From Scytonema tolypothrichoides VB-61278 (lineage in GTDB: Bacteria > Cyanobacteriota > Cyanobacteriia > Cyanobacteriales > Nostocaceae), in the NCBI RefSeq assembly GCF_000828085.3, contig NZ_JXCA02000027.1, positions 337,273 to 401,272 on the forward strand: 64,000 nt of DNA, given 5' to 3'. The notes beneath the pieces are model-generated. The model searched no databases. It saw only the letters and a program-made list of their open reading frames with translations, and had not been told where the DNA came from. Every line of letters begins with the position of its first letter. Position 1 is the first letter of the stretch. A program made the translations under genes and the position numbers. This document shows positions 1 through 64,000 of this stretch, in pieces.

Positions 1-218
1 CGATTCTCAAACGTCGAGGAATTGAAGAGTTTGATATCTTCGACGCTGCTGATACACATGGTGTTCATCCCCAAGGTTATGATTCAGGTGTTCGTTACGA
101 AACACCACGAGTGAATACCACTCCTGGTGAAACACCAGTTGTGAATACCATTGCTTCAGGTTATGACAAAGACGATCCTGCTGTCATCATAGTTGACCGT
201 CGGGATGAAACCGTTTAG
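1..218 (+). CDS. C-terminal fragment of a general-stress-like protein
   Basis: An open frame runs from the window edge (first full codon at base 3) to a TAG at 216-218, giving about 71 residues. It begins ILKRRGIEEFDIFDA and ends in VIIVDRRDET. The 'LKRRGIEEFDIFD' stretch resembles the end of the alpha/beta domain in cyanobacterial general stress proteins of the YflT type, followed by a polar, Thr/Pro-rich tail. The start lies outside the window. The family call rests on a short recalled motif and is uncertain. Being a coding tail is well supported by the long open frame, codon use and the AT-rich spacer that follows. Confidence 0.5.
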   Translation, partial: ILKRRGIEEFDIFDAADTHGVHPQGYDSGVRYETPRVNTTPGETPVVNTIASGYDKDDPAVIIVDRRDETV

Positions 219-344
219 TAGTTGTTAGTTAGTGGTTATTTGTTGGTTGTTAATAGTTTTTCAAACAGGACAACCAACAAATAATAAACAGCTACTCATA
301 TCTATGAACTAATGATTAATAACTCATCACAAAGGATTAAACAA

Positions 345-836
345 ATGAAAAAGCTAGCTCCCTTCTTAATAAGTTGTCTTTTAGTTGTTGGTGCAACTGC
401 TTGTGACAATAGTGCTAAAACTACTACAGAAGCACCCAGCACTACTACTGAAGCAGCCAAACCACCAGAGCCACAAGCAACAGAAGCTGCTCTCAAAGAT
501 GCTCAGAGTGAAATCCGCAGAAACCAACTAAATGCTGACATTCGTGCTCGTGAGCAGCGGAATAATCAATTTAATGATGGTAGTGCTACAAACAGAGCTG
601 CACGTGACATTGAAAGTCAGGTTCGCTCCAAGTTAGAAGCTAATATCCCCAACGGTCATTTAACAGTTGAAGCTTCAGAACAGGGTGCTGTCACAGTGGC
701 AGGAACTGTCACAAACAAGGAACAACTTGCTAAAATTGAACCTTTGGCAAAGGAAATCAAAGGTGTTAAAAGTGTAACGAATAAAGCAACTGTTGCCCAG
801 GTAGGTACTCAATCATCCGAGAAGAAAGCCCAATAG
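345..836 (+). CDS. BON-domain lipoprotein
   Basis: A protein of 163 residues when read from the ATG at 345, which has AAAGGA about 8 bases upstream; an ATG at 312 adds 11 residues without a site. Residues 1-20 form a signal peptide ending in a lipobox (VGATAC), so Cys20 is probably lipidated and the protein anchored in a membrane. A Thr/Ala/Pro-rich linker follows. Residues about 85-150 form a BON domain (GHLTVEASEQGAVTVAGTV, then GVKSVTNKATV). BON domains (OsmY family) bind membranes or ligands and are often stress induced. The CAAD gene starts 10 bases downstream, so co-transcription is likely. The exact role is unknown. Confidence 0.8.
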   Translation: MKKLAPFLISCLLVVGATACDNSAKTTTEAPSTTTEAAKPPEPQATEAALKDAQSEIRRNQLNADIRAREQRNNQFNDGSATNRAARDIESQVRSKLEANIPNGHLTVEASEQGAVTVAGTVTNKEQLAKIEPLAKEIKGVKSVTNKATVAQVGTQSSEKKAQ

Positions 837-846
837 TTATACTGTT

Positions 847-1314
847 ATGATTACAAGAAATAGTAGAACTATGCAAGGTAATGTACAGCAAGTACAGCAA
901 GCTGAAGCTGTCGATTCCACCTCAACGAATGCTATAGCAGCGCTTGAAGGTTCAGCATTTGGAACTCAGCCACTTCTTGAGCCTGCTACTCAACCTAATA
1001 GAAAATGGCAGCAAATGGGTACACAAATATTAGATTTTTTAGCTAATTTGTCTGATAAGACAGCTAGATTTTTGCTTGAATACAATCAGCAGATTATCAC
1101 TGTTGCTTTAATTATTGCGGCATTTTTTGTACTTAAGATTGTTTTGGCAGTCCTAGATGCAATTAATGATATTCCGTTGGTATATCCAACTTTTGAGTTA
1201 ATTGGAATTGGTTACACAACCTGGTTCTTTTTTCGTTATCTCCTTAATGGTTCAACTCGGCAAGAATTAGATGCACAAATTCAGTTTATTAGAAATGAGA
1301 TTTATGGTAATTAA
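847..1314 (+). CDS. CAAD-domain thylakoid membrane protein
   Basis: A protein of 155 residues. The N-terminal 65 residues are polar and probably disordered. From about residue 66 it has the CAAD domain: an amphipathic helix (FLANLSDKTARFLLEYNQQ), a hydrophobic helix (IITVALIIAAFFVLKIVLAVLDAIN), then the IPLVYPTFELIGIGYTTWFFFRYLL segment. This domain is known from cyanobacterial aminoacyl-tRNA synthetases and from CURT1-type thylakoid-curvature proteins. No synthetase domain is present, so this is the stand-alone form, probably shaping or anchoring thylakoid membrane. It sits 10 bases after the BON lipoprotein gene. The family call is firm; the specific role is inferred. Confidence 0.88.
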   Translation: MITRNSRTMQGNVQQVQQAEAVDSTSTNAIAALEGSAFGTQPLLEPATQPNRKWQQMGTQILDFLANLSDKTARFLLEYNQQIITVALIIAAFFVLKIVLAVLDAINDIPLVYPTFELIGIGYTTWFFFRYLLNGSTRQELDAQIQFIRNEIYGN

Positions 1315-1656
1315 ATTTGGCATCATATTTCTGACAACAACCAATTAGCCAAATTTAAATCATCGATTAAGAAGCTTGTTTTTGTGCCACGAATGCTTAG
1401 TTGAGCAATTGCGGTTAAGTAGAAGTTCATTTTTCTATTTGACCGCCTTCATGTTTTTGTGTTGTTTTCAGCTACTAGAAAGTAACATCGGTATTAAGGT
1501 TGATATAAATATTGCTTATAAATACACCTAAAGATAGATAAAGTAATTTTTTTGTTGAGTAAGATCACTTCTAAAGATAGTTTATTCTTCATCGATAAAA
1601 ACATAGTCTTATTATTGAAGTAAATTTGACAGATTTTTTAACAAGGACATCATTAT
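1315..1656. other. Intergenic region, no gene seen
   Basis: 342 AT-rich bases between the CAAD gene and the next ORF. No plausible coding frame, tRNA or strong hairpin is visible. It presumably holds the promoter of the gene at 1657. Confidence 0.5.
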
Positions 1657-2031
1657 ATGGCTAGCGAATCATTTAACAAAGCAGTAGATTCCTCTGACCG
1701 CGTTGATGAAAATAATTACGACAGAGGAATTACACCTGCCGAAACCGCTGCTCGTATTGAAAGAGAAGGAGATCGCTTCAAAACAAAGCCCACAGAAGAA
1801 GGAGGTGACGATATCCGCACCACCGATGGCTACACAGTTGACAAAGAAGGTTTATTAAATAACTACGCGGTAGAACCGGAAATGTACTATGAAACACCGG
1901 GTGATGCGCGACAAGAAGCAGTAGAAGACACTGCAAGCCGTACTCAAGAACTCGCAGAAGTGAACGAAGATAAAGAAGGTGAACTGACAGCAGAAGGTGA
2001 TCAACGGGGTAAAGGTCCAGGAGTTATCTAA
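1657..2031 (+). CDS. Small acidic hydrophilic protein of unknown function
   Basis: 124 residues, starting ATG after AACAAGGACATC, which supplies an AAGGA ribosome site. The protein is strongly charged, rich in Glu, Asp, Arg, Thr and Gly, and has no hydrophobic stretch, Cys or recognised domain; it ends GKGPGVI. Such composition suggests a soluble, partly disordered stress protein, possibly hydrophilin-like. That is inference from composition only. It is a single gene followed by its own hairpin terminator. I do not recognise a family. Confidence 0.65.
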   Translation: MASESFNKAVDSSDRVDENNYDRGITPAETAARIEREGDRFKTKPTEEGGDDIRTTDGYTVDKEGLLNNYAVEPEMYYETPGDARQEAVEDTASRTQELAEVNEDKEGELTAEGDQRGKGPGVI

Positions 2032-2074
2032 GTTTGTTGCTGGAATATTTCTCTGATGTTCACAAAAGCATCAT

Positions 2075-2109
2075 AGCGATGATTGGGTCAAGCCTAATCA
2101 TCGCTTTTC
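2075..2109 (+). terminator. Rho-independent terminator
   Basis: AGCGATGATT (2075-2084) pairs with AATCATCGCT (2096-2105) around a short GC-containing loop, followed by TTT. It lies 44 bases after the stop of the acidic protein gene. The remaining 240 bases to the antiporter start are AT-rich and hold no gene. Confidence 0.7.
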
Positions 2110-2346
2110 GTATTGAAGAATAATTTATAACTCTATACCCCACTTATAGAAAACTACACCTCCGGTTCGATTTTTGTGTTTTTGATGCATCTGGACTCTA
2201 GTTCGTATATAGTTGTACAGAATTATTTGTTAATTCTTCTTACAAGTTCAATATAATTTTACTGAATTTTAACAACTGTGTTCTGCCTTCTTTGTTGTTG
2301 AAGCAGTGAAATGGATCTTCTTAATCATCAAAAATTTTGAGAAAAC

Positions 2347-4620
2347 ATGATGCATTCACTCCTAGAACCTTTACTTGTGGCTAGTGCAGTCGCTGAAAAA
2401 GGTCCGATCAAGCCCCTAGGTCACCACGAGTTACTTCTGATACTACTGGAGTTAGCTTTATTGCTTTTGGTCTCCAGAGGCTTAGGTGAGTTCATGCGTC
2501 GAATCAAGCAGCCACCTGTGGTTGGTGAACTACTTGCAGGGGTGTTGCTTGGTCCATCAGTTTTCGGCTGGCTTCTACCAAATTTACAGGGTAATATATT
2601 CCCTAAAAGTCAAGCACAGTCTGACCTGCTTTCGGTTGTCTCCTGGTTAGGAGTGCTGTTTTTGCTGGTTGTCACTGGACTGGAGACAGACCTCAATTTA
2701 ATTGTCCGCAAAGGCAAAACAGCTTTGCTGATTTCGCTGGGAGGCATTGTCATTCCCTTTACAACCGGACTGGGTTTGGGCTGGTTTCTGCCAGACGGCT
2801 TTTTAGTAAATCCTAATCAACGTCTGGTTTTCAGTCTGTTTATTGCTACCGCGATGAGTATCTCAGCAGTCCCGGTGATTGCCAAAGTGCTGATGGACTT
2901 AAAGTTGATTCGGCGAGATATTGGTCAGGTGACTTTAGCCGCTGGTATGACTGATGATACCATTGGCTGGATTCTCCTGTCTGTGGTATCGGGGTTGGCA
3001 AGCAGTGGGAAATTTGATTTCCAGACGGTATTTAGGTCGGTTGGGGGAGCGGTTCTGTTTTTGGGAATTGCTTTTACTGTGGGGCGATCGCTCATGGCTT
3101 GGGTGTTTCGCTGGGTAGATAATTACATTGGTGGACCGACAGCGAGTTTGTCAGCTCTATTAGTACTAGCGTTAGGTGCTGCTGCTTGTACTCATAATTT
3201 AGGAATTGAAGCAGCACTAGGAGCTTTTGTTACCGGGATTCTCGCAGGACAATCGCCGCGTTTTAGTCGGGAGGCGGGGCTGACTCTAGAACTGATTACC
3301 TCTGGATTTTTAGCTCCTATCTTCTTTGCCACAGCGGGATTGAAGGTAAACTTACTACAAATGCTAAATCCCCAGACTTTGGGAATTGGCTTAATCGTGC
3401 TGGGGGTTGCTTGTTTCGGTAAATTCACTGGAGCGTACATAGGTTCTCGTGTCGGTGGTTTAACCCACTGGGAAGGTATTGCGATGGGTTCGGGAATGAA
3501 TGCCCGTGGAGCTATGGAAATTATCGTTGCCATTATTGGGGTTTCCTTGGGCGTGCTGAACCCACAGATGTACTCAATTATTGTAATGGTGGCAATTGTT
3601 ACCTCACTCATGGCTCCCCCTCTGTTGCGTTGGGCATTGTCTAACGTAGCAATGAGTGAAGAGGAAGTCCAGCGCTTGGAGCAAGAAGAACTCGCAAGCC
3701 GCAGCTTTATCAAACGCATCCGGCGAATACTCATGCCCACTCAAGGAGGACCCAATGTTCGGCTAGCTGCTCAGTTAGTTAGTCATTTGGCACATCAGAA
3801 TCCGCTAGAAGTGACAGTTCTATTTGCCAAAAGCGATAAAAACCCCAAGACGAAGTCAGTGGACGCTGTAGTAACTGAAGTCAAGGACTCAGCAGCAGAA
3901 ACCGCTATTGATACCGTAGTGGGGGAGTTTCATCTCCCGGCAGAAGCACTGTTAGAAACAAAAGTTGAATCGGGACAAAACAAAGCTGAGGTGATTCTTA
4001 AACAAGCCTGCAGAGGGTATGACTTGATTGTGATTGGCGCAACAGAACGTCAACGTTCGAGAGGTTCTTTATTCAGTTTACTCGTTGATCAGGTGGTTCA
4101 GGAAGCTCCTTGCGCCACAATGGTTGTCAAGTCTAATTTATCTCAAGCGCAAGAGGACATCAGTCCAATTGGCGATCGCAAAATCAGTCATATTTTAGTG
4201 CCCACTAGTGGCACTGAGTATAGCCAATATGCGGTTGAAGTCGGTAGTACAATTGCTGCTCAGACAGGCGCGACTGTGACATTAGTAAATGTCGTCAATC
4301 GGACTCAACAAGAATACGTTCTATTTGAGGAGCAAACGATGCACTCTGTGACAGATATTGCCCGACAAATTCTTTATCATCAAGCCGAGATTGGGCAAGG
4401 ACTAGGAGCAATTGTCAAAACTGCGATTTTGACTGGAAGTCCAGAGTTGGAAATTCTCAAGTTTGCTAGCACAAACCAAGTAGATTTGATTGTTATGGGC
4501 AGCAGTGTGCGTACAGTATCGGGTCGAGCGTTTTTTGGTCATCGCACTGATGCTATTCTCAATAAAGCATCCTGTCCTGTTGCTGTCATTACGTTTGCTG
4601 GCAACTCCTCAAGTTGTTGA
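2347..4620 (+). CDS. Cation/proton antiporter (CPA2/Kef type) with two C-terminal Usp domains
   Basis: 757 residues. Residues about 25-430 form a Na+/H+ exchanger domain of 12-13 membrane helices. It has the CPA2 features PVVGELLAGVLLGPS near the N terminus, VTGLETDL, and AGMTDDTIGWI, the paired Asp typical of ion-binding helices. GMNARGAMEIIVA follows later. Residues about 455-595 and 610-750 are two universal stress protein domains; the second ends with a nucleotide-binding-like GSSVRTVSGRAFFGHRTDAIL. The protein should exchange Na+ or K+ for protons across a membrane, with the Usp pair as a cytoplasmic nucleotide-sensing regulator. Antiporter-Usp fusions are common in cyanobacteria. It appears to be a single-gene unit. 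Confidence 0.9.
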   Translation: MMHSLLEPLLVASAVAEKGPIKPLGHHELLLILLELALLLLVSRGLGEFMRRIKQPPVVGELLAGVLLGPSVFGWLLPNLQGNIFPKSQAQSDLLSVVSWLGVLFLLVVTGLETDLNLIVRKGKTALLISLGGIVIPFTTGLGLGWFLPDGFLVNPNQRLVFSLFIATAMSISAVPVIAKVLMDLKLIRRDIGQVTLAAGMTDDTIGWILLSVVSGLASSGKFDFQTVFRSVGGAVLFLGIAFTVGRSLMAWVFRWVDNYIGGPTASLSALLVLALGAAACTHNLGIEAALGAFVTGILAGQSPRFSREAGLTLELITSGFLAPIFFATAGLKVNLLQMLNPQTLGIGLIVLGVACFGKFTGAYIGSRVGGLTHWEGIAMGSGMNARGAMEIIVAIIGVSLGVLNPQMYSIIVMVAIVTSLMAPPLLRWALSNVAMSEEEVQRLEQEELASRSFIKRIRRILMPTQGGPNVRLAAQLVSHLAHQNPLEVTVLFAKSDKNPKTKSVDAVVTEVKDSAAETAIDTVVGEFHLPAEALLETKVESGQNKAEVILKQACRGYDLIVIGATERQRSRGSLFSLLVDQVVQEAPCATMVVKSNLSQAQEDISPIGDRKISHILVPTSGTEYSQYAVEVGSTIAAQTGATVTLVNVVNRTQQEYVLFEEQTMHSVTDIARQILYHQAEIGQGLGAIVKTAILTGSPELEILKFASTNQVDLIVMGSSVRTVSGRAFFGHRTDAILNKASCPVAVITFAGNSSSC

Positions 4621-5336
4621 GTTAGTGTGTTAACTAGTAGTCTGCCAAAGCAACTTTGATGGGTTAACAGCAGCAAGAAAAATCTCTTTCTCCCCCTGCT
4701 TCCCCAACTTCCCCTGCTCCCCCTACTTACCCTAACCCGGCAATTTTGGGTTGGTCGAGTACTAGGCTGGTACTGTAGCCGCTTTTGTGAAAATTTGGGA
4801 AAAATACCAGCCGTCAGACTAGTTTCCCCCATAATTGGAGCGATACGCATGCAGGCGTGTGCCCTTTGGGCGATCGCTCTGGTAAAGTTGTTAATTTCAG
4901 CTTTGGAGGATAATCTGCTGGTTGATACGAAACCCGTAACACTACCTCAGAACAAGCAAATAAAAAAAACAGCGGTTTGGCAAAAAAAATTAGATCCTTC
5001 CGCTGAGTCCCAAGGGGACACGCTGCGCGAACGCTACACTCAAAAAGGGAAAAGAAAAGAAGGGTAGAGTGTAAAAGGGCTAAAGTGTCAAAGGCTAAAG
5101 AGTTCACGCGGCAGAACACGCAACACGAAAACTCCCGACAGTAGTAACACGTAAACTTTATATAGGTAAAGAAAAATCAACCTAATTGCGACGTAAGTCG
5201 TAACTACAGTCTTGTTCTTTCATAACTCGTGCGTAAATCCCATAACTAAAATTGTAGAGAAAATCAATCTGAAATTGATTTCAAATCTTTATTCAGAGGT
5301 TATAAACAAGTCAGCTTTATGGAGTCTTAAAAATTT
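4621..5336. other. 716-base intergenic region with dispersed repeats
   Basis: It holds a pyrimidine-rich tract (4690-4735, CCCCTGCTCCCC type), a HIP1 site (around 4869) and a GC-rich dispersed hairpin repeat at about 5001-5037 (GGGGACACGCTGCGCGAACG). Relatives of this repeat occur near 29007-29045 and 49703-49757. Short open frames here have no ribosome site and no family resemblance. The last 150 bases are AT-rich and probably carry the promoter of the protease-nuclease gene. Confidence 0.55.
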
Positions 5337-7379
5337 ATGCCTCTTAAGACAGTAACCTACGCGCTCGACTTTCTCGACAAGCTAAAACACTTGCGAAACC
5401 AGGAAGTTTCCACAAATCAGGAAACTTTCTTGTCCAACATAGAGCAGCGTGACCGCAGAGCAGACCCTGTAACAATTTTATCCCGGCGAATCGAGAACAT
5501 CGCAGCGAGTGGCTCTGGAGTATCCTCCTTCGATTTAGAGCGTTTCCTTGGACGTAATGACCTGCTGCCCGTTAACTTTCTCCAAAAGGGGACGCTAGCT
5601 GCCCGTGCAGTTTGCCGGATTTGGGTCGCAGATTTGTTTGGCTCAAATGGAGGTTGGGGGACTGGCTTTCTCGTTTCTCCCCGCCTGCTGATTACAAATC
5701 ATCATGTGATTGAATCTGTGGATGCGGCAATGCGGGCATCAGCCCAGTTTGGCTATGAGATGGACATTAGCGGTAAAATTCATCAAGGAAAAGCTTTTGA
5801 GCTGACTCCTGAGGAAGCATTTATCACCGATCCTGAACTTGATTTTACCCTAGTCGCCGTTGCTGAAACGTCGGATGACGGAGAAACTAGCTTGGCAGAT
5901 TACGGGTTTTTGCGTCTCGATCCTACTCTTCACAAGGTAGAACCATTAGAATTCGTCACCATCATTCAACATCCCGATGGTCAACCCAAGCAAATTGCTA
6001 TTCGGGAAAACAAAGTCCTCAAGATTGGTGATCATCAGGATGCCCTTAAAGACAATTTTCTCTGGTATGCTAGCGACACGGCTCCTGGATCTTCTGGCTC
6101 CCCGGCTCTCAACGATAACTGGCAGGTGGTTGCGATTCACCACAGGAGTGTAGTAGAAACCCGTACCCATGAAGGAGTTGAAGAAATTCAACTAACTAAC
6201 GGCGACTGGGTAGCCCAGGAAGAGGCAGAAAATCTTAGTGAAAATCAAATCAAATGGATTGCTAATGAGGGTGTTCGGACAAGTAAAATTCTGGATCAAG
6301 TAAACAAAATCCAAACTCAACAGGACGCTTCCGCCTCCCAGTTGGTTCAAGCTTTCCTTGAAGACGCCAAGGGCATCCGCATATTTCCAAATACGACTCC
6401 CCGCGAAAGCGTGGTTACTTCAACAATCACTACTCCTGCCCCAGTTGGAGAGACTCTCATCCAAACCCAAAGGAGACCTTCCGCTAGACCCAGCACCAGA
6501 AACTCTGGCGGAAGTGTTCGTCCACTGAGTTATTATGAGGGTCGCAAAGGTTATGATCCTAATTTTCTTGGGGTCACTATTCCCCTACCAGAATTGACAC
6601 CAGCAGCTCTTGCCTTCGGTCCAGTTGCACAGGTACAAGGGACACAAGACAACATCCTCCGCTACACGCACTTCTCAATTGTCATGTGTGAAACCCGTCG
6701 CTTAGCCTTCCACACAGCTGTTAATATTGATGGCAAACAGTGGGTTGGGCTGAATCGCACCGATGACGAATGGTTTTTTGACCCCCGTATCTCGTTAGAA
6801 ATGCAAGTCGGAAACGATTTTTACAGCAATGAACCTGGAGGAAACTTTTTTGACCGGGGTCATCTTGTCCGCAGACAAGACCCAATTTGGGGAGAACAAA
6901 GCGAGGCAAGGAAAGCCAACAGCGACACGTTCCACTTCACAAATTGCTCTCCTCAATACTTTCAGTTTAACCAATCACAGCAGTTGTGGCAGGGGCTGGA
7001 AAACTTCATTCTCACTAACACCGATCAAGATGATCTCCTCGCAAGTGTTTTCACTGGTCCTATCTTCCAACAAACTGATGCAGTTCATCGAGAAATTCAA
7101 ATTCCCCAATTTTTTTGGAAGGTAGTAGTAGTAGTGGACAAAGACGGAAAGGTTTATTCCAGCGCCTACGTTGTAAGTCAGGAGAGATTTGTTAATAATA
7201 TTCCCTTTGAGCTTCGACCTGTTGGTCAATTCAATAACTTCCAGGTGTCCATCACTAACCTGGAGGGGAGAATCGGTTTGAAGTTCTCCGATGAAGTGCG
7301 TAAAGCTGATGTCTTTACTGGTGGATCCCAAGGAAGAAGATTGCGCGGTTTTAGTGACATTGAGCACCCTCGCCGCTAA
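5337..7379 (+). CDS. Trypsin-like protease fused to DNA/RNA non-specific endonuclease
   Basis: 680 residues. Residues about 85-275 form a trypsin-like protease: GTGFLVSPRLLITNHHVIE with His123, Asp169 in DPELDFTLVAV, and Ser253 in TAPGSSGSPAL, so the triad is complete. A Pro/Thr/Ser-rich linker spans about 345-395. Residues about 400-660 are a NUC1/NucA-type nuclease with the DRGH motif (506-509, His509 catalytic) and metal-ligand Asn536 in TNCSPQ. Both enzymes look active. There is no signal peptide, so it probably acts in the cytoplasm or is released on lysis. The protease may activate or release the nuclease; that is inference. Possible roles are programmed cell death or defence. It is a single gene. 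Confidence 0.9.
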   Translation: MPLKTVTYALDFLDKLKHLRNQEVSTNQETFLSNIEQRDRRADPVTILSRRIENIAASGSGVSSFDLERFLGRNDLLPVNFLQKGTLAARAVCRIWVADLFGSNGGWGTGFLVSPRLLITNHHVIESVDAAMRASAQFGYEMDISGKIHQGKAFELTPEEAFITDPELDFTLVAVAETSDDGETSLADYGFLRLDPTLHKVEPLEFVTIIQHPDGQPKQIAIRENKVLKIGDHQDALKDNFLWYASDTAPGSSGSPALNDNWQVVAIHHRSVVETRTHEGVEEIQLTNGDWVAQEEAENLSENQIKWIANEGVRTSKILDQVNKIQTQQDASASQLVQAFLEDAKGIRIFPNTTPRESVVTSTITTPAPVGETLIQTQRRPSARPSTRNSGGSVRPLSYYEGRKGYDPNFLGVTIPLPELTPAALAFGPVAQVQGTQDNILRYTHFSIVMCETRRLAFHTAVNIDGKQWVGLNRTDDEWFFDPRISLEMQVGNDFYSNEPGGNFFDRGHLVRRQDPIWGEQSEARKANSDTFHFTNCSPQYFQFNQSQQLWQGLENFILTNTDQDDLLASVFTGPIFQQTDAVHREIQIPQFFWKVVVVVDKDGKVYSSAYVVSQERFVNNIPFELRPVGQFNNFQVSITNLEGRIGLKFSDEVRKADVFTGGSQGRRLRGFSDIEHPRR

Positions 7380-7392
7380 AAGATTACTCCCT

Positions 7393-7440
7393 TCGCTCCT
7401 TTATTTCCTCTGCGTTCTCTGCGTCCTCTGCGGTTCATTC
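7393..7440 (+). repeat. CTCTGCG-rich dispersed repeat
   Basis: A pyrimidine-rich run of imperfect heptamers (CTCTGCGTTCTCTGCGTCCT and onward) lies between the convergent protease-nuclease and metallophosphoesterase genes. It has the form of the short tandem repeats common in filamentous cyanobacteria. No coding role. Confidence 0.5.
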
Positions 7441-7499
7441 TTAAGTAATCTTCCGGTGGGAAAGAAGTAGCATAAGTTGAGGTAGGTGTTGCACCCAAG

Positions 7500-9050
7500 T
7501 CAAATCCTAAATGGCTGCATTTCATAATTATGCCACTCTCGCTGATACCATTCAGCAACCAAGGGACGGACAATAAACTTGGGTGTGGAACCTCCTTTAA
7601 CGTCTATACGCAGACATGAGTAAGGTCTCCGCTTTTGAGAGCCATACCCGTTACGACCAATAAAAAGGTGCGAATGCGCAACTAACTTTTGGTCTTCCAT
7701 CAAATCTGGTCCCTCAGTCCGGTGTCGTCGCAGGCTATGACCACTCCCACCGCAGACAATCCAATGAATGTGAGAATCAGCACTTCCCGTGTCCAAGGTT
7801 TCAAGATGTTCTAAGCAGTGGGCATGACCGTTTAAGACTAAATCGACTAACGGACGACCACCTCTGTTGGAACCTACGACTTCAGCAACGGCATTCAGTA
7901 CACTACGCAGGCGATCGCGCACTGCTAGAGTTTGTGCTTGTTCCCACTTTGTCGCCTCAGTTACGTAAGGAGGATGATGGAAATAAATGATCCGTCCCCG
8001 AACCTCTTGAGTATTCCAAGATTCGATGAGTCTTTGCTTGAGCCACTCCAGTTGTTCAGTGTCTGTCACTGTTTTGTAATCAGTATCTAATTGCTTATTG
8101 ATGTCAACAATCATTTCTTCCATTTGTGACACCCGTTGTTGTAAATCATCCAATTGCTCAGCTTCGCTATGGTTATCTGGATTGAGTTTTGCTGATTCCT
8201 CCATAAATTGCATCTTTTGCCGTTCTAGTTCATCACGCTGCTTCTCCAATTGCTGGCGATAAGCATCTCCTTCTTGTGTTGCAGGTAGGGGAAGCGGAGC
8301 ATTAAATGTATTGGAATCCAGTGCAAAGAAGTCAATTCCAGCGTAGCGGAAGCTATAGTAACGATTAGGAAGCCGGGTAAAGCGCCCTGGCTGGTAGCGC
8401 AGACAGCGCCCTGTATCTGTTTTGGCAGTGTAATGTTCGTCTAGGTGACGAGCTAAATCCCCTGGAAGCATAAACGCCTTGAGGTAATCCAGGAAAGCTT
8501 TTGCATAGGCGTCACCCTGCCATGAACCATGAGCGCCAACATCAAAGTCTAGCTTCGATGGGAGTAAGCGACGTATTGGCATTGTTGCCAAGGATGCCAA
8601 GCCAAAGATAAGTGGCAGATCGTAGTAATCGTGATTTCCTGGTACGGGTAGAATTGGTCGTTTAAAAATCATCCGATCATAGGCAATGCGCTGGGGGTAC
8701 TCTCCTCCTAGAAGAAACTCTCGGTAAGGTTTGATAAAGTTGTCCTGGTAATACTCGCTTGATCCCACCAGATAAATAACATCGCCCGTATGCAACATGA
8801 AACGGCACTCTTGGTGATGGGGTTGCATCAGTTCGGCAACTTGTCGCTGAGGATTGTGTCCCTGGTGTCCCCCCGAACCGCTGTCACCCACAACCAAAAA
8901 CGAGAACTCTGGCTCCTCAGATCTTTGATCGTCTAGCACCAGCTGAGTTTGGTCAATTCCCCTTTCCACAATTGCAGGATCTTGCCACCGCACCCGCTGG
9001 TTCATCTTGCGAATTTTATCGGCAATTGCCGGATCGGATACGAGTTTCAA
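7500..9050 (-). CDS. Calcineurin-like metallophosphoesterase with coiled-coil insertion
   Basis: 516 residues, starting ATG at 9050. The metal-binding motifs are in order: VVGDSGSGG (about 52), HTGDVIYLVG (about 84), PGNHDYYD (about 137) and LNGHAHCLEH near residue 410. A strongly charged heptad segment of about 60 residues (QLEKQRDELERQKMQF and on) is inserted within the catalytic domain, between the VFALDSNTF-like strand and the later His motifs. It should hydrolyse phosphoesters in a two-metal reaction; the substrate is unknown. No signal peptide is seen. The lipid kinase gene lies 31 bases upstream on the same strand, so the two are probably co-transcribed and may act on related phospho-compounds (inference). 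Confidence 0.88.
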   Translation of the reverse strand: MKLVSDPAIADKIRKMNQRVRWQDPAIVERGIDQTQLVLDDQRSEEPEFSFLVVGDSGSGGHQGHNPQRQVAELMQPHHQECRFMLHTGDVIYLVGSSEYYQDNFIKPYREFLLGGEYPQRIAYDRMIFKRPILPVPGNHDYYDLPLIFGLASLATMPIRRLLPSKLDFDVGAHGSWQGDAYAKAFLDYLKAFMLPGDLARHLDEHYTAKTDTGRCLRYQPGRFTRLPNRYYSFRYAGIDFFALDSNTFNAPLPLPATQEGDAYRQQLEKQRDELERQKMQFMEESAKLNPDNHSEAEQLDDLQQRVSQMEEMIVDINKQLDTDYKTVTDTEQLEWLKQRLIESWNTQEVRGRIIYFHHPPYVTEATKWEQAQTLAVRDRLRSVLNAVAEVVGSNRGGRPLVDLVLNGHAHCLEHLETLDTGSADSHIHWIVCGGSGHSLRRHRTEGPDLMEDQKLVAHSHLFIGRNGYGSQKRRPYSCLRIDVKGGSTPKFIVRPLVAEWYQREWHNYEMQPFRI

Positions 9051-9081
9051 AACAACTGTCTCCTATATATATACGTAAATA

Positions 9082-10053
9082 TTAATCAGAATCTGGTTGT
9101 TTCTCCTCAACTATCAAATTTGGCAATCCCTCCAGTTTCTCTACAGGTTCTTCTTCTTCGATTGATGGTACAAAGACTTTCAAACCTCCCGGGATACAGC
9201 GAATTTCTACAGGAGTTGTTCCTAAAACCTCTCCATCAACAACAATTTTTTGCACAGGATCAGTTGTGATTTTGAATTGTTTTGCTCGTAAGTAACCAAT
9301 GTCATTTCGCTCGGCTCCATTGCCCACAGAAGCAGATTGAAATAGATGAAAGGCTGCGGCGATCGCCCCCGCTCTATTCACTGGAGCAACTATTGTTAAA
9401 TCTAGTAACCCATCATCTACAATGATTCCTGCTGGTCCCTGAGCCAATATTGAAGAAGGAGGTGCTGCATTTGCGACTGTGACTGCCGCTGCAGAAGTTT
9501 TAATGATTTTTTCTTCTGTCTCAATTTCCACATCAAAGTTCTGTAAATTCCGCAGTTCATGCAATCCTGCAAGAATATATGCCAAAACACCAAACCGATT
9601 TTTTGCTTCGCGGTCTGCTTTTTCTACGGTTTCTGCTTCAAAGCCAATACCTGTTAGCAGTAGCATCGGACTACCGTTACAATCGGCTGCATCTACAGTC
9701 CGAGTGATTCCCCCTAAGATGACTTTACAAGCACCATCAATTGTGTCAGGAATTCCCAATGCTGTGGCAAAAGCGTTTGCTGTTCCCCGTGAAATAATAC
9801 CAAACGGGATATTGCTACCTACGACAGCACCTGCTGCTGCAGAGAGAGTTCCATCTCCTCCCGAGGCAATAATCGTATCTACACTCCGCTTCACCGCTTC
9901 ACGCGCTAGTTCTTCTGCGCCAATTTCTTCAGTTGTCAGTTGAATATCCAGGTCGATTTCCGGCTCTAATATTGCCCGAATACTTGCCAAATCTTGCTCT
10001 GAGTCTCCCTGACCCGCGACTGGATTAAAGATAAGGCAGGCGGAACGATTCAT
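9082..10053 (-). CDS. Diacylglycerol/sphingosine kinase-like lipid kinase (YegS/BmrU type)
   Basis: About 323 residues from ATG at 10053 (MNRSACLIFNPVAGQGDSE); a TTG three codons upstream is less likely. NPVAGQG opens the catalytic domain, SGGDGTLSAAAGAV at about 60-73 is the ATP-binding GGDGT motif, and RGTANAFATALG follows. The C-terminal part is the beta-sandwich with VDGEVLGTTPVEI. The family transfers phosphate from ATP to diacylglycerol or similar lipids at the membrane face. The final 30 residues are acidic and extend past the usual end. It precedes the metallophosphoesterase gene in the same direction. Confidence 0.9.
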   Translation of the reverse strand: MNRSACLIFNPVAGQGDSEQDLASIRAILEPEIDLDIQLTTEEIGAEELAREAVKRSVDTIIASGGDGTLSAAAGAVVGSNIPFGIISRGTANAFATALGIPDTIDGACKVILGGITRTVDAADCNGSPMLLLTGIGFEAETVEKADREAKNRFGVLAYILAGLHELRNLQNFDVEIETEEKIIKTSAAAVTVANAAPPSSILAQGPAGIIVDDGLLDLTIVAPVNRAGAIAAAFHLFQSASVGNGAERNDIGYLRAKQFKITTDPVQKIVVDGEVLGTTPVEIRCIPGGLKVFVPSIEEEEPVEKLEGLPNLIVEEKQPDSD

Positions 10054-10624
10054 AGGGTGCAATGATAGTTAATCAATAAAATATTAATTTATCATCTTAA
10101 TTGACGAGAAACCATCTCGGCTTCCATCTTGTGGCAGGTTTGTTGATCCGTTAGTGCTGCGTAAAACTTATGCGTAGTTGATCAATTCACTCAAAAATCA
10201 GATATACCGATACTTTTAGAATTCATCAACACGTCCGACTGCCCTCTTAAGAGAGGAACAAGATTCACAATGTGGCGCTGACGCCCCTTTTTCATTGCTA
10301 TCTGGTTTTTCTCCTTGCAGGTTATCGCTTGACGGTGATTGGTTTTACATTCGCGTCCTTTTTAGATTTGACTACCTTCTTTGTCAGCTTTCTGTGGTGA
10401 TTTCTCTATAAGCTTATATTTCCTAATTGTTGGGTTTACCGTACCAATCAAGACATGTTTTTACTACCTTTGATTGTGCCATCATATTTATGCGGTAATC
10501 ATCAATTGTTTCGGTGCTATTAACCGTATTTTCAGTCAGGAAAATTATCCTTACTATAAGAATCAAAGCTGCTTTATAAATCCTGAAGTCAATAAATAAA
10601 CAACTACGAATCACAAGAGGAATT
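10054..10624. other. 571-base intergenic region upstream of hspA
   Basis: This is divergent spacer between the lipid kinase and the heat-shock gene. No clear gene, CIRCE element (TTAGCACTC-N9-GAGTGCTAA) or tRNA is seen. It contains a small palindrome CTCTTAAGAG around 10244. AGAGGA (10615-10620) is the ribosome site of hspA. A 63-codon frame on the minus strand is probably chance. Confidence 0.5.
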
Positions 10625-11059
10625 ATGGTATTAGTACGTTACAACCCAAGGGTTGAATTGAACGCACTGCAACGTCAAATTGACACCCTTTTTGAAGATT
10701 TCCAAGCACCAACCTTTACCAAAGTTCCAGCAGCCGAACTGCATGAAACACAAGACGCCCTACACCTGAAGCTGGAACTCCCTGGTATTGATGCTAAAGA
10801 TGTAGATATTTCAGTCAGCGAGAATGCAGTGAAGGTGGTTGCAGAGCGTAAGTCAGAAACCAAAACTGACGAAAATGGCAAAACAAGAAGTGAATTTTAC
10901 TACGGCAAGTTCCAACGAGTCATTCCTCTAAGAACTCGGATTCAAAATACCAATGTGAAAGCTGAATACAAAGACGGGATTTTGAATTTGACTCTGCCTA
11001 AAACCGAGCAAGAAAAAAATAAAGTCGTTAAGGTTAATTTGCAACAACCTACAGCATAG
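10625..11059 (+). CDS. hspA: Small heat-shock protein (Hsp20 / alpha-crystallin family)
   Basis: 144 residues; ATG preceded by AGAGGAATT. The N-terminal arm is MVLVRYNPRVELNALQRQID. The alpha-crystallin domain spans about residues 33-135 (PAAELHETQDALHLKLELPG and GKFQRVIPLRTRI). The DGILNLTLPK segment near 118 is the conserved A-x-x-x-G-L-like strand, and a short polar tail follows. These proteins form oligomers that hold unfolding proteins and, in cyanobacteria, protect thylakoids and phycobilisomes under heat or light stress. Length and order match the cyanobacterial HspA class. It is a single gene with its own terminator. Confidence 0.95.
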   Translation: MVLVRYNPRVELNALQRQIDTLFEDFQAPTFTKVPAAELHETQDALHLKLELPGIDAKDVDISVSENAVKVVAERKSETKTDENGKTRSEFYYGKFQRVIPLRTRIQNTNVKAEYKDGILNLTLPKTEQEKNKVVKVNLQQPTA

Positions 11060-11109
11060 AGCTTTTCTCTGTCTAGAGTAGAGAGCTAATTGTATGACAT
11101 ACTATTAAG

Positions 11110-11142
11110 CCTGGTTGGTAAACTTCAACCAGGTCTTTTTTT
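11110..11142 (+). terminator. Rho-independent terminator of hspA
   Basis: A perfect 8-bp stem: CCTGGTTG (11110-11117) with CAACCAGG (11126-11133), an 8-base loop, then TCTTTTTTT. It lies 50 bases after the hspA stop. Confidence 0.93.
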
Positions 11143-11168
11143 AAGAAAAAGTTGTAGGCCGACTGACA

Positions 11169-11759
11169 CTACCCAATCTTAGGGAGAACATCACTAAACA
11201 GAACCTGCAAGAGCTGACCTCCCTGTGGTCGGCTCCAGTCTTGAGCCAGTTCAGCCATAAGCGTATTGGTTGCTGTTAACACAACCCCTTCACGTTCCAT
11301 TCTCCGCCTAGACATCTCCTCGGAAATGTCGAACGGCGATCCAGAAGCATCCATCACAGCTTGAACATTGTATCCTTCACGACAGGCACTAATAGCTGGA
11401 TAGACAAGGCACACATCTGTTGTTACACCCGCCATAATAATGTTTTTCCGTTGAGTGTCTTCCACTGCCTGCTTAAAGTTAGTATCGTTCCAAGCATTGA
11501 CAATACCCGCCCGTTTAATTCGCCTCTCAAAAGCTTCAGGCAAAATGTCCTGCAACTCAGGCATGAGTGGACCTTGAAGATTCTCTTCCTGACTACTAGT
11601 CAGCACGACTGGAATGTTGAGAATTTTAGCAGTCTTTGCTAAAGCGAGCGTATTTCGCTTCACAACCTCTAAAGGAATATTTTTGATTAATTGCATTGTC
11701 CCGACTTGATGGTCGATGAAAAGTATCACCGAATTGTCAGAAGTAAAGTTATCGTTCAT
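11169..11759 (-). CDS. Isochorismatase-family cysteine hydrolase
   Basis: 196 residues. The triad typical of the family is visible: Asp in VILFIDHQ (about 16), Lys in RIKRAGIVNAW (about 84) and Cys in VTTDVCLVYPA (about 117). The cis-peptide preceding the catalytic Cys lies in GVTTDV. This YcaC-like subgroup hydrolyses small amides or related compounds; the real substrate is unknown. It is the third gene of an operon with the ABM-domain protein (38 bases upstream) and the SDR, which lies next to a TetR regulator. Together they suggest an inducible small-molecule detoxification or degradation unit. Confidence 0.88.
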   Translation of the reverse strand: MNDNFTSDNSVILFIDHQVGTMQLIKNIPLEVVKRNTLALAKTAKILNIPVVLTSSQEENLQGPLMPELQDILPEAFERRIKRAGIVNAWNDTNFKQAVEDTQRKNIIMAGVTTDVCLVYPAISACREGYNVQAVMDASGSPFDISEEMSRRRMEREGVVLTATNTLMAELAQDWSRPQGGQLLQVLFSDVLPKIG

Positions 11760-11797
11760 CTTTTCTTCCTTGAGAATTCAAAAGAATATTATTGCGT

Positions 11798-12361
11798 TTA
11801 AGAATTTGGGTACAACCATTTGTAGAACAATCGAGTTAACTGAGGCATGACAACGTAAGTCAGGAGCCACACGACAATCCCAATAGTGATGAGTTGCGCT
11901 AGTAATGCAGGGAGATAAGCAACCAGAGGACTTAGGAGATATCTGACAGTGGATAGTGTCACAAACACCGCTATCCAGGTAAGTAACGCCATCTTGTAAC
12001 GCTTAGGAGGAAGCTTTGGCGCTTTTCTCGGTAAGACAAACCAGTTTTCTAAACCTGTGAGAACTTGTACATCCTCCCGTGTTTGAATCAGGGGCTTGGC
12101 TCGTTCAATCCACTCCCGACGCACATCTGAATTTAGCCATGCTTGCAGATTCTTGTCATGGTCAAAGTGAAGAACAATGATGTACTCTGGATGCAGGTTC
12201 TTCTCGGGTCGTAGGATGTTGACTCCTAAATGTCCCTCAAATGTTTTAGCGACAGGAATAATTCCTCGCATCCATTCTTCATATCCCGCTTCTCGACCGG
12301 GTTTGACTAAATGGGTAATGACTGCCGTGACGTGATGTTCAGTGAATTTAGGGCTGTTCAT
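11798..12361 (-). CDS. Antibiotic-biosynthesis-monooxygenase (ABM) domain membrane protein
   Basis: 187 residues. Residues about 8-100 form an ABM ferredoxin-like domain (HHVTAVITHLVKPGREAGYEEW and HPEYIIVLHFDHDKNLQAWL). Residues about 122-180 hold two hydrophobic segments (MALLTWIAVFVTLSTVRYLL and ALLAQLITIGIVVWLLTYVV), giving a membrane-anchored C terminus. This ABM-plus-two-helix layout is a known group whose function is not settled; the ABM domain may bind haem or quinone-like compounds. The gene starts 27 bases after the SDR stop and is probably controlled by the same TetR operator. Confidence 0.85.
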   Translation of the reverse strand: MNSPKFTEHHVTAVITHLVKPGREAGYEEWMRGIIPVAKTFEGHLGVNILRPEKNLHPEYIIVLHFDHDKNLQAWLNSDVRREWIERAKPLIQTREDVQVLTGLENWFVLPRKAPKLPPKRYKMALLTWIAVFVTLSTVRYLLSPLVAYLPALLAQLITIGIVVWLLTYVVMPQLTRLFYKWLYPNS

Positions 12362-12388
12362 GGTCTTTAGCAGAATTGCAGAATTATC

Positions 12389-13180
12389 TTATGGCATGAA
12401 AATACCACCGTTTACAGGCAGATATGCTCCCGTAATAAATCTTGCCTGTTCGGATGCCAACAGAAGTACAGCACCAGCGATATCTTCAGGCACACCTATT
12501 CTTCTTAAGGGCGTCATTTGGGCGATCGCATCTCTACGTTCCTGAGGCACAAATGCGGAGGCATCTGTTATTGTCAAACCTGGAGATACAGCATTCACTC
12601 GGATATTATGCGGTCCTAACTCGAACGCTAAACTTTTGACAAACGCATCTAACGCTGACTTTGCTGTGCTATGAGCGGAAAATCCTTGACCTGGAAAACG
12701 AGAATATTCGGAACTCATGACAATGATACAGCCCCGTTTTTGTTCAATCATTCCAGGAACGACTGCTTTTGCTGGATGAAATGCAGCTTTCACTTCACCT
12801 AACAGTTTTGCCTCAAAGTCCTCCCATTCATACTCAATAAATGGAGCGACTTTAAACGAGCCAGCGGCGTTCAAGACAAGCGTGTCAATTGGTCCCAGTG
12901 TTTCTACTACCTGCTGCACCATTGCTTGAACTTGGCGGTTGTCTTTCACATCGGCTTTCACTGCTACTGCCTTACCTCCCTCGCTGACAATCGCATCCAC
13001 CACTGATTTCGCCGCTGCTTCATTGCTGTAATAGTTCACGCCTACCACCGCACCATGCAACGCCAACAATTTCGCGATTTCCGCACCGATGCCTCGGCTG
13101 GCACCCGTTACCAAAGCAACTCGGTTCGTCATTAATTTTGTTGTTGCCAAGTCAGTTTCTTTCTGAGAGAACGTATTCAT
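12389..13180 (-). CDS. SDR-family oxidoreductase with His in place of the catalytic Tyr
   Basis: 263 residues. The Rossmann nucleotide site is VALVTGASRGIGAEIA (about 22-37), then NAAGSF, and the catalytic Ser is in VIMSSEYSRFPGQGF. The usual YxxxK motif reads H-S-T-A-K: the codon at 12671-12673 (minus strand CAT) gives His170 where Tyr is expected, and Lys174 is kept. The C terminus has PLRRIGVPEDIAGAVLLLAS and the typical ITGAYLPVNGG. It is NAD(P)-dependent by family. The His may reduce or change activity, or be a one-base (TAT to CAT) mutation or sequencing error. It is the first gene of the operon, with a TetR-type palindrome 13 bases before the start. Confidence 0.88.
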   Translation of the reverse strand: MNTFSQKETDLATTKLMTNRVALVTGASRGIGAEIAKLLALHGAVVGVNYYSNEAAAKSVVDAIVSEGGKAVAVKADVKDNRQVQAMVQQVVETLGPIDTLVLNAAGSFKVAPFIEYEWEDFEAKLLGEVKAAFHPAKAVVPGMIEQKRGCIIVMSSEYSRFPGQGFSAHSTAKSALDAFVKSLAFELGPHNIRVNAVSPGLTITDASAFVPQERRDAIAQMTPLRRIGVPEDIAGAVLLLASEQARFITGAYLPVNGGIFMP

Positions 13181-13192
13181 AGTGCTTTTAAC

Positions 13193-13210
13193 TTACTTAC
13201 TAGTAAGTAA
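13193..13210. promoter_or_regulatory. TetR-type operator, SDR side
   Basis: A perfect 18-bp palindrome, TTACTTACTAGTAAGTAA, lies 13 bases upstream of the SDR start. Its core ACTTACTAGTAAGT is repeated at the regulator's own promoter. Binding here would block transcription of the three-gene operon. Confidence 0.85.
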
Positions 13211-13295
13211 TATATCTTCATCAACTGCTTTGTGTCAAGGCTGTACAATGTGAAATCTTCGCAACACTTTGTGCCATATGACTTTGAATCAGTTA

Positions 13296-13319
13296 AACTA
13301 ACTTACTAGTAAGTCAGTT
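13296..13319. promoter_or_regulatory. TetR-type operator, regulator side
   Basis: A 24-bp inverted repeat with one mismatched pair is centred on ACTTACTAGTAAGT (13301-13314). It ends 10 bases before the TetR start, implying autoregulation. The two sites share the same 14-bp core and lie 100 bases apart centre to centre. Confidence 0.85.
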
Positions 13320-13329
13320 ATTTGGAGAT

Positions 13330-13986
13330 ATGGCTAGCTCTCAACAAGGAAAACGTAAACGTTCATTATCGGTACGGGATGCAGAAGCAACAAAGGCACA
13401 AATTTTGGATGCGGCGGAACAGGAGTTTGCGATCGCCGGATTTACCGCCGCTCGTACCGAGACAATAGCAGCTCAGACAGGTGTGACGAAAACCATGATT
13501 TATTACTATTTTGAAAATAAAGAAGCGTTGTACCAAGAAGTTCTAAACCGAGCGTTTATCAAGCCGATTGACGAAATTGTGCAATTGAATTTAGAACAAC
13601 TGCCACCCCAGGTAGCATTGGAGAGTTTGACGAAGTTGTTTCTGCAACAGACGTCAAAAAACCCTAACATTGCTTCGATTTTATTTCTAGAAGCGATTCA
13701 GAACCGAGGAAAGTATTACCCAAAGCAGTCGATAGAACAACTTTATGGAAAGCTGATTGCGATTTTGGAGCAAGGAATTGCACAAGGTGTTTTTCGTCCT
13801 TTAGAACCGAGACACACAGCAGTCAATATAGTGGGAACTTGTGTGTTCTACTTGGCAGCCCATGAGAATGTCAAGCATCTCTGGGCTGGTTCGCGAATGC
13901 TAAGTAAAGCCATGCTACAGGAACATGCTCAAGAATCGCTCAACTTTGTCTTAGCTGGTGTACGGGCAGATGTGAACGTGAGTTGA
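13330..13986 (+). CDS. TetR/AcrR-family transcriptional regulator
   Basis: 218 residues. Residues about 18-65 form the TetR helix-turn-helix (TKAQILDAAEQEFAIAGF, then TKTMIYYYFENKEALYQEV). The rest is a helical ligand-binding domain with a C-terminal segment like TetR_C members (LFLEAIQNRGKYY). It is divergent from the SDR-ABM-isochorismatase operon, and both promoters carry the same palindrome, so it is most likely the local repressor and represses itself. The inducer is unknown but may be a substrate of the SDR or the hydrolase (inference). GGAG lies 3-6 bases before the ATG, slightly close. Confidence 0.93.
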   Translation: MASSQQGKRKRSLSVRDAEATKAQILDAAEQEFAIAGFTAARTETIAAQTGVTKTMIYYYFENKEALYQEVLNRAFIKPIDEIVQLNLEQLPPQVALESLTKLFLQQTSKNPNIASILFLEAIQNRGKYYPKQSIEQLYGKLIAILEQGIAQGVFRPLEPRHTAVNIVGTCVFYLAAHENVKHLWAGSRMLSKAMLQEHAQESLNFVLAGVRADVNVS

Positions 13987-14190
13987 GATTTGAACCACAT
14001 TTGCAATTGAGCAACTCCAACGTTAACACCTAGTTCTAAACAATGGTGGGAGCAGAAAGCTGCATTGCATAATTGCTCTGGGATATCAGATTTATTAGAG
14101 AGGGTGGCTAGAGGTTTAATCACTCTTTAGCTACAAGATATTGCCGAAATTATCAGTAAAATTCCGGAAAATAAGGCTCCTAGTCATACC

Positions 14191-14398
14191 TGTAGGGTGG
14201 GCACTGCCACTAATATCAAGTTCGCTTAATCACTTATAAATCCCGAAATACCCCACCCGCCGTATCGGGCACCCTCCCCGAACCCGCGGGGAGGGTTGGG
14301 GAGGGGTAACATGAGGACTGCAATGATAACTAATCATCCGAACTTGATATAAAACCCTTATATAGTGGGCAAAATCTCACTGGCAGCGCCCACCTACA
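14191..14398. repeat. MITE-like inverted-repeat element
   Basis: The outer arms TGTAGGGTGGGCACTGCC (14191-14208) and GGCAGCGCCCACCTACA (14382-14398) are imperfect inverted copies. Just inside, ATATCAAGTTCG (14213-14224) pairs perfectly with CGAACTTGATAT (14339-14350). The interior has a GC-rich hairpin, CCCTCCCCGAACCCGCGG and its partner (about 14270-14305). No ORF. This explains most of the 418-base gap from 13987 to 14404. Confidence 0.7.
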
Positions 14399-14404
14399 TA
14401 TGTT

Positions 14405-14983
14405 TCAATACTCATTAAATACCGCAGTTCTGCCCGTGTTATCAAAGGCAAGCACACTAAATGGATCTTTTTTATTCCCCATCTCCATCCCAGGAGTACC
14501 CATAGGCATTTGTGGAACAGATAAGCCGATCACATTTGGCTTTTCTTGCAGCAGTCGTTTGATGTCTTGTGCTGGTACATGTCCTTCAATAACATATCCA
14601 TTGACAATTGCTGTGTGGCAAGATGTCAACTTATCCGGCACGTTGTACTTTTGTTTGACTGCCTCAATGTCAGGCGTGCGGAAGTCTTTGATTTTAAAAC
14701 CCTGTGCTTTTAAGTGGTCAATCCACCCACCACAACAGGTACAATCGGGACTGCGATACACAGTTGCAGATTTGTTCTGGATGCCCCTAGTAGTGCTTAC
14801 CAGTTGAGTATTGAGGAAAGAAGTTGGGAAAATAGTTTGAGCATGACTTTGAGCATGACTCATAGGAGCATTGCTTCCCAACAAGCCCAACACCCCTGCA
14901 GTTAGACAAATCGTTATTACGATAGGACGTAATCGTTTTTGCCACCAATAAATAAATAGTTTGATAAATTGTTTGTAGGGCAT
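14405..14983 (-). CDS. DUF411 (putative metal-binding) exported protein
   Basis: 192 residues. A hydrophobic segment near residues 17-35 (IVITICLTAGVLGLLGS) is a signal anchor or signal peptide. The DUF411 domain starts near residue 68 with SPDCTCCGGWIDHLKAQGF, carrying a Cys-x-Cys-Cys cluster, then KLTSCHTAIVNGYVIEGHVPAQDI, and ends with the Met-rich PQMPMGTPGMEMG. Cys, His and Met groups suggest copper or similar metal binding in the periplasm; the family is often linked to metal resistance. There is no obvious operon partner. Function is inferred from residues and family. Confidence 0.87.
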   Translation of the reverse strand: MPYKQFIKLFIYWWQKRLRPIVITICLTAGVLGLLGSNAPMSHAQSHAQTIFPTSFLNTQLVSTTRGIQNKSATVYRSPDCTCCGGWIDHLKAQGFKIKDFRTPDIEAVKQKYNVPDKLTSCHTAIVNGYVIEGHVPAQDIKRLLQEKPNVIGLSVPQMPMGTPGMEMGNKKDPFSVLAFDNTGRTAVFNEY

Positions 14984-15085
14984 TTGAGACTTCTAAGTCC
15001 TGTAAAATCAGCAATATATATAATGTTAGTTAAATATTTTGTTACTGTTGTTTACTTTTAAGTGGGTGGACAAAATTAAATTAAT

Positions 15086-15149
15086 GGTGGGCATTGCCTA
15101 CTCAAAGCTTGTAACAAGTGCAGAAAAATTGTTTTAGGCAATGCCCACC
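15086..15149. repeat. Inverted repeat (GTGGGCATTGCC type)
   Basis: GGTGGGCATTGCCTA (15086-15100) pairs perfectly with TAGGCAATGCCCACC (15135-15149) over a 34-base loop. The same GTGGGC...GCCCAC theme is seen at the ends of the element at 14191-14398. It is probably a dispersed cyanobacterial hairpin repeat. Confidence 0.75.
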
Positions 15150-15191
15150 CTACTGACTACTTACATGTTTCATTGATTTATGTGTATCTAC

Positions 15192-15578
15192 TTAGCTTTT
15201 AATATCAAAACGTTGAATTTCAATCAAGTAACCATTGGGGTCACGCAAAAAGCAGTGGTAAATATTATATCTTTGGTTATATGTAGGCGGCTTTTCAAAC
15301 TTGACTCCACGCGCTTTGAGGTATTCAAACCACTCATCCACTTGCTGAGTTACCAAAGTAAAAATGACATCATCAAGTTTGCCAGTGACTGGTGCTGAAC
15401 TTTCGCTTGTTTGACAAATTCCCAAGTACCCAGAGCCGGTAACGCTATAAATACGGCAAGTTCCCTGGTCAAGCCATAACTCCAAACCTAGTTTTTCCTC
15501 GTAAAACTGCGCTGAGGTAGTGAGGTTATTAGTGTATAAAAAAGTAATTTGCTGTTCGAGGGGTGGATGATTAGACAT
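15192..15578 (-). CDS. VOC-family (glyoxalase/bleomycin-resistance fold) protein
   Basis: 128 residues from the ATG at 15578 (MSNHPPLEQQITFLYTNN); a longer frame to 15629 adds an unlikely basic leader. It has one VOC domain: LTTSAQFYEEKLGLELWLDQG in the first half and RYNIYHCFLRDPNGYLIEIQRF at the end, which carries the Glu-type metal ligand (IEIQRF). Such proteins act on or sequester small molecules using a divalent metal, usually as dimers. There is no operon partner and the substrate is unknown. Confidence 0.82.
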   Translation of the reverse strand: MSNHPPLEQQITFLYTNNLTTSAQFYEEKLGLELWLDQGTCRIYSVTGSGYLGICQTSESSAPVTGKLDDVIFTLVTQQVDEWFEYLKARGVKFEKPPTYNQRYNIYHCFLRDPNGYLIEIQRFDIKS

Positions 15579-15755
15579 AAGTCTACAGCGCTTCTGGTGT
15601 TGCGCTTTCCTTTGAATGAATAGATGCAATTAATTCTACGAAATTATAGTGTGAAAATAGAGATTTTTAGATGTTATATTAAAGGGCTTAACAATACTAC
15701 AAATTATTTAAAGAAAATAGAAATTAACTATTTCTCTGGTTACGGCTGCTCTGCA

Positions 15756-15800
15756 TGGGAATGCCTAAAAGGAGGTTCTGCCTCAAGTTATGCATTCCCA
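15756..15800. repeat. Dispersed hairpin repeat (TGGGAATGC)
   Basis: TGGGAATGC (15756-15764) is inverted at GCATTCCCA (15792-15800). It is followed by a second small hairpin, CCTCAGGCTGGGA, and AGAAAGGCAGG. It sits just after the 3' end of the hybrid kinase gene on the minus strand. Confidence 0.55.
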
Positions 15801-15832
15801 GCCTCAGGCTGGGAACGAGAAAGGCAGGAGTG

Positions 15833-18187
15833 TCAACTAATTCTCGTTTTTTTCACTAAGTTAGCAACCACAGTTGCTAATTCATCTGGTTCGACAGGCT
15901 TAGATAGGTGCATTTGAAATCCTTGACACAGCGATCGCATTCGATCCTCTTCCCTAGCATACGCTGTGACTGCCACTGCTGGAATATCTCCTCCTTGCTC
16001 TTTGGGAAGCGCCCGTACTCTCGCAATTAAGCTGTAGCCATCTTCTTCTGGCATACCAATATCGCTCACCAGCACATCCAATTTCTGTTGTGAGATAACT
16101 TGAATTGCTTCAATTGCTGATGAAACTGCAATCACCTCAGCGCCAGACATCTCTATTGCGGTGACAAGAAAATCTCGCGTATCAGCCTCATCATCAACTA
16201 CTAGTATTCGCATTCCATCAAGTATTGGTGGAGGTGTAGAACTAGACAGCATAGGTGCAGAATTCTTTTCTCCTTTGCTGTGATGGGTTCTTGCTTCCCT
16301 GCTTTCTTTAAGAAGTGGTAACTGAACTGTAAAAGTTGCTCCTTTTCCTTCACCTTGACTATATGCATGAACGGTTCCACCATGCAACTCTACCAAATGA
16401 CGCACAATTGCTAACCCTAGTCCTAATCCACTATAGGTGCGAGTCGTTGAACTATCAGCCTGTCGAAAGCGCTCAAACACATAAGGGACAAACTCAGGGC
16501 TGATTCCTTTACCTGTATCTGTCACTGTAATTTCGACATGAGAGTTTACACGTTCTAGCCCGACTTGAACCAGTCCTCCTTGGGGAGTGAACTTGACTGC
16601 ATTCGTTAATAAGTTCCAGACAACTTGCTGTAAACGATCAAAGTCTCCAGCAACAGAATTAGCCGTTGGGTCAAGCAGCAATTGAAGTTGAATTTCCTTT
16701 GCCGTTGCGGCTGGACGTACTGTTTCTATTGCTGCTTCAATCACCCCAACCAGTTTAATGGGGCGAACATTCAACCGCAGCTTACCCTGGATAATGCGGG
16801 AGACATCGAGCAAATCTTCTACCAGTTGCGCTTGTGACTTGGCACTGCGCTCAATTGTCTCCATTGCACGTGCGGTTGTCTGTGCGTCAAACTTGCGAGT
16901 ATTGAGTAACTTAATCCACCCTAGCATAGCATTAAGGGGAGAGCGGAGTTCGTGGGAAAGAGTCGCCAAAAATTCATCTTTCATGCGATTGGCGGTTTCG
17001 GCTGCACTTCTTGCTTTCTGTTCGCTCTCAAGTAGCTGGGTGCGTTCGTCTTCAATTCGCTTGCGTTCAGTAAAATCACGCATAATTTTACAAAAACCTC
17101 GTAGCCGACCCGCTTCATCTACTAAGGGTGTAACGATACCACTTCCCCAAAAACGGCTACCGTCTTTCCGTACGTGCCAGCGTTCATCCTCAGCCCGCCC
17201 TTCTGTCACCGCTTTTTCCAGTTCTTGCTTGTCTGCGCCCTGCTGCAAGTCTTCTGGTGTAAAAATACAAGAGGCAGGCTGCCCAAGAATCTCTGATTCC
17301 TGATACCCCAACATATACTGGGCTCCCAAACTCCAACCAGTAACCAGCCCTTGCTGATCTAAGAAAAAAATTGCATAGTCCTTTACGTTTTCCAACAGGA
17401 GGCGGAACCGCTCTTCGGTTGAACGCAACGCTATTTCTGCCTGCCTGTGAGCCGTAATATCAGCGAGGATGTAAACAGCACCAGTAAACGCTCCGTGCTT
17501 ATCTAGCACAGGATCTACTCTGACAGAAAACCACCATCCCCTAGTATGGATAACTAAACTTTCACGACAGCGAGTTTCCTGAACACGAAGGAAAGGATTG
17601 ACATTGCAGCCAGATAGTGCTGTATTCATGAGTTCCTGATGCTGGCTGCCGATAATTTCCCTGAACGGTTTGCTCAAAAATTTCTGCATCGCTTTATTAC
17701 AGCGCAGGATGTGACCTTGGTGATCCAGCAGGGCAACTCCATCACTAATGGAGTCGAAAGTTGTTTGCCACTCCCGCGCTCGAGCTAAAGCTGACTCCTC
17801 AGCTCGCCGCATCCTCAGTAATGCTTTCACCGTTGCAATTAACTCGATAGACTCCACAGGTTGCGCTAGGAAAGCATCTGCACCGCTGTTTAACCCTTGA
17901 GCTTTGTCGTGACTACCAATAAAATGGGCAGACAGATGAAGCACGGGAAGGTTAGTAGTCGCTGGGTTAGATTTAATTTGATGACAAATTTCAAAGCCGT
18001 TTATATCAGGAAGCTGGACATCTAGAATCACTAAATCGGGTTTAGCTTGGGCGATCGCCGCTAACCCCCCCTCCCCTGTAGCCGCCTCCATCACTCCAAA
18101 GCCCGCATTTCGCAATACACGCGCGACGACATAACGGTTGGTTTCGTTGTCGTCAATGTGCAAGATAGTGACTAACGGCGTTGACAT
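15833..18187 (-). CDS. Hybrid sensor histidine kinase (REC-PAS-PAS-HisKA-HATPase-REC)
   Basis: 784 residues. An N-terminal receiver (TILHIDDNETNRYVVARVL, phospho-Asp in LVILDVQLPD) is followed by two PAS domains (about 140-255 and 260-375). Then come HisKA with FLATLSHELRSPLNAM (His about 410), HATPase_c with NLLTNAVKF and GLGLGLAIVRHLVELHGG, and a C-terminal receiver (MRILVVDDEADTRDF; Asp in VLVSDIGMPEEDG). It is cytosolic, without membrane helices. It is the last gene of the stressosome operon, 10 bases after the previous kinase. It probably relays or outputs the signal sensed upstream. Confidence 0.93.
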   Translation of the reverse strand: MSTPLVTILHIDDNETNRYVVARVLRNAGFGVMEAATGEGGLAAIAQAKPDLVILDVQLPDINGFEICHQIKSNPATTNLPVLHLSAHFIGSHDKAQGLNSGADAFLAQPVESIELIATVKALLRMRRAEESALARAREWQTTFDSISDGVALLDHQGHILRCNKAMQKFLSKPFREIIGSQHQELMNTALSGCNVNPFLRVQETRCRESLVIHTRGWWFSVRVDPVLDKHGAFTGAVYILADITAHRQAEIALRSTEERFRLLLENVKDYAIFFLDQQGLVTGWSLGAQYMLGYQESEILGQPASCIFTPEDLQQGADKQELEKAVTEGRAEDERWHVRKDGSRFWGSGIVTPLVDEAGRLRGFCKIMRDFTERKRIEDERTQLLESEQKARSAAETANRMKDEFLATLSHELRSPLNAMLGWIKLLNTRKFDAQTTARAMETIERSAKSQAQLVEDLLDVSRIIQGKLRLNVRPIKLVGVIEAAIETVRPAATAKEIQLQLLLDPTANSVAGDFDRLQQVVWNLLTNAVKFTPQGGLVQVGLERVNSHVEITVTDTGKGISPEFVPYVFERFRQADSSTTRTYSGLGLGLAIVRHLVELHGGTVHAYSQGEGKGATFTVQLPLLKESREARTHHSKGEKNSAPMLSSSTPPPILDGMRILVVDDEADTRDFLVTAIEMSGAEVIAVSSAIEAIQVISQQKLDVLVSDIGMPEEDGYSLIARVRALPKEQGGDIPAVAVTAYAREEDRMRSLCQGFQMHLSKPVEPDELATVVANLVKKTRIS

Positions 18188-18197
18188 AATTTTTCTC

Positions 18198-20333
18198 TCA
18201 GGTATTTAAGAATAACCCAGCTTTTGTGAGGGCTTCCCGCAATTGGGCGATGGCAACTTCTTGAGAAAGAATCTCTTTAGAAATAATTGCTATGGTGTGT
18301 TGAGCAAGAAAGTTTTGCTCTTGGGCTTCCAAGTGTTTTGATGTGTTAACAATAACAGGAATTGCACGAGTTACGGGGTTACTTTTAAGCTGATTTAAAA
18401 CTTCCACGCCACTCATTGTGGGCATTGTCATGTCAAGAACAATACAGCAAGGATTTTCAGCTTGAGCTAAACGAATCCCCTCGCGTCCATCTGCGGCTTC
18501 TTGAATCTCAAGCGGAGTATCGACAAGAAGTTGCTTTAACACGTATCGGCATGCCTGATCGTCATCTATAAGTAAGAGCTTTTGTTTCCTACCCTGTTTG
18601 ACTAGTGTATTGAGTTTGTTCAACAGTAAAAATCTATCTACAGGTTTAATCAAGAATCCATCGGCTCCTTGAGCCATCACTTGCTTTTCGTTATCAACGA
18701 CGGTGATCACAAGAATAGGTATATTTCGAGTTTGTTCATGACTTTTGCTTTCCACCAAGAATGCCCAAGAACTTTCTCCTTCTAACAACATATCCAGGAT
18801 AATAGCTATTGGCTGACACACGGTTAGCGCCTGCTTTGCCTCCTTGAGATTTCGGCACGAAATCAGCTGATAATTCGACCCTTGAAAATACTTTTCGTAA
18901 GTAAAAAGAGTTTCATCATGGTCTTCCACGACTACAATGGGGCGGCGAGTTGGATCGATTTGCCAAGTAGATTGTAGTATTGAGGGGATTTCAGCAGCAC
19001 CGGAGTACATCAGTGGAATTGACGCAAAAAATGTCGATCCCTTACCTAATTCACTCTTGAGTGAGACGCTTCCTCCTAACAATTCTGCCAATTTACGCGA
19101 GAGTGGTAGTCCCAAACCTGTTCCTTTGACTTTTTTTTGGAGTTTAGATTCTATCTGAATAAATTCGTCAAAAATCCGCTTTTGGTCGTCTTTTCCAATC
19201 CCGATACCTGTATCGGTGACTGAGAAAGTGACGGTGTTCCCTGTCATCACTGCTGCTAAGCGAATCTCTCCCTGTTCGGTAAATTTTAGTGCATTGGAGA
19301 TGAAGTTTCGCAGAATTTGAGCAACTTTACCTTCATCGGTGTGGAGAGGTAAGATACCAACAGGTTCTTCAAAAATCAGCGTCACTGAGGAGTTATGAGC
19401 AAGCAGAGGACGCAGCATTCCCCTCAAAGTCGCGAACAAATCGCTAACTTCAAAATGACTGGGATAAACTTCAGTTTTTCCAGCTTCTACCTTGGCGATG
19501 TCCAAAAGGTCGTTGACTAAATCCAAAAGACCAAGCGCCGCTTTTTGCATGAACAGAACTTGCTTTTCCTGCTCTGTTGTCAACGGACCATCCATCCGGT
19601 CTAACAAAATCCGCGAAAGTGATACTACTGAGTTTAGCGGTGTGCGAAACTCATGGCTCATATTTGAGAGAAATCGCGTCTTGAGTTCATTAGCTCGTTG
19701 TAGAGAATCCGCTTTTTCGTCTAATTCAGCATACAAAGCCACAACACCGCGATTTGTATCTTCTAATTCGCGGTTGAGTTGACTTAACTCCTCCTCACGC
19801 TTGCGTAGTTCCTCCATTGTGCCGAGGAGTTCCTGGTTTTGTCGCTGAATTTCCTCAAATGGATTTTGTGGTTTTCGATTATCCAAGTCATCTCTAATTT
19901 GATGCAAGCGCCCTGTTGTGAGTTTGGGCGATCTCTTTGACAAAGTCTTCCCCATCAACACAGTCGTTCCCTCGTTCACAACCGACGAAATTTCAAAGCG
20001 ATCCATCAGCCGTCCAGTACCGATAATTCCCCCCATCCCAGTTTCAGATGTGTATTGTCCATCTAAAATCGCCTTTAAGTTGGCAATTCCGGGACCTCTA
20101 TCATGAATGCGAATCCAAAAGTTTTGGGGCGAGTTGTCATCTACCGAAAATTCCACGGTTCCACCTTTGGCATATACAAAGGCATTCCGAGCAATTTCTG
20201 AAACCCCTGTGGCAAGGCGTGCTTGGTCTTGAGCATCAAATCCCAAGGCTTGGGCGATTTGGCGTGCTTGTTGACGGGTCAGCACGACATCTTGCTCGTA
20301 GCGAATTTCTAAGGTGAGGATGGTTGTACTCAT
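18198..20333 (-). CDS. RsbT-like ATPase fused to hybrid histidine kinase with two receivers
   Basis: About 711 residues from ATG at 20333 (MSTTILTLEIRYEQDVVL). Residues 1-135 form an RsbT/RsbW-like GHKL ATPase (SEIARNAFVYAKGG, IHDRGPGIANL, GTGRLMDRFEI). A coiled coil follows at about 155-225, then HisKA with FLSNMSHEFRTPLNS, HATPase_c (NFISNALKFTE, GTGLGLPLSRKLAELLGG) and two receivers (Asp in AIILDMLLEGE and CIVLDMTMPTM). The fused anti-sigma-type ATPase suggests that it docks to the RsbS/RsbR stressosome like RsbT and so couples the stressosome to phosphorelay signalling (inference). The gap to the PP2C gene is only two bases, so translational coupling is likely. Confidence 0.92.
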   Translation of the reverse strand: MSTTILTLEIRYEQDVVLTRQQARQIAQALGFDAQDQARLATGVSEIARNAFVYAKGGTVEFSVDDNSPQNFWIRIHDRGPGIANLKAILDGQYTSETGMGGIIGTGRLMDRFEISSVVNEGTTVLMGKTLSKRSPKLTTGRLHQIRDDLDNRKPQNPFEEIQRQNQELLGTMEELRKREEELSQLNRELEDTNRGVVALYAELDEKADSLQRANELKTRFLSNMSHEFRTPLNSVVSLSRILLDRMDGPLTTEQEKQVLFMQKAALGLLDLVNDLLDIAKVEAGKTEVYPSHFEVSDLFATLRGMLRPLLAHNSSVTLIFEEPVGILPLHTDEGKVAQILRNFISNALKFTEQGEIRLAAVMTGNTVTFSVTDTGIGIGKDDQKRIFDEFIQIESKLQKKVKGTGLGLPLSRKLAELLGGSVSLKSELGKGSTFFASIPLMYSGAAEIPSILQSTWQIDPTRRPIVVVEDHDETLFTYEKYFQGSNYQLISCRNLKEAKQALTVCQPIAIILDMLLEGESSWAFLVESKSHEQTRNIPILVITVVDNEKQVMAQGADGFLIKPVDRFLLLNKLNTLVKQGRKQKLLLIDDDQACRYVLKQLLVDTPLEIQEAADGREGIRLAQAENPCCIVLDMTMPTMSGVEVLNQLKSNPVTRAIPVIVNTSKHLEAQEQNFLAQHTIAIISKEILSQEVAIAQLREALTKAGLFLNT

Positions 20334-20335
20334 CT

Positions 20336-21352
20336 TTAAGAAGCCTGACACGCGACCAGGACAGTGACATCATCGCGCACTCGGTTAAAGTCTCGGTAGA
20401 GAACTCCGGCAATCAAGCTGGGATGTTTGTGGATTATACCTGGATAGCGCTCTAATTGCCATTGGGTTCCCAAGCCATCCGAATGCATAATCAAGAGTGC
20501 GTCGGGATGCCATTGGTAAGTAAACTCTTGAATTTTGCGAACTTCATACCCGACTGTACCGTTGTAGGAAACCAGGTTTTGGTGTCCTGTATCCGAGAAG
20601 ATGGTGCCAGCAATATTGCCGATTCCAGCGAAGCGAACAGATTGATGTGCAAAATTGATTTCTGCGATCGCCACCGCTGCTCCCCGTGTGCTTCGTAAAG
20701 CGACATGAGCTGCTTCCATAATTTCTTTGGGACTGCGGTGGACATTTTCGTGAAAAACTCTCACACCTTCCCTTGATGCTTGAGCCGCTTGCGGTCCATG
20801 ACCTAACCCATCAGCAACCATTACTAGACAGCGCTGTTGACTCATTTCACATGCCCAAGTATCGCCTGAAACCTCTTCTCCCACCTTTGGCTGACACACC
20901 ACTCCCAACTCCAGCAACTCCAAATTCTCTGGAGGTGGATTTATGGGTAAGGGACTAGCCCAAAACTGGCTGAGGATAGCTGTCCCCACATCTAAGATAG
21001 AATGAATCTCAAAACAATCTGAAAGACGCTTGATAGCTCCTAACCCATTTCCGGGACCTCCCGCTGTCGAATACCCATCCTGCATACATTCGTCTATATT
21101 GCTTATTCCTGGTCCTTTGTCCAATGCCAGGATTTCCAGACCTGCAATTTTAGATTTTTCAATTTCCTGTAGTAGCAGTACTCCTTCTGTTGCGTGTCGT
21201 ACCAAGTTGGTAGCGACTTCAGTCACCACAACGCCCACCTTTGCACGCTCAGTTTCATTAAAACCGAGACGAGTTGCTAACGATAGAGCGCTCCGTCGCG
21301 CATCACCAGCCTGACTTTGCTCTAAAATTGGTAAGGCGAGGGTTTCTTTCAT
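20336..21352 (-). CDS. GHKL ATPase-PP2C (SpoIIE/RsbX-like) phosphatase
   Basis: About 338 residues from ATG at 21352 (MKETLALPILEQSQAGDARR). Residues 1-120 form an RsbT/RsbW-like ATPase (VVVTEVATNLVRHATEGV, DKGPGISNI, NGLGAIKRLSD). Residues about 145-335 form a PP2C phosphatase with metal-binding Asp in GEEVSGDTW, VADGLGHGPQAA, IMHSDGLGTQW and DDVTVLVA. In Bacillus-type stressosomes RsbX is the PP2C that resets phosphorylated RsbR and RsbS; this protein likely does that here. The N-terminal ATPase may let it bind the complex. It lies seven bases after rsbT. Confidence 0.92.
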   Translation of the reverse strand: MKETLALPILEQSQAGDARRSALSLATRLGFNETERAKVGVVVTEVATNLVRHATEGVLLLQEIEKSKIAGLEILALDKGPGISNIDECMQDGYSTAGGPGNGLGAIKRLSDCFEIHSILDVGTAILSQFWASPLPINPPPENLELLELGVVCQPKVGEEVSGDTWACEMSQQRCLVMVADGLGHGPQAAQASREGVRVFHENVHRSPKEIMEAAHVALRSTRGAAVAIAEINFAHQSVRFAGIGNIAGTIFSDTGHQNLVSYNGTVGYEVRKIQEFTYQWHPDALLIMHSDGLGTQWQLERYPGIIHKHPSLIAGVLYRDFNRVRDDVTVLVACQAS

Positions 21353-21359
21353 ATCTATA

Positions 21360-21764
21360 TTATTTCCACTTTGTAATCGTAACGCAGGTGCCCTCACCTA
21401 CACGGGAGACAATCTCAAATTCATTCACCAGTCGCTTTGCACCGCTTAACCCCATACCCAGTCCACCACCTGTGGTGTAACCATCTTTGAGTGCCAAGTC
21501 GATATCAGGTATTCCTGGTCCTGAGTCTTCAAAAACGAGCCGCAAACCGCGACGCCTCCCATCCTCAAGTGCTTGGAGTTTGACAGTGCCACCGCCTCCA
21601 TAGTCTAGAGTATTACGGGCGAGTTCGCTTGCTGCCGTGACAATTTTCGTTTGATCCACCAGGCTAAACCCTAGTTTGACAGCAAATTGACGTACCGCCT
21701 GCCGAACCAAAACCACATCTTGTGGGGATTGGATACTCATGCTTTCACTCGTGAGCATATCCAT
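21360..21764 (-). CDS. rsbT: RsbT-like serine/threonine kinase (stressosome switch kinase)
   Basis: 134 residues. I chose the ATG at 21764 because a perfect AGGAGG sits 8 bases upstream; an in-frame GTG at 21773 is too close to that site. It is a GHKL ATPase with the N box TAASELARNTLDYGGGG, the G1 box FEDSGPGIPDI and the G2 box GGGLGMGLSGAKRLVNEF. RsbT phosphorylates RsbR and RsbS and, when released, activates a downstream partner. The start overlaps the rsbS end by 20 bases, typical of translational coupling. Order R-S-T matches known stressosome modules. Confidence 0.93.
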   Translation of the reverse strand: MDMLTSESMSIQSPQDVVLVRQAVRQFAVKLGFSLVDQTKIVTAASELARNTLDYGGGGTVKLQALEDGRRRGLRLVFEDSGPGIPDIDLALKDGYTTGGGLGMGLSGAKRLVNEFEIVSRVGEGTCVTITKWK

Positions 21765-22140
21765 CTGCGCCACCTCCTGCGTTCGCCTTCAGCGATGTTC
21801 GCAGAAGTGCCATGCCCTTTTCAACGTTTAAAGCGGTGCGAATTCCTGCTAAGGAAAGTCCTAGTTCTACTAGGGTGATGGCGACTGCTGGTTGCATACC
21901 AACGACAACGGTTTGAGCATCAAGAATCTGTGACATCTTGGCAATGTTTCCTAGGATTCTGCCAATAAAGGAATCCACAATTTCTAAAGACGAAATATCG
22001 ATGAGCACCCCACGAGCTTGAGTGTCGGTGATACGATTTGTCAAGTCATCTTGCAAAGTCATAGCTAGGCGATCATGCATATCAACCTGAATGGTTACTA
22101 AAAGGAATTCGCCCATCTGGAGTATGGGAATGCGTTCCAT
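21745..22140 (-). CDS. rsbS: RsbS-like STAS-domain protein
   Basis: 131 residues, a single STAS domain. ATG at 22140 is preceded by TAGGAGGT at 8 bases. The phosphorylation site is kept as Ser in DISSLEIVDSFIGRIL (about 58), equivalent to Bacillus subtilis RsbS Ser59. TVVVGMQPAVAITLVELGLSL follows as in RsbS. By family it forms the stressosome core with RsbR and holds RsbT until phosphorylated. It lies 20 bases after rsbR. Confidence 0.94.
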   Translation of the reverse strand: MERIPILQMGEFLLVTIQVDMHDRLAMTLQDDLTNRITDTQARGVLIDISSLEIVDSFIGRILGNIAKMSQILDAQTVVVGMQPAVAITLVELGLSLAGIRTALNVEKGMALLRTSLKANAGGGADGYAHE

Positions 22141-22160
22141 AACTTAAACCTCCTAACTCC

Positions 22161-23024
22161 TTAGCGAGTTTGCGGACGGTTGATTGTCATCCCAAGACGT
22201 TTTAGAGCCAGCAGGAAAGCATCAGCTAAAGTCGCCTTTGTCACCACGTCCGCCAAATCTACACCAAGGTAAACAATTGTTTGAGCAATCTGGGGGCGAA
22301 TTCCACTAATAAGGCACTCTGCACCCATCAACCGAGCTGCGGTAACCGTCTTCAATAAATGCTGAGCTGTGAGCGTATCTACTGTTGGCACTCCAGTAAT
22401 ATCAATAATGGCAATTTCTGAACCCGTTTCCACAATCTTTTGTAACAAAGACTCCATCATCACCTGGGTGCGGCTGCTGTCTAAAGTACCAATAATGGGT
22501 AAAGCTAAAATGCCATCCCAAAGTTTAACAACTGGTGTTGAAAGTTCCAGCAACTCTTCCTGCTGGCGACTGATAACTTCTTCACGCGTCTTTTGATAAG
22601 CTTCTACGGTTAACAATCCCAGCTGATCTATAAGAGTAGTCGCAAGCCAGGTGTCTTCAACCAGACAGTTTGCGTCTTCAACGTGTTCTTGACGCAAACG
22701 AGTAAACAGAGCTTGTTTAAACGAGAAAATAAAGGTCGCTGTTTCCGATGGTGTAAAACCTTTTTGCGATCGACTTCGAGAAATACTGGTTAGCATTTCG
22801 CGCACATCCCGCCATTGAGAAGATTGCACGTTGATCAAATTGTCGTGCTGTACCGCATTTTTCAACAAAGTCAGGAATTCCTGACACTCCTGTTGTAGTT
22901 CCGTCTCTTTCAGCAAACTCTTGCGGGTGTTGTTAGCCATGAGCGCTTGCATCCAATCAGCCAACAAATCCGCTTCGTATTTTTCAATCACCTGTGGAAT
23001 TTTACTACCATTGCTTAAGCCCAT
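22161..23024 (-). CDS. rsbR: RsbR-like stressosome sensor with C-terminal STAS domain
   Basis: About 287 residues from ATG at 23024 (MGLSNGSKIPQVIEKYEADLL), with AGAAGGG about 8 bases upstream. Residues 1-165 form an all-helical N-terminal domain (ADLLADWMQALMANN) that should be the sensor. Residues about 168-285 are a STAS domain carrying both phospho-Thr positions: Thr in GVPTVDTLTAQHL and Thr in IRPQIAQTIVYLGVDL, matching Bacillus RsbR Thr171 and Thr205. The signal it senses is unknown. It is the first gene of a six-gene operon (22140 to 15833 downstream). Confidence 0.93.
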   Translation of the reverse strand: MGLSNGSKIPQVIEKYEADLLADWMQALMANNTRKSLLKETELQQECQEFLTLLKNAVQHDNLINVQSSQWRDVREMLTSISRSRSQKGFTPSETATFIFSFKQALFTRLRQEHVEDANCLVEDTWLATTLIDQLGLLTVEAYQKTREEVISRQQEELLELSTPVVKLWDGILALPIIGTLDSSRTQVMMESLLQKIVETGSEIAIIDITGVPTVDTLTAQHLLKTVTAARLMGAECLISGIRPQIAQTIVYLGVDLADVVTKATLADAFLLALKRLGMTINRPQTR

Positions 23025-23378
23025 ATGATGATCCCTTCTACCTGAGAGGCATTTAGTCACTAATTAATATGTTTATGTATTCAGTGTCAATCATCTAGGC
23101 TTCTGGGTTACTAGCTCGCTGAAATTCTGGGTTTTTTCTTAAATGAGGTAGTTCCTAAAGGCTTATGCTTCCATATCATTATAATGTTTGGCGGCAGAAG
23201 CAAGACCTCTAAGCTTGACAAAATCCATAAAGCCGAGCTTAGTAATTAGCGCAGAAATACTATAGCTATTGCTACTAAATACTATTTAACTGGAAATTCA
23301 TACTTTTTTAAAGTTTGCGACGCAAACTTTAAATGTTATGGAACCTATCTATTTTCCACTTGGTAAAGGTAATTCAAA
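23025..23378. other. Divergent promoter region between the stressosome and beta-propeller operons
   Basis: 354 AT-rich bases separating rsbR (minus) from the beta-propeller gene (plus). Apart from the 27-bp palindrome at 23307-23333, no gene or RNA is seen. Promoters of both operons should lie here. Confidence 0.6.
23307..23333. promoter_or_regulatory. 27-bp perfect palindrome before the beta-propeller operon
   Basis: TTTAAAGTTTGCG and CGCAAACTTTAAA are perfect 13-bp inverted arms around a single A (23320). It ends 45 bases before the start codon at 23379. It could be a dimeric regulator's operator or a dispersed hairpin. The downstream response regulator is a possible binder (inference). 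Confidence 0.6.
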
Positions 23379-24767
23379 ATGAGTTTATCGCGTCGATATT
23401 TTCTTTTATCCAGTGTCGCAATCACCACAGTAGCTGCAACCCAGTTAGGCGTTAGCGCCCAAAATACCAATAAAAACCGCTCCAATTCCCAAGTAAATCA
23501 AAAAGATCGTGTTTTTATTTGCAACGAGGATTCCAACACAATTTCGGTGATTAACCCATTCACCAATCAGGTAGAAACAACAATTAACCTGACGAGTTTC
23601 GATGAAGATCCCCGTCCTCCGTTTCGTTTTGTCACCGGAGGTATGATGCCAACCCATGCTGCGATGATAATTAAGCCACTGTATCATGGCGCAATCCACA
23701 TCCATGGAGCGGCACCATCACCTGATTCCCGTTTGCTAGCGGTGACTGGCCGTGGTACAAGTAACGTTTATCTCATAGATGTTGAGAAAAAACGCGTGCT
23801 TGGCACAAAGCCGAATCCGCTTCATGAACAGGGAACTGACGTCAATCCACAATGGATTTCTAGTGGCATTTTGGTTGGACGGGAACCCCACGAACCAACT
23901 TTTACTCGCAATGGTAAAGAATTATGGGTAGCCTTGCGTGGTGAAAATCGCATTGCAATTTTAGATGTGCAAGCTGCCCTGGAAGCCCTTGAAAAAGGAA
24001 TAACAGTTGGTGCGGTGCGGCAATATATTAATACCCTTGATGGTTCAGCCCAAGTATGGTTTTCGCGTTCTGGTGATACTGCATTTGTGATCTCCCAGAA
24101 AACGCCGTTTGTTGATGTTTTTGATGTTAACCCGGACATAAACGGATGGAGCCAACCAAAACTGAAAACCCGGCTTGACATCAAAGCGCAAGACCCATTT
24201 GGCTTTACTCCCTTCCAAAAAACTACACCAGATGGCAAAGAAATTTGGTTTTCTCACAAACTTGCCGATGCTCTCTCAGTTAGGGAGACAAGTGGCTCCT
24301 ATCGAATACTTGACTACATTTTACTCGGCGAGCGCGCCCGACCCAACCATATAGAATTTGTCGAAAACCAAAAGGGTAAAGTAGTTTACGCCACTTTTGC
24401 ACGAGTGGATGATGGTGGCCCTGGCGGTGTTCCTTATAGCCAAGTAGCAATTGTTGACCGAGAAACGCCAGCTGGAAAACGTCGTGTAGTGGGAACATTT
24501 TTTAGTCACGGACGCGAAGCGCACGGACTTTGGACAAATCCAGAAAATACGCGACTCTACATTGCTCACGAACTCGATGAACTACCCTCAACGTCGAATG
24601 CAGGGCAAACAGTATGTACTGTTTTTGATGTTTCAAATCCTTTAGAGCCAGTTTTTATCACCCAAATTCCCCTCGGTGATTTACAACTACCTTCAGGAAA
24701 TTTGCGGAATAAGAAAAGCATTAATTTAGTCTACGTGCGCCTTGGTGTGCCGAGTCAGACTGCATAA
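23379..24767 (+). CDS. Exported YncE-like beta-propeller protein
   Basis: 462 residues. The N terminus MSLSRRYFLLSSVAITTVAA carries a twin-arginine motif (SRRYFLL) and a hydrophobic stretch with cleavage near VSAQ, so Tat export is likely. The mature part has repeated YVTN/YncE-type blades: DRVFICNEDSNTISVINPFT, SRLLAVTGRGTSNVYLIDV, GKELWVALRGENRIAILDV. Such seven-bladed propellers act as periplasmic scaffolds or metal-linked proteins; enzymatic activity is not evident. It opens an operon with a DUF305 protein and a two-component system; gaps are 27, 19 and 19 bases. Confidence 0.85.
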   Translation: MSLSRRYFLLSSVAITTVAATQLGVSAQNTNKNRSNSQVNQKDRVFICNEDSNTISVINPFTNQVETTINLTSFDEDPRPPFRFVTGGMMPTHAAMIIKPLYHGAIHIHGAAPSPDSRLLAVTGRGTSNVYLIDVEKKRVLGTKPNPLHEQGTDVNPQWISSGILVGREPHEPTFTRNGKELWVALRGENRIAILDVQAALEALEKGITVGAVRQYINTLDGSAQVWFSRSGDTAFVISQKTPFVDVFDVNPDINGWSQPKLKTRLDIKAQDPFGFTPFQKTTPDGKEIWFSHKLADALSVRETSGSYRILDYILLGERARPNHIEFVENQKGKVVYATFARVDDGGPGGVPYSQVAIVDRETPAGKRRVVGTFFSHGREAHGLWTNPENTRLYIAHELDELPSTSNAGQTVCTVFDVSNPLEPVFITQIPLGDLQLPSGNLRNKKSINLVYVRLGVPSQTA

Positions 24768-24794
24768 GACTAGTTCTGGAAGTAGAGGTAAGCG

Positions 24795-25271
24795 ATGTTT
24801 GTGAGAGTCTCGTTTTTCGTTTTGCTAACAATATTTATTGTGTTTGGCTTTGCGCAAGTTCCGGTGCAGGCAAACCAAGCTTTGCATCATCACACAGATA
24901 ACACTCTGGTTTCTAGTAACTTTAGTTTAGAAGCAGCAAAATTTACCTTTGCAATGGATGCTGGGATGAAAAAAATGATGGCTGATATGCACCGACTTCG
25001 GATGACGAGTAATCCTGATGTTGATTTCCTCGCCATGATGATTCCCCATCATGAAGGTGCAGTGGAAATGGCGCGGTTGGTGCTGTTGTATGGTACAGAT
25101 CCTTTGGTGCGGCAGTTGGCTGTTGAGATTATCACCTCACAACAAGTGGAAATTGCTGCTATGCAAGCTAGGCTTGCAGTACTTGAGCAAGGTGCAGATC
25201 CTAATCCTGATGGTTTTCCTGCTATTAATGGCACAAGGGGGAGCGTGGTATCCAATTCACCAAAGCCTTAA
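24795..25271 (+). CDS. DUF305 exported protein
   Basis: 158 residues. Residues 1-27 form a signal peptide (FFVLLTIFIVFGFAQVPVQA). The DUF305 domain is helical and rich in His and Met: FAMDAGMKKMMADMHRLRM, then FLAMMIPHHEGAVEMARLVL and TSQQVEIAAMQARL. The IPHHEGAVEMA motif is the family hallmark and could bind metal. DUF305 genes often sit near metal-stress systems. Here the gene lies between the beta-propeller and a response regulator/kinase pair, suggesting a periplasmic sensing or handling unit. Confidence 0.9.
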   Translation: MFVRVSFFVLLTIFIVFGFAQVPVQANQALHHHTDNTLVSSNFSLEAAKFTFAMDAGMKKMMADMHRLRMTSNPDVDFLAMMIPHHEGAVEMARLVLLYGTDPLVRQLAVEIITSQQVEIAAMQARLAVLEQGADPNPDGFPAINGTRGSVVSNSPKP

Positions 25272-25290
25272 ATTAGAGAGTTGAGTGAGA

Positions 25291-25986
25291 ATGCCTGCGA
25301 CTACAACCATTTTGATTGTCGAAGATGATGTTAGTTTGCGTGAGACGATACAGCTCTACATCGAACGTGAGGGAATGCATTGTCTGACTGCTAATAGCGG
25401 TGCAGAGAGTACTGCTCAAATCCAACGTTTTCGCCCAGATTTAATTGTGCTGGATATCATGTTGCCTGATATGGACGGGTTTCAAATCTGTCAGCAAGTA
25501 CGCGCCGATGGGTGTTTTGTACCTATTTTGATGCTAACTGCAAGGGCAAATGAAAGCGATCGCATTCAAGGATTGGCTATTGGTGCAGATGACTATCTTA
25601 CCAAACCATTTAGTGCCAAGGAACTTATTGCTCGGATAAAATCTCTGCTGCGGCGAGCCTACAGTGCTGGATATCGGGATGTCAGTTGCAGTAGTGGGTT
25701 AACAGTAGATAGGTTAAAGCGGCAAGCCTTCCTTAACGGTAAAATTTTGGATTTGCGTGGTAAGGAATTTGACTTACTTGAACAACTACTTACTGCACCA
25801 GGACGAGCTTATTCCCGCGAAGAACTGCTAGAAAGAGTATGGGGTTATGACTTTGAGGGAGATACCCGGATTGTAGATGTGTATATTCGCAAATTGCGCG
25901 AGAAGATCGAGTTAAATCCTACCTATCCTGATTACATTCAAACTGTTTGGGGGGTGGGCTATCGTTTGAAATCAGGAGAGAAATGA
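25291..25986 (+). CDS. OmpR/PhoB-family response regulator
   Basis: 231 residues from ATG at 25291; a GTG two codons earlier is possible. The receiver (about 5-118) has TTILIVEDDVSLRE, phospho-Asp in LIVLDIMLPD and the Lys in DDYLTKPF. The winged helix (about 135-228) reads LDLRGKEFDLLEQLLTAPG and RIVDVYIRKLREKIE, ending in VWGVGYRL. It pairs with the kinase 19 bases downstream. It probably controls this operon, possibly through the palindrome at 23307-23333 (inference). Confidence 0.95.
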   Translation: MPATTTILIVEDDVSLRETIQLYIEREGMHCLTANSGAESTAQIQRFRPDLIVLDIMLPDMDGFQICQQVRADGCFVPILMLTARANESDRIQGLAIGADDYLTKPFSAKELIARIKSLLRRAYSAGYRDVSCSSGLTVDRLKRQAFLNGKILDLRGKEFDLLEQLLTAPGRAYSREELLERVWGYDFEGDTRIVDVYIRKLREKIELNPTYPDYIQTVWGVGYRLKSGEK

Positions 25987-26005
25987 AATAGCTGGGTTAC
26001 ATTCG

Positions 26006-27466
26006 ATGTCAATCAGAACCGCTATAACTCTAACACTCTTGGGTCTAACCTTGGGAAATCTAGTCGGGCTGTCGCTGGTTTTGAATATAGCGCTGAAGAA
26101 CTTTTTTGTTCGGGATGCGATTGCCGACTTGCGACGACAGGCTTTGGGTTTGGCGTTTCAAGCTAAATCTGAGTGGAACAATCAAGCAACGGTGAGGCAA
26201 TGGGCAAATATTACAGCCCAACAAGGACAATTGCAGGTGATTGTTTTTGACTCTAGGGGTAAAAAACTGATTATCAGCAAGGGTGTTTCCCAAACCAAAT
26301 CGATACAACTTCCAACTGAGGTCATATCCAAAACTCTAGGAGGTTTTTCTCAACAGGGAAGATTTTGGGTGACAAGTGATACTCAGTATCCTTGGTGGCT
26401 TTATAGCACTGCACCTGTCCGTCAAAGAGATAACTCGCAAGTGCTGGGGGTAGTCTATATCGCTATGCCCATGCGACGACCAAGGCAATTTTCCCAACAA
26501 GTGGAGGGAGTTGTCATTACAATGGCGCTTTTCGTGACGAGCGTGACTGCTGTTGCAGGTTTGTTGCTATCGCGCAGTATTACCCAGCCTCTAAAACGTT
26601 TGCATCTGCAAGCCGAACGGTTAGGAGCCGGAGACTATTTAGCTCGCTCCCATCTTCAAGGTCGTGGGGAACTGGCCCAATTGAGTCATTTACTTGATGA
26701 CATGGCCTATCAACTGGCAACGACCTTGGAAGCATTAAAAGCTCAAGAAATTTCCCGACGGGAATTGGTGGCCAATGTCTCCCACGACCTCCGAACACCG
26801 TTGGCATCATTGCGGGTGGAACTAGAAGCTGTTTTAGACGGCTTGGTGTCTGGGGAAAAAGCTACTGAATACCTACGACGAGCCTGTCGTGAAACTGATT
26901 ATCTAGCAGGTCTGGTGGAACAACTGCTTTGGCTTGCCCGCGCTGATGCAGGTCAGCTTCTAGTAAATCTCCAAGAGGTATCTGCGCTCGCAATTGCTCA
27001 GGAGTGTATCTCCCGGATGGAATTAGCTGCCTCATCGCTTAATATTCAATTGCAATTAAAGTCTGCTCCCAAAGTACCACTGGTGTGCGTTGATCCAGAG
27101 TTAACTGGACAAGTTGTCTTAAATCTATTAGACAATGCAATTAAATATGCTCCCAACAGTGAAGTAATTAGCTTAGAGATTTTGCCAATGGTCGAACAAA
27201 ATCACAAATATTATGTTCCTCTGCAAGTCCGCGATTCTGGACCAGGTATGGAACCAGAAGTTTTGCACAGAGCGACCCAGCGCTTTTACCGTAGTTCGCA
27301 AGCCCGTCCCAAAGGGGGATTAGGATTGGGATTAGCTATTGCCCAGCAGGTCTTTACACTCCAAGGTGGTAGTTTGGAAATCAAAAGTCAGCTAGGCCAG
27401 GGAACTGTTGTCCAGCTGCTTTTACCAACAAAACAAGGGTTGTGTTGCCAGAAATATTTGAAGTGA
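26006..27466 (+). CDS. Membrane sensor histidine kinase (HAMP-HisKA-HATPase)
   Basis: 486 residues. A first membrane helix at about 8-30 (ALTLLGLTLGNLVGLSLVLNI) is followed by a periplasmic domain of roughly 130 residues and a second helix at about 168-192. HAMP follows (RSITQPLKRLHLQAERLGAG). HisKA is ELVANVSHDLRTPLASL (His about 258), and HATPase_c has NLLDNAIKYAP, DSGPGMEP and GGLGLGLAIAQQVF. It is the cognate kinase of the response regulator upstream. The signal is unknown; DUF305 and propeller neighbours point to a periplasmic, perhaps metal, cue. Confidence 0.94.
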   Translation: MSIRTAITLTLLGLTLGNLVGLSLVLNIALKNFFVRDAIADLRRQALGLAFQAKSEWNNQATVRQWANITAQQGQLQVIVFDSRGKKLIISKGVSQTKSIQLPTEVISKTLGGFSQQGRFWVTSDTQYPWWLYSTAPVRQRDNSQVLGVVYIAMPMRRPRQFSQQVEGVVITMALFVTSVTAVAGLLLSRSITQPLKRLHLQAERLGAGDYLARSHLQGRGELAQLSHLLDDMAYQLATTLEALKAQEISRRELVANVSHDLRTPLASLRVELEAVLDGLVSGEKATEYLRRACRETDYLAGLVEQLLWLARADAGQLLVNLQEVSALAIAQECISRMELAASSLNIQLQLKSAPKVPLVCVDPELTGQVVLNLLDNAIKYAPNSEVISLEILPMVEQNHKYYVPLQVRDSGPGMEPEVLHRATQRFYRSSQARPKGGLGLGLAIAQQVFTLQGGSLEIKSQLGQGTVVQLLLPTKQGLCCQKYLK

Positions 27467-27905
27467 TAAAAACCCGGTTGTTTTGCAAAAAAATATTCAG
27501 TTTCAATAACCTGAATTTATTGATCAAAATGCAGTCATGTCTAATAGAGATTTCCCTAACTTTTTTCATAAGTATATGTACTTGCAAAAACAACAAAAGT
27601 CAGTGGGATTCGAGACGTTTTTCAGATGTTTATCTGTTGGAAAATTCCTACGATAAATATAGTTCCAAAGGGAGCATCGCCCATAAGGGCAGTGCACTCT
27701 GCGTGAATTGCAATTTTCTCTTTGTCATTTCAAAAATATTGTTACATCTAAAAGCAGTAAAAACACAGTTGTTGAGTCGTGAATCTTTTTTGTGCCGCCC
27801 GACTTATTGAGTTGTGAACAATACAGCATTTCAAATGCATAGCACATATGTATGATAAACCGTGCAAATCCCTATCCCGTTTGCAGAGCAGAAGGAAGTT
27901 AAATT
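27467..27905. other. 439-base AT-rich intergenic region
   Basis: No convincing gene. A 122-codon plus-strand frame overlaps the kinase end and has no ribosome site or family resemblance. It probably holds the promoter of the peptide-export module; GAAGGAAG (27890-27897) is the ribosome site of the next gene. Confidence 0.5.
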
Positions 27906-29003
27906 ATGACAGAAGTTTTACTAAAGGAACTTAGTAACAGCGATATTGACTGGATGCTTGCGACGGGTATTAGGGAAGAAATAACTGCTGGCGCAGTTCT
28001 CATCCGTCAAGGTGAACCTATCAATGCATTATATATCTTATTGGATGGAGCATTGACAGTTTCGATTTCTCAGGCTCAAAACAATCCATTAGGTCGCGCC
28101 TTTGCTGCTTTAGAAGGTGGCGAAATGTCAGAGCGAGAAATCACTAGATTATCAAGTGGTGAGATGGTAGGAGAAATTCCCTTTTTAGACGCCTACCTGC
28201 CTTCCACAAGTGTGAGGGCGCTCAGAAAGTCGCTTATATTGTCGATTGGGCAACAGCAATTGGCAGCAAAATTGCAACAAGATGTCAGTTTTGCTGCTCA
28301 TCTTTATCGAGCGAGCGCGATTCTGCTTGCAGATAGACTAGAAAGGATAGTGAGTCAGCTTGGTCATAGCACACTCGTGTTTGCCCAGCCTCAGTTAAGA
28401 GAAATCTTATTTATATTTGCACAGTTGCATGACAGTGACATTGATTGGTTAATGAGTGCAGGGAGTGTAAACAGAATTCCTGCTGGTACTATCCTCATGC
28501 ATGCAGGAAGACCTGTGGAAGCGCTGCATATCCTACTGGATGGAAAAATTACACTTTCTGTCTTTGAGGATGAGCGCAATCCCTTAGCCCGTGCTTTTTC
28601 AAGCTTGGAAGAAAGCGAAACTCCAGAACGTGAGTTCGCTAGATTATCTCGAGGCGACATGGTAGGAGAAACGCCTTTTATAGATGCTCGTCCACCCTCT
28701 GTCACTGTAAAGGCGCTGGAAGACTCGCTTGTATTGTCAATTCCTCGATGGCGACTTGCAGCAAAACTGTTGCACGATGTGGGTTTTGCTGCCCGTTTTT
28801 ATAAGGTGCTTGCGGTTTTGCTGGCAGATAAACAACAGGCAATAGTGACTCGGCTTGGTTACGGTAGACTCATCTATAGCACAGGTCAACCTTTGGATAA
28901 AAATTGCAAATATGAAAATGAACTGAGTTCAGATTTTTTGGCTCAAGTGGCATTGGCTGGAGCTAGATTTGACTGGATGTTGAAAAGAATTCGTGGTAGT
29001 TGA
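27906..29003 (+). CDS. Tandem cyclic-nucleotide-binding-domain protein of a NHLM export module
   Basis: 365 residues forming two homologous halves. Each half has a Crp-type ligand domain: residues about 8-140 (IDWMLATGIREEITAGAVLI, LYILLDGALTVSI, SSGEMVGEIPFLDA) and about 178-310 (IDWLMSAGSVNRIPAGTILM, LHILLDGKITLSV, SRGDMVGETPFIDA). No DNA-binding domain is present. Proteins of this type accompany NHLM bacteriocin exporters, probably gating or localising the transporter. The two halves are alike enough to indicate duplication. It is followed by the HlyD adaptor and two ABC genes. Confidence 0.87.
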   Translation: MTEVLLKELSNSDIDWMLATGIREEITAGAVLIRQGEPINALYILLDGALTVSISQAQNNPLGRAFAALEGGEMSEREITRLSSGEMVGEIPFLDAYLPSTSVRALRKSLILSIGQQQLAAKLQQDVSFAAHLYRASAILLADRLERIVSQLGHSTLVFAQPQLREILFIFAQLHDSDIDWLMSAGSVNRIPAGTILMHAGRPVEALHILLDGKITLSVFEDERNPLARAFSSLEESETPEREFARLSRGDMVGETPFIDARPPSVTVKALEDSLVLSIPRWRLAAKLLHDVGFAARFYKVLAVLLADKQQAIVTRLGYGRLIYSTGQPLDKNCKYENELSSDFLAQVALAGARFDWMLKRIRGS

Positions 29004-29006
29004 ATG

Positions 29007-29045
29007 CGGAGGGCGTTAAGCGTAGCTCTGCCGTAGGCAATCGCT
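29007..29045. repeat. GC-rich dispersed repeat
   Basis: GGAGGGCGTTAAGCGTAGC, CTGCCGTAGGCAATCGC: a short palindromic repeat of the kind scattered through cyanobacterial genomes. It sits between the cNMP-binding gene and the HlyD gene. Confidence 0.45.
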
Positions 29046-29085
29046 AATAATAAAACCTAACTTATAACTATAACACAGTATCAAT

Positions 29086-30525
29086 ATGGTTAGTCCACAG
29101 AACAATCTATTTCGCAAAAAAGCTTTAGAGCATTCATCTTCACCTGAACGACTGGATCAGCTCATGCAAGTTGTTAGTCCTATGAAGTGGCTACCTTTGG
29201 CTGCGCTAGGCTCATTAGTTGCGGCGGGGCTTGCATGGAGTGTTGTGGGTCGTATCCCGATTACGGTTACAGGTCAGGGGGTGCTTGTTTTTCCCAGCAA
29301 GGTTGTAGCGTTTCAGTCACCAATCTCAGGTCAGTTGCAAACAATAAATTTACGTGTTGGGGATTTCGTCAAGAAAGGACAAGTACTGGCAACAATTGGT
29401 CAAGGGGAACTGCAAAAGCAACTTTTGCAGCAGCACGCCAAGCTAGTGGAACTAGAAACGCAGAATCAGAATGCTAGCTTGCTTCAAGGTCAACGCAGTA
29501 ACTTGGAAATCAAGGCGATGCAACAGCAACGTCTCAGTTTACAGCAACGCCTTTTGCAAGCTCAATCTTTGAGTCCAATTATCAGAGAAAAAGACATAGG
29601 CGCTATTAAGCAGCAGCGACAAAACTTACAGCAACGCATACAAGAAGCTAAAGCTCTGGCTCCTACTCTTAAGGATAGACTCGACAGGCGTAAACAGCTC
29701 AAACTTGAAGGCGCAATTTCAGAAGATACACTGCTTGAGGCACAACAAACTTACTTGGATGGTATCAAAAAAATCGCTGATTTTGAAGACCAATTAAAGC
29801 AACTAGACATCAATCAAGTTCAAGCAGAAAAGTCCTACCGCGAAAATCTCAGCCAGATTGCTGAACTCAAAACTCAATTGAAGGAACTCGACAGCAAGGA
29901 AAAAACTGTGGCTGAGCAAAATTTTCAATCTTCAATGACCCGAAAAAATGAAATTCAGGAAGTAAAGCGCAATATTGCTCAGTTAGAACTGCAATTAAAA
30001 AACAACAGCCAGATAACAAGCCAACACACAGGACGCGTTTTGGAAATCACTGCAACTCCCGGACAAGTTTTGAGTCCAGGAACCCGCATTGGAACTATAG
30101 AAGCACAAAAGCCATCCGCCAAGTTGGTTAGTATCGCATTTTTGCCCGTCAGCGAAGGCAAGAAGGTTAAAAAAGGTATGAAGCTGCAAATAACCCCCTC
30201 CACAGTTAAGCGGGAACGCTTTGGCGGAATTGTGGGAACGGTTACCAAAGTCTCAGCCTTTCCGATTACTAAAGAAGGCGCATCTAATCTGATAGGCAAT
30301 CCTGAAATCGTGGAAAGTCTCATATCACAAGGTCCTCATGTCCAAATTCTCGCCGAACTTCAACCAGACACCTCCACCTTCAGCGGCTATCAGTGGTCTT
30401 CTTCCAAGGGTCCACAGATGAAAATGTCTCCTGGAACGACTACCTCTGTACGAGTCACCGTTGAGGAACAAGCCCCAATCACGTTTGTCTTCCCCATCCT
30501 GAAATCCTGGAGTGGCATTTATTAA
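29086..30525 (+). CDS. HlyD-type adaptor of a NHLM bacteriocin secretion system
   Basis: 479 residues. One membrane helix at about 43-65 (LPLAALGSLVAAGLAWSVV) is followed by a lipoyl-like half (VVAFQSPISGQLQTINLRVG). A coiled-coil hairpin spans about 115-310, rich in Gln, Leu and Lys (QQQRLSLQQRLLQAQSLS). Then come the second lipoyl half (HTGRVLEITATPGQVLSPGT) and a beta-barrel region. It links an inner-membrane ABC exporter to the envelope. The N-terminal layout (MVSPQNNLFRKKALEHSSSP) is that of the NHLM family adaptor. It acts with the two ABC proteins downstream. Confidence 0.92.
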   Translation: MVSPQNNLFRKKALEHSSSPERLDQLMQVVSPMKWLPLAALGSLVAAGLAWSVVGRIPITVTGQGVLVFPSKVVAFQSPISGQLQTINLRVGDFVKKGQVLATIGQGELQKQLLQQHAKLVELETQNQNASLLQGQRSNLEIKAMQQQRLSLQQRLLQAQSLSPIIREKDIGAIKQQRQNLQQRIQEAKALAPTLKDRLDRRKQLKLEGAISEDTLLEAQQTYLDGIKKIADFEDQLKQLDINQVQAEKSYRENLSQIAELKTQLKELDSKEKTVAEQNFQSSMTRKNEIQEVKRNIAQLELQLKNNSQITSQHTGRVLEITATPGQVLSPGTRIGTIEAQKPSAKLVSIAFLPVSEGKKVKKGMKLQITPSTVKRERFGGIVGTVTKVSAFPITKEGASNLIGNPEIVESLISQGPHVQILAELQPDTSTFSGYQWSSSKGPQMKMSPGTTTSVRVTVEEQAPITFVFPILKSWSGIY

Positions 30526-30538
30526 ACAATTCAAAATG

Positions 30539-30650
30539 GGGCGTTGCTGATTTGAAGTATGAATTCAACTGTAGAGACGTACCATGGTACGTCTCTACAA
30601 GGGTTTGGAATCACACGACATCTTTTTCATACATGGATTCAGCAACGCCC
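30539..30650. mobile_element. MITE copy 1 (GGGCGTTGCTGA family)
   Basis: A 112-bp element with terminal inverted repeats GGGCGTTGCTGA (30539-30550) and TCAGCAACGCCC (30639-30650), flanked by AAAATG on both sides as a 6-bp target duplication. It contains a 30-bp perfect palindrome (30570-30599; arms TGTAGAGACGTACCA). No ORF, so it depends on a transposase elsewhere. Confidence 0.88.
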
Positions 30651-30655
30651 AAAAT

Positions 30656-30725
30656 GGGAATAAACCGCTGCGCTAACAAAATTCAAAATTTAAAGGAGGG
30701 AATAAACCGCTGCGCTAACAAAATT
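30656..30725 (+). repeat. 28-bp direct repeat, two copies
   Basis: GGGAATAAACCGCTGCGCTA begins at 30656 and again at 30698; both copies continue to AACAAAATT (28 identical bases). They lie just before the C39 transporter gene and are followed by TTCAAAA-type runs. Confidence 0.85.
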
Positions 30726-30782
30726 TAAAATTCAAAAAAAGCAATTTTTTATTTTGAATTTTTCAAAGAAGCAAAATAACTT

Positions 30783-33038
30783 ATGCTACTAAAAAAACAC
30801 AAATTGTTTACGCATAAAGGTAGACGGCGTCGTACTCCCACTCTTCTACAAATGGAAGCGGTAGAATGTGGTGCTGCGGCTTTAGGTATTATTTTGAGTT
30901 ATTATGGTCGAATTGTACCACTGGCAAAACTTCGTCAAGATTGCGGAGTTTCGCGGGACGGTAGTAAAGCCTCTAATATCCTCAACGCTGCTCGGAGCTA
31001 CGGACTGAAGGCAAAAGGCTTTAAGTTAGACTTAGAAAGTCTGGTTCAATTGCAATGCCCATACATAGTCTTTTGGAACTTCAACCATTTCCTTGTGGTA
31101 GAGGGATTCGGCAAAAAGCGTGTTTATCTCAATGACCCTGCTAGCGGACCACGTACTGTCTCTCTACAAGAATTTGATGAGGCGTACACAGGTGTTGTCC
31201 TAGTTCTGGAACCCGGTCCAGAGTTCAAAAAAGGAGGACACAAACCCAGCACGCTGTTAGCTTTATGGCAACGATTGCAGAGGTCTGGTGGAGCACTTGC
31301 TTTTTCTGTGCTGGCGGGATTCGTACTTGTGATTCCCGGACTGGCGATGCCAGCATTTTCCCAGGTATTTGTAGATAATATTTTGATTCAGGGCAGAGAA
31401 GAATGGTTGCGACCGTTAATTTTAGGGATACTCCTGACAGCAGGGCTGATGGGACTTTTGACACTACTACAGTTGCAATCTCTGCGTCACATGAAAATAA
31501 AACTGTCTGTGGGGATGTCTAGTCAGTTCCTGTGGCACATTCTGCGTCTACCTGTCAGTTTTTACGATCAACGGTTTGCTGGGGAAATCAGCAACCGTGT
31601 TAACCTCAACGACAAGTTAGCTAATATCCTTTCCGGAAAGTTAGCGACTACGGTGATTGCAGCGGTAACGGTCATTTTTTATGCAGTGGTCATGCTGCAA
31701 TATGACGTGGTACTGACCTGGATTGGAATAGCCTTTGTTGTCGTGAATCTCCTTGCCTTGCAATGGGTAAGAAGGGGGCGTGTGGATGCCAATATGAGAT
31801 TACAACAGGATGAAGGAAAAGTTGCCGGAGTATCCATTTCTGGTCTTCAGAGTATAGAAACACTTAAGGCATCTGGTTTGGAGTCAGATTTCTTCTCTCG
31901 ATGGGCGGGCTATTATGCTAAAGCAATTAACGCTAAGCAGGAAATGGATGTAGCTAATCAGACTTTGGGGGTGTTGCCATCTTTCCTTTCCACAATTTCC
32001 TCTATGCTACTTTTGGTCGTAGGTGGCTTCCGGGTTATAGATGGGTATCTCAGCATTGGAATGCTAGTAGCATTTCAGAGTCTCATGCACGAGTTTTTGC
32101 AGCCCGTCAGTAATCTTGTTACTCTTGGAAGCGACCTCCAAGAAGTGGAAGGCGATTTGACTCGTTTAGATGATGTCTTACACAACCCAACAGATTCGCA
32201 ATTGGAGAAGAGGACAAGGGGACAAAACAATTCAAAATTCAAAATTCAAAATTCAAAATTAGAAGTTTCTCCCTCATCGCCCTCATCTCCTCATCCTCAG
32301 CTTAAATTGCAGGGATATGTCGAGTTCAGGAATGTTACATTTGGTTACAACCGTACTGCCCCTCCCTTGATTGAAAACTTTAATTTCTCACTCAAACCTG
32401 GTCAGCGAGTTGCTTTGGTGGGGGGAAGCGGTTCTGGCAAATCTACTATTGCTAAACTAGTTTGTGGGTTGTATGAGTCTTGGCAGGGAGAAATTTGCTT
32501 CGATGGTAAACCAAGAGAGCAAATTCCACAACAGGTGCTTGTCAATTCTATTGCTTTTGTGGAGCAGGAGATTTTTCTGTTTGCAGGCAGTATCAGGGAC
32601 AATTTGACCTTATGGGACACTACAGTACCTGATAGTCACTTAGTGCGGGCTTGTCTTGATGCAGCAATTCACGATGTTGTCCTCTCGATGCCAGGAGGCT
32701 ACAGTACCGAACTCCTAGAAGGTGCTACTAATCTCAGTGGCGGTCAGCGACAGCGCTTGGAAATTGCCCGCGCTTTGGTAAATAACCCTGCCATCCTAGT
32801 GATGGATGAAGCAACCAGCGCCCTTGATACAGAGACGGAAAAAATCATTGACCGTAAACTCCGCCAGCGAGGTTGTACTTGCATTATCGTGGCGCATCGG
32901 TTGAGTACTATCCGAGATTGCGATGAAATCATTGTCCTCGAACGGGGAAAGGTGGTTCAACGAGGAACTCATGAAGAATTAAAGCAAGTTGAGGGTGCAT
33001 ACTTGCAATTGATTCGTAGTGAGGGAGAAGCGCTTTAA
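30783..33038 (+). CDS. C39-peptidase ABC transporter for bacteriocin export and leader cleavage
   Basis: 751 residues. The C39 peptidase domain (about 15-145) has Gln23, Cys29 (QMEAVECGAAAL), His102 (NFNHFLVVEGF) and Asp118 (LNDPASG), so the catalytic set is complete. Six membrane helices follow (about 165-440). The ATPase domain has Walker A VGGSGSGKST, signature NLSGGQRQRLEIARAL and Walker B ILVMDEATSALD. It should cut precursors after a GG motif and pump the product across the inner membrane. Candidate substrates are the four GG-leader precursors at 60.4-61.6 kb. A heptamer repeat is translated between the membrane and ATPase domains. Confidence 0.95.
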   Translation: MLLKKHKLFTHKGRRRRTPTLLQMEAVECGAAALGIILSYYGRIVPLAKLRQDCGVSRDGSKASNILNAARSYGLKAKGFKLDLESLVQLQCPYIVFWNFNHFLVVEGFGKKRVYLNDPASGPRTVSLQEFDEAYTGVVLVLEPGPEFKKGGHKPSTLLALWQRLQRSGGALAFSVLAGFVLVIPGLAMPAFSQVFVDNILIQGREEWLRPLILGILLTAGLMGLLTLLQLQSLRHMKIKLSVGMSSQFLWHILRLPVSFYDQRFAGEISNRVNLNDKLANILSGKLATTVIAAVTVIFYAVVMLQYDVVLTWIGIAFVVVNLLALQWVRRGRVDANMRLQQDEGKVAGVSISGLQSIETLKASGLESDFFSRWAGYYAKAINAKQEMDVANQTLGVLPSFLSTISSMLLLVVGGFRVIDGYLSIGMLVAFQSLMHEFLQPVSNLVTLGSDLQEVEGDLTRLDDVLHNPTDSQLEKRTRGQNNSKFKIQNSKLEVSPSSPSSPHPQLKLQGYVEFRNVTFGYNRTAPPLIENFNFSLKPGQRVALVGGSGSGKSTIAKLVCGLYESWQGEICFDGKPREQIPQQVLVNSIAFVEQEIFLFAGSIRDNLTLWDTTVPDSHLVRACLDAAIHDVVLSMPGGYSTELLEGATNLSGGQRQRLEIARALVNNPAILVMDEATSALDTETEKIIDRKLRQRGCTCIIVAHRLSTIRDCDEIIVLERGKVVQRGTHEELKQVEGAYLQLIRSEGEAL
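32229..32260 (+). repeat. Heptamer tandem repeat inside the C39 transporter gene
   Basis: ATTCAAA is repeated four times in tandem. It is translated in frame as the linker NSKFKIQNSKLE, followed by a Ser/Pro/His-rich stretch, between the membrane and ATPase domains. The same TTCAAAA runs occur in the non-coding sequence before and after the gene. Confidence 0.8.
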
Positions 33039-33072
33039 AATTCAAATTTCAAATTTCAAATTTCAAAAAATC

Positions 33073-33206
33073 AGCGTTGCTGAATTTGGGCATGAATTGC
33101 GTTTGTCAAGAGATTTTTAATTTTTCCAACGCCTGTAGAGACGTTGCATGCAACGTCTCTACAAAATCGTGATTTTCTCAATTCATATCTTGATTCAGCA
33201 ACGCCC
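33073..33206. mobile_element. MITE copy 2 (GGGCGTTGCTGA family)
   Basis: The left end is degenerate (AGCGTTGCTGAAT); the right end is ATTCAGCAACGCCC. Flanks AAAAAATC on both sides are a target duplication. It has an internal 30-bp palindrome (33134-33163) with arms TGTAGAGACGTTGCA. It lies between the two ABC transporter genes and ends 34 bases before the second gene's start. Confidence 0.85.
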
Positions 33207-33240
33207 AAAAAATCTATTTTTAATTGCACAGAAGCAACTC

Positions 33241-36210
33241 ATGCTTAATCAAACTAAGTTAAAAACTCCACAGGAACAACAGTATCTTTTTAAAGGTAAT
33301 GAACCAATATTGCTAGATGACCCACAGACGATTTGGATTGTGAAATCTGGTTCAATAGCACTATTTGCCATCAAGGTCAAACATGGTATTACAGAAGGTT
33401 CTCGCCGTTATTTATTTAGCGTCGGAGCATCAGAGGCGATGTTCTCAACAGCACCAAGTTCTCAGGACGAAGTACACCAAATTCTGGCGGTGTCGATGGA
33501 GGAGACAGAACTCATCAGAGTATCAAAAGAAGATTTTAGCAAGTGGATTGTTAACGATGATGGCGCACAGTGCCCGCCCCTTTGGGGTCATGGCAAGGCA
33601 CTCACTTATATAGAGAATTGGATTCATCAACTTAGCTCAGTACTGTCCAACATTACCGCTCCCAAGCTTCCAGTCAAGCCTGAGGGCATCAACTACTTTG
33701 CTTTAGGCAATGGTGATATCTTTCAGCCTCAACAAGATACCGTATCCTGGGTACAAATTCAGCAAGGAACTGCCAAATGGATGGGGTTTGAGGAATTGCT
33801 GTTCTTCCGGTCATCCGGAATATTGCCGTTAGATACTCGAATGTGGTTGCAGGCTACGGACACGGTTGAACTATCATGTGTGAACACCTCTGCAATCAAA
33901 GATGCAGATATCTTAACAGACAGTTTGAACCTCCTACAGACGTATTTCCTTGACTGCGTTGAGTTATTAGAACAGCAGGAAATAACCGCAGAATTACGTA
34001 GATTCCAGGAAAGGGAACGTCTCAATTATCAGGTAATGGAGGAGACACTGCAAGAACTGTCATCCGTACTGCAACCACGGAAAACAGTGTATTACCCAAC
34101 GGTAACACCGACCGACGACCCAGACCAAGCCCTACTTACTGCTGCTGGTGCAGTGGGGCGAGCTTTGGGGCTTAAGATTTGTCCTCCTGCTAAGTCGGAA
34201 GATATCAGACGGGTTCAAGATCCTTTAGAGGCGATCGCCCGCGCCTCACGAATACGGATGCGTCAAATTACATTAACTGATAAGTGGTGGAAAAAGGACA
34301 CTGATCCAATGCTAACCTACACAGTGGCAGACAACCATCCGGTCGCTCTGTTGCCCGTGTCTGACGCCCGTTACGAGATTTTCGACCCAGTCGAGCACAC
34401 CCGCATCCCCGTGAATGCCCGTAGTGCATCCAAGCTAGCCCCCCATGCCTACGTATTTTATCGCCCTTTGCCCGATAAAAAACTCAAAACCCTGGATATG
34501 CTTAAGTTCGCGCTGCGGGGTCACTTTAGGGAACTCATTGTCATCTTGTTGACTGGAATTGCCACCACTGTGCTGGGGATGCTGACTCCAACAGCCACCG
34601 CCATCCTTATCGATAACGCAATCCCGGATGCTAAGCGAGAATTGTTGCTGCAAATCGCTTTCGGTCTGTTGGCTGCTGCCTTTGGGGAAGCAATTTTTCA
34701 ACTTACCCAAGCGTTTGCCATCATTAGGCTGGAAACTTTTGCCGACTCTTCCATCCAAGCGGCAGTATGGGATCGACTATTGAATCTCAAGGCGTCCTTT
34801 TTTCGCTCCTACTCAATCGGTGATCTCAATTCTCGGGTGAATGGCATTACTCAAATGCGCGAGAAACTGAGTGGGACTGTTTTAAAAACCATTTTTTCCA
34901 GCTTTTTTTCTTTGTTAAATCTGGGACTGCTATTTTACTATAATACTTCACTGGCAATGATCGCCTGTGTTGTAGCTGTTGTGAATATTGCCGTTACCAT
35001 TGTCTCTGGTATCCTTACTCTTCATAAAGTTCGTCCCCTGCTAGAGATAGAAGGACAGCTCTCTGGTGTTATGGTGCAGCTAATCAATGGAGTCGCCAAA
35101 CTCCGAGTTGCTGGATGTGAGGCACGAGCTTTTGCCTACTGGGGTAAACAGTATAGCCATCAGCTAAAACTGATGCTGAGTACACAGGGCATTGAAGACA
35201 TCGTCACTGTCATCAACAAAATCCTGCCACCTTTAACAAATGCGGTTCTGTTTTGGTTCGCTGTACAGGCGTTGCATGGAACGTCTCTACAGCAACCAAA
35301 TGGGGGAGGGTTGTCTACTGGCACATTCCTGGCATTCAACGCTGCTTTTGGCATATTTATTAACGGAGCAACTAGCCTAAGTAACACAATTGTGGAAGTT
35401 TTGGAAGTTTTGCCTTTGTGGAATCGCCTTCAGCCAATTCTTTTGGCGACACCAGAATTAAATTCTAGCAAGACCGACCCTGGCAGATTATCAGGTAGAG
35501 TGGTTGTAGACCATGCAATTTTCCGCTATCGAAATGATGGACCACTGACGCTGGATGATGTGACTATCCGCGCTGAGCCGGGAGAGTTTATTGCAATTGT
35601 TGGACCTTCTGGAAGCGGTAAATCTACTTTGTTCCGGTTACTACTGGGATTTGACTTTCCAGAATCTGGCACTATTTACTACGATGGACAAGACTTAGCT
35701 GGGCTAGATGTGAATGCAGTACGCCGACAGTTAGGTGTCGTGATGCAAAACAGCCGGATGATGTCAGGTTCTTTCTTCGAGAACATTGCCAGCGGTGCCC
35801 TTGTAACTATGGAAGAAGCTTGGGAAGCCGCGCAAGCCGCAGGTTTGGCGGATGATATTCAAGCGATGCCAATGGGTATGCACACTGTCATCAGTGAGGG
35901 GGGTACTAATCTCTCTGGGGGACAAAGGCAACGGTTGTTGATTGCGCGGGCACTAGTGTTGAAACCCCGGATTTTGCTGTTTGACGAAGCCACGAGTGCG
36001 CTAGATAACAAAACGCAGGCGATTGTTAGTCAAAGCTTAGAGCGGTTACAGGTGACGCGAATTGCGATCGCTCACCGATTCAGCACAATCCGTCATGCTA
36101 ACCGTATTTATGTACTGCAAGACGGTAGAGTTGTGCAGCAGGGAAATTTCGAGCAACTCGCAAGTCAACAGGGGTTGTTTGCTCAGCTCATGGCTCGACA
36201 AATGCTTTGA
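33241..36210 (+). CDS. Second NHLM-type ABC transporter (permease-ATPase with N-terminal extension)
   Basis: 989 residues from ATG at 33241 (MLNQTKLKTPQEQQYLFKGN); a frame reaching 33148 begins inside a MITE and is unlikely. Residues 1-400 are a cytoplasmic extension with a cNMP-like fold (WIVKSGSIALFAIKV) and a C39-like region (AAGAVGRALGLKICPP) lacking the catalytic Cys. The membrane domain spans about 440-720 and the ATPase about 750-985: Walker A VGPSGSGKST, signature NLSGGQRQRLLIARAL, Walker B ILLFDEATSALD. It pairs with the C39 transporter, the usual two-ABC NHLM set. A repeat fragment is translated near residue 680. Confidence 0.93.
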   Translation: MLNQTKLKTPQEQQYLFKGNEPILLDDPQTIWIVKSGSIALFAIKVKHGITEGSRRYLFSVGASEAMFSTAPSSQDEVHQILAVSMEETELIRVSKEDFSKWIVNDDGAQCPPLWGHGKALTYIENWIHQLSSVLSNITAPKLPVKPEGINYFALGNGDIFQPQQDTVSWVQIQQGTAKWMGFEELLFFRSSGILPLDTRMWLQATDTVELSCVNTSAIKDADILTDSLNLLQTYFLDCVELLEQQEITAELRRFQERERLNYQVMEETLQELSSVLQPRKTVYYPTVTPTDDPDQALLTAAGAVGRALGLKICPPAKSEDIRRVQDPLEAIARASRIRMRQITLTDKWWKKDTDPMLTYTVADNHPVALLPVSDARYEIFDPVEHTRIPVNARSASKLAPHAYVFYRPLPDKKLKTLDMLKFALRGHFRELIVILLTGIATTVLGMLTPTATAILIDNAIPDAKRELLLQIAFGLLAAAFGEAIFQLTQAFAIIRLETFADSSIQAAVWDRLLNLKASFFRSYSIGDLNSRVNGITQMREKLSGTVLKTIFSSFFSLLNLGLLFYYNTSLAMIACVVAVVNIAVTIVSGILTLHKVRPLLEIEGQLSGVMVQLINGVAKLRVAGCEARAFAYWGKQYSHQLKLMLSTQGIEDIVTVINKILPPLTNAVLFWFAVQALHGTSLQQPNGGGLSTGTFLAFNAAFGIFINGATSLSNTIVEVLEVLPLWNRLQPILLATPELNSSKTDPGRLSGRVVVDHAIFRYRNDGPLTLDDVTIRAEPGEFIAIVGPSGSGKSTLFRLLLGFDFPESGTIYYDGQDLAGLDVNAVRRQLGVVMQNSRMMSGSFFENIASGALVTMEEAWEAAQAAGLADDIQAMPMGMHTVISEGGTNLSGGQRQRLLIARALVLKPRILLFDEATSALDNKTQAIVSQSLERLQVTRIAIAHRFSTIRHANRIYVLQDGRVVQQGNFEQLASQQGLFAQLMARQML
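35271..35291 (+). repeat. MITE-palindrome half embedded in ABC transporter coding sequence
   Basis: GTTGCATGGAACGTCTCTAC matches one arm of the palindrome in MITE copy 2 (33134-33163) except for one base. It is read in frame as ALHGTSLQQ, just after the transporter's membrane-domain helix, in a spacer containing a GGG run. Confidence 0.7.
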
Positions 36211-36274
36211 TACAGGAAATTTGAATGACTAGTGCCAACAATGGAGACGGTTCCTTGCTATTTGCGGGCGAAAG

Positions 36275-37093
36275 TTATGATGCAGAACCAGAAAGGAAGC
36301 TTTCAATTGCGTCTGCGACTTCCTGCGTAACTTCGACAGAAGGCAGATGGCTCCTCGAACTCGATCTATAAATCTGATACCAGTGGTATTTGTTTGCAAA
36401 AACTTGTTGTGCTTCAAGATACTTGCTGTCATCGGGTTGGGAATAAAGGTTCTTCATTTGCGTTGGCGAATAAATATTGAGCACTGTTGGAAATGGAGCA
36501 AGTGTCTCAAGCGCTCGCAAAGCACTGCCAAATTCTCTGTATGACTTGCCTATTTCTCGACCTGCGCGTGACCACATATCAAAGTCGTAATTCGTCATAT
36601 ACTCATGGAAGGGTTTGGCAAGGTTAGGATCACCTATCGACCAACCGATGAATAGTGCGTCACGCGCACTTTGCCATTGATCGGGCTTTTGTAGCTTATC
36701 CAAAGTCTCAAAGAAGATCTCAGGCGGTTCAAGAATGATCCACTCCAGAAAGACCATCTTTGAAACACGATGAACCAACCTACGCCTTAGTTCAATCGCT
36801 ATCCATCCAGCGTGTGCTACTGAGACTGTAACGAATTCATTTATGTTAAGTGAATCTACAAGCTTAATCGTTTCACGGATCATATCTTCACTGCCAAAGT
36901 CTCCCTCTGGACGCCGTGATTCGTTATGTCCCAGTAAATCAACATTGATAACTCTTCGCTTTTTACTTTCGACTTGTGCAAGTGCTGCCAAAATCCCCCG
37001 ATCAGCACACCATCCAGGAAACAAGAGTAAGGCAGGTTCGCCTGTTCCTATGTCGTCGAAGGCAAGTTTTGATTTTCCAGTTAGCTCATCCAT
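36275..37093 (-). CDS. Alpha/beta-fold protein resembling cofactorless 2,4-dioxygenases, altered nucleophile
   Basis: 272 residues from the ATG at 37093 (MDELTGKSKLAFDDIGTGEP); a TTG at 37114 also exists. The fold is shown by LLLFPGWCADRG, VINVDLLGHNES and the C-terminal His in SRSHLPSVEV. Layout and several stretches resemble the cofactor-independent quinolone 2,4-dioxygenases (HOD/QDO). At the nucleophile elbow the sequence is VSVAHAGW: Ala (about 93) replaces the expected Ser and the following His is kept. FLEWIILEPP has Glu where HOD has Asp. It is probably not a normal serine hydrolase. The substrate is unknown. The comparison is from memory of the family. Confidence 0.75.
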   Translation of the reverse strand: MDELTGKSKLAFDDIGTGEPALLLFPGWCADRGILAALAQVESKKRRVINVDLLGHNESRRPEGDFGSEDMIRETIKLVDSLNINEFVTVSVAHAGWIAIELRRRLVHRVSKMVFLEWIILEPPEIFFETLDKLQKPDQWQSARDALFIGWSIGDPNLAKPFHEYMTNYDFDMWSRAGREIGKSYREFGSALRALETLAPFPTVLNIYSPTQMKNLYSQPDDSKYLEAQQVFANKYHWYQIYRSSSRSHLPSVEVTQEVADAIESFLSGSAS

Positions 37094-37153
37094 ACATACA
37101 TTCAATTTTTTCAAGGAAAATCTTTATAAACGAGACTATAGTTGTTGTCGGCA

Positions 37154-37594
37154 TCAATAGAATGTCCACAGACCCGGAGTAATCAATTCAAGGAGGTGTT
37201 CATCTGGGTCTCGGAAATACAGGCTGCACCCACCCTGTTTCCAATGAACCTTGCTGTCGATGGGGATACTTCGGGAAGCCAGTCGTTCTTCCCAAAACTC
37301 TAGCTCGGACGCTGCAATTGAGAACGCTACGTGCAAGCGACCATTTCCACCATGAGGAGGAATCACTCCTTCTACCGTACCGGCGGGAGACGTTGTCCTC
37401 CCCGGCTGCTGAGCGATGCTCTTGGGGAACAGGATCAGGGCTTGTCGGTTGGGCACCCGGAGCACACAGATCATTTCATCCATGATCTCTTTCTCAAATC
37501 CGAATAAGTCTTTATAGAACTCAACTGAGTGTGTCAAGTCCTCGACATATAGCACGGATTCAACAATCCCATTGACGGTTTGCTTTTGGATCAT
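37154..37594 (-). CDS. VOC-family protein (glyoxalase fold)
   Basis: 146 residues from ATG at 37594 (MIQKQTVNGIVESVLYVEDL), with AAGAGG upstream. It is a single VOC fold of two modules: DLTHSVEFYKDLFGFEKEIM and LHVAFSIAASELEFWEERL. The end, SLYFRDPDEHLLELITPGLW, contains the Glu metal ligand. His in HVAF is the other likely ligand. Similar proteins are fosfomycin-resistance-like or glyoxalase-like; the substrate is not determinable. It is divergent from a MarR regulator, which probably controls it. Confidence 0.85.
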   Translation of the reverse strand: MIQKQTVNGIVESVLYVEDLTHSVEFYKDLFGFEKEIMDEMICVLRVPNRQALILFPKSIAQQPGRTTSPAGTVEGVIPPHGGNGRLHVAFSIAASELEFWEERLASRSIPIDSKVHWKQGGCSLYFRDPDEHLLELITPGLWTFY

Positions 37595-37692
37595 GGAATA
37601 TAACCTCTTCAAGAATAACTACTATTGACTCTTAAATTATAGTACTAAATATTTTGACCTTAAACTATTTAGTTGTTAAAATACACAGAAAG

Positions 37693-37715
37693 TAATATTT
37701 AGCGCTAAAATATTA
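37693..37715. promoter_or_regulatory. Candidate MarR operator
   Basis: TAATATTTAGCGCTAAAATATTA is an inverted repeat around the perfect 12-bp palindrome TTTAGCGCTAAA (37698-37709). It lies in the 228-base divergent region between the VOC gene and the MarR gene. A weaker related sequence, ATAGTACTAAATAT, is near 37640. Confidence 0.6.
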
Positions 37716-37822
37716 ATGGTTAAACTCGCCGCTCTACTCATGCTTTTAAGTTGCTAGAGTATTGTTTTTGGGCAGTTGAACATTCCTGGTCACTCAGTCG
37801 TAGGCAACTTACAAAGTTAAAG

Positions 37823-38320
37823 ATGAACAAAGCAGATACGATTAGACAAGTAGCGCTCGACTGGAAAGTGACGCGACCGGAAATTGATCCAAGCCCGATG
37901 GTGCGAGTACTCGCAGTGCTTCGTTCAGCCCTAGAACTCGAAAAGGCGACACAAAAGCTCTTTGCCCGGTATGATTTGAATACAGCAACGTTTGGAGTCC
38001 TCGCAACACTGCGCCGTTCTTCGCCGCCTGAGGGGATGACCCTTTCTCAATTAGCTCAATTTGTCCTAGTCACACCAGCTTCGATCACCAATCGCGTTGA
38101 TCGTTTGGAAGCACGGGGTTTAGTCGAGCGGTATGATGCCACAAATGATCGACGGTGTTGGTTAGTGCGTCTGACTCAGAAGGGATATGATCTTATCGAT
38201 GAACTGATTCCGCAACACGTAGAGAATGAGCGCCAGTTGCTTTCTGGTTTAAATGAGCAGGAACAGGAGCAACTTTATTTGCTACTACTTAAGCTACTGG
38301 CAAGTCTAGAGGATGACTAA
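37823..38320 (+). CDS. MarR-family transcriptional regulator
   Basis: 165 residues from ATG at 37823 (MNKADTIRQVALDWKV); upstream starts add a doubtful leader. The winged helix spans about 60-125: TFGVLATLRRSSPPEGMTLSQ, then VTPASITNRVDRLEARGLVERYD with the wing NDRRCWLVRLTQKG. Helices at both ends form the dimer domain. MarR proteins usually respond to phenolic or oxidant ligands. It is divergent from the VOC gene with a palindrome between them, so local control of that gene and itself is likely. Confidence 0.92.
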   Translation: MNKADTIRQVALDWKVTRPEIDPSPMVRVLAVLRSALELEKATQKLFARYDLNTATFGVLATLRRSSPPEGMTLSQLAQFVLVTPASITNRVDRLEARGLVERYDATNDRRCWLVRLTQKGYDLIDELIPQHVENERQLLSGLNEQEQEQLYLLLLKLLASLEDD

Positions 38321-38591
38321 AGGATAGAACACAGCAAGCACTTTATGTCATTCGATATATGTGAACGAGCTGCACTACCGATTAACTTAAGCATTAGGAA
38401 AACGCGCGAATCATCTGAGTATACGCCAAAGGGAACCCATGAAAGCCCTTTGACTTACTTTTTGATTGCGCTCATGTACAGCCTCACTGCCTGCGGTCTT
38501 GGGAGATCCTAATCGGCTAGCCAAACTGTTGTGCTGTCCTGTTCAGGCAGAAGTCGAAACGCGGAAATCAATTTGTATTAGGAAGTGGGCT

Positions 38592-40124
38592 ATGCACATT
38601 GGATTTCTCAACCCTCAGGGCAACTTTGATTCAGGCAATAGTCATATTACGAAACATCCAGATTTTGGGGGTCAGCTGATCTACGTCAAGCAAGTCGCCG
38701 TAGAATTAGCTCAAAAAGGTCACAAAGTTGATATTCTCACCCGCCAAATCATTGACCCCCAGTGGCCAGAGTTTGCTGAACCTTTTGACACTTATCCAGG
38801 CGTCGATAACCTTCGTATCATCCGCTTACCAGCAGGACCAAAAGAATTTCTGCCTAAAGAATTTTTATGGCCTCATCTGGTGAGTGATTGGGTACCCAAC
38901 ATCCTGAAATTTTATCAAGAGCAAGGTGGGTTACCCGATGCTATGACTGCTCATTACGGTGATGGGGGACTGTGCGGCGTTCTGATAGAGGAGGAGACTG
39001 GTATACCTTTCACCTTTACTGCTCATTCTCTCGGTGCCCAAAAGATAGATAAACTCGAGGTCACTCCAGAGAATCTGGCGCAAATAGACGAGCAATTCCA
39101 GTTCAGATACCGCATCGTAGCTGAACGTCTGAGCATGAATCGCTCGGCTATCAATATCACTAGTACACGACAGGAACGCTTTGAACAGTACTCTCACCGA
39201 GTTTATCGTGATGCAGTGGACTTCAACAACGACAGTCGCTTTGCCGTGATTCCACCGGGAGCAGATTTCTCCATCTTTGGTGCCCAGGCGCGTTTTGAAA
39301 ACGAGGAAGCTATTTACCAGTTCATTCAGGAGCGATTGGCACGGGATATTGCACAATCACGTCGGGATTTGCCCGCTATCCTGGCATCTAGTCGATTAGA
39401 GCTTAAAAAAAACGTATTAGGTCTGGTGCAAGCCTTTGCAATGAGTCAAACACTTCAGGAACAAGCCAACTTGGTGCTGCTTACAGCGGGGCTGGACGAT
39501 CCGCTGCGAGAGTCGGCGAGCGACGAAATGACCGAAGAGGTCTTAGCCCCCATCCGGAAGGTGCTCGAAGAACACGACTTGTGGGGTAAGATTAGCGCAT
39601 TTGGGTTGTCAGATCAAGCACAAGAAGCACTGGCTGCAACTTATCGGTTTATGGCTAAACGGCGCTCGGTGTTTGCGCTGACTGCGCTCTATGAACCCTT
39701 TGGCTTGGCTCCCTTAGAAGCGGCGGCAGCGGGGTTGCCAGTGGTAGCAACTCAAAACGGTGGTCCTAGCGAGAGCCTGCGAGAGGGAGATACCGAATAT
39801 GGCGTACTTGTTGATCCAGAAGATCCTGCTGATATTGCGCGGGGCTTAGAGCGGTTGTTATGCGATCCTCATGAGTGGGAGCATTTTGCTGTTGCAGGTC
39901 AGCAACGGGTACTCAAGACCTACTCCTGGGAAACTACTGCCCAAAACTATCTGAACCTGCTCGAGCAGATTGTGTCCTCACCACAGGCACGCGATCGGGC
40001 TGAACTTTTGCCAATCCATCCCTACTTTCTTAATCCACAACCCCAGACGGATGTGTCTTTGGAAGAATTGAGCAGCCTCTACTTTGGGTCTAGCCAAAAT
40101 TTAGCGATTGTACCTGCCGCTTGA
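38592..40124 (+). CDS. Sucrose-phosphate synthase (GT4 glycosyltransferase)
   Basis: 510 residues from ATG at 38592 with AGGAAG 8 bases upstream; the frame extends to 38466 but starts MHIGFLNPQGNFD as in known enzymes. Motifs match bacterial sucrose-phosphate synthase in order: HPDFGGQLIYVKQVA, TAHYGDGGLCGV, TAHSLGAQK, VIPPGADFSIF, ASSRLELKKN and EPFGLAPLEAAAAG (the E-x7-E pair near residue 378). It transfers glucose from a nucleotide sugar (usually UDP- or ADP-glucose) to fructose-6-phosphate to make sucrose-6-phosphate. There is no phosphatase domain, so a separate enzyme is needed. Sucrose is an osmoprotectant and carbon carrier in filamentous cyanobacteria. It is a single gene. Confidence 0.93.
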   Translation: MHIGFLNPQGNFDSGNSHITKHPDFGGQLIYVKQVAVELAQKGHKVDILTRQIIDPQWPEFAEPFDTYPGVDNLRIIRLPAGPKEFLPKEFLWPHLVSDWVPNILKFYQEQGGLPDAMTAHYGDGGLCGVLIEEETGIPFTFTAHSLGAQKIDKLEVTPENLAQIDEQFQFRYRIVAERLSMNRSAINITSTRQERFEQYSHRVYRDAVDFNNDSRFAVIPPGADFSIFGAQARFENEEAIYQFIQERLARDIAQSRRDLPAILASSRLELKKNVLGLVQAFAMSQTLQEQANLVLLTAGLDDPLRESASDEMTEEVLAPIRKVLEEHDLWGKISAFGLSDQAQEALAATYRFMAKRRSVFALTALYEPFGLAPLEAAAAGLPVVATQNGGPSESLREGDTEYGVLVDPEDPADIARGLERLLCDPHEWEHFAVAGQQRVLKTYSWETTAQNYLNLLEQIVSSPQARDRAELLPIHPYFLNPQPQTDVSLEELSSLYFGSSQNLAIVPAA

Positions 40125-40266
40125 GTAAAGGAGATTCCTGGCAAGGGATTCCCAAAGAGTAGAGTCGTTGTGGTGTTAATTGTAAGGGCACGACCCAGCT
40201 GTGCCCTCATCATATAGTTTCTAGTTCATGCAAATGAAAAGTGCTGTAAATTGACAACAAAGCAAG

Positions 40267-40338
40267 TCAAAATCTTAGATAACTCTTCTCTCCCAAGAAA
40301 CTTGTTATTTTGTTTGGAACGGTGTGTTTTGCGTGAGC
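40267..40338 (-). pseudogene. Fragment of a MinD/ParA-family gene (C-terminal tail)
   Basis: On the minus strand this encodes AHAKHTVPNKITSFLGEKSY then LRF and a stop. It matches the end of the intact MinD-like protein at 42398-43213 (AIAKHIVPNKITSFLGENSY, LRF) at nearly every position. Homology stops at 40338 and a MITE begins at 40350. This is a remnant of a duplicated or deleted paralogue. Confidence 0.8.
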
Positions 40339-40349
40339 ATCTCGAAATC

Positions 40350-40511
40350 GGGCGTTGCTGAATCAGGGTATGAATTGTCATTCTGAGCGTAACGAAGTGA
40401 AGCGAAGAATCTCGCAGATACAACCCTGCGGGAAGCCACTTCGTGTCTACATTTCGCTCCGCTGCATTCAGCATGACAAAACTGAATTCATACTTCAAAT
40501 CAGCAACGCCC
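40350..40511. mobile_element. MITE copy 3 (GGGCGTTGCTGA family)
   Basis: A 162-bp element with ends GGGCGTTGCTGAAT and TCAGCAACGCCC and flanks GAAATC on both sides (6-bp target duplication). The interior differs from copies 1 and 2: it carries a second nested repeat (TTGTCATTCTGAGCG ... CAGCATGACAAA) instead of the TGTAGAGACG palindrome. Confidence 0.87.
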
Positions 40512-40857
40512 GAAATCCTCTAGATAATTGCAAATTCTGCTGAAACAATAAACAAAATAAATGAATTGTCAGACTTCAACATTGATTAGATTATCAGGGA
40601 TGAAATATAGCACAATAGAGGCGTCAGTCGTCAGAAATCAAAGGATTATTGAGTTTTTTGGAGCGGGAGTATGGGAGAATTACTGACTAATATGGTTAAA
40701 TATAACAAAGCTGAGCAAAGATTTAAATAACGCTCACTCGTTCAGGTTACACAATAAAATGAGTTGAACTTTATTACCTTTGATCTATAGGTAATTTATC
40801 CAAAAAAAGTTTTGCACCACTGCCAGTTTGCACTGCCCGCTACCAAACTACTACAAG

Positions 40858-42357
40858 ATGCCCGATACTCCTAACTCACCCATAACCCGCAAGTCCAGCA
40901 TAACTCAGCAGACGCTATCACTTGGCGAGCAGCAGATCCCCTACACTGCGATCGCCGAATGGCAAACCCTGTTTGAGCATGAAAAACCCGTTGCCGAAAT
41001 GTTTCATGTGGCTTATCTCGCCGATGTCACAGAAGCATCGCAACGACCACTGACTTTCGTCTTTAATGGTGGACCTGGAGCCGCTTCCGCTTATCTGCAT
41101 ATGGGAGCATTGGGTCCGAAGCGTGTTTATTTCGAAGCTTGTGGTAGCTTGCCCAAACCTCCAGTTCGGGTGGTGGATAATATCGAAAGTTGGCTAAGTT
41201 TTACGGATCTGGTGTTCATTGATCCAATTGGCACAGGTTTTAGCCGTAGTTTACCTCAAGACAAAGATGACCAGGATAAACAGAGCTCGAAAGCCAGTAC
41301 TCTAGAGGCAGACAAACCCACAGAGATAGAATTCTGGGAAGTCGAGCGAGACTTAAAAGCACTGGGAGAATTCATCCAACGATTTCTCTCTCGTCATAAG
41401 CGGTGGCTGTCCCCGATTTTCATTGCGGGAGAAAGTTACGGCGGCTTTCGGGTTGCCAGGTTAGCCCGCAAGCTGCAACAGGAATTTGGCGTTGGTCTTT
41501 CCGGTGCTATTTTAATCTCTCCTGCTTTGGAGTTCAGTCTGCTGGAGGGTAGTGATTACAACCTCACAGCTTGGGCAACCCTGATTCCTTCCTTTGCGGC
41601 GGCTGCTGCTCATCACAATCGTGTGCAATGGGCAGGGGAACCAGGGAATATACAAGATCACATAGCAGCGGCACAACAATTTGCCCGCACAACACTAATC
41701 CCACTTCTAGCAATGGGGGATACCATGACATCCGATGAGCGCCAGATTGCCTATCAGCAGCTGGCAGGGTTGATCGGCTTGCCTGTGACACTTATTGAGA
41801 GACAAGCAGGAAGGATCGGCATTGAAGTTTTTGCGAGGGAACTGCTGCGAGACGAAGAACGGATTGTAGGACTTTACGACGCTTCGATCACGGCGATCGA
41901 TCCTTTTCCTGATCGCATGACTTATGAGGGCACCGATCCCACCCTTGATGGATTGGATCGCCTGTTTACAGGGGCAATCAACAGTCACTTGCGGGACACG
42001 TTAGGCGTTGAAACCGACTTGTCTTACCGTCTCCTGAACTTGGAAACATTCAAAGCTTGGAAATTCGATCTTAAAGGCGAGTTTAAGCAGGGCTTTCTGG
42101 GGTCGGTGGACGATCTGCGCGCGGGGATGGCTTTGAACCCTTATATGCAAGTGTACATCGTTCATGGGTTGTTCGATCTAGTCACTCCTTATTTTGCCTC
42201 AAAGCATCTGGCGGATCTGATGAAATTAAATCCAGAAATTCGTCCCAATCTGAGTGTGAAACATTTTCAAGGTGGGCATATGTTCTACACTTGGGATGAA
42301 TCACGCTCTTCATGGTTGGCTCAGATGAAAGCTTTTTACCAGAAAGCGACAGTTTGA
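40858..42357 (+). CDS. Serine carboxypeptidase-like protein (S10 family)
   Basis: 499 residues from ATG at 40858 (MPDTPNSPITRKSS); an upstream start adds ten residues. The oxyanion motif is FVFNGGPGAASAYLHMGALGP, and the nucleophile Ser is in FIAGESYGGFRVARLARKL (GESYGG; about 195). Asp lies in YIVHGLFDLVTPY (about 439) and His in HFQGGHMFYTWDES (about 476). The triad is complete, so it likely cleaves C-terminal residues from peptides or acts as an acyltransferase. There is no signal peptide. It is convergent with the MinD-like gene and has no operon partner. Confidence 0.88.
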   Translation: MPDTPNSPITRKSSITQQTLSLGEQQIPYTAIAEWQTLFEHEKPVAEMFHVAYLADVTEASQRPLTFVFNGGPGAASAYLHMGALGPKRVYFEACGSLPKPPVRVVDNIESWLSFTDLVFIDPIGTGFSRSLPQDKDDQDKQSSKASTLEADKPTEIEFWEVERDLKALGEFIQRFLSRHKRWLSPIFIAGESYGGFRVARLARKLQQEFGVGLSGAILISPALEFSLLEGSDYNLTAWATLIPSFAAAAAHHNRVQWAGEPGNIQDHIAAAQQFARTTLIPLLAMGDTMTSDERQIAYQQLAGLIGLPVTLIERQAGRIGIEVFARELLRDEERIVGLYDASITAIDPFPDRMTYEGTDPTLDGLDRLFTGAINSHLRDTLGVETDLSYRLLNLETFKAWKFDLKGEFKQGFLGSVDDLRAGMALNPYMQVYIVHGLFDLVTPYFASKHLADLMKLNPEIRPNLSVKHFQGGHMFYTWDESRSSWLAQMKAFYQKATV

Positions 42358-42397
42358 CAACAGGTTTGAAAGGTTGAAGTTCATAAGAGGAGCAACG

Positions 42398-43213
42398 TCA
42401 AAATCTTAGATAACTATTCTCGCCCAAGAAACTTGTTATTTTGTTTGGAACGATATGCTTTGCTATCGCACTCACCCCCTGTGTCCAAGGATGATTCGGA
42501 TAGCGCAGACTGAAAACATCACTGCTACCCAATTGAAACATCTCTTCACAAACAGGTAGAATGCTAGCCACAGTTGTGTTGTAAGTTCTTTGCATCTGTT
42601 GCCCTAAAGCCTGAAAGTTGATTGTTGGCAGTGCCTTGTTCACAACCAGCAGCATTTTAGGCACCTCTAATTTGCGAGCAACATCTACAGTGACTGCTGT
42701 ACCCTGGTAGTCCTGGTGGTCTGGACGCAAAATAATAACTAGGACATTGGAAAGAATGATAGAAAGCAAAGTCTCTTCGTTAATACCAGGGTGAGTATCA
42801 ATGAACAAGTAATCTAGTTTAAAACGGTTGATGAGATTGCGGAAGCCCTCGTTGAGCAGGCGTGCGTCGTATCCCTCACGCAGTATCCGGGATATCTCAC
42901 CAGTTTTGATGCTGGAGGGAATCAGGTAAATACTACCTCTCATCCCAGCATTTTTGTGGCTCATCTTAAGAAGTGGAGTCACGTCGTAGGCAGCATTTTC
43001 AATAGCACAGCGTCCCCACAGATAATCGTTCAGGGTATAGCCTATCTTTTCCTCATTCAGACCAAAAAGGACGTGGATTCCAGGTGATTGGATGTCGGTA
43101 TCGACAATGCCAACCCGTTGACCAGAACGAGCGATGATAGTTGCTAGATTAGCAGTTACGTTTGATTTACCAGTTCCACCACGGAATGAATGAATGGATA
43201 CAACTTTAGACAT
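42398..43213 (-). CDS. MinD/ParA-family ATPase
   Basis: 271 residues. The deviant Walker A reads HSFRGGTGKSNVTANLATIIA, with Arg-Gly-Gly instead of the usual Lys-Gly-Gly at the start and Ser after the Lys. The Asp of the A' motif is in GIVDTDIQSPGIHVLFG, and LFIDTHPGINEETLL is the Walker B region. C-terminal basic residues may contact a membrane or partner. ATPases of this type position or switch partner complexes. It is 117 bases downstream of the haem-motif HAMP sensor on the same strand, so a functional link is likely. A copy of its last 23 codons is found at 40267-40338. Confidence 0.88.
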   Translation of the reverse strand: MSKVVSIHSFRGGTGKSNVTANLATIIARSGQRVGIVDTDIQSPGIHVLFGLNEEKIGYTLNDYLWGRCAIENAAYDVTPLLKMSHKNAGMRGSIYLIPSSIKTGEISRILREGYDARLLNEGFRNLINRFKLDYLFIDTHPGINEETLLSIILSNVLVIILRPDHQDYQGTAVTVDVARKLEVPKMLLVVNKALPTINFQALGQQMQRTYNTTVASILPVCEEMFQLGSSDVFSLRYPNHPWTQGVSAIAKHIVPNKITSFLGENSYLRF

Positions 43214-43236
43214 AATGTATTCCTAATAGTAGTAAA

Positions 43237-43292
43237 CAGTGACCAGTGACCAGTGACCAGTGAACAGTGATAACTGGTAACTGATAACTGAT
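43237..43292. repeat. Heptanucleotide tandem repeat (STRR type)
   Basis: Eight consecutive 7-base units: CAGTGAC three times, then CAGTGAA, CAGTGAT, AACTGGT and AACTGAT twice. It lies between the sensor and the MinD-like gene. STRR elements like this are typical of heterocystous cyanobacteria. Confidence 0.85.
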
Positions 43293-43330
43293 ACTGCGCT
43301 TCCTTGATGCAGGTCAAATGAAATAAAAAT

Positions 43331-44395
43331 TCACGAGTCGGGTTCTGCCCATTTTTTTCTAATTTCTTTTGCCTGTACACTTAAATTTTGAAAGTATTCC
43401 GCATCAACAATTTCAGCCACTTGACGAGCTTTCTTAGTTTCATCAATCTGGATGCAGAGTTCTTGCATCTGTTTTTTCAAGCGTTGTTCACGAGTGTAGA
43501 CTTGGTGAACCATTCTTAGGAAAATCTGTCCCAACTGTCCTAACTCGTCATTGCGACGCGCGATCGCCACTAAACTTCTAAGTTCATACTTCTCATTCCG
43601 ATCATAAACAAACGTATCAGTGCTAATTTTTTGAGCCAGTTGAGCCATTGGTTTAAGGGGCTGGAGAACGTTTCGCTTCAGCAAATAATTAAATGCAAGA
43701 ATCACCAGGGTAAAAATACCGATAAAAATTGCGATAAATAAGAAAAAAGCCTGAGAAACTCTGTCAAAAACTTCACTGACAGGAAAATAAACAATTTGAG
43801 TAGCAATCACTTCATTGAGTTTCCACCCAAAACCGTTCTCTCTTCCATAGGTTTCTAAATGATTTTTCGGGGCTGTTTCTGGAGTGCCATGACAGCGAAG
43901 ACAGCTTGAATCTTGAACAGTAAAAGGACGGGCGCTATAAAATAATTTATCTGTAGACAGATTCCGAAAACCTGATAAGGTTTTCAACCTTGGTTCATTA
44001 CGAAATCTCTCTATAAGTTGGGTTTCAAACTCGTCAGCTTTATCCCTTATATTTGTCGGGTTGAGTGTAGCGTCTTTGTAAAAGTAATCTCTATATTCTT
44101 TGTTTGTGCGTAGATTTTCAAAAACCTCTCTGGCTGCAAAACTTGGTATAGTTTCGGGAATGAAATTTTGTTGAGTTTCCAGGTTAGGTGCGACGAGAGT
44201 AGTTACGTGGATCGCAGTATAATCTCTGACTGAATTAATCATTTGTATAAGAAGCTGCCCTCGATAGTTTATTTCATCTTCAGCTCTATGCTCAAGTGCT
44301 TTAGATAAAGCAAAACTACTCATTAAGATAGCGCTTATAAAAACTAGCGAAAGGAGTAACGTAAATTTAGTAGCCAGTTTCAAATGAACTATCAT
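43331..44395 (-). CDS. Tll0287-like (DUF3365) sensor protein with CxxCH and HAMP domain
   Basis: 354 residues. TM1 spans about 10-32. A periplasmic domain of about 180 residues has DSSCLRCHGTPE, a CxxCH haem c motif (Cys165, Cys168, His169), placed like the Tll0287/DUF3365 haem-PAS proteins. TM2 at about 215-238 is followed by a HAMP-like segment (RNVLQPLKPMAQLAQKIS) and a coiled coil to the end. There is no kinase domain, so output goes through another protein; the MinD-like ATPase downstream is a candidate. It may sense redox, NO or oxygen through the haem (inference). Confidence 0.87.
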   Translation of the reverse strand: MIVHLKLATKFTLLLSLVFISAILMSSFALSKALEHRAEDEINYRGQLLIQMINSVRDYTAIHVTTLVAPNLETQQNFIPETIPSFAAREVFENLRTNKEYRDYFYKDATLNPTNIRDKADEFETQLIERFRNEPRLKTLSGFRNLSTDKLFYSARPFTVQDSSCLRCHGTPETAPKNHLETYGRENGFGWKLNEVIATQIVYFPVSEVFDRVSQAFFLFIAIFIGIFTLVILAFNYLLKRNVLQPLKPMAQLAQKISTDTFVYDRNEKYELRSLVAIARRNDELGQLGQIFLRMVHQVYTREQRLKKQMQELCIQIDETKKARQVAEIVDAEYFQNLSVQAKEIRKKWAEPDS

Positions 44396-44829
44396 AGCTT
44401 TTCTTGTTTTTATCTATAGAAAAATGTCCTACCGAAGTACAGCTAAGTGATAGCTTCTATGAGATAAAATTTCAAAAAATCAGTGAACAGTAAGCACTGT
44501 TTTAATATTATTTTTTCCGTTCGATGGTGACAAAAGTCTTTTTTGATACCGTTTTATATTTTTCTAAACTGTATTAATCGTAAAAATTAAACTAGTAACA
44601 AACATCTGAAAAACGTCTAGAATCTTATAACCAAATAGATACATTCCTTTTGACTAAAGTGAAAATAATAAGTAAAAATAGCTACGACTAAAGTCAAAAT
44701 AAGTCACAGTTACGACAGCGCTTTTCAAATCATTTGACAGACTTTCAAAATTCGCTTTCCCTCACCTTGACTCTCCAGTATGCTGGAGACTTTACGATGA
44801 AAATAGTTCATCACAGGAAGATTAAAATC
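44396..44829. other. 434-base divergent region before the copper operon
   Basis: AT-rich spacer; the only clear element is the MerR-type promoter at 44767-44797. No gene is seen. An ATG at 44734 in the HMA frame lies upstream of that promoter and cannot be the start. Confidence 0.65.
44767..44797 (+). promoter_or_regulatory. MerR/CueR-type promoter of the copper operon
   Basis: TTGACT (-35, 44767-44772), then a 19-base spacer containing the palindrome CTCCAGTATGCTGGAG (44773-44788), then TTACGA (-10, 44792-44797). The long 19-bp spacer and the CTCCAG...CTGGAG dyad are the mark of MerR-family activation. It lies 33 bases before the HMA start at 44830. Confidence 0.9.
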
Positions 44830-45024
44830 ATGACATTACAACTCAAAGTTCCCAACATGGCGTGTTCAGCTTGTGCAGAAACTATTACAAAAGCTGTCAA
44901 AGCAGTTGATCCAACCGCAACAGTGCAAGCTGATCCCAAAACTAAGTTGGTCAGCATTGAGACTCAAGCTTCACAAACGGTTGTGAAACAAGCAATTACC
45001 GACGCGGGTTACTCCGTTACTTAG
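44830..45024 (+). CDS. Heavy-metal-associated (HMA) copper chaperone
   Basis: 64 residues from ATG at 44830 (MTLQLKVPNMACSACAETIT), with AGGA about 12 bases upstream. One HMA fold holds the metal-binding MACSAC loop (Cys12 and Cys15) and ends in GYSVT. It would carry Cu(I) to the P-type ATPase encoded next. The promoter is MerR-type. A disrupted second copy lies at 49535. Confidence 0.92.
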   Translation: MTLQLKVPNMACSACAETITKAVKAVDPTATVQADPKTKLVSIETQASQTVVKQAITDAGYSVT

Positions 45025-45073
45025 TTGCCGAATTCCCAAGACCGAATACTAGTGCGTGTCAAGGAGTCACTCA

Positions 45074-47338
45074 ATGGAAAACACAAATCTGAAACTGCGG
45101 GGCATGAGTTGTGCCTCTTGCGCTAAAATCGTAGAAGATGCGATTAACTCCGTCAGGGGTGTGAATGAGTGTAGTGTAAACTTTGGGGCAGAGCAAGCTA
45201 CTGTCACTTATGACCCCAGAAAAACTAACCCAGAAGCAATTTGTGATGCGGTAGATGCGGTGGGATACTCTGCTCAACCGATTCAAGATGATGATTTATT
45301 TACTGCAGACGATGATGATACAGAACAGCAGGCACGCCAAGCTGAAAATCGAGCGTTAGTCAGAAAAGTTTGGGTTGGCGGCATTATCAGCGCTATTCTC
45401 GTCATTGGTTCGCTACCGATGATGACGGGATTATCCATTCCCTTTATTCCCATGTGGATGCATAATCCTTGGTTACAGCTTGTGCTGGCGACTCCAGTCT
45501 TGTTCTGGTGTGGTTCATCCTTTTTTATCAATGCCTGGAAAGCCCTGAAACGTCACGCGGCAACAATGGATACTTTGGTGGCGATTGGTACTCTTGCCGC
45601 TTATCTTTATTCCCTCTTCCCCACCTTCTTGCCTGGGTTTTTCACTCACCAAGGATTACCAGCTGATGTGTACTACGAAGCTGCTGTAGTGATCATCACT
45701 TTGATCTTGCTGGGACGACTGCTTGAAAATCGTGCCAAAGGACAAACTTCTGAAGCAATTCGTAAGTTGATGGGTTTGCAAGCAAAGACTGCTCGTGTGA
45801 TTCGTGACGGCAAAGAAGTTGACATTCCCATTGCCCAAGTGATGAAAGGTGATGTGATTCTCGTACGTCCAGGTGAAAAGATTCCAGTGGATGGCGAGAT
45901 TATTGATGGTTCCTCAACTATCGATGAGGCAATGGTCACGGGTGAAAGTCTTCCTGTGAAGAAGCAACCAGGTGATGAAGTTATCGGAGCCACGATTAAC
46001 AAAACTGGTAGCTTCAAATTCCGAGCGACACGAGTGGGTAAAGATACATTCTTGGCGCAGATTGTCAAGTTAGTCCAACAAGCCCAAGGTTCAAAAGCAC
46101 CAATTCAGCGATTAGCTGACCAAGTGACTGGATGGTTTGTGCCTGCTGTCATTGCCATTGCGATCGCCACTTTCATCATCTGGTACAACGTCATGGGCAA
46201 TGTGACAATGGCACTGATTACCACTGTAGGTGTGTTAATTATTGCTTGCCCATGCGCCCTTGGCTTGGCAACGCCGACTTCTATCATGGTGGGAACAGGT
46301 AAGGGTGCAGAAAATGGTATCCTCATCAAAGGGGCAGAAAGTCTGGAACTCGCGCACAAGCTTCAGACTGTCGTTCTCGACAAAACAGGTACAATCACGC
46401 AAGGTAAGCCTACTGTCACCGATTTTGTAACCGTCAAGGGTACAGCCAATGGCAACGAGCTAAATCTTCTGCGCCTTGCAGCATCTGTTGAACGCAATTC
46501 AGAACATCCTCTTGCGGAAGCTGTTGTGAATTATGCAAAATCTCAAGGTGGGGAATTGACGGATGCACAGGAGTTTGAAGCGATTGCTGGTAGTGGTGTG
46601 CAAGGGTATGTGTCAAATCAATGGATACAAATTGGCACCCACCGTTGGATGAACGAGTTAGGCATTGATACAAGTGCATTGCAGGAACATTGGGATCGTT
46701 TGGAGTATCTCGGTAAAACGGTTATCTGGATTGCAGTCAATAGCAAAGTCCAAGGGATTATGGGCATTGCCGATGCAGTGAAACCGTCTTCTGTGAACGC
46801 GATTCGTACATTGCAGAAAATGGGATTGGAAGTCGTCATGTTGACTGGAGACAATCACCGCACAGCCGAAGTGATTGCCCGTGAAGTGGGTATCAAGCGA
46901 GTCTTTGCTGAAGTTCGCCCGGAACAGAAAGCCGAGACTGTTGAGAAACTTCAGTCGGAAGGTAAGATTGTCGCAATGGTGGGGGATGGTATCAATGATG
47001 CACCAGCGCTGGCTCAAGCCGATGTCGGGATGGCAATTGGAACAGGAACAGATGTGGCGATCGCAGCGAGTGACATCACCCTGATCTCTGGCGATTTACA
47101 AGGTATTGTCACCGCTATTCAACTCTCTCGTGCCACGATTCGCAACATTCGTCAGAATCTCTTCTTTGCCTTTATTTATAACGTCGCTGGTATTCCAATT
47201 GCAGCAGGAATTCTTTTCCCCTTCTTTGGTTGGCTGCTTAGTCCCATCATTGCAGGTGCAGCAATGGCGTTTAGTTCTGTCTCTGTAGTCACGAATGCGC
47301 TGCGTTTGCGTAACTTCCAACCTAAAACAATTGGTTGA
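45074..47338 (+). CDS. copA: Copper-translocating P-type ATPase
   Basis: 754 residues from ATG at 45074, which has AAGGAG at 8 bases. An N-terminal HMA domain ([13 protein letters not shown], Cys13/Cys16) is followed by eight membrane helices. TM6 has the Cu(I) motif [14 protein letters not shown]; phospho-Asp is in [13 protein letters not shown], then [10 protein letters not shown] (the HP locus), [14 protein letters not shown] and [17 protein letters not shown]. It belongs to the P1B-1 class and pumps Cu(I) out of the cytoplasm, or into thylakoids for PacS-like members; direction cannot be told from sequence. It is 49 bases after the HMA chaperone gene in the same operon. Confidence 0.95.
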
Positions 47339-47361
47339 ATAAATCACAAGGAGTATGAACG

Positions 47362-47442
47362 ATGCTTAAAAAAGTAACATTCTTCGCAACTTTGGCAGGA
47401 TTTGGATTTTTACTCGGAGCTATTTCTGGTGCATTAGCGTAG
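47362..47442 (+). CDS. 26-residue hydrophobic small ORF
   Basis: ATG at 47362, preceded by AAGGAG at 47348, codes for a 26-residue peptide: MLKKVTFFATLAGFGFLLG and then AISGALA. It has two lysines at the N terminus followed by one hydrophobic span, and looks like a single-pass membrane peptide or an isolated signal peptide. It lies in the copper operon between the P-type ATPase and the cupredoxin. Good ribosome site and position support expression; function is unknown. Confidence 0.55.
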   Translation: MLKKVTFFATLAGFGFLLGAISGALA

Positions 47443-47484
47443 CTTGCAATCTAGTTACATTCGCGCTAGGGAGACGTTTAAATC

Positions 47485-48012
47485 ATGAACAAAATAGCAA
47501 TAGCAATCATTGGCAATGTTGTGAGTTTGGGATTGGTGTTTGGAATTGCTTCTAACAAAGCAATTGCACAAATGTCCCACGAACAGATGCAACCATCTCA
47601 AACAAAGCAAACAAGTCAGTTCCGTCGCATCGAACAACCCCTATGGGCAAAAGGTGTCGTGACTGCTGGCGGATTAGGATTGATCGGACTGGAGTTATGG
47701 TGGTTTTTGTTGAGTAAGCCAAAATCGCAAAAAGCACAATCAAAGCAGGGCGTTCAGGAGGTAACAATTACTGTTGATGGTGGGTATGAACCAAGCCAAG
47801 TTGTAGTTAATGCTCTTCAAAGAGTGCGGCTCAACTTCTACCGCAAAGACCCCAGCAGTTGTCTTGAAGAAATCCGATTTCCTGATTTCCACATAGCCCA
47901 AGAGCTACCCTTGAACCAAGTTACTCCCATTGAGTTTACTCCCAACCAACCAGGAACCTACACCTTTACCTGCGGCATGAATATGTTTCGCGGTGTCTTG
48001 GAGGTTAGGTAG
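47485..48012 (+). CDS. Membrane-anchored cupredoxin-domain protein
   Basis: 175 residues. The N-terminal signal region (AIAIIGNVVSLGLVFGIAS) is followed by a Met/His-rich stretch (MSHEQMQPSQ) and a second hydrophobic helix at about 56-77. The cupredoxin domain at about 90-175 (VQEVTITVDGGYEPSQVVVN) has candidate copper ligands Cys in SSCLEEI, His in DFHIAQ, and Cys and Met in YTFTCGMNMFRG. It probably binds copper in the periplasm or at the membrane and helps the P-type ATPase. It lies in the copper operon. Confidence 0.85.
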   Translation: MNKIAIAIIGNVVSLGLVFGIASNKAIAQMSHEQMQPSQTKQTSQFRRIEQPLWAKGVVTAGGLGLIGLELWWFLLSKPKSQKAQSKQGVQEVTITVDGGYEPSQVVVNALQRVRLNFYRKDPSSCLEEIRFPDFHIAQELPLNQVTPIEFTPNQPGTYTFTCGMNMFRGVLEVR

Positions 48013-48106
48013 CGCGCAGAATAGGGGAATTTCCCCCACTCGCTGTTACCTAACCCCTTCGCGGTGAAAGCAGGCGAAAATAGTTAATTTTAGAGGATTT
48101 AGAATC

Positions 48107-48727
48107 ATGGGGTTTTACTCACAGGTTATTTTACCGCGCTTTTTAGATTGGAGCTTATCAGACCCAAATTTAGCCAAATACCGTCAGGAACTACTCGCAG
48201 ATGTCCAAGGAGAAGTTCTAGAAATTGGTTTTGGAACTGGATTAAATCTCGCCTTCTATCCTCCACATATTCATAAAATTACCACTGTAGATGCAAATCC
48301 TGGTATGAATGCTTTTGCCAAAAAGCGTATTAGTAACTCAAATATAACAGTTGAGCAATTAATGCTATCGAGTGAAAATTTACCAATATCAAATAATACT
48401 TTTGATAGCGTTGTCAGTACTTTTACATTATGCAGCATTGCCAATGTAGAGCAAGCACTTCAAGAAATTTACCGCATCCTCAAACGAGGTGGTAGGTTTT
48501 TCTTTTTGGAACATGGGTTAAGCGATAAATCTAACATACAGCTTTGGCAACATCGGCTAACACCTATTCAAAAAGTAATAGCGGATGGATGTCATCTCAA
48601 TCGAAACATTCGGGAATTGGTAGAAGAGCAATTTGATGATATTGAACTTAAGCAATTTACACCTGAAAAAATGCCAGATATTACGGCTCATCTATATAAA
48701 GGAATCGCAACTAAGAGCGCAGCATGA
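48107..48727 (+). CDS. Class I SAM-dependent methyltransferase
   Basis: 206 residues. The SAM site is EVLEIGFGTGLNLAFYPPH (motif I, about 37-55), then ITTVDANPG and the later SVVSTFTLCSI and LKRGGRFFFLEHG. It resembles the Methyltransf_11 group in copper or arsenic operons. The substrate is unknown and activity on metals is not shown. It lies 94 bases after the cupredoxin gene and upstream of merR, in the same direction. Confidence 0.88.
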   Translation: MGFYSQVILPRFLDWSLSDPNLAKYRQELLADVQGEVLEIGFGTGLNLAFYPPHIHKITTVDANPGMNAFAKKRISNSNITVEQLMLSSENLPISNNTFDSVVSTFTLCSIANVEQALQEIYRILKRGGRFFFLEHGLSDKSNIQLWQHRLTPIQKVIADGCHLNRNIRELVEEQFDDIELKQFTPEKMPDITAHLYKGIATKSAA

Positions 48728-48791
48728 ATGATACCGATAAAAAATGCCAATTACTTGACAAGCAAAAGTGAATAATTTGACGTTTCGTCTG

Positions 48792-48815
48792 AACCCTTTA
48801 GTTAACTAGAGGGTT
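48792..48815. promoter_or_regulatory. Palindromic operator of merR
   Basis: AACCCTTTAGTT (48792-48803) and AACTAGAGGGTT (48804-48815) are 12-bp inverted arms with one mismatch. Aligned with the 44767 promoter, it gives CTGAAC, a 19-base spacer and TTTATG. The -10 would then overlap the in-frame ATG at 48817, so transcription starts downstream of it. Confidence 0.65.
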
Positions 48816-48864
48816 TATGACAAATAAAGCTAATATAAGAGGTTTAGCGAGGGAACTGTTAAAT

Positions 48865-49341
48865 ATGTTACTCAAAGAACAGGGAAAACAAATTGGTGTT
48901 GTTGCTAAAGAAAGTGGTGTGCCGATTAAAACAATTCGTTACTACGAAGAACTGGGCTTGCTCAAGGCTTCGGATCGAACTGAGGGTGGATTTCGATTAT
49001 TCAACTCAAATGTTTTTACCCGCCTAAGCTTTATCAAGCGTGCCCAGAGCCTTGGATTAAGCTTGTTAGAGATTAAAGAGTTGCTAGATGTGCATGACCA
49101 AGGGGATTTACCCTGCGACCACATCAAAGCAAAACTGAATGATAAAGTTACAGCAATCGAATACCAAATTGAACAGCTACAGGTCTTGAAGTTAGAGTTA
49201 GAAGGACTACTTTCAGGCTGGCAAGCTGTTTCTGAAATACCTGAAAGTACTATCTGTCCAATTATTGAACAAGCGATCACTGACACACATAGTGATGAAA
49301 AATCTAGCTTAGACTTAACCTTTTTGAGACACGAAAACTAA
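48865..49341 (+). CDS. MerR-family metal-responsive regulator
   Basis: 158 residues. I chose ATG at 48865 (MLLKEQGKQIGVVAKESGVP) rather than 48817 because the palindromic operator and its likely -10 overlap the earlier codon. The helix-turn-helix is IGVVAKESGVPIKTIRYYEELGLL, followed by a winged segment (SDRTEGGFRLF) and a long dimer helix. Candidate metal ligands are Cys in DLPCDHIKAKL and Cys in STICPIIEQA. It likely activates the CTCCAG-type promoters at 44767 and 49424. Copper is the most likely ligand from context (inference). Confidence 0.9.
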   Translation: MLLKEQGKQIGVVAKESGVPIKTIRYYEELGLLKASDRTEGGFRLFNSNVFTRLSFIKRAQSLGLSLLEIKELLDVHDQGDLPCDHIKAKLNDKVTAIEYQIEQLQVLKLELEGLLSGWQAVSEIPESTICPIIEQAITDTHSDEKSSLDLTFLRHEN

Positions 49342-49423
49342 CTTTTTGTCCTCTGAGTATCTTTACTGACTGTCTATGGCGCGAACGGTGAGACCAAACA
49401 TTCAAAATTTTTTTACATCCCCC

Positions 49424-49454
49424 TTGACTCTCCAGTTAAATAGAGGATTTAAGG
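49424..49454 (+). promoter_or_regulatory. Second MerR-type promoter
   Basis: TTGACT (49424-49429), a 19-base spacer with CTCCAGTTAAATAGAGGAT (half of the dyad conserved), and TTAAGG (49449-49454). It has the same plan as the promoter at 44767. It would drive the HMA pseudogene and perhaps the downstream lipoprotein and RND genes. Confidence 0.82.
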
Positions 49455-49534
49455 TGATTTTAGATGAGGTGGAGTTATTCAATCACACATCTAACTCCAC
49501 GATAAATTATCTCAAAAAAGGTTATTTACAGCTA

Positions 49535-49782
49535 TGACACTACAACTTAAAGTCCCTAAACTGGTTTGCTCTGCTTGCGCCAAAACTATCACTGAGGCAA
49601 TTAAAAAGGTTGATGCTAACGCTATTGTTCAAGCTGACCCAAAAACGAAATTAATTAACGTAGAAACTCAAGCATCCAGAACAGCGATTGAGACAGCGAT
49701 AGCTAGCCCCTAAGGGGGCGCTGCGCAAACGCTGCTGCGCGGGGCGCAGATCGCGTCGGTAGGCTATCCATCAGCCGCTTAA
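49535..49782 (+). pseudogene. Disrupted HMA copper chaperone
   Basis: From ATG at 49535 the frame reads MTLQLKVPN, then loses one base after AAC (around 49559-49561, where the intact gene has AACATGGCG and this has AACTGGTTT). The next frame continues VCSACAKTITEAIKK and on to ETAIA. There a GC-rich dispersed repeat (about 49703-49757) brings a stop at 49711, and the original end (VGYPSAA, stop) resumes after it. Two independent lesions mark it as dead. It is a paralogue of the HMA gene at 44830. Confidence 0.85.
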
Positions 49783-49874
49783 TTTGTAATTGATTATATT
49801 ACCATCAGCTATTACTTTGTACTCTGCTGATAGCTGATCTACAGAAATTTGCACTATCTTCCAGGTAATGTTTC

Positions 49875-50756
49875 ATGAAAATATTGATGACTGCGCTCGC
49901 GACCACTGCAACTCTATTATTTGCACAAAGTTGCTCGACATCACCTAATGCTCAAGAATCATCAACGGCAGTTTTAGCTCAACAACACAACGATCAGCAT
50001 TCAACACAAGCAGAAAATCACACAGGACATTCAATGAATGATTCAAGTGACACAAAAACAAATGCAGCAATTCAAGCAAAACTTACAGTTCCAGAAACGG
50101 TCGCAGTTAATGATCCTGTCCCATTAATAATTAACGTTCAAGATGCAACAGGGAAACCAATCGACAAGTTTGATGTTTCCCACGAAAAACTCATGCATTT
50201 AATCGTCGTCAGTGATGATCTTCGGTTTTTCGATCATCTGCATCCACGTTATGAAGGCAACGGGCGTTTTACCGTCGAGGCTCAATTACCCCAATCTGGA
50301 GGGTATACACTCTTTAGTGATTACAAACCTAGTGGACAGACTCAGCAAGTCTCGACACTCAAAACCCAAGTTCCAGGTAACAGTTCATCTTCCCCGGATG
50401 TAAACTTCAAGCGTAGTCAAACATTTACCAACACCAAGGTCAATTTAGAGCTGTCTACCGAAACAGTGAAAGCAGGTGAGGAAGTTGCTGTAACGTTCAA
50501 TCTCAAAGGCGCTAATAATCAACCTGTCACCGATTTACAGCCTTACATGGGTGAACGGGGACACTTGGTAATTCTGCGTCAATCCGCCTCACTCACCTCA
50601 GCTGATTATATCCATGCTCATGCAGTAAAAGATACAACTCCCGGACGGGTTCAGTTTATGACCAGCTTTCCCAAAGCAGGACTATATAAGCTTTGGGGAC
50701 AGTTCAATCGCAATGGTAAAATTGTCACAGCTGATTTTTGGGTAAAGGCGAACTAA
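49875..50756 (+). CDS. Predicted periplasmic lipoprotein in a metal/efflux cluster
   Basis: 293 residues. The signal peptide MKILMTALATTATLLFAQSC has Cys20 as a possible lipid site. A His/Ser/Gln-rich linker follows (QQHNDQHSTQAENHTGHSM). Two Ig-like beta domains come next: about 70-155 (LIINVQDATGKPIDKFDV, with LRFFDHLHPRYEGNGRF) and about 190-290 (LELSTETVKAGEEVAVTFNL, with HAHAVKDTTPGR). The DHLHP and HAHAV His pairs and the context suggest metal binding. The fold resembles YtkA/FixH-type domains. It precedes the RND adaptor gene by 74 bases. Confidence 0.72.
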   Translation: MKILMTALATTATLLFAQSCSTSPNAQESSTAVLAQQHNDQHSTQAENHTGHSMNDSSDTKTNAAIQAKLTVPETVAVNDPVPLIINVQDATGKPIDKFDVSHEKLMHLIVVSDDLRFFDHLHPRYEGNGRFTVEAQLPQSGGYTLFSDYKPSGQTQQVSTLKTQVPGNSSSSPDVNFKRSQTFTNTKVNLELSTETVKAGEEVAVTFNLKGANNQPVTDLQPYMGERGHLVILRQSASLTSADYIHAHAVKDTTPGRVQFMTSFPKAGLYKLWGQFNRNGKIVTADFWVKAN

Positions 50757-50830
50757 CAAAGAACTGGTACTACAGTTCTGATGCATTCTGATTTCTCTAG
50801 GTTTTACATCGCTTGAATTGTTGGTGAGTT

Positions 50831-52225
50831 ATGGAATCTTCTGAATCTCGACCTTCAAATAGTAACCGTCAGTTCGCGCCAAAGTTACCACTGAGCTTCT
50901 GGGCAATGTTAGCCTTGCTGCTAGTTAGTGGCGGTGTTGGATTTTGGTGGTTTTTGGCTCCGGGTAAGGAATCACCTCCAACGGCAGCTAGCCAACCCCC
51001 GGCAACAAAGGTACAAGTTGCGACGGTGCAAACTGCCACTATAGAAGAAAGTGCAGAGTTTATTGCAAGTCTTCAGTCTCGTCGTTCTGTCACTCTGCGA
51101 CCGAGAATTCAGGGTCAAGTCTCTCAGATATTTGTTCGAGCAGGAGAGCGGGTTAAAAAAGGTACTCCGATTTTGAAGGTTGATGCAAAACAGCAACAAG
51201 CTTCTGTTGACAGTAGAATTGCAGCTTATGAGTCCACTCAAGCTGATTTAGAAACAGCCCAAGCAGAAGCTAAAAGCGCCCAAGCCGAAGCTAAAAATGC
51301 AACAGCGACACTAAAAGCGTTACAAGCTCGTCGAGTTTCTGAACAGTCTGACTTAAAACTCAATCAGCGGGAGTATGAGCGGTTCAGCCAGCTATATCAA
51401 GAAGGAGCCACCAGTTTGCAAATCTTGGAGCAAAGGCAGAACAGCTTAGAAGCAGCAAAAGCCAAGCTTGCTCAGACGGATGCTGACATTGCAGCCCAAG
51501 AAGCCATGATTACTAGAGCAGAGGCAGCGATCGCTAAGGCAAAGGCAACAATTGTTAAGAACCAGAGGTTAGTCAACCAAGCTCGGGCAAATGTCAATGA
51601 GCAAGCAGCAGAACTTCTGTTTTATACAATTTCTGCGCCGTTTGCAGGTATTGTAGGTGATATTCCCGTTAAGGTGGGCGATTTTGTCGATACCTCTACC
51701 CAGTTAATCACCGTTTCTGAAAACGGTTCATTAGAGGTTAACATTTCGGTTCCAGCAGAACAGGTCGCTCAATTGCGATTAGGAAGTTTAGTAGAGTTGG
51801 TAGATGGTTCTGGGCAAAAGGTCGGTACCAGTCGGGTATTTTTCATTGCACCCAATACGGCAAATCAGACACAATCGGTACTCGTCAAAGCGCTGTTGGA
51901 TAATTCTCAAGCTAGAGTGCGAACCGACCAATTTGTTCGAGCGCGGGTGATTTTGGATCGGCGTCCTGGAGTCCGCATTCCCACAACCGCTGTAACTCGT
52001 TTAGCCAAAGAGACGTTTGTGTTTGTAGTTGACGAATCGCGCTCATCGCAGTCTGCTCAACCTCAGTTCGTGGCTCGGCAAAAACCTGTTGAGTTAGGCA
52101 ATATTGAAGGCAATCAATACCAGGTTCTGAAAGGATTACAGCCCGGAGAACGAATCATCATCTCTAGTTTGCTGGGTTTAAGGGATGGTGCGCCGATTGT
52201 TCCCGAATCTGAGAAAAATAATTGA
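50831..52225 (+). CDS. RND efflux periplasmic adaptor (membrane fusion protein)
   Basis: 464 residues. There is one N-terminal membrane helix (about 22-40). The lipoyl half is SVTLRPRIQGQVSQIFVRAGERVKKGTPIL, a coiled-coil hairpin spans about 130-255 (Ala/Gln/Lys-rich), and the second lipoyl half is YTISAPFAGIVGDIPVKVGDFV. A beta-barrel and membrane-proximal domain follow (LEVNISVPAEQVAQLRLGS, RTDQFVRARVILDRRPGVRIPTTAV). It is the adaptor of the RND pump encoded 133 bases downstream. Confidence 0.94.
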   Translation: MESSESRPSNSNRQFAPKLPLSFWAMLALLLVSGGVGFWWFLAPGKESPPTAASQPPATKVQVATVQTATIEESAEFIASLQSRRSVTLRPRIQGQVSQIFVRAGERVKKGTPILKVDAKQQQASVDSRIAAYESTQADLETAQAEAKSAQAEAKNATATLKALQARRVSEQSDLKLNQREYERFSQLYQEGATSLQILEQRQNSLEAAKAKLAQTDADIAAQEAMITRAEAAIAKAKATIVKNQRLVNQARANVNEQAAELLFYTISAPFAGIVGDIPVKVGDFVDTSTQLITVSENGSLEVNISVPAEQVAQLRLGSLVELVDGSGQKVGTSRVFFIAPNTANQTQSVLVKALLDNSQARVRTDQFVRARVILDRRPGVRIPTTAVTRLAKETFVFVVDESRSSQSAQPQFVARQKPVELGNIEGNQYQVLKGLQPGERIIISSLLGLRDGAPIVPESEKNN

Positions 52226-52358
52226 TTAGCCAAAAGCATATTTTTGCAGCAAAAGCAAGTCATCATTGTTTATTTTTTCATTGACCGATAGTTCTTTGAT
52301 GGTACAAGCCTCCACATTTATCCCTGGAATTCATCCAAAATCTAAAATCGATTGACCT

Positions 52359-55300
52359 ATGTTCGCAGATTTCTTCATCAAGCGACCCGTCTTTGCGATC
52401 GTCTGCTCCCTGATAGTCTTGGTATTGGGACTAATTAGCATTCCAACGCTACCTGTAGAGCAGTATCCAGACATTAGCCCCGTTCAAATTAGCGTCACAG
52501 CTAACTATGTTGGAGCCAGTGCCCAAATCGTCGAAGAAACCGTGACATCGGTTTTAGAGCGACAGATTAATGGGGTCGAAGGCATGAGATATATGAATTC
52601 GACCAGCAGCAATGACGGTAATAGCACAATTATCATCACTTTTGAGCAGGGCTATGACATTAATGTTGCAGCCTCTGATGTACAAAATCGTGTCTTGTTG
52701 GCACAACCCAAACTACCAGAAGTGGTACAAAAGACAGGAGTCGCAGTTACAAAACAATCAAGCGGGATTGTTTTAGCGATGGCGCTATACAGCTCGGATG
52801 ATCGCTACGATGATACGTTTATTAGTAACTATGCAGATTTGTATGTGTTAGACTCGCTCAGACGTATCAATGGCGTGGGAAATGTCCTATCCTTTGGAGA
52901 ACGTCGCTATGCCATGCGAATTTGGCTCGATCCCAATCGCCTTGCTGGACGCAATTTGACGGCTCAGGATGTGGTGAATGCCCTCAATCAACAAAATTTA
53001 CAGTTAGGCATCGGTGCGATCGGACAACCACCCGCCCCCGATGGGCAAAAGTTTCAGATCGATCTGCAAGCCGTTGGACGACTGCGAGAAGCCAACGAGT
53101 TTGAGAATATTATCCTCAAGGCAGGAAATGACGGGACGCTGGTCAAACTGAAAGACGTTGGGCGGGCAGAACTGGGGGCAGAAAACTACAGCACATTTGC
53201 TCGCTATAACGGTCACATTTCTGTAGGGTATCAGATCATCCAAATTCCCGGCAGTAACGCCCTAGAAATTGCTAAGGCGGCTAAGGCAGAGATGGCACGA
53301 TTGGCAAAAAATTTTCCACCAGGGTTAACCTATGAAATCCCCTATGATTCCTCTCGATTTGTTGAAGCATCTTTCTGGGAAGTGGTCAAAACGCTGATTG
53401 AATCGATTTTACTTGTTGTGGGAGTAATTTTCATTTTCTTGCAAGATTGGCGGACTACCATTGTTCCAGCGATCGTGATTCCGGTTTCTTTGATAGGCAC
53501 TTTTGCATTTGTCAAAGTGTTCAATTTTTCACTTAATAGTTTGACTTTATTTGGTTTAACCCTGGCAACCGGAATGGTTGTTGATGATGCAATCATTATT
53601 GTTGAAGATGTAGTTCGTTTGCTTGAGGAAAAAAGTATCAGTCCGCGTCAGGCTGCTTCTGAGGCGATGCATGAACTGTTTGGAGCCGTAATTGCCACCT
53701 CGCTAGTTCTCATGGCGGTCTTCGTTCCAGTTGCTTTCTTTCCAGGAACAACAGGACAACTCTACAAACAATTTGCACTAACGATCGCATTTTCGACTAC
53801 GCTTTCCACCTTTAATGCCATTACATTTACTCCTGCAGTGTCCGCCATACTGTTACGTCGAGGACAACAACCACGCGGCTGGCTTGGCTGGTTTTTTGCA
53901 AGGGTAAATGGCCTTCTCGACTGGATGCGCAGAGGCTATCAACGGATTCTCGGTACTGTAACTCGCTTTAAGATGGTTGTATTGCTGTTATTTACTGTAT
54001 CTTTAATACTTACAGGCTGGTTGTATCTGCGTGTTCCTCAAGCATTTCTGCCAGAGGAAGACCAAGGCTATTTTGTCAACCTGATTCAGGGACCGGATGG
54101 CGTTTCGTTAAATTACACTCGCTCAGTCGTCATGAAAGCCGAAAAAGAATTACTCAACGTCCCTGAGATTGAGGGTGTGTTTGCAATGGGTGGTGTTGGT
54201 TTTAGCGGAAACACTCCCAATCGCGGATTGATTATGACTCCTCTCAAATCGTGGTCAGAGCGGCAAAAGCCAGAACAATCGGTATCAGCTATTCTCAATC
54301 GGGTACGCCCACCACTGATGGGAATTCCAGAAGCACCTGTTCTAGCCGTCAATCCTCCAACTATCCAGAGTCTCGGCAGTGTAGGTGGTTTTGTGTTTCA
54401 ACTCCAAGACCGAGGCGACCAAAGCAATCGAGACATGAATGCACTGGATCAAGTCAAGAACAAGCTAATTAGCCGCGCCAATCAGACTCCAGGATTGCAA
54501 GGAGTCTTTAGTACCTATACTGCCAACGCGCCCCAGTTGATGATTGAAGTAGATCGAAGCAAAGCAGAAGCTTTACAGATTCCGATTGATGAAATTTTCA
54601 GCACCCTACAAACTTTCATCGGTTCACGCTATGTAAATGATTTTAACGAATTTGGGCGAACATACCGCGTTTATGTTCAAGCAGACTCACAATTTCGCTC
54701 TAACCCAAAAGACGTTGGTCGCTTATATGTGCGCTCAAGACTTGGCAATATGATACCCCTCAGTAATGTTGTAACAATGAAATCAACGACTGGAGCACAA
54801 ACAATTAATCACTACAACCTTTACCGCTCCATTGAGATCAACGGAGCAGCTGCTCCTGGGTTTAGTTCTGGGCAAGCAATTGCGGCTATGGAAAAGCTAG
54901 CGGCTGAGATTTTACCCGCAAATTTCGGTTTTGAATGGTCGGGTATTTCCTTAGAAGAAGTGGAATCTGGCGGTCAAGCTCCAATTATTTTCAGTTTGGG
55001 TGTCTTTTTTGTCTTCCTTGTGCTGGCAGCGCAATATAATAATTTTGTCGATCCTTTAATAATTATGCTAGCGGTTCCCTTAGCGGTTTTGGGAGCTTTA
55101 TCGGCTCAATCTCTGCGGGGTTTGTACAACGATGTTTACTGTCAAGTTGGTTTAGTCATGTTGATTGGATTAGCCAGCAAAAATTCGATTTTAATTGTAG
55201 AATTCGCTAACCAGCTACGAGAGCAGGGACTTTCAATTACTAAGGCAGTGGTGCAAGCTGCACAGGCACGATTGCGTCCTATCCTCATGACAACGGTTTC

Positions 55301-55490
55301 GACTTTGATCGGGAGCTATCCGCTGCTTGTTGCGACAGGAGCTGGATCTGCCAGCCGACTGTCATTGGGGACGGCGGTTTTTGGCGGGATGTTCGTTTCT
55401 ACGTTCTTGAGTTTATTTGTAGTGCCAATACTCTACATCATTATTCTTAAGATTCGTCAACAACTGGGGCGATCGTCACTCAGTTTCTAG
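52359..55490 (+). CDS. RND efflux permease (HAE-1/AcrB type)
   Basis: 1043 residues. Twelve membrane helices surround two large periplasmic loops, as in AcrB. It begins MFADFFIKRPVFAIVCSLIV, with TLPVEQYPDISPVQISVTANYVGAS and INGVEGMRYMNSTSSNDG. The TM4 proton-relay Asp pair is present (LFGLTLATGMVVDDAIIIVEDVVR). It ends in IILKIRQQLGRSS. Sequence features are those of the HAE-1 drug/hydrophobe family rather than the metal HME family, so drug or amphiphile export is most likely despite the copper context. The last 15 bases overlap the convergent kinase-like gene. Confidence 0.94.
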   Translation: MFADFFIKRPVFAIVCSLIVLVLGLISIPTLPVEQYPDISPVQISVTANYVGASAQIVEETVTSVLERQINGVEGMRYMNSTSSNDGNSTIIITFEQGYDINVAASDVQNRVLLAQPKLPEVVQKTGVAVTKQSSGIVLAMALYSSDDRYDDTFISNYADLYVLDSLRRINGVGNVLSFGERRYAMRIWLDPNRLAGRNLTAQDVVNALNQQNLQLGIGAIGQPPAPDGQKFQIDLQAVGRLREANEFENIILKAGNDGTLVKLKDVGRAELGAENYSTFARYNGHISVGYQIIQIPGSNALEIAKAAKAEMARLAKNFPPGLTYEIPYDSSRFVEASFWEVVKTLIESILLVVGVIFIFLQDWRTTIVPAIVIPVSLIGTFAFVKVFNFSLNSLTLFGLTLATGMVVDDAIIIVEDVVRLLEEKSISPRQAASEAMHELFGAVIATSLVLMAVFVPVAFFPGTTGQLYKQFALTIAFSTTLSTFNAITFTPAVSAILLRRGQQPRGWLGWFFARVNGLLDWMRRGYQRILGTVTRFKMVVLLLFTVSLILTGWLYLRVPQAFLPEEDQGYFVNLIQGPDGVSLNYTRSVVMKAEKELLNVPEIEGVFAMGGVGFSGNTPNRGLIMTPLKSWSERQKPEQSVSAILNRVRPPLMGIPEAPVLAVNPPTIQSLGSVGGFVFQLQDRGDQSNRDMNALDQVKNKLISRANQTPGLQGVFSTYTANAPQLMIEVDRSKAEALQIPIDEIFSTLQTFIGSRYVNDFNEFGRTYRVYVQADSQFRSNPKDVGRLYVRSRLGNMIPLSNVVTMKSTTGAQTINHYNLYRSIEINGAAAPGFSSGQAIAAMEKLAAEILPANFGFEWSGISLEEVESGGQAPIIFSLGVFFVFLVLAAQYNNFVDPLIIMLAVPLAVLGALSAQSLRGLYNDVYCQVGLVMLIGLASKNSILIVEFANQLREQGLSITKAVVQAAQARLRPILMTTVSTLIGSYPLLVATGAGSASRLSLGTAVFGGMFVSTFLSLFVVPILYIIILKIRQQLGRSSLSF

Positions 55491-56387
55491 GTCTTTCGTT
55501 TCACAGGACAGTTCTGCTTGTGGTGGTATACTATGCATGCGTAGTGCATGAACACAATTGCGAATCTCTTGCATGGTCGTGACTCCTAGGCTTTGGGCTT
55601 GTGCCAAAAACTTGTGTGCTTGACTCGGGTCAATAGACCAGAGTTTTAACGCGCTTTGCAACTGAATATTGATAGCAATCAATGTATGTCCCAGTGCATC
55701 ATAGCTTTCATATGCAACGCGCTGGCGTGCTTGGAGTGCAGTGAGTTCCTCCTGTTGTTGGGTATACTGTCGCCATCTTTGTTGCTCATGCCCTAGTTGC
55801 TGTTGCATCTGTTGCACCATTACTATGTACTGGATCAACTGCATCAGTAGTAACAGTACAATTGCAAACCAAAAAACATCACTCCACTGGCTCAAGAAAT
55901 TTTGTAGTGACTGATTAAACAACACAGTTGTGTCAGTGCTACCAAGCTGTTGCACTCTTGTGAGTAACATAATTGCCAAAACACATCCTGCCAATGTCCA
56001 ACGCCCGGGCAATGCTAACAAAAACCAACTGCGAATCACGACGATTAGCAACAGAACTGGCAACAGCCACAACTGTCCACTTAAAGCCAGCCATGCCAAA
56101 ACTAAACTAAACTGTATGCCAATGTACAGCATTTTGGCGGCAAATCTACCACTGGGTAATATGCCACCGATCAATGCAAATACAGCTAGCATGACCAGTT
56201 CGAGTGCCTTGGGGAGCCATAATTGGGGCAATAACAGAGGCTCTAGGGAGATAGCCGCGATCGCGCTTTGCGCCGTCAGAGGAGTAGCGTCTGCGAAGGA
56301 GAAGGCGATCGCAATCAACAGCAACCCCCATTCCAAATAAAGCAAAAAGCGAACGGGACGGGATTGAGTTTTTAGCCAGTGATTCAT
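55476..56387 (-). CDS. Degenerate histidine-kinase-like membrane protein lacking His and ATPase
   Basis: About 303 residues from ATG at 56387 (MNHWLKTQSRPVRFLLYLEW). Six or seven hydrophobic helices span about 15-195. A coiled coil and HisKA_3-like region follow (QRVAYESYDALGHTLIAINIQLQSAL and TTMQEIRNCVHALR). The phospho-acceptor His of the usual E-x-H-D-x-x-G-H motif is Tyr229 here, and the HATPase domain is absent because the gene ends there, overlapping the RND gene by 15 bases. It is probably a truncated relic or a regulatory decoy; rearrangement next to the RND gene would explain it. Confidence 0.75.
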   Translation of the reverse strand: MNHWLKTQSRPVRFLLYLEWGLLLIAIAFSFADATPLTAQSAIAAISLEPLLLPQLWLPKALELVMLAVFALIGGILPSGRFAAKMLYIGIQFSLVLAWLALSGQLWLLPVLLLIVVIRSWFLLALPGRWTLAGCVLAIMLLTRVQQLGSTDTTVLFNQSLQNFLSQWSDVFWFAIVLLLLMQLIQYIVMVQQMQQQLGHEQQRWRQYTQQQEELTALQARQRVAYESYDALGHTLIAINIQLQSALKLWSIDPSQAHKFLAQAQSLGVTTMQEIRNCVHALRMHSIPPQAELSCETKDLETE

Positions 56388-56825
56388 AGCAACAGCATAA
56401 GGGAAGTAATACCAATTCTCCAAGAAGATGCACTTTATTTTTAAAACGTAGACGCGCAGCGGTGAGGGGGTCGCAGCTCTTAAGGTTACCGTCGATTGCG
56501 ACCCCCCGAACGCGAGTGCGTCTGGTGCAGGAGATACCCGGAGGGCTTCCCGCAGGGTACCGCCAAGAACGCCAAGAAAAGAGCAAGAAGAGAGATTTAA
56601 TTATTTAGTGCAAGTTTATAGAGAATCGGTATAAGCAGCGACAACAATACACAATGTTTCAGTCAGACTCGCAATTCTTTCGGTTGGACTTTGTACATAA
56701 AAGCCAATTCGATTGCTAATAAGATGATCTGTAAGCAAGATGATCTGTGTAGTGAAAGTGCATGCTACGTCTCTACATATGTACCATGCACTTTCACTAC
56801 ATATAAGGCGCAAAACTATCGCTGT
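56388..56825. other. 438-base intergenic region with repeats
   Basis: It contains a GC-rich palindromic repeat (about 56505-56580, CCCGCAGGGTACCGCCAAG), a direct repeat of GATGATCTGT (56723 and 56740) and the strong inverted repeat at 56748-56801. No gene is seen. It separates the degenerate kinase from the 3' end of lanM. Confidence 0.6.
56748..56801. terminator. Inverted repeat after lanM, possible terminator
   Basis: TGTAGTGAAAGTGCATG (56748-56764) and CATGCACTTTCACTACA (56785-56801) form a perfect 17-bp stem with a 20-base loop containing ACGTCTCTACA, the sequence of the MITE palindrome arm. It lies 25 bases after the lanM stop. It could terminate lanM or be a dispersed repeat. Confidence 0.65.
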
Positions 56826-59800
56826 TTAATCCCACAACAACACTGAAGGAAGGAATTCCGGATATGCTAACCTTAGTAGTTGATAACCGATTCCAGAGGT
56901 CCCTTGAAAGAAACCAGGGTTGTAAATATCTCCGGAAAATTCAGAAAACAGATCAAAACTACCAACTTGCTTTGCCCTTGCTACAATCTGTGCTGCCTGT
57001 TTTTGAACAGTATTCAACAAATCCGGACGGGACAGCTTGCAAGCTGCGACTAATAGTACTTCCATTCTGCCAAAGTTACCGCAACACAGATGGTCAATGT
57101 TTTGTAAACCAAATTGTTGCGTTGTATTTAAGGCGACTGCAATTTCTTGACGAATTTCTACTGTATCAAGTATCGAAAGACCTCCCAAACGGGCTAAACC
57201 AATGCCAGGAGCACCATGACACCAACTCGTCATAAAGGATAGTTTACTCTTGTTAAGGGAAAAATTTCGTACATCTGGCCAATTACCGTCATTTGGGGAG
57301 AAGACGCTGCGTTCGTAGGCGATCGCTTCTTCTGCTGCTTCCAGAAAAACCGGATCTTGTGTCGTTTTGTACAATCGCAGTAAGGCGTAGGCAATGCCCG
57401 CTGCACCATGAGAAATTCCCGTTGCTAACTTGCCTTCCAAAGTTGCCCAAGCTCTAAATCCAGTCTCGCTCTTGGTACGATTATTGAGTAGGTGATAACC
57501 TAAGGCTTGGGTTTGCTCGAGAATGGCTGGGTTTGGCTTTGCTTGGTACAAAGCGAGTAAACCTAGTATTGTTCCTGCTGCGCCTGCTATTGTGTCAAAG
57601 GAGCGATCGCTCTCAATACTTTCTTGGGTTATCAATGAAGCTGCAAGACTCGCAATATCGAGAAGCTCCGGTTCATCCAAAAACTGACTAACTCGTACTA
57701 ATGTATAAAGAATAGAGCCATTACCAGTAGCTCCACCAATACCTATTTCCTTGGTAAATTTTGCTTGGTCATTCGGCTGTGTGTGCTGTAAGGTTTTTTT
57801 CAGGTCTTGCAAGGCGCTCAATGCTAAATCTCGAAATCCCGCGTCACCAGTAACTTTTGCCAACGCTGCTAAAAACAAAGCGACACCGCAAACACCATCG
57901 TACAAGCCATAGCCCAAAGGCTGAAGTTGCATCCGTTGAGCTTTAGGGAGGTATCCCATACCAATCCAGGTCACACTACCATTGGTGGCGTAAATTGCTC
58001 TTTGTTGCAGTTCTTTGGCAATCTCTACTGCCTCTTCTACCAGTTGTGCTTGTGTTAAAGGAGTGATTGCATTGAGATCCGAAGCAACACTAACACGCTG
58101 AGTGGGCGTAATATTAGTCATACCACGAGCAACCCGTGAGTAAAAAGAACCCCGAATAATTCCAATCTGTTGAGCTAAATCTCCATCATTAAGCTGCTGT
58201 AGACGAGAAATCATGCGGTTATAGCTAGGTTCTTTAAAATATCCCTCAATCACCAACTCAGAGTTGAGTGTCAAAGCATCACTGCTTGAGTCAGCAAAGA
58301 AATAAGGAATATCCATTTGTTCCATAGCTTGCAGTTCTAGTGCAAGCAATGACCAGATCCTAGGTTTTTCTTCTGCTGCTAAAAATGCCCGACTCAGCAC
58401 ATCAAGTTCAATACTGCGGTCTATACCATGCTGCAAAAATTGTGGATAGAGGGTTTTCTCCAAAACATGACCATAGACGTGAGTATTACGAAACAAAAAC
58501 CGTACTCTCTGATGAGCTAGACCAGCTAAAGGACTATCAGTTCCTAAAAGAGCTTCTCGTCGTTTCATCAAGAACTGATACATCTTTTGGAAACCATCTA
58601 CAATTTCATTAACATAATCACTAGGTAACAAGGCAATGCCATTGAGCGAAGGTACATTGTTTGCAGCTGACATAATACCAGGCTCATACTCCAATGCCAT
58701 GTTGTCAGTATTGATGTTCTGCCACTTTTGTATGCGAATAGGAATTTCTTGCTCACCAAATCCTCCCAAACCACTAATATCGTGAGCTTTGCCTCCATCT
58801 GCCCCAAATTCCCATCTTGGCAGTAGTCCAGTCCGTAGCACTGAATCTTCAAACAACTGCTCATTCGCCAGAGATTGTGCCCCTACTTCCTCTGTAGGAT
58901 TAACCTCGCGAGCATAGGGATGCAGAAGGGTTTCCAAATCTACCAGCACTGGATGTTCTCCACAGGCGATGAGATTTTCCTGATGGCAGTCATTGCCTTG
59001 GAGCAAGTAAACTAAACACAGAAGCATCCCGACACGCTGATAGTATCGCTGTGCGGCTGCTTCGTCTTCACAGGGCAAATGCTCTACATACTCCATCCAG
59101 CCATGAGTCTTGCAGTCGATAACTTTGATTATCTTGAACGGGTGTAGAACGACGGGATGCAACGTCAAGACAAAATGCTGATTACACCAAGATAGTAACT
59201 GAAAATACGTAGCTTCTAAAGTTAAGCCTCTAGGTTTGTATATTACCTTCAATCCAGACTCAAAAGTCACAGCCATCACGGAACGCCCTCTGTTGTGAGG
59301 ATCGGATAGTTCAAATTGGATTGCAACGACAGAAGCTGTCTTTTCTTGGAATGTTTGCTGGATAGTTGGTAAATCTGATGCTAATCGCTGAATAAATTCT
59401 GCTTTTTCTTCTACCCAAAAATCTATTGTCGTCGCTATAGCCCGTGCTAACACACTGTACTTTTGAAAGAAAGATAACAGTTCTTTTGTTTTTAAGTCTT
59501 CAATAAAAGTTTGGTACTGCACATTAGAATGTTCATCTTGCTGTTGGGTTAAGGAAATGTCAGCAGATTGCTTCTGTGCTTTAAATTTTGAAAACTCAAG
59601 GTCTAAAGCCCGGACACCAAGAGACGCTAACTTCCATAGCAGCTGACGTTCCAAGCTGATGTGGACTGCTTGAGATAACAATTGCCAACTAGCACCGACC
59701 TGTGCAATTAGTTTTTCTCGCGCTATATAAACAAAGGGCAGATAAACTTCTTCAAAGGGAATTGGGTTTTCGGTTTCTAAACAGCGATTAGTACTTGCAT

Positions 59801-60110
59801 AAGCTCTGTCCCAATCAGTTTGCAACGCTTCCCGCAAAGTTTCCGTCCAAACGGGGAGTTGTTCTTCATTGACGAGACGGACAGCACCAAGAACTTTAAC
59901 AATAGTGCCAGAATCCAGTTCATCCCAAACAAGGCGTTTGGCTAACTTTTCTGAATTGCTTTGTGCAACCACCTGACACCACGCTTTCAACCGAGACATA
60001 GCTAACTTGTTATCTTCTGCTTCATCTGGAACAAAGCAATAACCCAATCTCTCAACGAGTCTACTGGCTTGCTCAGCTATTTTGAGTAAATCTTGCTGTG
60101 AAACATGCAT
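56826..60110 (-). CDS. lanM: Class II lanthipeptide synthetase LanM (CCG-type zinc site)
   Basis: 1094 residues from ATG at 60110 (MHVSQQDLLKIAEQASRLVE), with AAAGGA upstream; a TTG start 19 codons earlier is possible. The dehydratase half has kinase-like motifs: VIYKPRGLTLEATYFQLLSW, LLQGNDCHQENLIACGEHPV and VDLETLLHPYA. The LanC-like cyclase half has YGLYDGVCGVALFLAAL, SWCHGAPGIGLARLGG (Cys964) and HLCCGNFGRMEVLLVA (Cys1009, Cys1010). The third zinc ligand is Cys where most LanMs have His (CHG), which places it in the CCG group that includes ProcM. It dehydrates Ser/Thr and forms thioether rings on the precursors encoded divergently 266 bases away. Confidence 0.94.
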   Translation of the reverse strand: MHVSQQDLLKIAEQASRLVERLGYCFVPDEAEDNKLAMSRLKAWCQVVAQSNSEKLAKRLVWDELDSGTIVKVLGAVRLVNEEQLPVWTETLREALQTDWDRAYASTNRCLETENPIPFEEVYLPFVYIAREKLIAQVGASWQLLSQAVHISLERQLLWKLASLGVRALDLEFSKFKAQKQSADISLTQQQDEHSNVQYQTFIEDLKTKELLSFFQKYSVLARAIATTIDFWVEEKAEFIQRLASDLPTIQQTFQEKTASVVAIQFELSDPHNRGRSVMAVTFESGLKVIYKPRGLTLEATYFQLLSWCNQHFVLTLHPVVLHPFKIIKVIDCKTHGWMEYVEHLPCEDEAAAQRYYQRVGMLLCLVYLLQGNDCHQENLIACGEHPVLVDLETLLHPYAREVNPTEEVGAQSLANEQLFEDSVLRTGLLPRWEFGADGGKAHDISGLGGFGEQEIPIRIQKWQNINTDNMALEYEPGIMSAANNVPSLNGIALLPSDYVNEIVDGFQKMYQFLMKRREALLGTDSPLAGLAHQRVRFLFRNTHVYGHVLEKTLYPQFLQHGIDRSIELDVLSRAFLAAEEKPRIWSLLALELQAMEQMDIPYFFADSSSDALTLNSELVIEGYFKEPSYNRMISRLQQLNDGDLAQQIGIIRGSFYSRVARGMTNITPTQRVSVASDLNAITPLTQAQLVEEAVEIAKELQQRAIYATNGSVTWIGMGYLPKAQRMQLQPLGYGLYDGVCGVALFLAALAKVTGDAGFRDLALSALQDLKKTLQHTQPNDQAKFTKEIGIGGATGNGSILYTLVRVSQFLDEPELLDIASLAASLITQESIESDRSFDTIAGAAGTILGLLALYQAKPNPAILEQTQALGYHLLNNRTKSETGFRAWATLEGKLATGISHGAAGIAYALLRLYKTTQDPVFLEAAEEAIAYERSVFSPNDGNWPDVRNFSLNKSKLSFMTSWCHGAPGIGLARLGGLSILDTVEIRQEIAVALNTTQQFGLQNIDHLCCGNFGRMEVLLVAACKLSRPDLLNTVQKQAAQIVARAKQVGSFDLFSEFSGDIYNPGFFQGTSGIGYQLLRLAYPEFLPSVLLWD

Positions 60111-60376
60111 GCTATTTGTATCCTTTCTTTTTATTAACTTCAGAATATTTGTTCTAGTAGTACTCAAAATTGAATTTTAGACAATATCAACTATGTATCA
60201 CAATTCAATTTATTTATTTTTGACTAAAAAATCTTTAGATAATTTTGAGTGAGCCACTTATAATTCTTTAGCTTGTCTCCTAACAAAATCAAATTGACGC
60301 TCTATGTTGAGCTAGCTATTGTAGTAAGTGTCAAGAGTAAATTGACATCAAAAATTAATCAATAGGAGACAAAATC

Positions 60377-60577
60377 ATGCAAGACGAACTGAAGAATGTT
60401 ATTTCTCAAGCGATGAACACTAACTCTGAGTCTGAGCCAGAACAAACGACACCAATTGCTGAAGAATTATCTGATAAAGAGCTAGAAACAGTGGCTGGTG
60501 GTGTTTGTGTAGGTTGGTCATTTGCCAAAGTTTGCATTGGTTGGAGTTTTATTCGTAACGCTAACAAGATGGTGTAA
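60377..60577 (+). CDS. lanA1: Lanthipeptide precursor 1
   Basis: 66 residues; TAGGAGA ribosome site 9 bases before the ATG. The leader (42 residues) starts MQDELKNVISQAMNTNSESE and ends ELSDKELETVAGG, a double-glycine cleavage motif suited to a C39 peptidase. The core (24 residues) is VCVGWSFAKVCIGWSF then IRNANKMV. It has two Cys (core 2 and 11) and two Ser (core 6 and 15), each Cys three residues before a Ser, plus an internal repeat V-C-x-G-W-S-F. The C-terminal RNAN is shared by all copies. It is the first gene of the array and divergent from lanM. Confidence 0.93.
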   Translation: MQDELKNVISQAMNTNSESEPEQTTPIAEELSDKELETVAGGVCVGWSFAKVCIGWSFIRNANKMV

Positions 60578-60638
60578 GCCAATTAGTCACAACTTCAAGA
60601 AACAAATCGCAATTAATAAATACATAGGAGACAAAATC

Positions 60639-60886
60639 ATGCAAGACGAACTCAAGAATGTTATTTCTCAAGCGATGAACACTAACTCTGAGTCTGAGCC
60701 AGAACAAACGACACCAATTGCTGAAGAATTATCTGATGAAGAGCTAGAAACAGTGGCTGGTGGTGTTTGTTTATACACATCTAGATGTGTATAAGAGACA
60801 GGGCTGGTGGTGTTTGTGTAGGTTGGTCATTTGCCAAAGTTTGCATTGGTTGGAGTTTTATTCGTAACGCTAACAAGATGGTGTAA
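60639..60886 (+). pseudogene. lanA2: Lanthipeptide precursor 2, broken by adapter sequence
   Basis: The leader is intact from ATG at 60639 to VAGG, but the core becomes VCLYTSRCV and stops at 60792-60794 because a 31-base synthetic Tn5/Nextera mosaic-end sequence (60771-60801) has been placed there. The 16 bases before it (GGCTGGTGGTGTTTGT, 60755-60770) are repeated right after it (60802-60817). Deleting 60771-60817 gives an intact 66-residue precursor ending at 60886 with the same core as copy 1. The break is almost surely not biological. Confidence 0.93.
60771..60801. other. Nextera/Tn5 mosaic-end adapter (artefact)
   Basis: AGATGTGTATAAGAGACAG (60783-60801) is the full 19-base synthetic mosaic end. 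It is joined head-on to its partial reverse complement TTATACACATCT (60771-60782). The natural Tn5 ends differ, so this is library-preparation sequence left in the assembly, not a transposon. Confidence 0.96.
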
Positions 60887-60947
60887 GCCAATTAGTCACA
60901 ACTTGAACAAACAAATCGCAATTAATAAGTACATAGGAGACAAAATC

Positions 60948-61148
60948 ATGCAAGACGAACTCAAGAATGTTATTTCTCAAGCGATGAACACTAACTCTGA
61001 GTCTGAGCCAGAACAAACGACACCAATTGCTGAAGAATTATCTGATGAAGAGCTAGAAACAGTGGCTGGTGGTGTCTGTTTGTTAGGAAGTCGTCGCAAA
61101 ATATGCATTCTTTGGACTAAGATTCGTAATGCTAACGAATTAGTGTAG
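60948..61148 (+). CDS. lanA3: Lanthipeptide precursor 3
   Basis: 66 residues with TAGGAGA before the ATG. The leader is nearly identical to copies 1 and 2 (MQDELKNVISQAMNTNSESE to VAGG). The core is VCLLGSRRKICILWTKIRNA and then NELV. Cys2, Ser6, Cys11 and Thr15 keep the two C-x3-S/T units, and the RNAN tail is conserved. The middle of the core is basic, unlike copy 1. The sharp contrast between an unchanged leader and a changed core fits diversified RiPP precursor families. Confidence 0.94.
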   Translation: MQDELKNVISQAMNTNSESEPEQTTPIAEELSDEELETVAGGVCLLGSRRKICILWTKIRNANELV

Positions 61149-61361
61149 TCCACAGATTAACAAGCCATATGAAGTCCAGGTGATGAGTTTATACACTTGG
61201 GTTAATGGTAGCTGTCATTCTAAAGGGTGTAGCTACACAACTAAAGCCTGCACAGGATGGCTTAGTTCGTATAGTCCCAGGCTTTAGACTGAGGGCTTAT
61301 CTTAATGTCTGTAATCCTTGGATTTCATATTACAACTTATTAGAAAGTAAGAGAGAAGAAA

Positions 61362-61559
61362 ATGCAAGACGAACTGAAAAATGTTATCTATCAAGCTATG
61401 AACAATAGCTCCGAAGTTAAACCAGAACAATCTGAAGGGATTGAAGAATTATCTGATGAAGAGCTAGAAACAGTGGCTGGTGGTATTTGTTTGCTGTGGA
61501 CTACCCCCATAGTATGCCTTCGTTACACTCAGTTTCGTAACGCTAACAAGTTAGTGTAA
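61362..61559 (+). CDS. lanA4: Lanthipeptide precursor 4
   Basis: 65 residues. The leader is more diverged (MQDELKNVIYQAMNNSSEVK, ending EELSDEELETVAGG). The core is ICLLWTTPIVCLRYTQF and then RNANKLV. Cys2, Thr6, Cys11 and Thr15 again form two C-x3-S/T units. It lies 213 bases after copy 3, with a spacer holding no gene, and is followed by a hairpin terminator. It is the oldest or most diverged member of the array. Confidence 0.93.
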   Translation: MQDELKNVIYQAMNNSSEVKPEQSEGIEELSDEELETVAGGICLLWTTPIVCLRYTQFRNANKLV

Positions 61560-61607
61560 ACCCCACCTTAACAATCTTATAACTACTTGAAAACTCTCAT
61601 ACGACAT

Positions 61608-61656
61608 AACCCAGTGAACTTTGACAGCTAATTCTGCCAGATTCACTGGGTTTTCT
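61608..61656 (+). terminator. Rho-independent terminator of the precursor array
   Basis: AACCCAGTGAA (61608-61618) pairs perfectly with TTCACTGGGTT (61642-61652) over a loop that itself can fold, followed by TTCT. It lies 49 bases after the last precursor stop. Confidence 0.85.
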
Positions 61657-61831
61657 AAAAAAACGTCTCATACTCTCAGATCATTAACTGCTAATTTTTT
61701 TGAATTTTTACCGAAACAATTCAAATGATTAGTGTAAGCTGATGCTTATCAGTATTGCTAAGAATAACAGCAATAAATAAAAATTATAACCTGCTTTAAC
61801 CTAAACTGTTTTAGGAAAGTTTTTAAACTCT

Positions 61832-63076
61832 ATGAAAAATTTGAAACTCCTCCAAGGTATCATTACATCAGGGGTGATTGCGACAACTGCCGCAATGGGC
61901 AGCTTTATTACCACGGTTCAGGCAGCTACCTTCACTTTGCCAATTGAAGCAGCAGCCAAAGCCACAGGAATTGATGTATTACGAGACCGTTACGGTCTGG
62001 ACGGCACGGGAATTACCATCGGTGTGATATCTGATAGCTTTGCCACAGCAACAACCTTTGACGCCTCTGGCAATTTGGATACCTATACGACCAACATCGT
62101 CAATGGCTACCTACCTTCTGGTATTAATGTGCTAAAGGACTACGCGCAACCTGATGCCCAGGATGAGGGTCGCGCTATATCGCAGATCATCCATGCTGTC
62201 GCTCCAGGAGCTAGGTTAGCGTTTTACACAGGTACGGGCGGCGTGGATTCCTTCAGTCAAGCCATTCAAGCTCTGGCGTCTGCTGGAGCAGATATCATTG
62301 TGGATGATATCGGTTTGCTCCCCCAGAATACTCCTGATGCACCCTCAAATTTGCTAGATCTAGAGCCTCCTAATGGTTCTATTAACCAAGCAATTAACTC
62401 GGTATTCAATCAGGGAATTTCTTACATCACTGACGCTGGTAATGATTTTCCCGATACTCCAATATACGGACACACAAATAACCCAAATGCACTGAGTGTC
62501 GGAGCAGTGTACTATGGAAACGCCCAATTCTACTCAAACCGAGCATTTGGTGTTATTGTAGAGCAGGGACAACTCGAACCCTTTTCTTCAGAAGGCAACC
62601 CAAGTTCTGTAAAGCCTGATGTTGTCGCTCCAGATGGGCTACCAATTTCCTTCAATTTGGGTGGAGGCTCTCGTCCTTATGATGACCCCCGCTTCTTCAG
62701 CTTCTTCGGGACTTCGATATCGGCTCCGTTTACAGCTGCAGTCGCAGCACTGCTACGACAGGCAAACCCAAGCGCAACGCCGACGGAAATCTACAATGCG
62801 CTGAGAAATACAGCTTACAACCCAACGCCCGGCTTTGACTCCAGACGTGGCTTTGGTTTGATTAGGGGAGATCAAGCTATTCTCGCACTGGGTGTGCAAT
62901 CCAAACCAACAACTATCCCTGAACCTTCTGCTGCCCCAGCTTTGCTGTGTATTAGCGTTCTGATTGCTGGTCTACTTCTGAAACGGAATCAGGTAAATTC
63001 CCAAGCCATAACTCCACCCAGCGATCGCCTCATGTTAGTTCACTCAGGACTGAAGCAGTTATCCAAAGCCTCCTGA
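61832..63076 (+). CDS. S8-fold serine protease with acidic triad and PEP-CTERM tail
   Basis: 414 residues. Signal peptide at 1-31 (GSFITTVQAA). The subtilase-like domain has Asp68 (IGVISDSF), Glu112 where subtilisins have His (DEGRAISQII), Asp158/159 in the oxyanion region (IIVDDIGL) and Ser295 (FFGTSISAPFTAAV). Glu and Asp at these positions recall sedolisins rather than classical subtilisins. Near residue 363 the PEP-CTERM signal reads TIPEPSAAPALLCISVLIAG then LLLKRN, but a further 30-residue tail follows. It is 272 bases after the precursor array and in the same direction, so it could process exported peptide (inference). Confidence 0.85.
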   Translation: MKNLKLLQGIITSGVIATTAAMGSFITTVQAATFTLPIEAAAKATGIDVLRDRYGLDGTGITIGVISDSFATATTFDASGNLDTYTTNIVNGYLPSGINVLKDYAQPDAQDEGRAISQIIHAVAPGARLAFYTGTGGVDSFSQAIQALASAGADIIVDDIGLLPQNTPDAPSNLLDLEPPNGSINQAINSVFNQGISYITDAGNDFPDTPIYGHTNNPNALSVGAVYYGNAQFYSNRAFGVIVEQGQLEPFSSEGNPSSVKPDVVAPDGLPISFNLGGGSRPYDDPRFFSFFGTSISAPFTAAVAALLRQANPSATPTEIYNALRNTAYNPTPGFDSRRGFGLIRGDQAILALGVQSKPTTIPEPSAAPALLCISVLIAGLLLKRNQVNSQAITPPSDRLMLVHSGLKQLSKAS

Positions 63077-63579
63077 AGGAATGGCGACTCAAACTAAGGC
63101 TACCGACGACAACCTACCCCCAAGTTGGTTGATAAGAAACAGGGGTGTGGGCTTCTTAGTAGACGTCACCATAAAACGGGTTCGGAATTGGCTTAAGAGA
63201 TCATTCATTTCCCTGTTTTGGCATAATTTTGATTTCCGAACCCTATTAATGATGAGTTGTACTTAGTGCTGTCACTATCAAATAGTTATCTAGCAAACGA
63301 TTATGGTTTCAAATACCGCAAAACTGACACAAGTCAAGGCTATTGCTGCTACGCGAATGACCAATCTAGAACTCGCAGCAAGAGCCATAATAGTTCTTAT
63401 AGTTGTTTATTACGGAACTTTACTGGATTTGTTATCAGGCACAAAAGAAGACTGAATCAAAAAGCGTTGAGTGTCTGTATGGGCTATATGATGCCTGAAG
63501 TATTTCTATTCCTGACTGGTAAAGATGATAAAATATAGCTTAAGCGCGATTCTCGTTTGAATCGCGCTTAAACTCTGTT
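63077..63579. other. 503-base intergenic region, no convincing gene
   Basis: Two short plus-strand frames (63081-63266 and 63257-63538) have no ribosome site and no domain. The region has moderate AT content and ends in the hairpin at 63540-63571. It separates the protease gene from the convergent AraC gene. Confidence 0.55.
63540..63571. terminator. Hairpin, possible bidirectional terminator
   Basis: TTAAGCGCGATTC (63540-63552) and GAATCGCGCTTAA (63559-63571) form a perfect 13-bp stem with a 6-base loop, between convergent genes and 8 bases from the AraC stop. The following T run is weak on both strands. Confidence 0.65.
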
Positions 63580-64000
63580 CTATGCAGTACTTGATTGATC
63601 ACGGTGTTGGTTTCGCCACACTTGAGGAGTCGTTCCAAAGCTGATGCGAAACTGACGAAACAAACAGCCTGTATATTGATAGCCTACTGCTTCAGCAATC
63701 TGCTCTACTGACTGGTTAGTTTCCAAAAGCAAGGAGCATGTCTTTGCCATCCGGCGCTGGGCAATCCATTGATGCACCGTTTTTCCCGTCTGACGTCGTA
63801 CGAGATCTGTTAAGTAAGCTGGGGCATAACCAACCGCTTGGGCTACATCACTTAAGTTTATTGACTGGTCATAATTGGCTTCAATAAAGTCGAACACTTC
63901 TTTAAGTTGAGGGCAAACAGGAAAGATTGATTGGGGGTTTGCTGGAAGAGTAGTCTCAGCAGCAGGTAGTGTTGTAACTTGTTGTGATTTATCAGCAGGA
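63580..64000 (-). CDS. AraC-family transcriptional regulator (5' end outside window)
   Basis: The frame is open from the window edge at 64000 to the stop at 63580, giving about 139 visible residues; the start lies beyond the window. The C-terminal double helix-turn-helix is clear: INLSDVAQAVGYAPAYLTDL and VEQIAEAVGYQYTGCLFRQF, followed by RISFGTTPQVWR. The preceding visible stretch (TTLPAAETTLPANPQSIFPV) is a linker. The N-terminal sensor is not visible, so the inducer is unknown. It may control the neighbouring lanthipeptide locus, but nothing in the sequence proves that. Confidence 0.9.
   Translation of the reverse strand, partial: PADKSQQVTTLPAAETTLPANPQSIFPVCPQLKEVFDFIEANYDQSINLSDVAQAVGYAPAYLTDLVRRQTGKTVHQWIAQRRMAKTCSLLLETNQSVEQIAEAVGYQYTGCLFRQFRISFGTTPQVWRNQHRDQSSTA

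Follow-up and report, generated by a model that had tools for sequence, protein, structure and literature searches.

In the nostolysamide system of Nostoc punctiforme PCC 73102, as described in a preprint (PMC13060382), the precursor NpuA is modified by NpuM, a ProcM-clade LanM with a three-Cys zinc site, and Cys lies on the N-terminal side of its ring partner; the Cys5-Thr9 ring was assigned by tandem MS and a Cys14-Ser18 ring was proposed. According to the same preprint, ProcM-clade LanMs, which are marked by the three-Cys zinc site, form rings in both directions. Likewise, a C-x3-S lanthionine ring (Cys79-Ser83) is formed by a cyanobacterial LanM in the MppE/MppM system of Moorena producens (PMC11791876), and LanII-2A of Scytonema hofmannii is reported as a cyanobacterial class II peptide with three dehydrations and two rings, whose leader is cut by LahT150 (PMC9576775). 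The prochlorosins (ProcA/ProcM) have a CCG zinc site and several precursors with a conserved leader and a variable core, as does the family considered here. Double-glycine precursors are also described for groups IV (LanM) and VI (S8) of the cyanobacterial bacteriocin clusters of Wang et al. from 2011 (PMC3140520). A 2023 survey reports NHLP leaders together with CHG enzymes and refers to previous mining based on ProcM, in which leaders were varied (PMC10027976), and Brasilonema CT11 is described as having one lantipeptide cluster without similarity to reported clusters (PMC7503407).

The locus analysed here lies in a 64,000-nucleotide stretch of Scytonema tolypothrichoides VB-61278 (the window). 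It differs from the nostolysamide system, with its one precursor, 78-aa Nif11 leader, 25-residue core, four partly overlapping rings and GNAT lipidation (PMC13060382), and from MppE/MppM, with a Nif11-like leader, a halogenase and other tailoring genes (PMC11791876). The prochlorosins have Nif11 leaders and many scattered precursors, whereas the window family has a two-unit core frame and, in most members, a conserved tail. LanM and the S8 peptidase occur together, and conserved so, in the window cassette, whereas they characterize separate groups in the classification of Wang et al. (PMC3140520). Our literature search found no description of a two-unit RNAN core, a shortened leader, and a cassette of LanM, S8 peptidase and regulator. 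An earlier note on this DNA had suggested a new lanthipeptide subclass; as a class this has to be given up, since the enzyme is a class II LanM and C-x3-S/T rings have already been reported, and the array represents a new core family within class II. That note had also passed over the S8 peptidase, the two-component genes, the NHLM exporter, the likely origin of the leader and the persistence of the tail in two loci that have neither a full LanM nor core Cys.

Methods

A profile built from the three intact precursor copies had matches in 14 of 149 genomes, including the own genome. When 388 genomes of the order were searched, 63 had matches to the core profile and 66 to LanM, most of them leader-only or more distant; beyond the own genome, the core-profile search gave core-end matches without an inner stop only in G176, G258 and G246. 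A search of 217 genomes of the family with the S8 peptidase, with matches in 19, added further loci, and a pattern scan of contigs confirmed at least five loci.

The core statistics are based on 42 distinct cores from the collected loci. These counts leave out array repeats with the same core (L043, L044, L048, L060), window copy 2 and the near-copy L075 6994; copies in G011, G005 and G023 that are incomplete or contain stops; additional records of genomes already included (L057-L059, L061); precursors whose leaders are of another kind (L052 3334, L073 6828, L090 1787, L096, L098); and precursors that accompany more distant LanMs (L053-L056, L075 2376, L076-L083). Retained despite their misfit were L042 14619 (His-rich, without Cys), L048, L049, L074, L093 and L097. 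For the unit spacing, the core alignment was additionally made without L042 14619, L048, L049, L060 and L075.

Results and Discussion

The precursor array and its diversification

The features of the locus are listed in Table 1. The intact copies 1, 3 and 4 encode the cores VCVGWSFAKVCIGWSFIRNANKMV, VCLLGSRRKICILWTKIRNANELV and ICLLWTTPIVCLRYTQFRNANKLV, respectively, behind leaders of the double-glycine type with the consensus MQDELKNVI...ELSDxELETVAGG. Each of these 24-residue cores has Cys at positions 2 and 11 and Ser or Thr at positions 6 and 15, followed by R-N-A-N-x-x-V, so translation of the three copies bears out the frame read in the earlier note, and the V-C-x-G-W-S-F repeat that it saw in copy 1 is present. 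It had counted four precursors with a conserved core; three are indeed intact, but the core of copy 2 is unreadable, its frame being broken by an adapter sequence. A DNA pattern derived from the tail ends of the copies matches the window four times, including once behind the adapter, versus none in 100 shuffles. The intact copies were found in their own genome with E-values of 1e-41 to 1e-44, the same rows having built the profile model, and the profile search found no further array copies elsewhere in this genome at E-value ≤ 0.1. We regard the array as real, with three intact precursors and a total copy number of three or four, which is not certain. It is a tandem family; most of the related genes retain the putative ring positions and the tail, and a large part of the remainder is variable.

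Table 1. Features of the locus and its surroundings in the window, with the adjoining regulatory genes
Feature	Position	Strand	Remarks
Bacteriocin-type transport-associated protein	27906..29003	+	TIGR03896
NHLP system HlyD-like secretion protein	29086..30525	+	TIGR03794
NHLP export ABC transporter with peptidase domain, probable leader-cleaving exporter	30783..33038	+	TIGR03796, 1184.7 bits
Second NHLP export ABC subunit	33148..36210	+	TIGR03797; L046 and L049 have copies of 82-88% identity close to lanM
HisKA_3 protein	55476..56423	-	Downstream of lanM; 315 aa, with no ATPase among its listed domains
LanM class II lanthipeptide synthetase	56826..60110	-	TIGR03897, 1022.7 bits; WCHGAPG and LCCGNFG zinc motifs
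Precursor copy 1	60377..60577	+	66 aa; leader 42 aa to VAGG (60377-60502), core 24 aa (60503-60574)
Precursor copy 2 as assembled	60639..60794	+	42-aa leader, then adapter-broken frame ending ...VCLYTSRCV
Nextera/Tn5 mosaic-end adapter remnant	60771..60801	no strand	12 bases of one end and all 19 of the other
Post-adapter stretch	60802..60886	+	Identical to copy 1 leader end and core, through the stop codon
Precursor copy 3	60948..61148	+	66 aa; leader 42 aa, core 24 aa
Precursor copy 4	61362..61559	+	65 aa; leader 41 aa, core 24 aa
S8-type peptidase	61832..63076	+	414 aa; adjoins this precursor family in most related loci
Response regulator, AraC-type output	63580..64000	-	C-terminal part of 292 aa
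Rest of the response regulator, and 433-aa histidine kinase	Beyond the window (L089 7853-10002)		

The leaders of copies 1 and 3 differ in 2 of 42 codons, one of these differences being silent, whereas their cores before the tail differ in 11 of 17 codons, with 9 amino-acid changes. Copy 4 differs from the others in 14 of the 39 leader codons compared (8-9 amino-acid changes), and from copies 1 and 3 in 13-14 of the 17 core codons before the tail. Over all window core pairs, there are 9-13 amino-acid versus 1-2 silent differences in 17 codons. The earlier picture of nearly invariant leaders and varying cores holds for the leaders of copies 1 and 3 and for the greater divergence of the cores, but not for the leader of copy 4. 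Such a surplus of core changes is not seen in every pair from other loci: the copies of L044 differ from one another at 4-8 of 43 codons in the leader and 2-6 of 17 in the core, and between window copy 4 and L042_11259 the leader is the more divergent part (19 of 39 codons, against 4 of 17 in the core). Tandem duplication may have been followed by diversification of the cores under a fixed ring-and-tail frame. The family as a whole offers a natural library of peptides with constant putative ring positions and differing linkers.

Likely origin of the leader

The window leaders score below the cut-offs of the NHLP leader model TIGR03793 (12.5-15.3 bits, cut-off 50.9), the Nif11-type leader model TIGR03798 (15.2-16.9 bits, cut-off 32.3) and the CTB family bacteriocin model NF038167 (19.9-22.1 bits, cut-off 32); two copies score 12.0 and 14.2 bits with the mersacidin/lichenicidin model TIGR03898 (cut-off 23.5), copy 1 being unlisted. 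The long leaders of L043, L050, L051 and L052, on the other hand, reach 93.5-98.6 bits with TIGR03793, and TIGR03898 is passed by leaders of the long-leader relatives L043 (24.1 bits), L050 (26.3 bits) and L052_8159 (26.8 bits). Short and long leaders have the first 22 residues in common (profile comparison, E-value 5e-16), of which the first 14 lie outside the NHLP model, beginning as it does at leader residue 15-16, and a joint alignment shows that they also have the last 13-15 residues in common, with about 55 middle residues absent in the short leaders. The short leader thus appears to correspond to the two ends of a longer leader of the NHLP type. Because the leaders in the outer rows L076 and L077 look NHLP-like by eye, it would be simpler to assume that the middle was lost than that it was gained, in a LanM tree whose root is not fixed. 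One LanM clade is accompanied by a leader some 55 residues shorter than that of its sister clade. The long-leader relatives pair NHLP leaders with a CCG LanM, unlike the pairing reported in the 2023 survey (PMC10027976).

If G023 is Scytonema hofmannii, which is our guess, three different precursors of this genome are candidates for LanII-2A: L052_8159 (positions 8159-8545, a member of this family), L052:3334-3660 and L099 1489-1749. TIGR03898, the name that PMC9576775 gives LanII-2A, is matched by L099 at 75.4 bits in addition to L052_8159. With three Ser/Thr and two Cys, L052:3334-3660 fits the dehydrations of LanII-2A, but it has no match to TIGR03898. The one Lan and one MeLan reported for LanII-2A (PMC9576775) would be a misfit to two C-x3-Ser rings if it were L052_8159.

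The LanM enzyme

The lanM gene adjoins the array in divergent orientation. The listed open reading frame begins at TTG 60167; we chose the ATG at 60110, many homologues aligning from residue 20. Its TIGR03897 score lies well above the cut-off of 304, and with PF13575 and PF05147 also matched it has both the dehydratase and the cyclase that define class II. The LCCGNFG motif is found in 19 of the 20 rows of the LanM clade (L073 being unmatched), and the CHG of LicM2 aligns to its CCG; the outer LanM rows are mostly CCG as well, so the site is not exclusive to the clade of the window LanM. Judging from these domains and motifs, the enzyme is a class II LanM with a ProcM-like CCG zinc site. In a tree built without the partial L074 and with the root not fixed, the eight short-leader loci form one group (100/100) and the 11 long-leader loci another (100/98), and L075, with a 23-residue leader, falls outside both. 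A comparison with plasmid records gave 13 matches to LanM, all below 60% identity and none a member of its clade.

Predicted ring pattern of the cores

Over the 42 cores, 61 of 78 Cys have Ser or Thr at position +4. The count is 55 of 72 in 37 cores when the window and the two LanM-less loci are excluded, and 30 of 38 in the long-leader cores alone. Ser/Thr make up 14% of the background, shuffling the non-Cys residues gave a mean of 11.4, and none of 5000 shuffles reached 55 or 30; as the cores share descent and the counts are not independent, these figures express the strength of constraint and are not p-values. Two C-x3-[ST] units are present in 27 of the 42 cores, at a spacing of 9 (14 cores), 10 (5), 11 (4), 12 (2) or 13 (2) residues. 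Since the size of the unit is fixed while the linker varies, rings inside the units are favoured, and two Cys-x3-Dha/Dhb rings in series are the best-supported reading of the cores.

The serial small rings proposed in the earlier note agree with this predicted arrangement, but some homologues break the pattern, and the loss of the Cys-Ser/Thr spacing, which the note had named as telling against its reading, was found in part. Ser/Thr is missing at +4 for 17 of the 78 Cys; Cys is present without any C-x3-[ST] unit in L048, L051_8040, L074 and L095, and Cys outside such units occur in L049, L051_8781, L072_9322, L073_5280 and L075_7746. Both units of L095 10590-10970 and L051 8040-8417 read T-x2-C, with Cys on the other side of Thr. 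These two loci offer a direct test of how a CCG LanM chooses ring direction.

The three window cores and their 24-residue relatives also have an S/T6-x4-C11 spacing, which counts somewhat against the serial arrangement. An alternative topology would join S/T6 to C11 in the canonical direction, typical of most class II LanMs according to PMC13060382, and C2 to S/T15, giving overlapping rings. However, among the 27 cores with two units the distance from Ser/Thr to the second Cys ranges between 4 and 8 residues, with C-x3-[ST] remaining fixed, and with the window excluded no other offset between -8 and +8 from Cys exceeds 32%, the maximum being 12 of 38 at -5, against the 55 of 72 at +4. In addition, the single-unit cores L090 and L092 keep C-x3-[ST] alone, the second unit of L092 having neither the Cys nor the +4 Ser, and CCG enzymes are able to form rings with Cys on the N-terminal side (PMC13060382). 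We consider overlapping rings improbable compared with rings in series.

It has also to be considered that the cores are not modified in vivo, LanM being relictual and linear or disulfide peptides being handled by the S8 peptidase. Two loci that keep the precursor, the RNAN tail, the S8 peptidase and the regulator agree with this: L093 has a 34-aa LanM remnant, and in L097 LanM was not found within the 19 kb analysed, distant LanMs being present elsewhere in that genome. But it is these two that have no core Cys, which is present in 39 of 40 cores from loci with LanM (the exception being L042 14619), and the window LanM is full length, carries its zinc motifs and is 91% identical to that of L045. 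This makes unmodified cores very unlikely.

Two minor observations concern unusual cores. Those of L095 and L051_8040 would fit a simultaneous reversal of ring direction in their two units. L042 14619-14813 has the same short leader and the core HGHHHGHHHGHHHGHHHGHWKH, without Cys, Ser or Thr, and a C-terminal remnant of LanM lies nearby (14042-14248).

The C-terminal tail and the S8 peptidase

N[AG]N strictly ends 28 of the 42 cores, or 38 of 42 by a form loosened after seeing the cores. Arginine is present in 22 of the 28 strict tails and is spelled by five codons, so the conservation of the tail is at the protein level. L093 and L097 would indicate, as far as two loci allow, that the rings go with LanM and the tail does not.

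At an E-value ≤ 1e-100, the S8 peptidase was found at 20 places in 19 of the 217 genomes of the family, the own genome included. A double-glycine precursor lies within 2 kb on the same strand at all 20 (the copy in G011 carries stops); 18 have this precursor family and 16 this LanM (in G011 across two contigs). The peptidase is also present in three loci of another family (L072, L073, L074), and in L072 and L073 the precursor copies are separated by fragments of its 5' end, the kind of remnant expected from tandem duplication. In L096 (9491-9955) and L098 (10683-11165), the S8/regulator module has as its neighbour a long, Gly-rich precursor of the double-glycine type, and LanM is absent, which weighs against tying the module to a lanthipeptide cassette.

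The protein matches the subtilase family PF00082 with 82.6 bits, and S295, in a GTS/GSS motif, and N204 are invariant in 23 sequences, the window included; N204 is probably the oxyanion residue. The canonical HGT motif of the catalytic His is absent from the protein. An invariant D111-E112-G-R-A stands in all 23 sequences where we would expect the catalytic His, and D68 is Asn in L047. A PDB search found subtilases, with an unreliable alignment around the missing His. A structure model made with AlphaFold2 on a five-sequence alignment had a pLDDT of 27.6 and was discarded. The start of the protein is presumably signal-peptide-like, and we take its end to be PEP-CTERM-like.

The tail as a signature of the S8 peptidase was rejected: L096 and L098 (G468, G020) have the peptidase without an RNAN tail, and in L075, where an N-x-N tail is present, the match to S8 is only 37-39% and in pieces. 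L060 also has only a fragmented match (37-38%), but its array has no tail, which agrees with such a link. Since the link is not exclusive, we lowered our estimate of it, and consider it possible, though rather doubtful, that the RNANxx[VA] end is a ring-independent C-terminal processing signal and that the peptidase recognizing it is an exported S8-type enzyme in which Glu replaces the catalytic His. If true, this would be a lanthipeptide system with a second, extracytoplasmic maturation at the C-terminus, and the S8/two-component module would be one that is re-used with different peptides. The family also opens the conserved tail and the linked peptidase to experimental study.

Regulators, exporter and a model of the cassette

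The response regulator was matched in 21 of the 24 loci examined (not in L072, L073 and L090), and the histidine kinase in 16 of them, in a number of cases only partly; contig ends truncate some of the loci. The HisKA_3 protein also adjoins lanM in six related loci (L042, L044, L045, L046, L048, L060). Exporter genes 82-95% identical to those of the window lie near lanM in L046 and L049, and the window exporter set (27906-36210) probably serves the array despite its distance of about 25 kb. By eye, the region 45056-55490 appears to be concerned with metal handling and efflux, with a P-type ATPase, a MerR-like regulator and RND efflux genes.

The genes of the cassette, their motifs, their synteny and the pattern of conservation are read directly from the loci, and we think it probable that they constitute a class II lanthipeptide cassette with two serial C-x3-S/T rings, Gly-Gly export, an S8 peptidase and two-component control. 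In this model, the ProcM-like CCG LanM would bind the shared leader and dehydrate Ser/Thr 6 and 15, to which Cys 2 and Cys 11 would be added from the N-terminal side, giving two five-residue Lan/MeLan rings in series, with a variable linker between them and the linear RNANxxV tail behind the second. The NHLM transporter with its C39-type peptidase would cleave after Gly-Gly and export the peptide, the S8-type peptidase, itself probably exported, would act on it outside the cytoplasm, and the adjacent two-component genes would control the cassette. We infer every chemical step, the roles of the S8 peptidase and the tail, and the regulation, and for the product a bacteriocin-like or signalling role.

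An adapter remnant in copy 2

The sequence that breaks copy 2 contains the 19-base Tn5/Nextera mosaic end as printed in PMC8269240. The 7.9-Mb assembly contains 29 copies of this 19-mer, three of them single and the others in 13 pairs of abutting reverse and forward copies, and the reversed 19-mer used as a control has no occurrence in the same assembly. A 16-base duplication flanks the adapter in copy 2; among five other adapter junctions checked, the flanks overlap by 17, 149 and 158 bases in three and by 0 and 2 bases in two. Left of the adapter, copy 2 differs from copy 3 at 1 and from copy 1 at 2 of 132 bases, and right of it from copy 1 at 3 of 146. The block from copy 1 to copy 2 measures 262 bases and that from copy 2 to copy 3 309 bases, the difference of 47 being equal to 31 + 16. 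Since the mosaic-end adapter recurs across the assembly and the flank is duplicated here, we read the break in copy 2 as a probable assembly artefact. That the array of four as a whole is largely an artefact of repeated reads and adapter, as the adapter within copy 2 and the likeness of its left part to copy 3 and of its right part to copy 1 might suggest, is the least credible of the alternatives, for copies 1, 3 and 4 are unlike in core and flanks, the two-contig relative G070 (L044) has 13 copies, nine with identical cores, and arrays of three or four copies also occur in L043, L048 and L060. On the practical side, the finding flags adapter contamination inside a peptide gene. The adapter is also present at 28 other exact 19-mers of the assembly, some with duplicated flanks, where other genes may be broken.
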